From a virus, in IMG/VR virus record IMGVR_UViG_3300046002_005924, positions 1 through 37,321 of that record: 37,321 bases of DNA; one strand, written 5' to 3'. This document shows, piece after piece, positions 1-37,321 of the stretch (the stretch's first letter is position 1; each line of letters begins with the position of its first letter). The translations under genes were made by a program, and so were the position numbers. The notes below the pieces were generated by a model. That model ran no database searches. It had not been told where the DNA came from and saw only the letters and a list, made by a program, of their open reading frames with translations.

Positions 1-78
1 TACTGGAACGAAGACGGCTACCTGGTAACCGTCGCCATGCACAAGGCTGCCATCGATAACCTCAAACCAAACGATTGA
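1..78 (+). CDS. C-terminal end of an upstream gene (partial)
   Basis: The first 78 bases read as an open frame (25 residues, beginning YWNEDGYLV and ending LKPND) closed by TGA, with the next gene starting 7 nt later in the same direction. The close spacing suggests one operon. Too little remains to assign a family. The start lies outside the window. It could be a chance frame, but the spacing and codon use look like the neighbours. Confidence 0.55.
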   Translation, partial: YWNEDGYLVTVAMHKAAIDNLKPND

Positions 79-85
79 TTGAATT

Positions 86-838
86 ATGGAATGGAACGAT
101 GAAACCGAATCCCTTGCCCTCCAACACAGAGAGGCCGGGAAGACCTACGCAGAGATAGCCACAGCTCTCGGCACCTCCGCAACCAGCGTGAAGCACAAGG
201 TAAGGCGATTACAGCAATCCAGTAACATGGATCGATACAAGCACACATCAGAGAAGACCGAACAACTGGAAGTGGCAATAGCTCACCTGAAACACGGAAA
301 GCTCAACACGCTCGAAACCCATTGCGGATTCGGTGGAATGACAGAGCGCTACCAGAAGCTCGGCAAGGTTGATTGCTTTGACATCGATGAGAAACGTGTG
401 GCCTTCGTGAATGGATTATTCTTGGAAGGCGTATCGGCCGTAAAAGGTGACAGTGAGATCGAAGTATTTCGCTTAATCGCAAACCGACAGATCTACGACA
501 TCGTTGACATCGATCCCTACGGCCTTCCCAGCCGATACTTCCCCCACGCTTTCTACCTACTGAAAAAGGGAATTATGTTCCTTACTTTCCCGGTGATGGG
601 AGTTGCACAAATCAACAAAATAACGATCCGACATTACCAAGCCTTCTGGGACATCGAATTGGAGGACAACGAGATCTACGTCGATAAGATCAAATCAAAG
701 CTCGAAGACATGGCCTTTCAATGCAAGAGAGAGATTCAATTCCTCGACATCAGGAAGATCGGAAGAATTTACCGCATGGCCATCCACGTCGAAAAGAAAT
801 CCCTTTGCGATATTGTTGGCCTGGTTGTGAATAGATGA
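86..838 (+). CDS. HTH-SAM methyltransferase-like protein
   Basis: A 250-residue protein. Residues about 20-44 (TYAEIATALGTSATSVKHKV) look like a helix-turn-helix that would bind DNA. The rest resembles a Rossmann-fold methyltransferase: LETHCGFGGMT at 76-86 sits where the SAM-binding glycine loop (motif I) should be, FDID at 98-101 matches the acidic end of the next strand, and DIDPYG around 141-146 matches a motif IV of the D-P-(P/F/Y)-(Y/G) kind. The DPYG form recalls the DPFG of Trm1-type tRNA methyltransferases more than the DPPY of DNA adenine methyltransferases, so the substrate (DNA, RNA or none) is open. It lies just before the putative packaging genes; a role in modifying phage DNA or in regulation is inference. 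The ATG at 86 follows TTGAATT and has no Shine-Dalgarno; the same TTGAATT-ATG context precedes the next gene. Confidence 0.6.
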   Translation: MEWNDETESLALQHREAGKTYAEIATALGTSATSVKHKVRRLQQSSNMDRYKHTSEKTEQLEVAIAHLKHGKLNTLETHCGFGGMTERYQKLGKVDCFDIDEKRVAFVNGLFLEGVSAVKGDSEIEVFRLIANRQIYDIVDIDPYGLPSRYFPHAFYLLKKGIMFLTFPVMGVAQINKITIRHYQAFWDIELEDNEIYVDKIKSKLEDMAFQCKREIQFLDIRKIGRIYRMAIHVEKKSLCDIVGLVVNR

Positions 839-907
839 TGTTCATCTCAACAGTTGACCGGATCCGGTAAGATACATTTCCCTCGCGCGCGCGAAACTTT
901 TTGAATT
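839..907 (+). promoter_or_regulatory. Short gap with two palindromes before the small-terminase candidate
   Basis: The 69-nt gap holds a perfect 10-bp palindrome CCGGATCCGG at 858-867 and an alternating CGCGCGCGCG tract at 884-893, followed by an AT-rich leader ending TTTTTGAATT next to the ATG. Palindromes like these can be operators, and the upstream gene carries a probable HTH, but no direct evidence links them. No clear sigma70 promoter is visible. Confidence 0.3.
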
Positions 908-1549
908 ATGCCAGCAAAACCAAACCCAACAAAAAAGGCCGCAAAAAAGGCAGCTAAGATAGCGAAGAAGAAAGCGAAACCCAAGGCCGCCCCAAAGCAA
1001 CCCGTGGCCACCACGATCGTAACCGAGCTCACGGAGCAAATCGATAACCAGGAGATCACCGACCGCAAAGGAGACGCATTGCAACCGATCGGGCCGGATC
1101 GAATGAGACTCATGCAGGCCGATGTTATGTCGGCGATCGTAAGGAAGTTCGACGGTGACAAGCTGGCCGGGCTCCTGGATGAACTAAGCAAAGCCGAGAA
1201 CATCACGAATGGAGGGCACAAGATCCCGGACAACCGGACCAGACTGAGCGCGGCCACGTTGATCCTGGCATACATGATTGGCCGCCCGGTGGAGCGCCAG
1301 GAGATCTTGAACATCAACATGAACGCGGATGCCGCTCACGACCTGGCAGAGCGCCTGAAAGGATCACCAGCACTCCGCGCAGCCTTCCGATCGATCCTGG
1401 AGCAGGCAGAGAAGCACTCAACCACTGAGGCCGTTCCACCAACCTCCACGGTGGAAGTTGTGATCCCGGCGGAAACAAAAGCACCCACAGTAGCAAAGAA
1501 AGCTAAAGCCGTAGCAAAGAAGAGCCCAACCCTGGAGTTTGAAGATTAA
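908..1549 (+). CDS. Lys/Ala-rich protein, candidate terminase small subunit
   Basis: A 213-residue protein. Residues 1-30 are a histone-H1-like Lys/Ala/Pro tail (PTKKAAKKAAKIAKKKAKPK). The middle (about 60-160) is helical and includes RTRLSAATLILAYMIGRPVE, which resembles the segment in many phage small terminases where an Arg/Ala helix precedes a GKPxE-like turn. The C-terminus is again Lys/Ala-rich. Small terminases bind the packaging site and hand DNA to TerL, and basic tails would suit this. The gene lies two genes before terL, the usual position. No HTH is obvious by eye, so the call rests on position, size and one segment. Alternatives are a general DNA-binding protein or a virion-packaged nucleoid protein. 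Confidence 0.45.
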   Translation: MPAKPNPTKKAAKKAAKIAKKKAKPKAAPKQPVATTIVTELTEQIDNQEITDRKGDALQPIGPDRMRLMQADVMSAIVRKFDGDKLAGLLDELSKAENITNGGHKIPDNRTRLSAATLILAYMIGRPVERQEILNINMNADAAHDLAERLKGSPALRAAFRSILEQAEKHSTTEAVPPTSTVEVVIPAETKAPTVAKKAKAVAKKSPTLEFED

Positions 1550-1563
1550 CCGACACCAATTTC

Positions 1564-2226
1564 ATGCCATTACACGAAGCATCTACCCCGCCCATCAAAG
1601 TTCTTGTTCGTCGAGAGTTTATGACCGACCACACCGCCGGGCACGGTGAATATGAGCTTGGAGTTATGATCTCGGTAAGATCCATCCCCGGCAACGCTGC
1701 GCTTTTCCAGGTATTGCTGGAGAATGGTGCATTGCGGGACAAGCTGCCGATCCACGCACTTCATTCACAAAAGCACGAGCATGAACACCCATTCCATCAT
1801 CTTCAGCTTTGGAATTGTTTCAGCTCTAATTTCAACCTGGTCGAGCTTCAGTATCTTGCTGGCCTAATTGTTGAGGTTCGCATGAAGACGGGTAAATGGG
1901 CTCGCGGCCGATACCTTTGGACAATGCAATGGGGGTCTGACATGACACACGGGATTGATTTTACCCTTGCCGTTGATCCATCCGAGCACAAGAGCGCTCA
2001 TTTCATCCAGCTTGACAATGGGGAGTTTGCTTTACAACCCAACAACCGCCTCCGCTGGCATGAGCCCAGCCACGTCACCAAGCCTTTCCCGGATCGACCG
2101 GACTACAAAGTGAACACTGACGAGTGGAATTGTGAAGCGCACGACAAATGGGCAACCGAAGACAGCAACGATTGGATGTATCGAGTGAACGAAGAAACTT
2201 CATCTTCTCAAAATGTTGAAGATTGA
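1564..2226 (+). CDS. Conserved-looking phage protein of unknown function
   Basis: A 220-residue protein between the small-terminase candidate and terL. It contains a His-rich stretch near 60-80 (ALHSQKHEHEHPFHHLQLW) and a segment reading EHKSAHFIQLDNGEFALQPN near 147-166. From memory, proteins with LPIHAL, LQLW-(D/N)-CF and FALQPNNR(I/L) occur beside terminase genes in other tailed phages, always as hypotheticals; this was not checked by search. No catalytic motif is certain. The His cluster could bind metal, but that is inference. The start at 1564 has no Shine-Dalgarno, like its neighbours. The TGA stop lies inside an ATTGACA sequence (2222-2228). Confidence 0.6.
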   Translation: MPLHEASTPPIKVLVRREFMTDHTAGHGEYELGVMISVRSIPGNAALFQVLLENGALRDKLPIHALHSQKHEHEHPFHHLQLWNCFSSNFNLVELQYLAGLIVEVRMKTGKWARGRYLWTMQWGSDMTHGIDFTLAVDPSEHKSAHFIQLDNGEFALQPNNRLRWHEPSHVTKPFPDRPDYKVNTDEWNCEAHDKWATEDSNDWMYRVNEETSSSQNVED

Positions 2227-2402
2227 CAGGCCTTAATGGATGTGCTTGATGTTTCGGCAACATGAAAAACCATTCACTTCAAACACTCATGTCCACGTTA
2301 GTCTAGTTGGTTGGCGGCCGGGTAAGCCAAAGGACACGCAAACCCGGCAATTCATACCCTTCCGCGCCTGCGGGGATAACCAATAAGGCGCACATTTTCT
2401 TT
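2227..2402 (+). other. Structured noncoding gap before terL
   Basis: No convincing gene. Visible inverted repeats: GCCGGGT (2317-2323) with ACCCGGC (2342-2348), 7 bp, 18-nt loop; GCGCCT (2364-2369) with AGGCGC (2386-2391), 6 bp, 16-nt loop; and TTGGC (2311-2315) with GCCAA (2326-2330), which would compete with the first stem. A 14-codon open frame (2262-2306) starts 40 nt after an ATTGACA and could be a leader peptide or chance. The frame of terL is open back to a TTG at 2307, but that extension does not look like terminase sequence. Candidates are an RNA leader or a packaging (cos/pac) recognition site. It is not a tRNA: the anticodon and T arms do not fold. Confidence 0.4.
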
Positions 2403-4178
2403 ATGATCGATCAAGCCACTATCCGGGAGACAATTCGCTGGGACACAGCGGCCTGGATGGAGTCATTCGGCAAGATTCGAAAGAAGAGCGGTGAGCTCGT
2501 AAGGCCACAGGCTAACGTGTATCAGATCCGGATCAATCAAGTGATCAAAGCCGCGCATGAATCCGGCCGACCTTGCCGCCTGGTATGTCTCAAGCCCCGG
2601 CAAAAAGGATCTTCCACCTTCTCGGTTGCCGCCGGGTATCGCCGATTGCAAGCCAAGCCAGCCAGCGGGCTCATTGCGGGAGGTGCGCATTTCCAGGGGA
2701 AGAACTTATTCAAGATCTTGTCCACTTACGCCGAGACTGACGAGCTCGACCCACGATCATGCAAAGTAATGGACTCCGAGGCGCGCTTTTCCAATGGATC
2801 ATCGATGGAGCGGATCACGCTGGCCAACCAGAACGCAGGCCGATCCGGCACCTTCCAGGTGTTGATCATCACCGAGGTTGCTTACCTGGCAGAAGAGGGA
2901 GTCGCCAACGCCGACCAGGTGTTGAACGGCCTTCTCAAGTGCGTACCAAATGAGCCCGACACACTGATCATCGAAGAGAGCACAGCCAAAGGTGCCAGTG
3001 GATTCTTTTACGTTCGATTCGACAAGGCGATCACGCTCGAAGAGTTCCTTGCTGGCAAGAACGGCTATGTCAAAGTGTTCGCGGCCTGGTTCGAGTTCGA
3101 TGATTCTCGCCTACCTCCAGAGAGTGAAGGAATTTACTCTTTCGGCGATCTCACCCCACAGGAGCAGAAGCTCTCCGAGAAGTGGAGCCTGGATCTTTAT
3201 CAGGTCGCATGGATGCGATGGGCGATCCGAGACGAGTGTAACGGTGACTTCGATCGGTTTTGCCAGGATTATCCCTTCGATCCGGAAAGCGCCTTCCTCA
3301 AATCTGGCCAATGCCGATTCGATCAGGCCGGGCTCGATCACCAGGCAGAGATGTCAAAGCGTATTCCTCGCCAGTTCGGTGCACTTGAATACAACCAACG
3401 TGCCGACCGTGTTTCCTGGACGCCAACCAGCGAGCAAACCGCCCGCGTCGTCCGATGGGAGCAGCCGCGCCCAGGATGTCGCTACCTGGTTGCAATCGAC
3501 CCAATGACAGGAGCCAGTCAAACCGGAGGAATTGATCCCGACAGTCATGGAGTGTTCGTATTCCGGCAAGGCTACGTCGAAAGCGGCCGCTGGGTGCCTC
3601 CAGCCGTTGTTATGCGCAACATCCTTGTAAAAGACGGGATCCGGTTCGGATGTTGGTGGGACATCGACGTCCTTACCGAAGAGGTTTGGCGCATGGCTCG
3701 CTACTACCAAGCCAAGATCATCCCGGAGATGAACATGGACAAGGGAATGGTGGAACTTCTCAAACTCAAGGGAGACGTGGACATCTACCAACGCGAGCTC
3801 TTCAACAACCGTGAGAACGTGATCACGAAGGCTTATGGCTGGATGACAGACGTTCGGACCAGGGGAATGATTATTGAAAACCTTGCCCGAGGTGTGCGCG
3901 AGACAGGCCGGGGAGAATTTGGCGAAGGCCTGCACATCCGGTGCCCTTGGGCGATCGAGCAGATGCGCCATTTCGTGACCAAAGCCAACGGGAAAGCCGA
4001 AGCTTCGCAAGGCAAGCACGACGACGACGTATTGGCGATTGCCATTGGATTCCAGCTTATCGACCAGGCAACTCCCTGGTTCGAAAATGCGCGGGAGGAA
4101 TGGACACCGCCGGATCTTCGTAGCCAAAGCCAATACTACAACCGACCAGTGCCCAAAAAATCTACGTTTTCCGCTTGA
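2403..4178 (+). CDS. terL: Terminase large subunit
   Basis: The packaging motor ATPase and nuclease. Starting at ATG 2403 it has 591 residues, a normal length. The N-terminal ATPase shows a deviant Walker A, KPRQKGSST at 64-72, a form common in phage terminases; a Walker B-like VLIITEVAY with the acid at E158; and the coupling motif EESTAKG around 191-197. The C-terminal RNase H-like nuclease shows YLVAIDPMTG with D366, an acidic DSHG near 380, and KHDDD at 538-542, matching the metal-binding acids of this fold. The frame can be extended to a TTG at 2307, but those 32 residues lack terminase features and overlap the inverted repeats, so ATG 2403 is preferred. No Shine-Dalgarno is visible. It would work with the portal-like protein encoded at 24137 and a small terminase, perhaps the product at 908. 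Confidence 0.93.
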   Translation: MIDQATIRETIRWDTAAWMESFGKIRKKSGELVRPQANVYQIRINQVIKAAHESGRPCRLVCLKPRQKGSSTFSVAAGYRRLQAKPASGLIAGGAHFQGKNLFKILSTYAETDELDPRSCKVMDSEARFSNGSSMERITLANQNAGRSGTFQVLIITEVAYLAEEGVANADQVLNGLLKCVPNEPDTLIIEESTAKGASGFFYVRFDKAITLEEFLAGKNGYVKVFAAWFEFDDSRLPPESEGIYSFGDLTPQEQKLSEKWSLDLYQVAWMRWAIRDECNGDFDRFCQDYPFDPESAFLKSGQCRFDQAGLDHQAEMSKRIPRQFGALEYNQRADRVSWTPTSEQTARVVRWEQPRPGCRYLVAIDPMTGASQTGGIDPDSHGVFVFRQGYVESGRWVPPAVVMRNILVKDGIRFGCWWDIDVLTEEVWRMARYYQAKIIPEMNMDKGMVELLKLKGDVDIYQRELFNNRENVITKAYGWMTDVRTRGMIIENLARGVRETGRGEFGEGLHIRCPWAIEQMRHFVTKANGKAEASQGKHDDDVLAIAIGFQLIDQATPWFENAREEWTPPDLRSQSQYYNRPVPKKSTFSA

Positions 4179-4181
4179 TAG

Positions 4182-4218
4182 ATTGACAAATGGTTAAGTT
4201 TTGTTGACATTCCCTGCT
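4182..4218 (+). promoter_or_regulatory. ATTGACA...TTAAG leader element, copy 1
   Basis: ATTGACAAATGGTTAAG begins 37 nt before ATG 4219, and the leader ends TTCCCTGCT just before the ATG. The element before the scaffold-like gene (28647) has the same ATTGACAA, the same TTAAG at the same spacing, the same 37-nt distance and a similar TTCC(C/T)TG(C/A)T end. TTGACA resembles a -35 box, but no good -10 lies 16-18 nt on, so it may be a phage-specific promoter or an operator. Confidence 0.5.
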
Positions 4219-4806
4219 ATGGACGAGCAGCAGTATCAAGCCGATGTTAAGCCTGGTTTTAAAAAACCAATGGATAAACCTACTGCTGGGGCCGGAATGG
4301 GCAATTCAGCACAAACGCAACCTATGTCACAAAGGCAACAACCAGTGCAAGCGGTTGAACAAGCCGCCGGATTCGGCGAAGCCTTATCAAGCCTTCTTTC
4401 GACAGGTGGCGGGTTACAAGCAAATGTCCGGGATAACAAAGCAGGAACATACAAAAGTGGAGCCATCAAAGGCATGACCGAAGACGAGGCCATTGAATAC
4501 GGCAAACAACTATGGGAAAAAGCACCCAAAGAAATCCGCGACAAATATGCCAGTCGTGTTCAAAACCGCCCGGCCGACTCTGAACGCATGGCCGCATTTA
4601 ATCAAATGGATCAAGCTGCGCAGGCCGCAAACAACGTAAACAATTTGCCTGGTGCTGATGAAGATTTTGTTGTCAATCCAGAATCAGGAACGCGAATCAC
4701 TAACCGCACTAAAGAAAACACTTCAATGAATTCCACTGGAACACAATCCACCCAATGGAAGAAGCCGATGGACAAACCAACCAAAGGAGCCGGATACGGC
4801 TATTGA
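4219..4806 (+). CDS. Low-complexity protein with matching end motifs, unknown
   Basis: A 195-residue protein, Gln/Ala/Gly/Asn-rich and probably largely disordered, with one more ordered helical stretch around 86-115 (MTEDEAIEYGKQLWEKAPKE). The same motif stands at both ends: KKPMDKPTAGAGMG near residue 15 and KKPMDKPTKGAGYG at the very C-terminus. This could be a short docking peptide used twice. The frame opens at TTG 4201, but ATG 4219 is preferred because its distance from the ATTGACA element equals that of the scaffold-like gene. It is followed by another disordered protein and the giant polyvalent gene, so a virion or ejection role is possible. No family recognised. Confidence 0.7.
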   Translation: MDEQQYQADVKPGFKKPMDKPTAGAGMGNSAQTQPMSQRQQPVQAVEQAAGFGEALSSLLSTGGGLQANVRDNKAGTYKSGAIKGMTEDEAIEYGKQLWEKAPKEIRDKYASRVQNRPADSERMAAFNQMDQAAQAANNVNNLPGADEDFVVNPESGTRITNRTKENTSMNSTGTQSTQWKKPMDKPTKGAGYGY

Positions 4807-4843
4807 CCCAATTTTAAAACAACCACAACCATTACCCACGATC
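4802..4843 (+). promoter_or_regulatory. TTGAC-N6-TTAA element before the second disordered gene
   Basis: ATTGACCCAATTTTAAAAC overlaps the stop codon of the preceding gene (TGA at 4804-4806) and lies 42 nt before ATG 4844. It matches the TTGAC-N6-TTAA core of the elements at 4182 and 28647, but with different spacing to the start. It may be a weaker copy or coincidence. Confidence 0.3.
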
Positions 4844-6133
4844 ATGCCAGCCAACTATTTACAAATGGGTCAAACGTCCACAGGAAGTTATGACGTGAAA
4901 AAAAAACCCGCAGCGCCCGCAGCTCCAGTTCCAGTGGCTAATTCTTCAATGGCTGCGAACATTAAGCCTGTTGCCCCAGCTCCGGCGGATTCAACTATTC
5001 CGCGAGCAATCCCTGTATCGTCGGTGGAACCTAACCGATCTCAACTTATTTCTGACGGAAAGGTGGCAACACCTGAAAGCAGATTGCAAGCGCAGGCATA
5101 CAGTGAGCCGCGTAGCACAAAAGAAGCGCCCCCAGCACCCCCAACTTCTGCCGCGCCTAAATCAGCGCCTCAAGTTGATTATACAAAGGAGTTTAGAAAA
5201 GGCACCGCTTCCAATTTTGATCCTAAATCTCCACTAGACAAGGCTAAGATGGACGCATTGAAAGCAGGAGATAAAAATTGGGCCAACAATGATTCAGCTC
5301 GTGAACGGATAAAAGGAGTCAAGTCACCAGGCGCAGCACCAGCACCATCCGCAGGAGCAGGAGCAATGGCAGCCAATGTAAAACCCAACAGCGCGGAAAT
5401 TGAGCAAAACAAGACCGCAATGAGCAACGCTCCAACCGGGGGGAACGTAAGCAAAGTATTGCCAGATGTTACCATAAAAGGAAAAGACAAGAACGGCAAT
5501 AATATCGAAGTCAAAAGACGACAATATGAAACCATAGAGGATAGCGCCGGAAATAAACAGAGGATCAACCCTGCTACTGGATTGCCTTTTGGCTATCAAC
5601 CCGGCGACAAGCTTCCATCCGGAGCAACTGGATCCATGCAAACGCGAGCGAAAGAATCAGAGTTAAGACAAGAACAATCGAGGCCTGCCGCAGAAGCCTA
5701 TGCAAAGAATCAGGCAAAAGCTAAAGCTGATGCGGCCGCAGCTAAAGCCGCACCACGTCCTGGAAGCCTAGAAGCGCGTGACGCCGGAGTAGCGCAAGCC
5801 AAGGCTAACGCTCAAAAAGAATACGAGCAGCGCCAAGCACAAGGACGCGCTAACAAAGCGGCATGGGACGCCGGAGACAAAGCATTGAAAGATGCAGGGA
5901 TGAAACAAGTTGCTGCACCAGCTTCCTATGACTGGATGCGTAACATTGGCAAAGGAGCCGAAGCGCCACAGGAATCACGATCTGAGAAAAAAGCGCTGAC
6001 TAGATTTTACGAAGACAATCCAGGGATTCAAAGCGATAACGCAAAAAGATGGAGGACTGGAGAGGATGTGAATTCCGCAAATCGTTACGACAAAATGATG
6101 GAAAAACGCGCGCCGAAGAAATTCAAACGCTAA
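4844..6133 (+). CDS. Ala/Pro/Lys-rich disordered protein, possible virion protein
   Basis: A 429-residue protein made mostly of Ala, Pro, Lys, Gln and Asn, with little predicted order. A motif is repeated: SSMAANIKP near 34-42 and GAMAANVKP near 174-182. Residues about 205-260 (VLPDVTIKGKDKNGNNIEVK) look more structured. The region after 270 is a long charged Ala-rich helix or coiled coil. It lies directly before the giant polyvalent gene, with a 24-nt gap, and after another disordered protein; the three may form one ejection module, which is inference. The leader has no Shine-Dalgarno. No family recognised. Confidence 0.7.
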   Translation: MPANYLQMGQTSTGSYDVKKKPAAPAAPVPVANSSMAANIKPVAPAPADSTIPRAIPVSSVEPNRSQLISDGKVATPESRLQAQAYSEPRSTKEAPPAPPTSAAPKSAPQVDYTKEFRKGTASNFDPKSPLDKAKMDALKAGDKNWANNDSARERIKGVKSPGAAPAPSAGAGAMAANVKPNSAEIEQNKTAMSNAPTGGNVSKVLPDVTIKGKDKNGNNIEVKRRQYETIEDSAGNKQRINPATGLPFGYQPGDKLPSGATGSMQTRAKESELRQEQSRPAAEAYAKNQAKAKADAAAAKAAPRPGSLEARDAGVAQAKANAQKEYEQRQAQGRANKAAWDAGDKALKDAGMKQVAAPASYDWMRNIGKGAEAPQESRSEKKALTRFYEDNPGIQSDNAKRWRTGEDVNSANRYDKMMEKRAPKKFKR

Positions 6134-6157
6134 AAAACACCCAAGAAAACACACTAA

Positions 6158-9100
6158 ATGGAAGACTTTCTCGATGAAGAACAAGAAGAGAATCCGTCGA
6201 TGTTTACCCAAAAGCCAAGTAGCGCTATGCGACGTGGTATGGGTGAAACAGCGGTGACTGACAACGTAAGCCCGCAAAGCGGATTCGCAGCAAAGACCGC
6301 ACCTCCAGTGTGGAGAATGTTCGTCGATAACGTGGCCTTCCAGAAGAGCAACGCTCAAGCGATCGCTTCCGAGCGACAAGCTCTCAGTCGATCTGATGCG
6401 GCCGTGAGAGAGTCCCAGCGCCTCGCAGAAAAAAACGACCCGGTGAAGCTGGGATTTGAGCGCGAGCTTGATTCTACTCAAAACGAAATTTCCAGGATCT
6501 CACTTACTCGCCAAGATCCAAACTTCAAGCGCCTTGATAAAAAGGAGCGCGAAATGTTTGAGGCTGAGTATGGAATGAAGGAGACTTCAGCCCAGCGCAA
6601 GAAAGAGCTCGATGCCGTCCTTGGACGCGAAAAACAGCTCGATGAAGAGGATCAGCACCTTTACGGCCTGAAGGTCAAAGCCAATGAGCTCAAGATTGGA
6701 GGCCCTGGCTACTGGCAGCAGACCTACGCGCAACAGCAAAAGGACATTGCCGACCAAGGCAACGAAGCGGCCAGCAACGCGCAAGGCCGGGCGAAAGCAC
6801 TCGAAACGGCCGACAACTCAGCGGCCCAGGAGGAAACCGCACTCATGCAGAAAATGCAGCAGGGTGTTCGAGGCACGGAGTTGACGGAAACCCAGGCCAA
6901 GCTCAAAGAGCTCAAGCAAACCCGCGAGGCCTTCGCAGAGCAGAAAGCAGCACCGGACCAGGAAGTTGAAGCGGTTCGTGGACAGGCCCAGCAAAGCCTG
7001 GAGGGAGAGCGACGCCAACGTGAAGCGCAGATCCGCGAGAGTATCAACATCAAAAACCTGGATCGACTGACGGGAGTAGAAAGGGGAGGACTTGAGGCCA
7101 CCAAAGATACCGTAACAGTATTAGGCAAAGCCGTCTCCGATCTGAACACTTTGGATGTTCCTAGTGAGGGAGAGCGCATGAAGAAAAAGGCTTCCGTTCA
7201 ATATCTTGAGGAACAGTTGAACGGAATGACAGCAAGGCTTGGTGGGCGTGAAAACGTCAGGGCTGACTTGCAGGCTAGAATCGCCAACTATGATAAAGCG
7301 CTCAAAGAAAATCCTAATTCAACATGGAGCGAAACCAGGCTGGATAACGTGATGCTTCTCAAAATGCTTGAGCGCCAGGACGAGAAGTTTGCCGAAGCTG
7401 GCATTACGGATCCGAAAGACCGGGAGCGTATCGTCAAAGATGCAGCGCTAGAAAATTACTGGACGGCACAAGATACCGACAACGTGCGGGGACTTTCCAC
7501 CGGAGAGGTTGTTTTTAACCCAGCTCGAATCTTTGGCCAGCGGGACCGGATCGAGGCAGACATCAAAGCGAAAGCTGGAAGCGAAGCCGATGCGGCCGAA
7601 GCCATTGCTCGAATGGAAGCAGTGAGAGTGAATGTAGTAGCGAAGATCGCCGAGGATTTAAGGAAATCGGACGGAAGTTTCAAGACGCATGAGTCGGCAA
7701 TGAAAAAAGCCGGAGTTACCGATGAAGTGAAGATCGTTGATTCCTACGCGGCCACGATGAGGGATCGCAATGAGATCATCAAATTCGGTGATGCCGTGAT
7801 AACGGGCGTCAAAGAGGGTGGAGCGGGCATATACAAAACCGCAGTAGGCGGGACAGCCGGAGCCGTCAGATTGGTAGGTGCCGATGAACTGGCAGGAAGT
7901 ATGGGCGCTCACGCGCAAGAAGTAGGGAAATACATTGCCGCTTCAGATTCCGCTTTCGATACCAGAGGCAATACCGGGTATCTCTCTGTAAGCAAAGACC
8001 TTTCGGGAACTGTCACTCAAATGGCTCCGATGTTTGTCGGTGGAGCGTATGCAAAAGGGCTGAAAGGGATCACCCAGGCCATCGTAGCAGGGACTTCAGT
8101 TTATGGATGGGCAGGAGCACAAGGCTACGAATCAAAACTTTCCGACGCAATCGAAATAGAGAAAGAGAAGTTCGGAGGCCGTGACCTAACCGAGAAAGAA
8201 ATAGCATCTACTCTTGGCCGGGCCGACGTGCAGCTTTCAGCGTTTGCAAACGCAGCGCAAACCATGATTCTGGCGAAAGTATTAGGCGGAGGTGTTGAGC
8301 GAGCAGCGCTTGGCAAAGCAGCGCAATCGATGAGCCTTCGTGACTTCCTCACAAAAGGAGGCCGCAGAGCTCTCCAGGACAGCACATTACGAGCGGAGCT
8401 CAAGAAGATGGGTAAAACCATTTTCGCCGATGCAAAAGATGAGTTTGTCGAAGAAGGACTTAACCAATTCTTAGACAAAGCCATTTCAGCCGTCGGCCTG
8501 GGACAAGATTTCAAACTTGGAGATGTGCTCGAAGAATCGATCCATGCAGGTTTAATGGGCGCGGTTGTCGGTGGAGGCCTTCCCCAACTCAGAAGAGGCG
8601 AACAAGCCAGCGCTGAACATGACGAAAGAAAAGGGGTCAACACTCGCCTGATCGCTCAAGATCCAGGAAGCCCGAAAGCTCAACAGGACGAGATCGACAA
8701 GGCCAAGGCCATTGCCGAAAAGCCAAGCGATCTGGATGATGTGGCGAAACACGTCGCAATCACTCGTGAGATCAACGCAAAGGAAGAAGCAGGAAAGCAA
8801 TCTTTCATCGAAGCTCAGGAGAAATATACCCAGGCCCAGGCGACAGGAGATCCGGTTGCGATCGCGCAGGCCGAGCAAGTTTTAGGCAAAGCCACCGCAG
8901 AAGCGGCCGCCCCGACGCAAACCAAGGGGATGCTTAAAATCACCAACGGCAAAGGTTTGGAAACTCTTACCGATGCCGAAGTCAAATCGCTTGGCATCAC
9001 TCGTGAAGGCAAACCAGTTTCCGCAAAAGAACTGGCCGCCGCCGGGCTCACTGCACCACTGGTGTCAAATAATACAGCAGACGGATCTTTAGTCATTACC

Positions 9101-12100
9101 GACGCAGGCAGCGCTATAATGGGTAGCGTATCACCAGCAGCAAAGACTCAGGTGACAATGGACGAAACTCAGTATCGTGCCGCCGCTATCGCTAAAGCAC
9201 AGGCCGCAGCAGCAGGAACAGCTCCAGGAGCCGCAGCAGGAACTACCGGATCGACCGGATCAACCGGAACCGCACCGGGATCAAGAACCGCGCCCGAAGA
9301 AGCACCATTTTCCCCAAAAGGCATAATAAAAAGAACCAACGCCGAGCTTGATCAAAAAGAAACGGAGTTGAAAGCAATCCTTCGCCAAAATGTCACTGAT
9401 CCTGACGGCCAAGAAGTAGCCAAGCTTGCGCAGTTGAGCATTGACGCTATCCGCGCAGAGAAAGACCGTCGTGCAGCAGATCCTAACTTTGTCGATCCAG
9501 CGGCCGCAACACCAGGAATCGCACCAACTGACCGTGTTTTCCGGATCACCGGAACGAATGGCACCGTGATCGAAGTCACCGCCCGCAACGAAGCCGACGC
9601 GCAGAATCAAGCCGTGTCCGATCCTTCCTGGCAAGGTGGAGAGAAAGTTGACAGTGTGCTCGATGTAACACCGGAAACCGCCGAAATCAATTTAGGTGCA
9701 GAAGTGCAGCCTGGTGCAAATGCACCGACCAACACTGGTGCACCAACCTCAACCGATCGCCCTGAAGTTAGAATCAAGAAAGCACTCGCCAAAGCGAAGA
9801 AGATGCTTGGAGACGGCCTCAAGATTACCAACGACCCGAATAAGAAGACGGCCGCTCACGAAGATGGCACGATTGTAATCAACATCGACCAACTCAAGGC
9901 CGCCGCCGCAAAGCGGAACATGAGCGAAGAGGAAACAAGCGTTTGGATTTCCAAGTCGATCGACGAGGAAGTTCGCCACGCCGCTCAACACCGCGCAGCC
10001 CAGGCAATCTGGAAAAGCAAGGGCAGCCCCGGCGACTATGTTACATGGCGCAATGAGCATTACGGCAAAATCTGGCAAAATGAGTTTGTCGCATCAGGCA
10101 AGGATCAGATGGTTATCGATATTTACGGTGCCAAACTTGCCAGGTATGAGCCTTGGGAAAAGGCTTTCGAAGGCCTCCGCATCATCCAGCAAAAGACGGC
10201 CACCGGATCCCCGACCGAGATCGCCAAGTTTTGGGCAAATCTTCGCCAGGAAACGGTTGATCACCTTCGCGCAGCCCTGAAAGCGCTCAAAGAGCTTGTG
10301 GCCAGCGGCCTATCCCCGGAGCTCCAGGTGGAGATCGACGCGATCACCGCGCAACTCAAGGAATACGACAAGGCCAACAAGCCCGCGAAAGCAGCGCCAG
10401 CGCCGAAATCAGCGCCCCAGGCCGATGCTTCACGATGGACATTCAAAGAAATAGCAGATGATCTTTACAATCTTGGCGCTGGAGAAATCTCTAGTCTTTC
10501 CGACTTTTCGCCAAAAGGACCAAGGGGAACCACAACTAACGAAATGCCATCACGGCAAGACTTAGAAGGTTTATTCGGCAAGCCATTTACTGAAGAGGAA
10601 TGGATCGATTTGCAGAACGATTATGTAGGTGGGCGTAATTTTGCAGAATCGCAAGCAGCCGAGGAAAGCGCCCCAACGGAGCCACAAGAGCCAAAGCAGC
10701 CAACGCAAGTCACTTTCGTTCGTAATGGTGAAACCATCACCGGTACATTCCGTATCCAATCGGAGAAGAACGGCAAGATCATCGTCGAAGTGAACGGCAA
10801 GAACGTCCTGGTTGATCCTTCCGAGATCGTGGAGCAGCCGAAACCCGTTTCTGCTAAACCACAGGAAACTAGCAGCAAATCACCAGAAACCCCAGAATGG
10901 GAGAATTTCCCCGAAGAGTTTCAATCGCTTGGAATCCCGCGCGCCGAGATGCCACAGATCAAAGCCGAGGACCGCTCCGCAATGGTGCAGTTCCTCAAAG
11001 CCCGTGGAATTAACTACGAGGCCGACGTGATGATGCGCCCCTCGCAGCTTTCCCCAACCCAGGCGGAATACTCACGCGAGAAGGTTGAAAAAGCCAAATC
11101 CTACGAAGGAGGCAATCGCGCAATCCTTGTTTCCGCCAATGGCCGGGTTATTGACGGCCATCACCAGTGGCTTGCAGCTCTCGAAACCGATCCAGACACG
11201 CCGATCAAAGTAATCATCCTCGAAGCTCCGGTTATGGAGATCCTGGAAACCGTCAAGCAGATGCCTTCCGTGGAAACGGCCGAGGGAGCCTCAGCCCCGG
11301 CTCCAGCGCCCGCTCCGGCCCCCATCGCCGATTTTTCCCAGGCCGAATATGCAAAACGCAAACGCGCACTCAACAAAGCGATTAAAGCAAAGGATTGGCC
11401 GACCGTAGTAGCGAAGGCCACCGCCGACTTGGAGTATTTTGAAAAAACAGTATTCCCGGATGATTGGTCGATGTGGGAGCGCGCCAAGGAAGACGCTGAA
11501 CAGCAAATCTCGCCTCGCAATTATGTTGAGCCGATTTTAAAACCATACGTTCCGGCCTCGGAAGCAGCGCCCCAAGCTAAACCAGCGCCCGCACCCGCAG
11601 CGAAGCCAGCTCTTTCCGAGGGAGAAAGCGCTCTCAAAAATATGTTCACCGATCTGGTCGATGGACTGGAAACAGCAGAACTTACCGACGAGTTTTACCA
11701 GCAGCCGATCCCGGTAGCGAAAATGGGGCAACTCATTGGTGCCGCTCAAATCTTGATCTCCGAGGGAGTCACGACGCCAGAAGGCCTGGCCGCTTCTCTC
11801 GACAGGATCTCACCGAAGCTCCGCGTTTATTCCAAAGCGGTGTGGGGTGGGTTCGTGATGGCCAATCCGTCCCTGCAAAGCGATGTGAAGTGGCTCGACG
11901 TGTATGCGGAGATCGACGCCGCGAAACTTGACAATCAGCAACAACTAGAAGACAGTAACAGTGATGAGACGAATCAATCCAATCTTGGTAGTGAAGATCA
12001 GGAAACTGGTGAACAACTGGAACCAGGATCTAAAGGATCCGTGGATTCCAAGCCCGGCAGCGATCTCGATAGCCCAGGCGATCAAAAACGGAGCCCCAAC

Positions 12101-15100
12101 AATGGCAAGGCTTCTGGAGGAGGCAAAAATACTGGAAGCGTGGGCGGAAGATCTCCACGACCAGGTAATCGATCTGACTCATCAGCAAGTGGACCAGGGG
12201 AGGGAAGCGGGAGCGGCCCTGAATCAAGCAATGCTGGAACTGGTGCCAGCAACACCGGAAACGGAACTGGAGTGGCTGGAAATCAACAGCCTGCCTACTC
12301 AGGAAGACCTGGCTACCGTTTAACCGATCCGGAGAAGATTATTGGAGCAAAGGGTCCGAAAGACCGTTTCGCGCGAAATCAGAAAGCTCTTGAAACTTTC
12401 GACCGGGTATTTTCCGAAGGTCGTGAACCGACACCGGAAGAGCTTGACGCGATGGCCGCTTACATAGGCTGGGGAAGTTTCGGCCAGGAGCTCTTCCAAG
12501 GCTCATGGGATCGCCCCAATCCAAAGGACGAGTGGACAAAGGAAAGCGAATGGCTCCGCGAGCACCTTGGCCAAGCAGGATGGGAAAGCATCCGAGATTC
12601 GATCATCAACGCTCATTACACGGATCCTCCGCACGTCAAAGCGTTGTGGGACATTGTTCAGCACCTTGGATTCAAGGGCGGCCGGACGCTGGAGCCATCG
12701 ATGGGCATTGGCAATTTCTTTGGCCTTATGCCGGACGTGCTCCGCTCGAAGAGCTCTCTCACCGGGATCGAGCTTGATAGCGTGGTAGGAGGAATGGCGA
12801 AAATGCTTTATCCAGATGCGAACATTCGGATCATGGGCTACGAGAAGAGCGCCACCGCAGACAATTTCTACGATCTGATTATCGGCAACTGGCCTTTCCA
12901 CAAGGAAGGACCAAGCGACACCCGATACAATCACCTAAAACTCTCACTCCACGATTATTTCTTCGTGAAAGCTCTCGATCAGGTTCGCCCAGGCGGCCTG
13001 GTTGTCGGAATTACTTCGTCGGGAACGATGGACAAAAAAGGCCAGGTAGCCCGCCGCCAGATGGCGAAGCGAGCAAAACTCGTTGGCGCGTTCCGATTCC
13101 CGTCTGGAGCATTTAAAGGCTACGCGGGCACCTCCGTCGTTACCGACGTAATCATCCTCCAGAAGCGCACCGAGCAGCTTTCCGAGGCAGGCAATGAGGA
13201 ATGGATCGAAAGCGAACGAATCGGCGAAAAAGACAAACAATTCAATGCCAACGTCTATTGGAGAGACAATCCAACCCATATACTCGGCGAAATGAAATAC
13301 GGACACGGCACTACCTTTGGTAGAGCTGGAATGACCGTAGAAAGGCCGGACAACTACGAAACCCTGCTTGGATCCATCACCGACAAACTCCCAGCCGGGA
13401 TCTACACGGAAGGCCAGCAGCGCCCCGATCGCAAGGAGTTCTTTAACCGTGAGAACGGAGAACCGCAAAACAGTGTGGTCTATGAAGACGGCAGCACCGC
13501 CAACCCGAAAGGTTTCTACATCGTCCGGGGAGAGCAGTTGCAACCCCTTTCCGAAGTATTCAAGTGGGAAGTGAAGAGCGAGGCCGAGACGAAAAAGCGC
13601 AGCGATCAGCTTTCGGCACTTCTGGATCTCCGGAAACAGGTCAAAGAATTGCTCACTTCGCAACGGGAAGACTATCCAGATACCAATTCGCGCAGATCGG
13701 AAGCTCTCGCCACCTTCAATGCTTTCGTCAAAAAACACGGGAGCATTAAGGATTCCACGATGATTAAGGCATTTGAAAAGGCCAACGATCCGATGGCGCT
13801 CACCCTCCTTAACCTGGAGCGGAAAGAAAACGGAAAAACCGTTCCCCGCGACATTCTCCTGAAAGACATCATGCGCCGTGCGGTTGTCGATGTTCGAGGA
13901 AATATCCAAGATGCGTACGCGATCCAGCGGAACGAAAGCATAAGCCTCGACATAGCCAGGATCGCGGAGATCTCCGAAAGCACCGAGCAGGAAGTCGTCG
14001 ATCGCCTTCTTGATCTGAATCAAATCTACAAAACTCCGGCAGGCACCTGGGAGACAGGTGAAGAGTATCTTGGCGGCAACGTCAGGAGAAAACTACGCGA
14101 AGCCATTGACGCCAAAGAGCAGGGATTCGACATGGATCGGAATATCGCAGCCCTGGAGAATATCCAGCCTGCCGATGTCGCCTATTTCGAGATTGAAGTT
14201 CAAATGGGAGCTTCATGGATCTCGAAAGAGGATTATCTCGGATATGTCTCTCACTTGCTTGGAGCTGATCCAGAAATGGCCGAGAAAAACTTTACTTTAA
14301 CCAAGGCCTCTTCAGGCTGGAATTTCAAAGTCAATAATGACGGCTTAGGCCGGGGAACTAACGCCAAGGAGAAATACGGAGTCGCCCAGCTTCCTTTCGC
14401 TAAAATTTTCCAAGCTGCGATGAACAACACGCAGGTAAAAGTCTGGAATCCAAAAGACGACGATGGCCGAGTCACCTTGAACGACGAAGCGACCAAGATC
14501 GCCAACGGCAAAGTTGACACGATCCGCGAGGAATTAGCCGAGTGGCTATGGGCCGACCCAGCCCGCACCGGTAGGCTTTCCAATGACTACAACGAGGTAA
14601 TGAACTCAGAAGTCACCCCGAAACGTAACGGGGATCATCTTCGCCTTGAAGGCCTGGCATTGAAAATGGGTAATTCCGAGTTCGATTTCCGCAAGCATCA
14701 GAAAGATGCGGTATGGAGATTCATCATGGATGGGAAAGGTGTTGGCGCTCACGAGGTCGGCACGGGTAAAACCTTCACTATGGCCGGGCTCGCCGTCGAA
14801 GGCCGGAGGCTTGGGAAATTCCGTAAAACACTCATTTTTGCTCACAACGCAAACTCCCAGGCTGTCTATGAAGAATTTCAAATGGCATACCCCAACGGGA
14901 AGTTCCTTTATGTGGACAATCTAAGCCCTGAAAACCGGGATTCAGCATTGAGGCAAATCGCTTTGGATGAATGGGATGCCGTGATCGTGCCACACTCTTT
15001 GATTGAGCGATTCACGTTATCTGAAAAAACATTGATGCAGATTGCTGACAAGCAGATCGTGGCACTTGAAAACGAAATTGCCCAGGAGCTTGAAGATATT

Positions 15101-18100
15101 GGCTACAATCAAGAGCTGGATCTTGACGACATGAAATCCGTCGGCATGGCGTTGAAATATGTTAAGGACTCTTCCACCGCAAAAGAATTGGTGAAACAAC
15201 GTATCGCCATCAGAAAGCGCATTGCCGATAAGGCAGCGAAAGCGCAGGCCGAAGGTGCAATCCTTTTCGAAGATCTTGGGATCGACAATATCATCGTCGA
15301 TGAAGCGCACATTTTCAAAAAAATCAACCTTGCTACCAGGAAGGTAATCAAAGGCCTGAACAAAGTGGAAAGCGGTATCGGTTGGCAAATGGGAGCCATT
15401 ACCGACTACGTTAAAGGCCAAAACGGAGGAAAAGGTGTGTATCTCTTCACCGGGACGCCGCTTACCAACAACCTGAACGAAGCCTACAACATGATGCGCT
15501 TTGTGATGGATGAGGAAATGAGCGATAGCGGAATCGACAACTTTGACGACTGGTTCAATTCCTTCGCAGCTGCGGTTTCCGATGTTGAGCTCACCACCGG
15601 AGGCACCCATGAGCCTGTCACTCGACTACTATCCTTTGTCAACGTGCCAGAACTGGCTCGGATGGCTGGCAGGTATTTCGATGTAGTTCTCGCCAAGGAT
15701 ATGCCGGAGTTCAAAGACCGGGAATCAACTGAAGGCATGACCGAAAATCCGGTTGGAAGACCTTTCAAGGCCGTTAAAACGGTGATTTCCGACATGAGCC
15801 CTGAGCAGCTCGCCCATAAGGAGCAGATCCGCCAGCAATACGTCGAATATCAGGCGATGGACGGAAAAGGCAAAATGTTGGCCATGAAAATGGGCAGGCC
15901 GACTCCTATCACAATGGAAGGCCAAGGAACGGCCTCGGCGCTCGATTATCGTCTCGTTGATCCAACAGCCCCAGATTACGCAGGGAGCAAGATCAACATG
16001 ATGCTTGGTAACGCGATGACTCATTACAATGAGCACCCGGAATCCACTCAAATGATCTTCATGGAGCGAGGATTGAACGATTACACCGATAACGATGAAA
16101 TTATTCGAGATGAATTCGGGATGCCCACTTACGACGATGAAGGCAAAGCCCGCCGTCGCAAAGTCAGAAGGCCGAAGTTCAACCTTGCGCGTGACATTGT
16201 TGAAAAACTGATGGCCCAGGGAGTAGCACCGGAGGAAATCGCCATTCTCGGAAATATGTCGCTCGATCCTATCGCTTTGCGCCCAAATGACCCTCTCCGC
16301 AAGGTTTTGAAGATTTCGGCTAAGTTGACCAAGGCGGATATTGCCTCCCTCGCAAATCAGGGGAAAGTGCGCTTTATGATCGGCGGCACCGAAACAATGG
16401 GAACCGGAGTCAATGCCCAGCGCAACCTCCGCGCAATGCACCATCTTGACGCCCCCTGGACGCCTGGCGCTCTTGAACAGCGCAACGGACGCGGCTGGAG
16501 ACAAGGCAACAGATGGAACACCGTGAATGAATACCGCTATTTCGCGGAAGGATCACACGACGGCCGCCGCTGGCAGGTCCTTTTGAACAAGGTGCGATTC
16601 ATCTACCGATTCACTCAAATGCTTCTCAATACGGAGGGGCAAAACAATCTCCGCGTTCTCGCCGGGGACGGTGCCGACATGAACGAAGGAGGATCGAGCG
16701 TCGCTGACTTCGAGCAATCTTTCTCGGCAGCGGCCGGGGATCCTCGCCTTTTGCTCCGGGCCAAGCTCGCGGCAGATGTCAATAAACTTGAACGGAAGCG
16801 CGACACCCATTTCCGATCCATCGAAAAAGCACGGGAATCGATCCGCGATCTCAAGAAAGATGAAAAGTATGAAAAGGACCAGCTTGAGTTCTTTGAAAAA
16901 GTCATTGATGTAATCAAAGGCACCTTCACCAAAGATTTTGAATTTCAATTCCTTGGCAAGACCTATACCGAGCGGAAAAAAGCGGAAGAGGCAATCGCCA
17001 ATCAACCTATCCCAACCAGTAAGGATGACGGCAAGATCCTTGGAAAATATGGCGACAACATCACCCTTCGCCTCAAATGGGATTCTGGAAGCAATCAGCC
17101 GATCCAATGGAGAATTGAGATAGCTCTCCCAAATGGAGCCAGGCACGAAATGACACTTGGAGCTCAAAGCCTCGGATCGTTGGAAGGATCCATGCGCGGC
17201 CTGATGAGGAACGTCTCAAACAGGCAAGAGAGATTCGGCGATTTCGCCAAGTCGATCGCCTCGCTTGAGGAAATGCTTGGAAAAGAATTTACCCGCCAGC
17301 CGGAATTGGATTCCAAGAAAAAGGCGCTTTTGCAGATCCTCACCGAATTATCACAATCACCGTTCCCGGCACCATCATGGCTCCGTAATGGAGCTCCGGC
17401 TGGATCCTTAGTTTATGTCGATGGGGAAGCCCGCGACGTCGAGGCACACCGCTGGGACAAAACAGGCTACTGGATATTACTGGAAAGTGAAAACGGCGGA
17501 TTAGTCCCGGTCGATTACAGGAAGGTTATGGATGAAGCCGGGAATAGGCTCTTTGAAGATCATCCATTTGAAGCACCACCTGACAGCAAGGAGCTTACCG
17601 AGGAAGAGATTCGCGGAGTTCTTGGAGGCGAGTTTTTCCTTGCGAGCCCGGATGATACCTCGGCGAGCGGTGATGGATGGTTTATTTCCGGCCTTTTCCG
17701 CGATGTTGGCAAATGGCGGATATACAACTCAGATGGAGATATTCTCGGCGAAGGAGAATCAGCAGGAGAAGCCTACAAGGCCTATCTCGCTGAAACCACT
17801 GAAACCAAGCCAGAGGAAAAAGAAGTCGAAGAGTCACAATACGACCTCGCTGGATTCATCCAGGACGCGCGCCAGGGCTCGAAAGGCTCACCGCAGCGGA
17901 TCAAACTCCGTCGCCAGCTCGAAGGCCTGGAGAAAGCGCTTACTCGCTTTGACGAGCAGTTTGAGGGGCAACTCCTAACTCCGCGCCAAGAGATGATTAA
18001 AGATCAGATCAGGGAAGCGGAGGAAGAGCTGGAAGAACTCAAAAGACGCCCAGGATTGGACTACAAGGAATACGACAAACTTCACGCAGTTCAGAGCAAA

Positions 18101-21100
18101 AAACTCGAAGGGCTCGATAAAAAACTAAGGTCTGGATCTGGACGTGAAAACCTAGTGAACAAAATTAAAGAGGTTCGCAAGAAGCTGACCGATATGGAGG
18201 AAGAGGCAATGAGCCAAACTCAATCCACGTTGATTCCTTACGGATTTACCAAGCGCGAAGATGGCGGCCTGGAAACGGCCGATCTCTACGATTTGCCCAT
18301 CGAAGCCAACCCGGTGGAACTGGCCAAGCATTTAGGCAAAATCTATTTCACCGTGCTCATCAGCGATCCTGAAACTTATGTATTGCGTCCAAATTATTTT
18401 GAAACAAAAAAAGATGCTGAAGAGGCTAGAGCGAACGATCAAATTGTTATTGAGCAAAGGCGAGAAGAAGCTTTCCAGATGATCAAAGCAATAAACGAAG
18501 AGCTTTTTGGAAAAAGACTGGAAAATGCCGATCTGTCCGACGAGATGCCGGAATTCTATTCCCAGCTATCGCGCACGATTACCGAAAAAATGCCGAAAAC
18601 GGCAACGCCTATGCAGGTGCTTCAGATTGCCAAAGCCGGAGCCAAGGCTGACGAAATCAAGTGGAGCGGACTTATTCCCTGGTTGCAAGGCAAAGAAAAG
18701 GTTTCCAAGGACGACGTGCTTAACTGGCTTGCCACTGAGGGATCAGTGAAATTCAAAGAAGTCACAATGGGACGCTCTGAAAACCAAGCCAGAATAGCCG
18801 AGCTCACAGCGCAAATCGAAGCTAGAGGATATGAACTTCAAGAAGAATACGGAGAATACATCATATTTAACGTCGAAGAGGATGAAGACATTACTTACGA
18901 TGATCTACCTGAAGACCTCCAGCCATTGTTCGATGAAATACAAGAGCTCACAGGAGATGAGCAAGAGCTTGGAGTGAATGACGCTACCAAATACGCCCAA
19001 TACCAGCTTCCCGGCGGAGAAAACTACCGCGAGGTTGTGCTGGCAATGCCAGGAGGCAGCCAGAAGTCGCAAAAGCAGCTTTTGGAAGATGCAGGCTTCA
19101 CTTTTGAGCAATACGGCAACAACTGGTACGTTCAGGACCCAGAAGGAGGCGTTGTATCGGAAGGTGCCACGCTTGAGCGAGCCATTGAAATGACTGAATA
19201 CGCTCCAATAGAGCAAGGCAGCATAGATTATAGATCTACGCATTTTCCTGACGTCCCGAACTACGTCGCCCACATGAGGCTTAACGAGCGCTCGCTTCCC
19301 GGCAAAGGTTACACTGTCCGGAATACCAAGAGCGGAAGAACAGGTCCGGTGTTTGCTACCCTTGGGGAAGCGGAAGCTGATATGAAGCAATACCCCGCTA
19401 CTTATTCACTGGAGATCAAAGAAGTGAATCGGGATGAAAAAGGCCTTTTTATCGAAGAGATCCAAAGCGATCGCCACCAGGCGGGACGGAAGAAGGGTTA
19501 CAAGGGAGATTTTCCTGAAAACGTCTTGAAGGCCGCTATCGCCGGAGGAATGACCGAAGCAGCCGCCCGTGCCGACATTGATCATTTATTGGAAGAGCCA
19601 TTATCCACAGCAGCCCGCCCGACAGGCGATCAGTGGAAAAGATTAAGCGACGCGGTTGGATCCGATGTCGATTTGAACGAAGTCTTCCATGACAAAAGAG
19701 AGGAAGGAATCGCCGACGCACCATTTCGCACAAGCTGGCCGCTCCAGATGTTCAAGCGCGCTTTGCGCGACGCGGTGAGATCCGGCAAGGATTGGATCGG
19801 CTGGACGACCGGAGAAACGCAGAACGATAGATACAACCTATCAAACCACATTAAGTCTATTGACTGGGTAACGAGCAAGAATAGCATAAATCGAGATGTA
19901 TTTATTGAACCCATAGGTCAAAACGGGTTCACATTCTTCGTTAAACCTGACGGAACAGTTATCAATAATTCAGGGGAATCAGCAGCAGGAATTGTCCCCG
20001 ATGGTTCCCGCTTGGATGAAGTAATAGGGAAAGATGTAGCTGATCTAATACTAAGCCGTGAATCTGGGGAATTGAGTGGGGAAGGGCTTAATATAGGAGG
20101 GAAAGGAATGAAAGGCTTCTATGACACCATGCTTCCGAAGGAAATCGGCAAGTATGTCAAACAGTGGGGAGCCAAGGTCGAGAAAGCTAAACTTTCCGAA
20201 GCTTCCGAGGGAATGTATATTCTCGACGCGGAAGACATTGGAGCCGACGTGGACTCAAAACAAGAGGTTATTATTCGCCATCGTGTCACTTTGGAAGGAA
20301 TTGCCGATTTTGAGTCAATCAGAGCGGCCGAGGATTGGCTTGAGAAGAACGATCCAACAGTTCGAGACTTCTGGAAAATCACCATTACTCCAGAGCTTCG
20401 CAAGGCCGTAGGAGCAGGCCAGGCGCTTTACAACGCCCCGCTGGAAGACGATCTCGGCGAAATGGGAACCCTGGAAGAGCGTGAAGAGATCCGCAAGCAG
20501 CAAGCTGCGTTCAAGGAAGAAGGCAAAGTTGTTGGCCGTCCAGATCTGGCTAACCCAGGCATGAGCGAGGAAACTCGTGATTTGTTCGACGAGGAAGACG
20601 AGATCCGCAAACTTTACGCCAACCGAGAAACCTGGGCACAATGGAACAAAGCCGGGGAAAAACTTGCTAATGAAGACGAAGATAAAGTTGTCAGAACATG
20701 GCTGGCCGCCGCATTGCAGGCCGACAAAGCCGCCGACGCAGGTGGAGTTGAGTTTGACGCCCAACAGCTCAATCCGGAGCTCGTGGTAGCAATTCGCATC
20801 ATCATGGAGCGCCGTGCCAAGCAGGCCGGGGGAGATCCAGCCAAACTCGCCAAGGTTGCAATCCTCCGCAACGCCTACCGCTCCGCCCGCGCCAACATCG
20901 CGCGAGTGATGGCAGCCGGGGTGGACACCCTCAAAAAGCCAGAGCAGCGCCACAGAGAGCAGCTTGTGAACCTGATCACCACTCTTCCTGAAAAGGACAT
21001 GAGGAACATCGAAGAGCGCTTTGGCAGCGGCACCAAAGAGCAGCAGGCAGCCAAAGAGCAGGAGATCGAGAAGCAAACCGTGGATCAGATCAAACGCATC

Positions 21101-24100
21101 GAGAAAGAGCTCGCCAAGATGGGAGTGACTATCGACGAGGTATTAAACGGCGAAGCTTTCCTTTCACTGAGTCAGAACCGGATCATCCGGAACATCACCG
21201 ACAAGATGGACAACGCGAGCCGCCTGGCCGTGAAGCTCATGCAGCAAGGTAACGGTTTCGACGCGATCCGACGCAAAACAGGCCTTCCGGATGCCAAGAT
21301 CGAAAAGATCCGGGCAGACCTTTACAAAAAGCTCGAAGAGAAGATCCGCGCCAAGGTTGAGGCGGGCATGACCCTGGAGGACATGAAAGACCAGATGAAG
21401 GGAGCGCTTGAGTCAGCAGCCCTAAGTGGACTTACTCCGGAGCAGGTCCAAGCCGAGATTGATCGTATCATTTCAGTTGGATTCGGTATTCCACAATCGC
21501 TTCAGAAGAAGTCAGGGATCCCGACCGCCAAGAAAGTGCCGAAGAAGATCGAAGACGATGAGGATTCACTGGAGGCCGGAGCCAACCGGATCGCGCAACG
21601 CTGGATCGATCGCCTTGCAATCAGCCAGTCAGACACCCTCGCTTGGAAGACAGCAGGCAAAGAGGACGAGCTCAACAAGTTGATTAGAGCCCACCTGGCC
21701 AAGCCCGTGCCGAATTTCGCCCGTATCGCTCAATCGCTGGGCGCGACGGCCGAACAGGCGCGAATCCTTGACGCGGAAGCCGCCACCGAGCGCGGCCGCA
21801 AAGCAGCGATCCGCGAATGGAAGAAGCAAAACCCTACCAAGCGCAAACCAAAGACCCTGGAACCCAAAAAGGCCTATGAGGTTGATTGGAACCGCCCAGA
21901 GTTCAGCGAAGGGTTGGAGGATTACGCTTTTACCACCACCGAGCGCACCGACCTCATGGAACGGGTTGTTGAGCTCCGCTTGCTTACCGGTATCACCGGA
22001 ACCGTGGAATCCCTCACAGGCAAGGATCGGGTCAAAGGCGATAAGCTCATCGAAGAAATGAACGTGATCTTGGCCAAATACAAGACCGACGCCCTGGAGA
22101 TGGCACAAGGCAAGATGAAGGCCGCCAACTACCGTTTCGACATCAACGACCGCCGCCACGTCGCAATCATCGCCCGCACCATCGCCGCCATTAACGCGAG
22201 CGCCATCGAAAAGGTTCAGGAATACTACTATTCGTCGATTCTTTCCGGCCTCCAGACGATGATCGTCAACGCCACTGGCATCGTCAACAGCACCTACCAG
22301 GCCGTTGTAGATCGAGGATTCGAGACAATGCTTAACTCAGTGATCGGCAACAAGGACAACGCAAGCCTTGGGGAATACCAATACCTAATGAAAGCACTTC
22401 GTCCAGGTTGGGCGCGCGCCTGGTCAAACGCTATTTCGACCTGGAATACCGAGATTCCATTCTTCGAAGAAGACATCTTGAACCGTCCACCGGATTTCCA
22501 ACGGATTGCAGAAGCAGGATCCAGCTATCGACCTGGCAGCATTGCCGGAGTGAAAGGCAGGATTATTCGCACCCCGTCGCGCATCCTGATGGCAACTGAC
22601 GACTTCCTCAACACCCTCCGGGCCTCGGCCGAGGTTGGCGCTATGGCTTTCCGGATGGCCAAGAAAAAAGGAATGACACCGGGCACCGAAGAGTTTGCGC
22701 GCTTCCTGCAACTGGAAGTAAATACCCCCGGAAGCATTTCCTGGCAAATGGCAGCCGATCGAGCCCTGAAAGGATCTTTCAACGCTCCGCTTCCCGGCCA
22801 ACCATCCACCGTGCAGCAATCGAAGAAAAAGAGCGAAAACGTGGTTCCAGTGAGAACCGCAATGGATTTCGTAGGTTTCAGCCTTGGAAAAATCCAGAAA
22901 GCGCTTACTCCGGTTGAGCTTGAAAATAGCACAACGGCGACACTGAAAACGCTAACTCGGATGCTCTTCATCCCGTTCATCCGTGTTCCGTTTAACATCA
23001 TGCAGCAAGGCATCGAGCGCACCGTCAATCCGCTCAGTATTCTCGATATGTCGATTCTGATCGGTTCCAATCTCCGCGTAAAAAACGGCAAGTTCACTCT
23101 TAATGCCGACGGAGGCAAAGAGCGCCTGATCGAATACGCCTCCAAACAAATGCAAGGTGTTGTGCTCCTGGCCGTGCTGGCAGCTCTCGGAGAGGGAGAC
23201 GACGACGACTTGGAGAAAACCATCCTTATCACCGGATCCCGGCCTTACAAGGACACAAAAAAAGGTGAGCGCGAGCTTGGCTACCGCATGGGCTTAGGTC
23301 CCTACACGATCTCCATCAAGATGCCTGGCGGAAAACGGCTTTCGGTTAGTTACGGCCGTATCGAGCCATTCGCCACAATGATGGGAGGCACGGTTGACAC
23401 CCTCAAAGCGGTAAAACTTCGCACTTCTGGCAAGATTGGCACCGGGGAAATGGTTGGCAAGGCACTTTCCGGCCTCACTTCCCAGATCAACGAAAAAACT
23501 TCGCTGCGCGGAGCCGCCGATATGCTGGAGATTCTCAGCGGTGAAGGCGCTATCGATAAGTTTGCGGCCGATCGCCTTTCGGTGATCATGCCAAACTTTG
23601 TGAAGCAAGCTCTCCGCGAATCCGATCCGCTTTTCCGCGAAAGACCGACCGAGTTCAAGGATATGCTGATTGCTGCAACCTTCCCATCCGGAGAAATCAC
23701 CGGGCTTCCCGCAAAAGTAAATCTTTACGGCCAGGATCAGGAAAAGCCAGGTAAGACCGCTTTAGGCCGGATTTTTGATCCTACCGACACCACCGTTTAT
23801 GGCGCGTCAGAAAAAACCGACAAGATGCTCTACAACTGGATTCGCCAGAATCCAAACGCAGACCTAGTGGCACCATCTAGCGCTGGAAAAACTTACACCG
23901 ATCCTATCACAAAAGAAAAATCAGTGACAATGAGCGCCGATCAATACTCCAAATTTGTAAAAGTGGCTGGAGATAGAATTAAATCACAAGTAAAAAGAAC
24001 GCCTTTCAACATCGACAACCCAACCGAAATGGATATTAAACGCTTCAGAGAAATTGTTTCTGATTCTCGCGAAATAGCCAAACGTGTTCTTGTGATGCAG

Positions 24101-24124
24101 GAAGCCTGGAGAAACCTCAAATAA
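6158..24124 (+). CDS. Giant polyvalent protein: nuclease, methyltransferase and helicase fusion
   Basis: One uninterrupted frame of 5,988 residues (about 18 kb) between terL and portal. Order: charged coiled coil (about 50-530); Gly/Ala-rich hydrophobic stretch (536-811); degenerate zincin-like patch with EEVRH (1270-1274); ParB/DdrB-like domain with DGHH (1666-1669); Ser/Gly/Asn linker (1925-2055); N6-adenine methyltransferase-like domain with motif I EPSMGIG (2179-2185) and NWPF (2244-2247); SNF2-type helicase with Walker A K2871, DEAH 3048-3051 and motif VI near 3441-3450; coiled coil and small domains; a domain with LPGGENYRE (about 4285), EEIQSD (4433-4438) and GMKGFYD (about 4650); long helical region; C-terminal domain from about 5350 with PFIRVPFNI (about 5606) and GEITGLPAKV (about 5844). 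This matches phage polyvalent proteins, which are delivered with the DNA and counter host defence; P1 DarB is a much shorter relative. Substrate and delivery are inferred. Confidence 0.93.
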   Translation: MEDFLDEEQEENPSMFTQKPSSAMRRGMGETAVTDNVSPQSGFAAKTAPPVWRMFVDNVAFQKSNAQAIASERQALSRSDAAVRESQRLAEKNDPVKLGFERELDSTQNEISRISLTRQDPNFKRLDKKEREMFEAEYGMKETSAQRKKELDAVLGREKQLDEEDQHLYGLKVKANELKIGGPGYWQQTYAQQQKDIADQGNEAASNAQGRAKALETADNSAAQEETALMQKMQQGVRGTELTETQAKLKELKQTREAFAEQKAAPDQEVEAVRGQAQQSLEGERRQREAQIRESINIKNLDRLTGVERGGLEATKDTVTVLGKAVSDLNTLDVPSEGERMKKKASVQYLEEQLNGMTARLGGRENVRADLQARIANYDKALKENPNSTWSETRLDNVMLLKMLERQDEKFAEAGITDPKDRERIVKDAALENYWTAQDTDNVRGLSTGEVVFNPARIFGQRDRIEADIKAKAGSEADAAEAIARMEAVRVNVVAKIAEDLRKSDGSFKTHESAMKKAGVTDEVKIVDSYAATMRDRNEIIKFGDAVITGVKEGGAGIYKTAVGGTAGAVRLVGADELAGSMGAHAQEVGKYIAASDSAFDTRGNTGYLSVSKDLSGTVTQMAPMFVGGAYAKGLKGITQAIVAGTSVYGWAGAQGYESKLSDAIEIEKEKFGGRDLTEKEIASTLGRADVQLSAFANAAQTMILAKVLGGGVERAALGKAAQSMSLRDFLTKGGRRALQDSTLRAELKKMGKTIFADAKDEFVEEGLNQFLDKAISAVGLGQDFKLGDVLEESIHAGLMGAVVGGGLPQLRRGEQASAEHDERKGVNTRLIAQDPGSPKAQQDEIDKAKAIAEKPSDLDDVAKHVAITREINAKEEAGKQSFIEAQEKYTQAQATGDPVAIAQAEQVLGKATAEAAAPTQTKGMLKITNGKGLETLTDAEVKSLGITREGKPVSAKELAAAGLTAPLVSNNTADGSLVITDAGSAIMGSVSPAAKTQVTMDETQYRAAAIAKAQAAAAGTAPGAAAGTTGSTGSTGTAPGSRTAPEEAPFSPKGIIKRTNAELDQKETELKAILRQNVTDPDGQEVAKLAQLSIDAIRAEKDRRAADPNFVDPAAATPGIAPTDRVFRITGTNGTVIEVTARNEADAQNQAVSDPSWQGGEKVDSVLDVTPETAEINLGAEVQPGANAPTNTGAPTSTDRPEVRIKKALAKAKKMLGDGLKITNDPNKKTAAHEDGTIVINIDQLKAAAAKRNMSEEETSVWISKSIDEEVRHAAQHRAAQAIWKSKGSPGDYVTWRNEHYGKIWQNEFVASGKDQMVIDIYGAKLARYEPWEKAFEGLRIIQQKTATGSPTEIAKFWANLRQETVDHLRAALKALKELVASGLSPELQVEIDAITAQLKEYDKANKPAKAAPAPKSAPQADASRWTFKEIADDLYNLGAGEISSLSDFSPKGPRGTTTNEMPSRQDLEGLFGKPFTEEEWIDLQNDYVGGRNFAESQAAEESAPTEPQEPKQPTQVTFVRNGETITGTFRIQSEKNGKIIVEVNGKNVLVDPSEIVEQPKPVSAKPQETSSKSPETPEWENFPEEFQSLGIPRAEMPQIKAEDRSAMVQFLKARGINYEADVMMRPSQLSPTQAEYSREKVEKAKSYEGGNRAILVSANGRVIDGHHQWLAALETDPDTPIKVIILEAPVMEILETVKQMPSVETAEGASAPAPAPAPAPIADFSQAEYAKRKRALNKAIKAKDWPTVVAKATADLEYFEKTVFPDDWSMWERAKEDAEQQISPRNYVEPILKPYVPASEAAPQAKPAPAPAAKPALSEGESALKNMFTDLVDGLETAELTDEFYQQPIPVAKMGQLIGAAQILISEGVTTPEGLAASLDRISPKLRVYSKAVWGGFVMANPSLQSDVKWLDVYAEIDAAKLDNQQQLEDSNSDETNQSNLGSEDQETGEQLEPGSKGSVDSKPGSDLDSPGDQKRSPNNGKASGGGKNTGSVGGRSPRPGNRSDSSASGPGEGSGSGPESSNAGTGASNTGNGTGVAGNQQPAYSGRPGYRLTDPEKIIGAKGPKDRFARNQKALETFDRVFSEGREPTPEELDAMAAYIGWGSFGQELFQGSWDRPNPKDEWTKESEWLREHLGQAGWESIRDSIINAHYTDPPHVKALWDIVQHLGFKGGRTLEPSMGIGNFFGLMPDVLRSKSSLTGIELDSVVGGMAKMLYPDANIRIMGYEKSATADNFYDLIIGNWPFHKEGPSDTRYNHLKLSLHDYFFVKALDQVRPGGLVVGITSSGTMDKKGQVARRQMAKRAKLVGAFRFPSGAFKGYAGTSVVTDVIILQKRTEQLSEAGNEEWIESERIGEKDKQFNANVYWRDNPTHILGEMKYGHGTTFGRAGMTVERPDNYETLLGSITDKLPAGIYTEGQQRPDRKEFFNRENGEPQNSVVYEDGSTANPKGFYIVRGEQLQPLSEVFKWEVKSEAETKKRSDQLSALLDLRKQVKELLTSQREDYPDTNSRRSEALATFNAFVKKHGSIKDSTMIKAFEKANDPMALTLLNLERKENGKTVPRDILLKDIMRRAVVDVRGNIQDAYAIQRNESISLDIARIAEISESTEQEVVDRLLDLNQIYKTPAGTWETGEEYLGGNVRRKLREAIDAKEQGFDMDRNIAALENIQPADVAYFEIEVQMGASWISKEDYLGYVSHLLGADPEMAEKNFTLTKASSGWNFKVNNDGLGRGTNAKEKYGVAQLPFAKIFQAAMNNTQVKVWNPKDDDGRVTLNDEATKIANGKVDTIREELAEWLWADPARTGRLSNDYNEVMNSEVTPKRNGDHLRLEGLALKMGNSEFDFRKHQKDAVWRFIMDGKGVGAHEVGTGKTFTMAGLAVEGRRLGKFRKTLIFAHNANSQAVYEEFQMAYPNGKFLYVDNLSPENRDSALRQIALDEWDAVIVPHSLIERFTLSEKTLMQIADKQIVALENEIAQELEDIGYNQELDLDDMKSVGMALKYVKDSSTAKELVKQRIAIRKRIADKAAKAQAEGAILFEDLGIDNIIVDEAHIFKKINLATRKVIKGLNKVESGIGWQMGAITDYVKGQNGGKGVYLFTGTPLTNNLNEAYNMMRFVMDEEMSDSGIDNFDDWFNSFAAAVSDVELTTGGTHEPVTRLLSFVNVPELARMAGRYFDVVLAKDMPEFKDRESTEGMTENPVGRPFKAVKTVISDMSPEQLAHKEQIRQQYVEYQAMDGKGKMLAMKMGRPTPITMEGQGTASALDYRLVDPTAPDYAGSKINMMLGNAMTHYNEHPESTQMIFMERGLNDYTDNDEIIRDEFGMPTYDDEGKARRRKVRRPKFNLARDIVEKLMAQGVAPEEIAILGNMSLDPIALRPNDPLRKVLKISAKLTKADIASLANQGKVRFMIGGTETMGTGVNAQRNLRAMHHLDAPWTPGALEQRNGRGWRQGNRWNTVNEYRYFAEGSHDGRRWQVLLNKVRFIYRFTQMLLNTEGQNNLRVLAGDGADMNEGGSSVADFEQSFSAAAGDPRLLLRAKLAADVNKLERKRDTHFRSIEKARESIRDLKKDEKYEKDQLEFFEKVIDVIKGTFTKDFEFQFLGKTYTERKKAEEAIANQPIPTSKDDGKILGKYGDNITLRLKWDSGSNQPIQWRIEIALPNGARHEMTLGAQSLGSLEGSMRGLMRNVSNRQERFGDFAKSIASLEEMLGKEFTRQPELDSKKKALLQILTELSQSPFPAPSWLRNGAPAGSLVYVDGEARDVEAHRWDKTGYWILLESENGGLVPVDYRKVMDEAGNRLFEDHPFEAPPDSKELTEEEIRGVLGGEFFLASPDDTSASGDGWFISGLFRDVGKWRIYNSDGDILGEGESAGEAYKAYLAETTETKPEEKEVEESQYDLAGFIQDARQGSKGSPQRIKLRRQLEGLEKALTRFDEQFEGQLLTPRQEMIKDQIREAEEELEELKRRPGLDYKEYDKLHAVQSKKLEGLDKKLRSGSGRENLVNKIKEVRKKLTDMEEEAMSQTQSTLIPYGFTKREDGGLETADLYDLPIEANPVELAKHLGKIYFTVLISDPETYVLRPNYFETKKDAEEARANDQIVIEQRREEAFQMIKAINEELFGKRLENADLSDEMPEFYSQLSRTITEKMPKTATPMQVLQIAKAGAKADEIKWSGLIPWLQGKEKVSKDDVLNWLATEGSVKFKEVTMGRSENQARIAELTAQIEARGYELQEEYGEYIIFNVEEDEDITYDDLPEDLQPLFDEIQELTGDEQELGVNDATKYAQYQLPGGENYREVVLAMPGGSQKSQKQLLEDAGFTFEQYGNNWYVQDPEGGVVSEGATLERAIEMTEYAPIEQGSIDYRSTHFPDVPNYVAHMRLNERSLPGKGYTVRNTKSGRTGPVFATLGEAEADMKQYPATYSLEIKEVNRDEKGLFIEEIQSDRHQAGRKKGYKGDFPENVLKAAIAGGMTEAAARADIDHLLEEPLSTAARPTGDQWKRLSDAVGSDVDLNEVFHDKREEGIADAPFRTSWPLQMFKRALRDAVRSGKDWIGWTTGETQNDRYNLSNHIKSIDWVTSKNSINRDVFIEPIGQNGFTFFVKPDGTVINNSGESAAGIVPDGSRLDEVIGKDVADLILSRESGELSGEGLNIGGKGMKGFYDTMLPKEIGKYVKQWGAKVEKAKLSEASEGMYILDAEDIGADVDSKQEVIIRHRVTLEGIADFESIRAAEDWLEKNDPTVRDFWKITITPELRKAVGAGQALYNAPLEDDLGEMGTLEEREEIRKQQAAFKEEGKVVGRPDLANPGMSEETRDLFDEEDEIRKLYANRETWAQWNKAGEKLANEDEDKVVRTWLAAALQADKAADAGGVEFDAQQLNPELVVAIRIIMERRAKQAGGDPAKLAKVAILRNAYRSARANIARVMAAGVDTLKKPEQRHREQLVNLITTLPEKDMRNIEERFGSGTKEQQAAKEQEIEKQTVDQIKRIEKELAKMGVTIDEVLNGEAFLSLSQNRIIRNITDKMDNASRLAVKLMQQGNGFDAIRRKTGLPDAKIEKIRADLYKKLEEKIRAKVEAGMTLEDMKDQMKGALESAALSGLTPEQVQAEIDRIISVGFGIPQSLQKKSGIPTAKKVPKKIEDDEDSLEAGANRIAQRWIDRLAISQSDTLAWKTAGKEDELNKLIRAHLAKPVPNFARIAQSLGATAEQARILDAEAATERGRKAAIREWKKQNPTKRKPKTLEPKKAYEVDWNRPEFSEGLEDYAFTTTERTDLMERVVELRLLTGITGTVESLTGKDRVKGDKLIEEMNVILAKYKTDALEMAQGKMKAANYRFDINDRRHVAIIARTIAAINASAIEKVQEYYYSSILSGLQTMIVNATGIVNSTYQAVVDRGFETMLNSVIGNKDNASLGEYQYLMKALRPGWARAWSNAISTWNTEIPFFEEDILNRPPDFQRIAEAGSSYRPGSIAGVKGRIIRTPSRILMATDDFLNTLRASAEVGAMAFRMAKKKGMTPGTEEFARFLQLEVNTPGSISWQMAADRALKGSFNAPLPGQPSTVQQSKKKSENVVPVRTAMDFVGFSLGKIQKALTPVELENSTTATLKTLTRMLFIPFIRVPFNIMQQGIERTVNPLSILDMSILIGSNLRVKNGKFTLNADGGKERLIEYASKQMQGVVLLAVLAALGEGDDDDLEKTILITGSRPYKDTKKGERELGYRMGLGPYTISIKMPGGKRLSVSYGRIEPFATMMGGTVDTLKAVKLRTSGKIGTGEMVGKALSGLTSQINEKTSLRGAADMLEILSGEGAIDKFAADRLSVIMPNFVKQALRESDPLFRERPTEFKDMLIAATFPSGEITGLPAKVNLYGQDQEKPGKTALGRIFDPTDTTVYGASEKTDKMLYNWIRQNPNADLVAPSSAGKTYTDPITKEKSVTMSADQYSKFVKVAGDRIKSQVKRTPFNIDNPTEMDIKRFREIVSDSREIAKRVLVMQEAWRNLK
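7764..8590 (+). other. Hydrophobic Gly/Ala segment of the giant protein
   Basis: Residues about 536-811 contain several Gly/Ala-rich hydrophobic stretches (for example QMAPMFVGGAYAKGLKGI and AGLMGAVVGGG) and a helix with EFVEEGLNQFL. Stretches of this kind, ending in an E-G-x-E-E-like helix, are common in phage ejection proteins and polyvalent proteins. They could help the protein pass through or insert into the host membrane. The function is inference. Confidence 0.5.
9829..10000 (+). other. Degenerate zincin-like patch in the giant protein
   Basis: Residues about 1225-1281 have the layout seen in polyvalent metallopeptidase domains: a strand (GTIVINIDQL), then a helix with an E-x-x-H signature. 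The motif reads EEVRH at 1270-1274 with a further His at 1278, so the first His of a classical HExxH is Glu. If this is a zincin it may be inactive or bind metal differently. A helical non-enzyme domain is equally possible. Confidence 0.3.
10930..11280 (+). other. ParB/DdrB-like nuclease-fold domain in the giant protein
   Basis: Residues about 1591-1708. IPRAEMPQI opens the domain, SQLSPTQAEYS lies in the middle, and RVIDGHHQWLAAL (D1666, H1668, H1669) is the hallmark of the ParB/sulfiredoxin fold as found in DdrB-like polyvalent proteins. The GHHQW segment would form the nucleotide- or phosphate-binding turn. The match is to my memory of the family. Confidence 0.75.
12318..13170 (+). other. 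N6-adenine methyltransferase-like domain in the giant protein
   Basis: Residues about 2054-2338. AHYTDPPHVKALW is the lead-in (motif X), EPSMGIGNFFG (from 2179) is the SAM loop, and DLIIGNWPF (2240-2247) is the catalytic motif IV. LRPGG-like VRPGGLVVGITSSGTMDK follows, as in DarB-type and conjugative-element methylase-helicase proteins. The usual NPPF reads NWPF; relatives in conjugative elements often have NVPF, so loss of the first Pro need not mean inactivity. Confidence 0.8.
14645..16640 (+). other. SNF2/SF2 helicase domain in the giant protein
   Basis: Residues about 2830-3495. The Q-motif-like FRKHQKDAVW leads to Walker A AHEVGTGKTFTM (K2871). Walker B is IIVDEAHIF (DEAH 3048-3051), motif III is FTGTPLTNN (about 3096-3104), motif V GGTETMGTGVN and motif VI QRNGRGWRQGN (Q3441 to about 3451). 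All motifs needed for ATP-driven DNA translocation are present. A charged insert between motifs Ia and II is typical of the DarB-type helicases. Confidence 0.9.
18990..20450 (+). other. EEIQSD / GMKGFYD domain in the giant protein
   Basis: Residues about 4278-4765. Signposts in order are YQLPGGENYREVVL (4282 on), NYVAHMRLNER, EEIQSDRHQ (4433-4441), APFRTSWPLQMFKRALRDAV, IGWTTGETQNDRY, GGKGMKGFYD (4646-4656) and ITPELRKAVGAGQALY. This series recurs in many phage polyvalent proteins, where EEIQSDWHQ is usual; here Trp is replaced by Arg. The biochemical role is not known to me. Confidence 0.7.
22210..24124 (+). other. C-terminal polyvalent-associated domain in the giant protein
   Basis: Residues about 5350-5988. 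SSILSGLQTMIVNATGIVNS, TPSRILMATDDFLN, FIPFIRVPFNI, a hydrophobic helix (VVLLAVLAALGEG), LGPYTISIKM, SYGRIEPFATMMGG and GEITGLPAKVNLYG follow one another as in the C-terminal ends of other large phage polyvalent proteins. Its several hydrophobic helices suit membrane or portal-channel contact, but this is inference. Confidence 0.65.
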
Positions 24125-24136
24125 GAAAATACAGTA

Positions 24137-26332
24137 ATGGACGACCAACTCGACAGAATCTCAGCACAGGCACAGCATATTCCACTGGAGGACGATGGGG
24201 AATCACCGTTGATGCCATTCCCTACCAATTACGTCTTAAACCGCACCCAGGAGGCGGAATTGATCAATCATGCTTTTGATCGACTTCAGCAGCTTGAAAG
24301 CGAGCTTGGCCGGGATATAGCCGGAGCCGGAGACTGGTGGATGAACGATACGGCCGCAACTGGAGAATATCGCGATCCTGAAGGCGGAGTTCCAACCGAG
24401 CGCACCTTCTTAGGAAAGCGCAGGCTCTACGATTTGGTTTCACAAAACAACGTGGAGCACCGTGCCTACATCCTGGGAGGCATTTTCGCCGAATCCAACC
24501 TTGTTGTGCCGATTGCCCGCAAAATTGCCCGTCAAATGGTTGCCCGTGCCGTCAATTACTTCTTTGGCACCGATCCTTGGTTTAGTATTTACCCGGTAGG
24601 AGCCGCCGACCGGATCAGGGCCGACAAAGCAGACAGATACACCCGTTGGAAAATGGATCAAGCCAAGCTCAAAAGATCACAAGAGCAGGCTATTGAGCGC
24701 GCTTTCACGCTTGGGGAAGCGGTAGTGAAAACCACCTGGGCAAACCGGGAGCAATACTACAAAACCACAGCTACCGTGCTTGTGGACGAGGCCGGGGCCG
24801 ACATTCTTGGCCTTGATGGTGATTTCATTCTCGAAACCGACTTGTGGATCCAGCAAGTGATTCAAGATCCAATGACCGGAGAGCAAATGATGGGAAATGT
24901 AATGGTATTGAAGCGAGACGGACAGACTCCGCAGCCGCAAAACATGATCTGGCAAGAAAAACCGATTACCCGCCGCATCACCCAATACAAAGGACCAGAA
25001 GCAAAAACGATCCATTATCTCGACTTCCTTTGCCCACTCGACGCGGAAGATGTGCAGACCGCCGATTGCGTTGTGCACCTCTACGACCAGGCCGTAATGG
25101 ATTTGGCGGACCAATGGAGAAAACAAACCGAACAATCTGCAACAGCGATGCAGCACTATGGCGACGTGCAAAAAGCGATCAACCTGATCAGCGAGCTTGC
25201 TCATTCCACCCCGGAGCCCGAAAGCGGCCAGAACACGGCCGACAGCAACATGGGAAGCGGCAGCGCTTTCAACCGTGGCGACCGCACCGCACCGCTGGCA
25301 AAGATCGCAGAATTTCACCTCCGCTACGACGCCGACGGCGACGGCCTGCTTGAAGACATCATGCTGATTGTCGATCGCAAGACCCGCACCCCGATTTTCT
25401 ATGATTACGTTGCCAACGTCACTCCTGACGGTTTGCGGCCGTTTTCGGTAACACGAGTCAACGAAGTTCCCGGCCGTTGGTATGGTATCGGCACAATGGA
25501 GATGTTCGAATCCTCCCAGCAGATTGTCGATCTACTGGTCAACCGCTGGAACTTTGCCCAATCGCGCGCAGCCCGCGTGGATTTCTGGAACCCTCACAAC
25601 ACTTTGGAAGGCCGAGCCAACTCCGGCCTGGCGCTGAATTGGGGAGGCACCTACACCCCGCTTCCTGGCAAGTCAGCCAAAGATTGTTTGGAGTCGGTTT
25701 ATCTGGAAAACAACACGAAGGACAATATCAAGGAGCTCACCGAGTTCTTCCTTCAGCTCATGGTAACGGAATCCGGAGTAAACAACGCCAACGACGGCCA
25801 GGCCGTGGGTATGGATTCACAGAAACTTGCCACTGGCATCAGGAACATCGAGAAAAGCGGCCAGGAGCTTTTCAGCTTGTATCTCGGCCACTTGGAACCA
25901 GGCGTCTCGGGCACCCTTCAAAAGATGGTTCGACTTCTTTTCGCCAACTTGGACAAGATGGAGGTTTATCGCTACTTCGAAGAAGGCGAAGGCGGAGAAG
26001 GTGCCGAGGAAATGCTTCAAATTGATCCGGGCGAGATCGCCGACATGGAAATCGATACCAGGATCCTACTCACTCGCTACCGTGGCGAGCAGATCCTCGA
26101 AAGCTCGGTAAGAGCCGTGGAGTTGGTGGAGCGTTTTTATGCGATGGCACCGGAGATCCAAGAGCGCACCCAAAAGCTCTTCCAGGATATGCTCAAAGCC
26201 TTGCAAGTTTCCGCCGTGGATGAAATCATCCAGCCGACCGTTATCCAGGCACCGCCAGCAGGTATGCCAAACGCGACGCAAGTAGCACAGGCCGCCAAGC
26301 CTAAGCCCCGGCAAGGAGCTCCTAATTTATGA
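24137..26332 (+). CDS. Portal-like protein
   Basis: A 731-residue protein, long for the family but within range of P22- and T7-like portals. It would form the dodecameric ring through which DNA enters and leaves. The segment VPIARKIARQMVARAVNYFF followed by GTDPWFSI is the helix-turn seen near the start of the clip/wing region of portals. The second half contains MFESSQQIVDLLVNRWNFA, the long-helix region of this family. The last ~60 residues (PPAGMPNATQVAQ) are loose, as usual in portals. It starts 12 nt after the giant gene and its TGA overlaps the next gene by ATGA. Position after terL and before scaffold and capsid is standard if the inserted giant gene is ignored. Confidence 0.85.
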   Translation: MDDQLDRISAQAQHIPLEDDGESPLMPFPTNYVLNRTQEAELINHAFDRLQQLESELGRDIAGAGDWWMNDTAATGEYRDPEGGVPTERTFLGKRRLYDLVSQNNVEHRAYILGGIFAESNLVVPIARKIARQMVARAVNYFFGTDPWFSIYPVGAADRIRADKADRYTRWKMDQAKLKRSQEQAIERAFTLGEAVVKTTWANREQYYKTTATVLVDEAGADILGLDGDFILETDLWIQQVIQDPMTGEQMMGNVMVLKRDGQTPQPQNMIWQEKPITRRITQYKGPEAKTIHYLDFLCPLDAEDVQTADCVVHLYDQAVMDLADQWRKQTEQSATAMQHYGDVQKAINLISELAHSTPEPESGQNTADSNMGSGSAFNRGDRTAPLAKIAEFHLRYDADGDGLLEDIMLIVDRKTRTPIFYDYVANVTPDGLRPFSVTRVNEVPGRWYGIGTMEMFESSQQIVDLLVNRWNFAQSRAARVDFWNPHNTLEGRANSGLALNWGGTYTPLPGKSAKDCLESVYLENNTKDNIKELTEFFLQLMVTESGVNNANDGQAVGMDSQKLATGIRNIEKSGQELFSLYLGHLEPGVSGTLQKMVRLLFANLDKMEVYRYFEEGEGGEGAEEMLQIDPGEIADMEIDTRILLTRYRGEQILESSVRAVELVERFYAMAPEIQERTQKLFQDMLKALQVSAVDEIIQPTVIQAPPAGMPNATQVAQAAKPKPRQGAPNL

Positions 26333-26652
26333 ACACAATACGACCCGCACAACAAAAACAATCCGACGAGGTATTAAAAAGAGCCGCAGAAGCGGTAAGC
26401 AGTATTGATCAGCTCATGCGCTCACCTGAATTTCAGGAGTTTATGCAATACTTTCAAGAACGAGCTGATTTACTGGCCGACGAAATACTTCACAATGACG
26501 CATTGATTGAAAAAGAGCGCGAAGCCAAAAGAAATCACCGTTTAGGCATTTTGGAAGTTCTCAGATGGCCAGTTGATCATCGTAACGCGCAATGCAACGT
26601 ATTAGCCGCATCAGGAAGATTTCCTGGCGACGGAACAGAATACGGGTTGTAA
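26329..26652 (+). CDS. Small helical protein after the portal, unknown
   Basis: A 107-residue protein that starts inside the portal stop (ATGA), so it is translationally coupled. A GGAG lies 11 nt before the start, one of few Shine-Dalgarno-like sites here. It is helical and charged (MRSPEFQEFMQYFQERADLL, then EKEREAKRNHRLGILEVLRW). Many podovirus-like genomes have a small helical gene in this place, but I cannot name a family. It ends 7 nt from the end of a convergent gene. Confidence 0.7.
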   Translation: MNTIRPAQQKQSDEVLKRAAEAVSSIDQLMRSPEFQEFMQYFQERADLLADEILHNDALIEKEREAKRNHRLGILEVLRWPVDHRNAQCNVLAASGRFPGDGTEYGL

Positions 26653-26659
26653 GCCGATT

Positions 26660-26980
26660 TTACTCGTCAGCCACATCAAGCGGAGCGCCAGATTCAGTAA
26701 CAACTTGAAACGTGTAACTGCGGGTAAATAGTCCCGGCGAAGTTTCCACGTTGGTTCCGCGACTAATTGTGATCCGAGAGGGGCGATCGGCAATTGCAAG
26801 GCCGTTATACCAAGCGTAAAATTGCTCCAAGAAAGCGTAAATGATTTTCCGGGAGTCTCCGGTTGCTGCGTCAGCTTCAGCGGCCGTCAATTCAGGAAGA
26901 TCCGCGATAGGAAGCGTAATATCGGTTCCATCTTCAGTCCAGCCTGGGAATAGTGCGGTAGGGATTGGGTCAAATGCCAT
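26660..26980 (-). CDS. Small protein of the minus-strand cassette, unknown
   Basis: A 106-residue protein, third in a minus-strand run. It reads as MAFDPIPTALFPGWTEDG, then ADLPELTAAEADAATGDSRK, and a strand-rich end with ITISRGTN and SYTFQVV. From memory, short proteins with LPELT-(A/E)-EAD and ADRP-x-x-(I/M)-TI occur in other phages as hypotheticals, which argues that it is a real gene. It starts 80 nt after the preceding cassette gene and converges on the gene following the portal with a 7-nt gap. No function known. Confidence 0.7.
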   Translation of the reverse strand: MAFDPIPTALFPGWTEDGTDITLPIADLPELTAAEADAATGDSRKIIYAFLEQFYAWYNGLAIADRPSRITISRGTNVETSPGLFTRSYTFQVVTESGAPLDVADE

Positions 26981-27060
26981 AATTTTTTATTGGTTGTTAC
27001 GACCGCAAATTACTGAGTAAGTCGTAATTTGGCGAGAAAAATCATAAACGGTTAGTCAAA
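26981..27060 (-). promoter_or_regulatory. Gap with overlapping inverted repeats before the last minus-strand gene
   Basis: Two inverted repeats overlap: TTACGAC (26997-27003) with GTCGTAA (27021-27027), and AAATTAC (27007-27013) with GTAATTT (27024-27030). They cannot form at once, so they could be alternative RNA folds or an operator. On the minus strand, TTTGACTAACCGTTTATGAT (27060 downward) resembles the TTGAC-N6-TTAA element, 80 nt before the gene start. Confidence 0.35.
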
Positions 27061-27954
27061 CTAGAGCTTTGCGCCGTTGTCAGTATCCCAAACAGGCACG
27101 GCTGGATTGTCCTTGGCATATGGCCACCAGACCTGCGGTTCATGGATGAAATCGGTGCCTGTCTCATTAATCGATCCAAGCGCATCGAAGTAGACCGGAC
27201 AAGTTGCATCTCCCGTTGCGAGTCTCAAGATGTAGTTTGAAATCAAGACTGCCCGAGAGCTAAAATCACCGGCTCCGCCCTGAGAGTTATAAATGTTGGT
27301 GCTGCCTCCAAACGGAACGATGCCATAATCGAACCAATACATCTCGATCTCTAGAAAGAACTGATTAGTTGGAGCATATAGACCATCTGCCGGATCTGCT
27401 TTGACGACTGCCACACGCTTTCCTCGGTAGACTTTTGCATAGACTCCAAGTCCCGTGTCGCCCCACCATTCAGGATCTCCTCCTTGGATGCTGTTTGGGT
27501 CATCTTGTTCATAGGAAAACGCATCGACGTGATCTGGGTCATTCCACGCATCCTTCCACATCCCGTTCTCGTTGTCTGCAATATCGCTGTAATAGTTGCC
27601 GATACCTGCATCGTATGTCGCGCCGTTGTATGGGTATGCGTCAAGGATTGTGTAACCTCTTTTTTGATACGTCACTCCATCAATCTCTAGCGTCCTGTTT
27701 GTTGGAGCACTTGTAGGTGCTGAGATTGAAGCCGATGGCGTTCCAAAGACATCAATCTCCCATGATGCGCTGCCTCCTGTGAACCAAGCATCTTTGACCC
27801 TGTAGAAAATTTCAGCTATTTGATCTAGCGTTACCTCCATTGGAAATGCTGTCCCATCGCCACAAGCCACAAATCCTTCGTCGGGGGTTCCGTTAGTAAC
27901 TTGACCATCAACCCATTCAAATCTTTTGTTTCGAGTAAATACTCCGTTAGCCAT
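27061..27954 (-). CDS. Aromatic-rich, strand-rich protein of the minus-strand cassette
   Basis: A 297-residue protein, second in the minus-strand run, overlapping the preceding gene by one base (TAATG). It is rich in Trp, Tyr, Asp and Gly, with a helix LDQIAEIFYRVKDAWFTGGS and then mainly strands (GVYAKVYRGKRVAVVKAD, FFLEIEMYWFDYG). No signal peptide or membrane segment is seen. The composition suits a virion surface, fibre or decoration protein, but no family is recognised, so the role is open. Confidence 0.7.
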   Translation of the reverse strand: MANGVFTRNKRFEWVDGQVTNGTPDEGFVACGDGTAFPMEVTLDQIAEIFYRVKDAWFTGGSASWEIDVFGTPSASISAPTSAPTNRTLEIDGVTYQKRGYTILDAYPYNGATYDAGIGNYYSDIADNENGMWKDAWNDPDHVDAFSYEQDDPNSIQGGDPEWWGDTGLGVYAKVYRGKRVAVVKADPADGLYAPTNQFFLEIEMYWFDYGIVPFGGSTNIYNSQGGAGDFSSRAVLISNYILRLATGDATCPVYFDALGSINETGTDFIHEPQVWWPYAKDNPAVPVWDTDNGAKL

Positions 27955-28628
27955 TATGGTGGTAGGTCGTAATTGTTTCTGTGGCTAATTTCATATACCT
28001 GCAAAGCAAAATCACCGTTGATTACAACCAATTCTTCAAACAATCGAATTTCCTCAAACTGATATTGGATTATTGTTGGCGGCTCTCCCGGTGTCTCTTC
28101 AGTGGCTGGAGTTCCTTCAATAACTTTGGCTAAAACTCTGTATTGATAGTTCTGACCGGATTCTAAAACGTCTTCAGACCAAATTACTTCTGCGGCTGTT
28201 CCTTCTCTTGCGCTGGCGCTTCTGGTTATTTTCAGCAAGACGTATCCAGTCTCTCCCGTTACGGTTCCATCCGCGACCAAAATATCATCACCTTGCCCAC
28301 AAAAATAAACCGTATCACCTATGAAGCTCCATTCATTTGGGGGGTCTTCTATTTCTGGGTCTGGAGCGTTGTAAGTTACTTTCCAAGGATGTTTTTCATA
28401 ATACTCTCCCGACCCAGCTTGTCTGATTGCCATAATTAGCAATCTTTTTGTAATCCCATCGATCTTGGCATCGATTAGGTGCGGGGCAAAGCTTCCAATA
28501 AACATTTCAAGATGAGCCATACGGGCGAACATCATATCCTCCGGCAAACCGCCTCCTGACCCGCCCATTGGCCCAGCCAGGCCGCCTCCCATTGGAAATA
28601 CTGATTGCGGCTCGCTCATAAAAAACAT
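27954..28628 (-). CDS. Gly/Met-rich N-terminus, strand-rich protein, unknown
   Basis: A 224-residue protein, first of the minus-strand run. The N-terminus (FPMGGGLAGPMGGSGGG) is flexible, followed by a helix (RMAHLEMFIGSFAPHLIDAK) and then strands with an immunoglobulin-like feel (NEWSFIGDTVYFCGQGDD, QNYQYRVLAKV). The order flexible tail, helix, strands is common in small virion fibres or decoration proteins; this is inference. Starts are possible at 28628 or at a second ATG 9 nt in (28620). It is transcribed away from the scaffold-like gene. Confidence 0.65.
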   Translation of the reverse strand: MFFMSEPQSVFPMGGGLAGPMGGSGGGLPEDMMFARMAHLEMFIGSFAPHLIDAKIDGITKRLLIMAIRQAGSGEYYEKHPWKVTYNAPDPEIEDPPNEWSFIGDTVYFCGQGDDILVADGTVTGETGYVLLKITRSASAREGTAAEVIWSEDVLESGQNYQYRVLAKVIEGTPATEETPGEPPTIIQYQFEEIRLFEELVVINGDFALQVYEISHRNNYDLPP

Positions 28629-28683
28629 TTACCCAAAATCTTTCGGATTGACAAGATATTAAGAAATGCGGAGTTTCCTTGAT
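28629..28683. promoter_or_regulatory. Divergent start region with TTGACA...TTAAG element, copy 2
   Basis: The 55-nt gap separates the minus-strand cassette from the scaffold-like gene. On the plus strand ATTGACAAGATATTAAG (28647-28663) begins exactly 37 nt before ATG 28684 and the leader ends TTCCTTGAT, repeating the layout at 4182. Rightward transcription of the head genes could start here. No clear minus-strand promoter is seen, though the gap must serve that side too or rely on a distant promoter. Confidence 0.5.
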
Positions 28684-29748
28684 ATGCAAAACGACCATCA
28701 GGCGGAAGCCGATTCGCAGCAGGAGCAAGAGACGGTTGAAGATCCATTGGATACTTCAAATGACCTCGATCAAGAGGCGGCAGAACTTAACAAATACACA
28801 GACTTTATTGATGCACTTGACCAGGAAGAGCAGGATTACTCCGCTTCTACCGACGTAAGTGAAGAAAGCGAATCTGAGCAGGAGTTAAGTGGAGAAGAAG
28901 AATCAACAGAGCAAGACCCCGAAGAGGAATCAGAAGAAGGAGCAGAGGCGGAAGCCCGCGACGGATCTGAAGACGAAGAAGAGGACGACGGCGCAACAAT
29001 CAAATCCGATCGATTTCGTATTCGTGCGAAAGACGAGGTAGAGATTGAAGCACTATCCCTCCGCAAGCGCCACCCTGATTGGAGCCTTGAGGAATGTCTC
29101 ACAAAAGCAAAATCAATCCTTGGAATCAATGACCAAGCGCAAAACGAGCAGTGGCAGGATGGAAACACCGCCCAGCAACGAGGTGTGGCCGACATCGACG
29201 CCGAGATTGCATCGCTCCGACAACAGCACCGGGAAGCCACTGTATCGCTTGAATTTGAACAAGCAGCAGACCTTTTCGACCGTTTAGAGCAGTTGCGCGA
29301 CGAGCGCAGCAATATGCAAGTGATTGAAATGCAGCGTGAAACAGCCCGTGAGCAGCAGCTACAAGAATCATTTGAGCGTCAGTTCCAGGACAACGAAGCA
29401 AAAGCAGTTCGGTTTTACCCGGATGCAGCCAAAGCTGAAAGTCCCATGACAAAACGCATCATTGAGCTCAACGAGCAAATGCGTCAACTCGACGATCCAC
29501 TTTATTATTCTCCCGAAAAACCTTTTATCCTGGCGAAACAAGCAGCAAGAGATTTGGGCATACCTATGCGCAATCCTTCTGCCGAACCCGCTAGAAATAA
29601 ATCCGTGCAATCGAAAGGCCGTCTGATTCAACCCGCGAGCGGAAACGCCCGCACTACCCCTAATAGCTCTACCACTACAAAGCTGGAAGACACATTGGGT
29701 CGGATTGATTCTTTGGAGGCCTACGAAGACCTCGCTGCATCGCTCTGA
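28684..29748 (+). CDS. Acidic protein, probable capsid scaffold
   Basis: A 354-residue protein just before the capsid-like gene. The first ~120 residues are very rich in Glu, Asp, Ser and Gln (for example EESTEQDPEEESEEGAEAEA). The middle is a long helix or coiled coil (DAEIASLRQQHREATVSLEF and on), and the end is loose (ARTTPNSSTTTK). Acidic N-terminus, coiled coil and position before the capsid gene fit scaffolding proteins. An in-frame ATG at 28666 would add six residues, but ATG 28684 is chosen because the element spacing matches the gene at 4219. Confidence 0.65.
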   Translation: MQNDHQAEADSQQEQETVEDPLDTSNDLDQEAAELNKYTDFIDALDQEEQDYSASTDVSEESESEQELSGEEESTEQDPEEESEEGAEAEARDGSEDEEEDDGATIKSDRFRIRAKDEVEIEALSLRKRHPDWSLEECLTKAKSILGINDQAQNEQWQDGNTAQQRGVADIDAEIASLRQQHREATVSLEFEQAADLFDRLEQLRDERSNMQVIEMQRETAREQQLQESFERQFQDNEAKAVRFYPDAAKAESPMTKRIIELNEQMRQLDDPLYYSPEKPFILAKQAARDLGIPMRNPSAEPARNKSVQSKGRLIQPASGNARTTPNSSTTTKLEDTLGRIDSLEAYEDLAASL

Positions 29749-29854
29749 TTGGTTGTGACACCTGGCAGGTCGTGGAAACGGCTTATTTAGGGGCTCTCAT
29801 AAGGAAGTAATTCCTTTTTCTAAGCCTTAAAATAACCACAAACCACCTAAAACC
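29749..29854 (+). promoter_or_regulatory. Structured leader before the capsid-like gene
   Basis: The 106-nt gap has ACCTGGCAGGT (29760-29770, palindrome with one central base), an outer stem GGCTTA (29780-29785) with TAAGCC (29821-29826), and inside it AAGGAA-GTAA-TTCCTT (29801-29816) followed by Ts. The inner hairpin plus T tract could act as a weak terminator or as an mRNA-stabilising structure for the highly expressed capsid gene. The last 25 nt are A/C-rich without a Shine-Dalgarno. Confidence 0.4.
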
Positions 29855-31321
29855 ATGCCTTCATTTGACTTCACATCGCCGAATACCGGCACCTCACTTG
29901 CTGCAATGTCTCCCGCGAGCGTTCGCAAGCTCTGGCATCAGGGCGTCCTGATTGCCGAACAAACCGAAGACTTCTTCCAACAAATGGAAAGTTCGACGGA
30001 TCGCGCCCCGATCTGGGCAAAAACCGACACCGCTAAAGGACGCGGCCAATCGATGGTATTCACTCCTATGAGTGGATTCTACAACAAAGGTAAATTCGGA
30101 GAAGCTCTCTTCGAAGGCCCTTCTGACTTCGAGACGGTTCGTGTTGGTGACTTCACGCTTACCGTTGACTTTATTCGTAACGCTGTTCGTAACAGCGAGC
30201 GCATGGAAGAAGTTATGGGTATGCGTAACGAGATCAAAACCAAGTTCAACATTGAGCTTGGTAAATGGCTCGGCCGCACCAAGTCCGAACAGCTTTTCGG
30301 TATGTTCCAGCTCAAACTGAATAGCGAAAACGTGTTGTTTGCCAACGGCAAGACTCTCAATACCCTTTCCAGTGCTGATGCGCTTGTATGGGACGAGATT
30401 GTTACCGCTGGCCAAGCCATGAAGCCCCTGGGAGGCCTTCCTGCGAACGTCGCAGGCAAGCAATCCGGTCAGCCGATCTGGTCGCAATCCGTTATCGCCA
30501 CCGAAGCTGCACTTCTGTCTCTTAAACTTGATCCGGATTACAAAACGGTTCTTGCTTCTGGTGACATTCGCGGCAAAGGAAACACCATCTTCAAAGGTGG
30601 CTATCCTTCCATCGATGGCCACACGGTTGTTCCTTACAACCCAATTGACCACGACGGAGTTGGCCCACAAGGCTCGTTCCTTAACCCGAAAGCTTTCCTC
30701 GGTGTTGCAATCACCGCAGGCACCACGGCAATCGACGTTAAAGGTGGCGGCACCGCAGCCGAAGCCGACAGCTCTGATTTCTTCCGCTATTTCGCGGGTA
30801 GTCCTTATGAGTTTGTCGATACAGGCATATTCAGCCCAGCGTCCGAAACTCGTTATTTCCTCATTTGCAACACCACTGGTGCCGATGCAGGTAAATTCGG
30901 TATGTATTCCTACACTACTGGCAACGACGGTGAGAAAATCACTATCGTTAATCGCCTTGGCTCCGCCGCTTCCGGCGCTCGCGTCACTACCCTTGGTGAT
31001 GTCGTTTGGAACACTGGAGTATGGAGTGGAAAACACACCGACGCGCACCCAGAAGGATCCCTCATCATTCCTTGTAACTCCAAAGGAGTTCCGATTGGTG
31101 ATACCCTTGTGCTCGGCAAGTGTGCAGCGCTTCGCGGTTACGGCAAACACCGTGGCCATCGTAGCCAGCAAGTGCATGAAGGCGGATTCCTTATGGATCG
31201 CTTCATCACCAGCGTATTTGGTCAAACCATCCGTGAAGACCGTAAAGGCCGTCACCCTGCGGTTGTCCGTGTTCGCCACGCTATCAGCTATCCGGGAATT
31301 TCGTTCCCAACCGTGGCTTAA
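29855..31321 (+). CDS. Major capsid protein candidate
   Basis: A 488-residue protein of the size and position expected for the main shell protein, right after the scaffold-like gene and right before a strong terminator. An early segment, GRGQSMVFTPMSGFYNKGKF followed by GEALFEGP, looks like the N-arm and E-loop part of an HK97-type fold as in N4-like or DUF4043-type capsids. A long helix follows (ERMEEVMGMRNEIKTKFNIE), then strand-rich A-domain sequence. Codon use looks strongly biased, which leaves a long open frame on the other strand (29894-31279); this is taken as a shadow. The exact fold subclass is inferred. Confidence 0.75.
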   Translation: MPSFDFTSPNTGTSLAAMSPASVRKLWHQGVLIAEQTEDFFQQMESSTDRAPIWAKTDTAKGRGQSMVFTPMSGFYNKGKFGEALFEGPSDFETVRVGDFTLTVDFIRNAVRNSERMEEVMGMRNEIKTKFNIELGKWLGRTKSEQLFGMFQLKLNSENVLFANGKTLNTLSSADALVWDEIVTAGQAMKPLGGLPANVAGKQSGQPIWSQSVIATEAALLSLKLDPDYKTVLASGDIRGKGNTIFKGGYPSIDGHTVVPYNPIDHDGVGPQGSFLNPKAFLGVAITAGTTAIDVKGGGTAAEADSSDFFRYFAGSPYEFVDTGIFSPASETRYFLICNTTGADAGKFGMYSYTTGNDGEKITIVNRLGSAASGARVTTLGDVVWNTGVWSGKHTDAHPEGSLIIPCNSKGVPIGDTLVLGKCAALRGYGKHRGHRSQQVHEGGFLMDRFITSVFGQTIREDRKGRHPAVVRVRHAISYPGISFPTVA

Positions 31322-31334
31322 TTAACCACCAACC

Positions 31335-31378
31335 AGCGGGGAGAGAATTTCGGTTCTTTCCCCGCTACCCTTTTTTTT
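31335..31378 (+). terminator. Strong intrinsic terminator after the capsid-like gene
   Basis: A 13-bp stem (31335-31347 with 31354-31366, AGCGGGGAGAGAA paired to TTCTTTCCCCGCT, one G-U pair) with the loop TTTCGG, which can close as a UUCG tetraloop, then ACCC and eight Ts (31371-31378). This is a textbook rho-independent terminator. It lies 14 nt after the capsid stop and would reduce expression of the downstream genes relative to the capsid. Confidence 0.9.
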
Positions 31379-31395
31379 CAAGAAAACGCCACATT

Positions 31396-31941
31396 ATGAA
31401 ATTTATCATTTATATCTGCAATCGACTTCGCCAGGGCCAATTCCCGCGTATGTCAGATTTCCCCTACAACGAGCAGCTTGGGAAATACATCTACCAGGGC
31501 AAGATCATGGACGTTCACGAGTTCAACGCGGCTTGCGAAACGATCTTTGACCCCAACTATCGCACGAGCGGTTACAATTTCCGGCCCTTGGCCATGATCG
31601 AAGCAAACGCTTCCCCAAACACGGGAGAGCCCGACGCCTACGAGCGTAAACAACTCGGTAAAGCGCTTGCCAAAAAAACAGTGGAAAAAAGCACCTCCGA
31701 AGATTCGGAGCCCACCTCCGAAGAAATCAAATCTACCTCCGAAGATTCCAATTTAGTCACAAAAGATTTTAATTACGGTTTTTTCCAAGACGGTGACGAC
31801 ATCTACCACGAAGGCCGGATCGTCGGCCGCCTTTTTGAAGGCAAGTTGAAGATGGTCAAAGGCGAGGGAGAGCTCCGCGAAAAAGCGTTGGCCTTTATCG
31901 CTTCCGCTGGAGAGTCACCCGCAGCAGAACCCTTAGTTTAA
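31396..31941 (+). CDS. Unknown protein after the capsid terminator
   Basis: A 181-residue protein. The first half is compact (MSDFPYNEQLGKYIYQGKIM, NAACETIFDPNY). The middle carries a small acidic repeat, STSEDSEPTSEEIKSTSEDS, likely disordered. The end looks ordered again (DGDDIYHEGRIVGRLFEGKL). A second possible start is ATG 31450. Position between capsid and adaptor genes suggests a virion or assembly role, but no family is recognised. Confidence 0.65.
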   Translation: MKFIIYICNRLRQGQFPRMSDFPYNEQLGKYIYQGKIMDVHEFNAACETIFDPNYRTSGYNFRPLAMIEANASPNTGEPDAYERKQLGKALAKKTVEKSTSEDSEPTSEEIKSTSEDSNLVTKDFNYGFFQDGDDIYHEGRIVGRLFEGKLKMVKGEGELREKALAFIASAGESPAAEPLV

Positions 31942-31948
31942 TACCACC

Positions 31949-32350
31949 ATGAGCGCACTTTCCGATTATCTTGAAAACGAAATCCTGGATCACATCCTGG
32001 GCGGAGGCGACTACACTCGCCCGGCCTCGGTGTTCGTCGGCCTTTTCACTACTGCTATCGGAGACGATGGGAGCGGAGATGAAGTAACCGGAAACGATTA
32101 TGAGCGAGTGGAGGTGACAAACAATAACACCAACTTCCCAGCGGCGGTCAATGGAGTGAAATCCAACGGGCAGGAAATCGCATTTCCGCAGCCCTCCGCC
32201 TCCTGGGGTGCCGTTCGAGCAGTTGGGATCTTTGACGCTTCTTCAGGCGGCAACCTCCTTTTTTCAGCAAACCTTAGCCAACAAGTCACGATCGCAGCCG
32301 GGGACACTCCCTCATGGCCAGCCGGATCGTTGTCTTTCTCCATGCAATGA
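31949..32350 (+). CDS. Small structural protein of the phage tail-fibre-like family
   Basis: A 133-residue protein. The plan is familiar from many phages, where it is annotated as a tail fibre or virion protein: opening (LSDYLENEILDHILGG), a segment VFVGLFTTAIGDDGSGDEV, then NDYERVEVTNNN, WGAVRAVGIFD and GGNLLFSANL, ending with PAGSLSFSM. It is probably a beta-rich virion component. The TGA overlaps the next start (ATGA). The role in the particle (fibre, decoration or head-tail joint) is not settled for the family. Confidence 0.65.
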   Translation: MSALSDYLENEILDHILGGGDYTRPASVFVGLFTTAIGDDGSGDEVTGNDYERVEVTNNNTNFPAAVNGVKSNGQEIAFPQPSASWGAVRAVGIFDASSGGNLLFSANLSQQVTIAAGDTPSWPAGSLSFSMQ

Positions 32351-33135
32351 CACTTCCTTCCGTAAATTTCCCGTGTAACGTGAGCTTTTCTCCCAGGCTC
32401 GCCGGGGTGAATTACGCGCTAACAGTTCAGGACATTCTTTTGGATGTCTTCCTCATGTGGGCGATGGAAAGCCCTTGTAACGTGGCAATCCATTACCGCA
32501 AGCGCGCGCTTAATGATTTGAACCGCGCCATGCAGGTGATTTGGAACCGCGCCAAAGAAAGAAGCTATTGGACGAGTTCGAAGCTGGAGCTGACCTTCCC
32601 AGCCAACCAGGGAAAAATCAACCTTCCCGGAAACGTGCAAAACGTCACAGGCCATGCCAGGCTTGCGTCAAACCTCAAGACATTGGCTCCGATCGGGAGT
32701 TTGTCGGAGTTAGAGCAATTTTCTGATCTTTTTCTGGATGGAGAAACCCCGGATCGCCCGGTTGCTTATTACATTGACCGCGAAGCCACTTCTGAAAACG
32801 ATCCTGCGTCATGCTCGATCCATATTACTCCGGCACCCACCGAGGCAACGGTTATCCTTCTCGAAGTCGTGAATGAAGCGCCCCGTTACACCTGGGAAGA
32901 TTACACGGCCAGAACGGTTGTGCCGATTCCTCACAAATACGTTGAAAGCCTGCTTCTCCCGGCCGTGAGATATTACGCCTCTTGTTTCTGGCTTTTTGCA
33001 GGAGGAGAAGCTCAACAGAAATCCCTAATGATGGAATACTTGGATGTCGCGCGCCAGATCGGCTTAGCTGATCCCCTCCCCGGTTTATCCGGTGACAACA
33101 TGAACGACCGGAAGGAGGCGGTTGCACCTAAATAA
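32347..33135 (+). CDS. Head-tail adaptor-like protein, first
   Basis: A 262-residue protein from ATG 32347, which overlaps the previous stop; the frame is open further upstream but the coupled ATG is preferred. The C-terminal half has the features of T7 gp11-like tail tubular/adaptor proteins: a strand segment SIHITPAPTEATVILLEVVN, then VVPIPHKYVESLLLPAVRYY and a closing helix (EAQQKSLMMEYLDVARQIGL). Such proteins form a ring under the portal. A 1-nt overlap (TAATG) couples it to the next gene, whose C-terminal plan is similar. Confidence 0.55.
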   Translation: MTLPSVNFPCNVSFSPRLAGVNYALTVQDILLDVFLMWAMESPCNVAIHYRKRALNDLNRAMQVIWNRAKERSYWTSSKLELTFPANQGKINLPGNVQNVTGHARLASNLKTLAPIGSLSELEQFSDLFLDGETPDRPVAYYIDREATSENDPASCSIHITPAPTEATVILLEVVNEAPRYTWEDYTARTVVPIPHKYVESLLLPAVRYYASCFWLFAGGEAQQKSLMMEYLDVARQIGLADPLPGLSGDNMNDRKEAVAPK

Positions 33136-34022
33136 TGAAAACGATCGCCTTAGCCTCACGTTTGATGCGAGATTTGAAAGAGAAGTCTCTTGCCGATCTC
33201 ACTGCCGATACTCGGCTTGAATTGGTCGATGCTATCAATTTTGCCGGGCAAAAGCTCCACAGCCTTGCGCCTCCGCACTCCAAGCAAGTAATTGCCTCTT
33301 TTTCTTCCCCGGCACCGCAAACCGTTTCTCTGGGAGTGACTCAAGGATCCACCGAGATCACCGGGTATAATTTTCCTGAAAGTGATTTCTACCGCACAAT
33401 CCGGATCGACGGAGACGCGGTTGATAATCAGATCAACGGAACCAACTCCCTGCTTCACCCCTACATTGGTGCCACAGGCACGGTGAGCGCCATTATTTAC
33501 GGAGACGCCATCCTTGTGCCTTCGACAATCGAAGAAATTGTCAGCGATCTTCACATTATCGATACCCGGACCAGAGTGACCCAGGATTTCAGCAAGACAA
33601 TTGGAAGCCTGGACTACGGCCGCAACCAAGCACCACAGAAGCGCATAGGCCGCCCGGATCGTTGGTGGCCGGAAGCCAAGGCCGAGAATCAAAATCCCCC
33701 GGTGCCGTCGATCATCCGTCTCAACACCCTTCCTGATGTCGCTTACCGCATCCAGGCCGACGCAACCAAAGCGCCTTTGCGTGTAACCTTCCTGGATCTT
33801 CTCGATAATGAATCCGAGGTGGCGCTGCGAGATGAGCACATTGAAGCGTATCTCATTCCGATCGCGCGCGGGCACCTTACCAAATCCTCAATGTGGGCAA
33901 ATCAAGAAGAGAAAGCCGAAGCCCGTTCAGAACAAAAAGCAGCAATGACAGAATACTCGATTCTTTCCCCTAAAACACTTTCAACCCCGGCAAACCGAGT
34001 CGGCACACCAAAAGGCTACTAA
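33135..34022 (+). CDS. Head-tail adaptor-like protein, second
   Basis: A 295-residue protein coupled to the previous gene by TAATG. It has a helical start (SRLMRDLKEKSLADLTADTR), a strand-rich middle, an IGRPDRWWPE segment, then IIRLNTLPDVAYRIQADATK and a helix after the RDEHIEAYLIPIARGHLTK turn. This C-terminal order resembles adaptor or tail tubular A proteins and the protein just upstream, so the pair may be two rings of one neck or a duplication. The closing residues are loose. It may instead be a head-closure or gateway protein. Confidence 0.5.
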   Translation: MKTIALASRLMRDLKEKSLADLTADTRLELVDAINFAGQKLHSLAPPHSKQVIASFSSPAPQTVSLGVTQGSTEITGYNFPESDFYRTIRIDGDAVDNQINGTNSLLHPYIGATGTVSAIIYGDAILVPSTIEEIVSDLHIIDTRTRVTQDFSKTIGSLDYGRNQAPQKRIGRPDRWWPEAKAENQNPPVPSIIRLNTLPDVAYRIQADATKAPLRVTFLDLLDNESEVALRDEHIEAYLIPIARGHLTKSSMWANQEEKAEARSEQKAAMTEYSILSPKTLSTPANRVGTPKGY

Positions 34023-34025
34023 AAC

Positions 34026-34607
34026 ATGGAAAACGTCGTCCCAATCGCAAATTTGCCCGCTTTCATTGAAGAAACGGTTTTGCAAGTGCGCACAGGCCTT
34101 GCACAAGCACGGATAGCCGGAACACTTGTTGAAATGCCGGAAGTCATTCAATTTTCGGTTATTGTCGTCAAATCATGGCAACCTGAATTGCTTGCGTATG
34201 ATTCTGTTGATATTGGGACAAACACAGGTGGCCAAAGTGGTTCAACTACAACTATCACCAATGGCACAAGTGTTGATACAGGTGTTGAAATTGGTATTGA
34301 TACAGATTCTAGCGTTTCAAATCAAAATTCTACGGACACCGACACCACGACGGAAACCGGAACAAATACGGACACTGATACCACGACGGAAACCGGAACT
34401 ACCACTGATACTGATACCACGACGGAAACCGGAACTACCACTGATACTGACACCACTACTGAAACTGGAAATTCCACGGACACCGACACTACAACGGAAA
34501 CCGGAACAAATACCGATACCGACAGTGGAACAACAAATGATACATCAGTTGGAGGAACTACTACCGTATATAACGGTAGCGGGCAAAGTGAATCAACCCA
34601 ATCTTAA
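34026..34607 (+). CDS. Acidic 12-residue-repeat protein
   Basis: A 193-residue protein. Residues 1-55 are ordered (AFIEETVLQVRTGLAQARIA, then VIQFSVIVVK), resembling small helix-strand domains such as the trypsin-co-occurring type, by memory only. From about 103 to 162 there are five copies of a 12-residue unit T-D-T-D-T-T-T-E-T-G-T-x plus a partial one (nt 34332-34511). Each unit carries D at positions 2 and 4 and E at 8. The gene ends in TAA one codon before the next ATG, in the same frame. The next protein has the same repeat frame with basic residues. A fibre, linker or paired scaffold role is possible. Confidence 0.7.
   Translation: MENVVPIANLPAFIEETVLQVRTGLAQARIAGTLVEMPEVIQFSVIVVKSWQPELLAYDSVDIGTNTGGQSGSTTTITNGTSVDTGVEIGIDTDSSVSNQNSTDTDTTTETGTNTDTDTTTETGTTTDTDTTTETGTTTDTDTTTETGNSTDTDTTTETGTNTDTDSGTTNDTSVGGTTTVYNGSGQSESTQS
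34332..34511 (+). repeat. Five 36-nt tandem units, acidic
   Basis: Units begin with ACGGACACYGAYACC-like sequence and contain ACGGAAACCGGAAC; period 36 nt, five copies and a sixth partial copy after 34511. They encode the T-D-T-D-T-T-T-E-T-G-T-x unit. Copies vary mainly at third codon positions, so the protein unit is under selection or recently amplified. Confidence 0.85.
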
Positions 34608-34610
34608 ATA

Positions 34611-35099
34611 ATGCCGACTCAAAATACAGATAGCGCGAATGAATATAACAAAAGCGATATTACTTCCAGTAATCGCTTTGGTACTACGACGCGTAATGGC
34701 ACCCGTACAAGCAATTCTACCGGAACAAAAACCGGGAATCGTACAAGCAATTCTACCGGAACAAAAACCGGAACGGGAACACGCACTTCCACCGGAACAA
34801 AAACTGGAACCGGAACGCGTAACACTACTGGGTCAAAAACTGGAACTGGAACGCGCAATACTACCGCGACCAAAACCGGGAATGGAACCGTTGCTAATAC
34901 TAGCAGCAAAACGGGAACATCTAATCGAGATTCTACTAAAACAGGCACAAACAACAGCACATCAGTGACGACCCGCGACCTGGCTGAAACCAGTGGAAGC
35001 GAAAAAACTAGCACAGCAAGAGCGAACATTGCCATGCAGATTCAATTCGCGGTTAAGATTAAAGACATTATCCCAACTTTACCGGGATCAACCTGCTAA
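34611..35099 (+). CDS. Basic 12-residue-repeat protein
   Basis: A 162-residue protein directly after the acidic repeat protein, in the same frame and separated by one stop and one codon. Residues about 31-102 repeat with a 12-residue period: K at 40, 52, 64, 76, 88 and 100, each in a (T/S)-K-T-G context, with R six or eight residues before. The unit T-R-N-T-T-G-S-K-T-G-T-G aligns with T-D-T-D-T-T-T-E-T-G-T-N of the neighbour at T1, T5, T9, G10 and T11, with D2 to R and E8 to K. The C-terminus has AMQIQFAVKIKD, which recalls VIQFSVIVVK of the neighbour. No family is known; binding to the acidic partner is inference. Confidence 0.7.
   Translation: MPTQNTDSANEYNKSDITSSNRFGTTTRNGTRTSNSTGTKTGNRTSNSTGTKTGTGTRTSTGTKTGTGTRNTTGSKTGTGTRNTTATKTGNGTVANTSSKTGTSNRDSTKTGTNNSTSVTTRDLAETSGSEKTSTARANIAMQIQFAVKIKDIIPTLPGSTC
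34701..34916 (+). repeat. Six 36-nt tandem units, basic
   Basis: Period 36 nt; each unit contains ACAAAAACCGG-like sequence encoding TKTG. The six lysine anchors are exactly 12 codons apart. The first two units also share the segment CGTACAAGCAATTCTACCGG, indicating recent duplication. Confidence 0.8.
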
Positions 35100-35104
35100 T
35101 TACC

Positions 35105-37321
35105 ATGATACCCCTTACTCAAAAAATTGGAGACAACAAGACTTATCGGATCCCGCTTATATGGGAGGGGCGGCCGTTTCGAGCCACAGATGAATGGTTG
35201 CTGACTTTTACTTTAAAAGCTGATCCTGACACTGATTCCGACGAAGACGCGTTGATCCAGAAAATAACTGGCGCTGGAATCTTGAACGCGTTTAACGACG
35301 CATTGGTATCAATTGTTCCGATTGATACTCGCGGTGACGCCGAGGCCGATCCCGTTGTTGTTGGTATTGACCCAGGATCATATTATTGGGGAATTCTTGC
35401 TCAAAATGCAGATACCGGGGAGCGTAGGCACGTCCAAGTAGGCAAATTAAAACTGGAGCAGGCCGTTACTAGGGACGATGAAACAGTCATTCCGATCTAC
35501 ACGACCAATCCTCCGGCCTACCCTATCAGCGGAAATGTGCGCTATGATGAAGAACAAACGCTTACCGATCCTCAAAAAACCCAAGCAAAAGAGAACATAG
35601 GCATACCCATTGACAATTTCACGGCCGTAGCAGCTCCGACAATAAATGACGACGTAACGGAAGGGTATAGCCGAGGATCTAAATGGTATGACTCAGTTGG
35701 ACAGGAAGCCTACCTCTGCGTCAATGCGACAAACGGAGCGGCAGTCTGGATAAAGACAACCCTAACGGCAGACGAACTCGGCAGTGCGGCCTTTACAGAT
35801 TCGACCGACTACGCGACCTCAGCGCAAGGAGACTTGGCTGATAGCGCGGTACAGCCCGAAGATCTTGCTGAAGTAGCTACCAGCGGTGATTACGATGACC
35901 TTAACAACTTGCCAATTCTAGGAACTGCGGCTGCCGAAGACGTAGAAGCCTTTGCTACTGCCGCGCAAGGAGATCTTGCTGACACTTCCTTGCAACCAGT
36001 CGCGGTCGATTATCGCGGAGAATACAACAACGGCGATGGCACGTATGCGGTTGGTTCCGTTGTTCTATATGAAGATTTACTTTACATTAAAATCAGCAAT
36101 CCCGGCAATCCCGGCTATCCACCATACGGAGCAGACTGGGAATTATTTGAGCCCTTGATTGGTTCCCCCGCCTATGATCTTTGGGTTCAGACTTCTTTCG
36201 CGGCTCTGCAAGGTGGGGGTGACTTCCTTCCCCTTGCTGGCGGCACAATGGATGACAATGCAACAATCGGCTGGGATAATGGCTCAGCAATCCGAGAAGC
36301 AGGAGAACAAGGGTTGGAGATTGAATGCTCTGTTGGCTACCGCTGGCAGTGGGTTGCTGGCAGAATGATCCTGCGGCAAGTCAACAGCGGTCAGATTTTG
36401 AGGATTCTTGCAATCGACGAAATCAACCCAGCTTCAACAGATGACATAACCCAAGGTTTTGTCCCCGGAACTCGTTGGGAAACCGTTGACGGCACAATCT
36501 ACATTTGCACGGACGCTACCGAGGACGCCGCCGTTTGGAGACGTGGATACAATGGAAATTCTTCAGTCACTACTTGGCATTACAGGGCTGAAACGGGAAT
36601 AATTACTGGTAATCCTACTTCGGGGAGACTCATTTGGGACAATGCGACTCAGGTTGACGCGACCAGCATTAACGTATCACACAAGGATCAAGACAATGAC
36701 GACATTGAATTTTTCTTAGGCTTCATTCAAGAAGGACAGCAACTGTTCTTGCAAGATCGTGACGATTCTCAGAATTTCCAGCTATGGTCTGTTTCTGGAA
36801 CACCGACTTTGACCGACGGTGGAACCGCAAATGCCTACTTTACGTTTCCCGTCACCCTTGTAGATTCTGGCGGAACTGGAACTACTGGTTTCGCTGACAA
36901 TCACCAGCTACTGTTCGGCACGACACAGGCACTGGCTCTTCACGCGCCGACTCACGCAATCGGCGGAAGCGACCCGCTCACTCCTGCTGATATTGGTGCT
37001 TTGCCTCTTGCTGGGGGTACAATGGACGCAGGTGCGGACATCAATTTTGCTAATGGTTCACGACTCAGAGAAGGACTAACTGACGCTGGCAACGGTGGCG
37101 CAGGTGGTATCGCTATGGTCTGCTCCCTTGACTATGAGTTCAAGTGGGAAGCAGGACGACTCTATGTAATGGGTCAAGACGGCTTCACCATTCGCACTGA
37201 GATGTTCGGCTTCACGGCAGTTCCAACTACCACCGATGATGCTGCCAAAGGATACATCATAGGATCACGCCGTATTCTTGATGACGGCACAGTCTATGTT
37301 TGCACGGACGCGACAACAAGT
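35105..37321 (+). CDS. Tail fibre protein (runs off the window)
   Basis: Open from ATG 35105 to the last base (739 codons so far), no stop. N-terminal ~135 residues resemble baseplate/fibre attachment domains (GDNKTYRIPLIWEGRPF). Next come VRYDEEQTLTDPQKTQAKEN and two short ATSAQGDLADSAVQP / ATAAQGDLADTSLQP repeats, both common in phage fibres. A segment at about 301-348 (DYRGEYNNGDGTYAVGSVVL, LLYIK, ADWELF) looks like a small carbohydrate-binding (CBM5/12-like) module. A module of ~105 residues occurs twice: LPLAGGTMDDNA (36227-36538) and LPLAGGTMDAGA (37001 to the edge), each ending GT-x-Y-x-CTDAT. HAPTHAIGGSDPLTPADIGA is the known fibre collar motif. It probably binds the host surface. Confidence 0.85.
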   Translation, partial: MIPLTQKIGDNKTYRIPLIWEGRPFRATDEWLLTFTLKADPDTDSDEDALIQKITGAGILNAFNDALVSIVPIDTRGDAEADPVVVGIDPGSYYWGILAQNADTGERRHVQVGKLKLEQAVTRDDETVIPIYTTNPPAYPISGNVRYDEEQTLTDPQKTQAKENIGIPIDNFTAVAAPTINDDVTEGYSRGSKWYDSVGQEAYLCVNATNGAAVWIKTTLTADELGSAAFTDSTDYATSAQGDLADSAVQPEDLAEVATSGDYDDLNNLPILGTAAAEDVEAFATAAQGDLADTSLQPVAVDYRGEYNNGDGTYAVGSVVLYEDLLYIKISNPGNPGYPPYGADWELFEPLIGSPAYDLWVQTSFAALQGGGDFLPLAGGTMDDNATIGWDNGSAIREAGEQGLEIECSVGYRWQWVAGRMILRQVNSGQILRILAIDEINPASTDDITQGFVPGTRWETVDGTIYICTDATEDAAVWRRGYNGNSSVTTWHYRAETGIITGNPTSGRLIWDNATQVDATSINVSHKDQDNDDIEFFLGFIQEGQQLFLQDRDDSQNFQLWSVSGTPTLTDGGTANAYFTFPVTLVDSGGTGTTGFADNHQLLFGTTQALALHAPTHAIGGSDPLTPADIGALPLAGGTMDAGADINFANGSRLREGLTDAGNGGAGGIAMVCSLDYEFKWEAGRLYVMGQDGFTIRTEMFGFTAVPTTTDDAAKGYIIGSRRILDDGTVYVCTDATTS
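36227..37321 (+). repeat. Duplicated fibre module
   Basis: Two copies (36227-36538 and 37001-37321, second cut by the edge) share LPLAGGTMD, NGS-x-(I/L)-REA/G, (Y)-x-W-x-AGR, P-x-(S/T)TDD, and GT-x-Y-(I/V)-CTDAT. A shorter relative of the last part (SRGSKWYDSVGQEAYLCVNA, near 35669) lies in the first third of the fibre, so the module may have spread within the gene. Confidence 0.7.

Follow-up and report, generated by a model that had tools for sequence, protein, structure and literature searches.

A reversed gene cassette beside the scaffold gene of a podovirus-like phage: a probable host-recognition module with an exchangeable tip

Introduction

Why should three genes in the structural region of a phage genome face against all the others? 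The DNA considered here is an IMG/VR virus record of 37,321 bases ('the window', meaning the whole stretch analysed), for which a list of 20 genes was used. Seventeen of them are rightward; the only leftward ones, P1, P2 and P3, lie on the minus strand between a portal/small-gene pair and the scaffold gene (Table 1). The original prediction had described this arrangement correctly, including its compactness: in ORF coordinates, there is a 1-nt overlap (TAATG) between P1 and P2, and 80 nt separate P2 from P3. It proposed an acquired module interrupting the head operon, a lysogeny-expressed moron or a separately timed decoration set. We consider it probable that the cassette is instead a host-recognition module made late, with the capsid genes, in which P1 would be an adaptor, P2 an exchangeable tip and P3 optional.

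Table 1. Position of the cassette genes, their boundaries and the elements between P1 and the scaffold gene
Feature	Position in window	Strand	Description
Small gene after portal	26329..26652	+	Convergent with P3, 7-nt gap; cassette boundary
P3	26660..26980	-	106 aa ORF; small accessory domain, optional
P2	27061..27954	-	297 aa ORF; probable exchangeable host-binding tip
P1	27954..28628	-	224 aa ORF; probable virion-anchored adaptor with a short helical part at the N terminus and a beta domain at the C terminus
Possible P1 -10 box	28626..28631	-	TAAATG, spacer 17; p 0.15 against shuffles, weak alone
Overlapping -35 boxes	28648..28654		TTGACA (+, 28648-28653) for scaffold; TTGTCA (-, 28654-28649) for P1
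Scaffold gene, probable corrected start	28684..29748	+	Divergent partner of P1; cassette boundary

Layout of the cassette

Recurrence in other contigs and a constant P1-P2 spacing (-4 to +4 nt in all 17 opposed loci examined) indicate that P1, P2 and P3 are real genes. P2 and P3 were found at 100% identity in contigs that are probably the same phage, and further at 85% down to about 45%; P1 recurs at about 26-40% identity, over its C-terminal part. Two starts should probably be moved, that of P1 to 28619 (codon 4), because of the spacing of its promoter-like element, and that of the scaffold gene to codon 7, because of this spacing and of the starts in relatives. The name 'scaffold' reflects position and the label given in the original prediction, and comes without a family match. 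Family matches exist for the portal (Pfam SU10_portal and a PHROG portal family) and for the head protein (PHROG phrog_334). The cassette proteins are unassigned, as originally described: credible Pfam or PHROG matches were absent for all three, and P1 and P2 had none at E values up to 1.

The locus is conserved among relatives

A portal profile search recovered at least 74 viral loci. It also found 3 genome loci, with portal identities of 62% (a Luteolibacter pohnpeiensis isolate), 49% (a MAG of the Verrucomicrobiales) and 27% (a MAG of the Chlorobiota). The isolate carries its phage genes on a 63-kb contig together with ftsK-, lgt- and tatD-like host genes (labels read by eye) and a resolvase-like serine recombinase (read from the sequence), because of which this relative is probably a prophage. 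It carries counterparts of P1 and P2, reversed, at the same place. The best reading is that the locus belongs to a podovirus-like family of Verrucomicrobiota and is conserved within it. In INPHARED, searched by tblastn, P1, P2 and P3 had no match, and the portal had two matches, both to uncultured records at 23%. The available portion of a study of prophages in Verrucomicrobia genomes (PMC6920513) does not mention this locus.

Orientation was then compared across 24 lineages, defined among the matches listed as loci with portal and scaffold on one stretch, portals of more than 97% identity being merged. Genes of the P1/P2 slot are present in 22 of the 24: 19 lineages have them opposed and 3 have them co-directional (L046, L073 and L178, each with its group), while L084 and L033 lack them, the latter keeping a 124-aa minus ORF. 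The script itself labelled 17 lineages as opposed, 5 as same and 2 as none; the figures given here are a manual recount. L023 and L071 were recounted as opposed because their 'same' label came only from added same-strand ORFs, which are glycosyltransferases in L023; the P1 gene of L053 and the 124-aa ORF of L033 had been masked by spurious ORFs in the automatic gene choice. On the portal tree (41 rows, 22 labelled), the three orientation states need 3 changes.

With opposed slot genes at the same position in 19 of the 24 lineages, an insertion that interrupts the head operon is not supported. Place and, mostly, orientation are conserved among relatives and the identity of the genes is not, so that the refuting condition set out in the original prediction gives a mixed result. 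The idea of an acquired module thus fails for the locus and holds for its content, as described below.

Exchange of P2 between near-identical and unrelated phages

Among the 20 listed pairs of loci with portals at least 98% identical, the P2 slot was at most 36% identical in 12 and 61-100% identical in 8; these values are upper bounds, because each P2-slot protein was scored by its best match among all genes of the other cassette that encode at least 100 aa. Compared slot against slot, the six pairs formed by L046 to L049 gave 26-35%, except for L047/L049 (82%). For L048 and L049, portal (100%), scaffold (99%) and MCP (99%) are practically the same, against 66% for the P1 slot and 33% for the P2 slot (in the pair comparisons, the length of the L063 scaffold is doubtful). 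A hypervariable, exchanged slot between conserved structural genes is a trait of receptor-binding modules, and near-identical phages differing mainly at the cassette constitute a natural experiment on host range.

At the DNA level, the window matches L002 at 83% (27870 to 27055), L005 at 81% (27870 to 27061) and L007 at 75% (28067 to 27060, including the last 37 codons of P1), and these matches end 0-6 nt beyond the P2 stop. For the syntenic loci L010, L037 and L064, identity over P2 is 65-67%. As the P2 DNA of the window is nearer to unrelated phages than to syntenic relatives, the cassette content is acquired and exchanged, and P2 has moved between unrelated phages, which have this module in common. 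The portal profile gave no match on 9 foreign contigs, including L002, L005 and L007, in a search run without a positive control; a separate search with a single portal protein gave a match on G001. A further contig, L127, has P1, P2 and P3 in order and co-directional, and its DNA is 90% identical to that of L064 over P2 and the C-terminal part of P1 only; it has an MCP-like gene too, and so cannot count as wholly unrelated.

The surroundings of the pair in these phages bear on where its products might sit. In L002, the P1-P2 pair lies two genes downstream of a PHROG tape-measure gene, and in L005, L007 and L012 it is preceded by long genes that look fibre-like by eye (one searched from L007 and one from L005 gave no family match). 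It could be proposed that P1 and P2 are head decoration or head-fibre proteins, placed on the capsid and varying for stability or surface sticking. The locus does adjoin the scaffold and capsid genes, with both of which it seems co-expressed, and a gene neighbouring the pair in L002 has PHROG matches, to 'head fiber' and virion families. The place after the tape-measure gene is however a tail position, and both the exchange of P2 and the best structural matches of P1 fit host contact, so that we regard decoration of the head as unlikely.

P1 as a candidate adaptor

The structural model of P1 contains a confident beta domain (residues about 81-210, pLDDT 78-94), whereas P2 is beta-rich only in a poor model (mean pLDDT 56); the 'strand-rich' character originally attributed to the cassette is thus borne out for P1 and doubtful for P2. 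When P1 was compared with VIA-align, the best 11 rows were all phage or virus proteins, from six viruses, at Z 3.7-7.5, the next row being at 2.4. Ten of these 11 are titled tail fibre, receptor-binding protein (RBP), baseplate or tropism determinant. They include the tail fibre of cyanophage A-1(L) (Z 7.5, rmsd 4.9, 95 residues aligned), the SPP1 gene 22 product (Z 5.6, rmsd 3.4, 92 aligned), lactococcal p2 (Z 4.2-4.6), the baseplate of Haloferax tailed virus 1 (Z 4.1), the RBP of phage 1358 (Z 4.0) and Mtd (Z 3.7-3.8), and are taken as a lead because all are under Z 8. With Foldseek, P1 had nothing at E <0.001 in the PDB and two matches below 0.001 in BFVD, both uncharacterised phage proteins. 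The poor P2 model gave nothing useful with VIA-align on a PDB subset or with Foldseek in BFVD. For both P1 and P2, profile searches against PDB sequences were not convincing, the best P1 match being a stretch of reovirus sigma-1 (E 0.013) over the helical part.

Co-variation of P1 with P2 and with the portal was examined on 36 pairs of loci with portal identity of at least 60%, which are not independent and in which the incomplete L072 portal makes the L072 portal values too low. The P1 C terminus correlates with P2 (Spearman 0.83) and much less with the portal (0.27); for the N terminus the values are 0.58 and 0.46. The C terminus of P1 thus follows P2. The claim has a weaker half, namely that the N terminus goes with the virion; because the N-terminal correlation with P2 is no lower than that with the portal, this half rests on pairs with near-identical portals and on the foreign phages. 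Mean identities over the 8 pairs whose portals are 95% identical or more are 76% for the P1 N terminus, 46% for the P1 C terminus and 35% for P2. Close pairs with different P2 show P1 identity dropping from N to C terminus, as in L046/L047, where successive 30-residue bins are 90, 70, 77, 57, 47 and 47% identical. The foreign L007 shows the opposite trend (53-64% in C-terminal bins, 17-37% in N-terminal bins).

Such co-variation is also what would be seen if P1 were a short fibre whose own C terminus binds the host, with P2 as its cognate assembly chaperone or cap. The two genes are adjacent and translationally coupled, their partner regions co-vary, and a study of Alteromonas phages (PMC10579305) describes such a pair as common to unrelated phages. 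Here, however, of the two slots the second varies more, and in some relatives its protein has 550-1470 aa, a large size for a chaperone, and no Pfam match was obtained for P2 and the P2-slot proteins tested (E 0.01-1, varying by search), a result that leaves room for a chaperone unlike known families. This arrangement seems quite unlikely to us. One of the long slot proteins, that of L059 (1471 aa), matches PHROG tail-fibre, baseplate-wedge and virion families, its top match being a head-closure family; nine other slot or neighbouring proteins searched with it had no such PHROG match.

Comparison with known systems

In T-even phages, the long tail fibre gp37 carries a small exchangeable tip adhesin, gp38, which sets host range. 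As with gp37-gp38, P1 and P2 are adjacent coupled genes of which the second is exchanged; unlike them, P1 and P2 match no Pfam or PHROG family, P1 falls far short of the length of gp37 and the genes occupy another position. RBPs with a beta 'shoulder'-like domain (lactococcal p2, 1358, the A-1(L) tail fibre, BPP-1 Mtd) supply the best P1 rows, but at only 3-16% identity over 90-98 residues, and P1 stops after the beta domain, the tip being a separate gene. In Alteromonas phages A5, V22 and P24, host-recognition modules are described as adjacent fibre and partner genes common to morphologically distinct phages, which the present cassette resembles (PMC10579305). Compared by description, it differs from them in that the second gene, a chaperone there, is here the most variable gene, and in that the present module is opposed to the head genes. 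The best supported view is that the cassette would work like these two-part exchangeable host-recognition modules (PMC10579305; T-even gp37-gp38), homology to a named family not being detected.

We therefore favour, as a working scheme, a host-recognition module in which the N-terminal part of P1 would dock on the virion of the podovirus-like family, its C-terminal beta domain would carry P2, and P2, the exchangeable tip, would contact the host surface. Three anonymous genes would then become a host-recognition locus for phages of Verrucomicrobiota, and a testable one, since one relative is in the genome of a cultured isolate.

Promoter-like elements and the reversed orientation

P1 and the scaffold gene have back-to-back promoter-like elements, each with a -35 box about 35 nt upstream of the ATG; the distance between the two ATGs is 64 nt in the window as well as in L105 and L043. 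Within the 60 nt that precede the scaffold start, 14 of 19 loci contain TTGAC[AG], against 0.5 expected after shuffling, at -35 to -39 if the window start is taken as codon 7 (28684). On the other strand, 10 of 16 loci have TTG[ACT][AC][AG] at -34 to -37 of a start of the opposed gene next to the scaffold, and the other six (L053, L056, L059, L070, L074 and L083) lack it. None of the 6 co-directional family loci (three lineages) and 1 of 5 foreign co-directional loci have the P1-slot element, and 5 of these 6 family loci have a 4-nt overlap with the previous gene. With four fixed hexamers, the signature is borne by three genes in each case, out of 20 in the window and 64 on the prophage contig, against a background of 0.5-1.3% per ATG, and the three correspond in position: P1, scaffold and the gene that follows terminase. 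All these element counts are exploratory, because the hexamer set was picked after inspection of the sequences; the signal is seen only when positions are measured from start codons, several candidate starts being allowed per gene. The gene after terminase (4201-4806, +), when started at codon 7, has its -35 element at 36 nt, as does its counterpart.

Weight-matrix scoring gave no locus of 19 under 0.05 towards P1 (window p 0.15) and 5 of 19 with p <=0.023 towards the scaffold (window p 0.42). Generic scans of the window yielded promoter-like and terminator-like sites in numbers expected by chance. Where the small gene and P3 converge (26652-26660), nothing resembling a terminator was found; because of this and of the 7-nt gap, their transcripts may collide or run antisense.

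As the -35 box lies about 35 nt ahead of the ATG, transcripts would start at about the ATG and be leaderless. The simplest reading is that a single promoter class serves three late units: the module would be transcribed leftward from a promoter back-to-back with that of the scaffold gene, and cassette and capsid proteins would probably be made together, late in infection. This arrangement suggests why a reversed cassette need not break the head operon. We propose more tentatively, and with less than even confidence, a symmetrical leaderless bidirectional late promoter, with a shared -35 heptamer (TTGACAA/TTGTCAA), that would couple the swappable module to the scaffold gene. Were this true, module and scaffold would compete for the one polymerase that makes both; the reversed orientation would be a regulatory design insulating an exchange hotspot from the head operon; and forward-facing lineages would use simple read-through instead. 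Of the separately timed decoration set originally proposed, the supported part is that the cassette probably encodes virion or host-contact proteins; the separate timing is disfavoured by the promoter-like signature common to P1 and scaffold.

Morons of temperate phages have opposite polarity or their own promoter within the late region. The cassette resembles them in its polarity and in its own promoter-like element, which would make it a transcription unit of its own, and it could be read as lysogeny-expressed genes that alter the host, for instance its surface, from the silent strand of the late operon; one relative is probably a prophage, and glycosyltransferases occur in the same interval of some relatives. 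Unlike a moron, however, it occupies a conserved locus, occurring in either orientation rather than as a present/absent extra, its P1 element is of the scaffold class, which favours co-expression with the capsid genes over lysogenic expression, and it encodes virion-like proteins. P1, P2 and P3 have no membrane-spanning stretch (highest 19-residue hydropathy 1.02), and in unrelated phages the genes are co-directional with tail or fibre genes. The moron originally suggested is accordingly a very improbable reading. A tropism locus that is invertible or diversified by a retroelement, suggested by the two orientations within the family, the serine recombinase of the prophage contig and the weak resemblance of P1 to Mtd, seems extremely unlikely: none of 8 inverted-repeat pairs in 24100-30000 flanks the cassette and no reverse transcriptase was matched at E 1e-3 in the 18 relatives searched (many of them fragments, controls matching in 3 of 14, window and prophage contig outside this search).

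P3, sugar genes and other observations

In the host-recognition module favoured here, P3 would be an optional structural or accessory domain. It corresponds to the N-terminal domain of proteins of 1087-1146 aa in L178-L180, which sit between portal and scaffold in L178 and L179, and it has no counterpart in the cassettes of L010 and L105. It is found in many further phage contigs, some within runs of structural-looking genes and some not, and P3 alone behaves as an optional gene. In L024 (1493-2224), the P3 domain runs into a Thr/Ala-rich tail, and the next genes are glycosyltransferase-like by eye.

Sugar genes are present in the same interval in L023 (5375-7632), L063 (11860-12951) and L047 (8835-9272), from the families Glyco_transf_34 and Methyltransf_24, Glyco_transf_9, Glycos_transf_1 and FdtA/WxcM-like cupin, as if surface proteins, or the host, were glycosylated. 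Elsewhere in the window, at 34026-35099 (+), two genes encode Thr/Asp/Glu-rich and Thr/Gly/Asn/Ser-rich repeats. In L063, L067 and L085 the reversed cassette itself contains a relative of the first, which in L063 adjoins a glycosyltransferase; this suggests glycosylated repeat proteins.

Nearly half of the window is taken up by a 5988-aa ORF (6158-24124, +), whose counterpart has 4345 aa on the prophage contig and more than 2600 aa, running off the fetched stretch, in relatives. Finally, at 31396-31941 (L011, L015), a twin contig from another metagenome shows 96% identity, with 188 versus 181 aa, the remaining genes compared being 100% identical.
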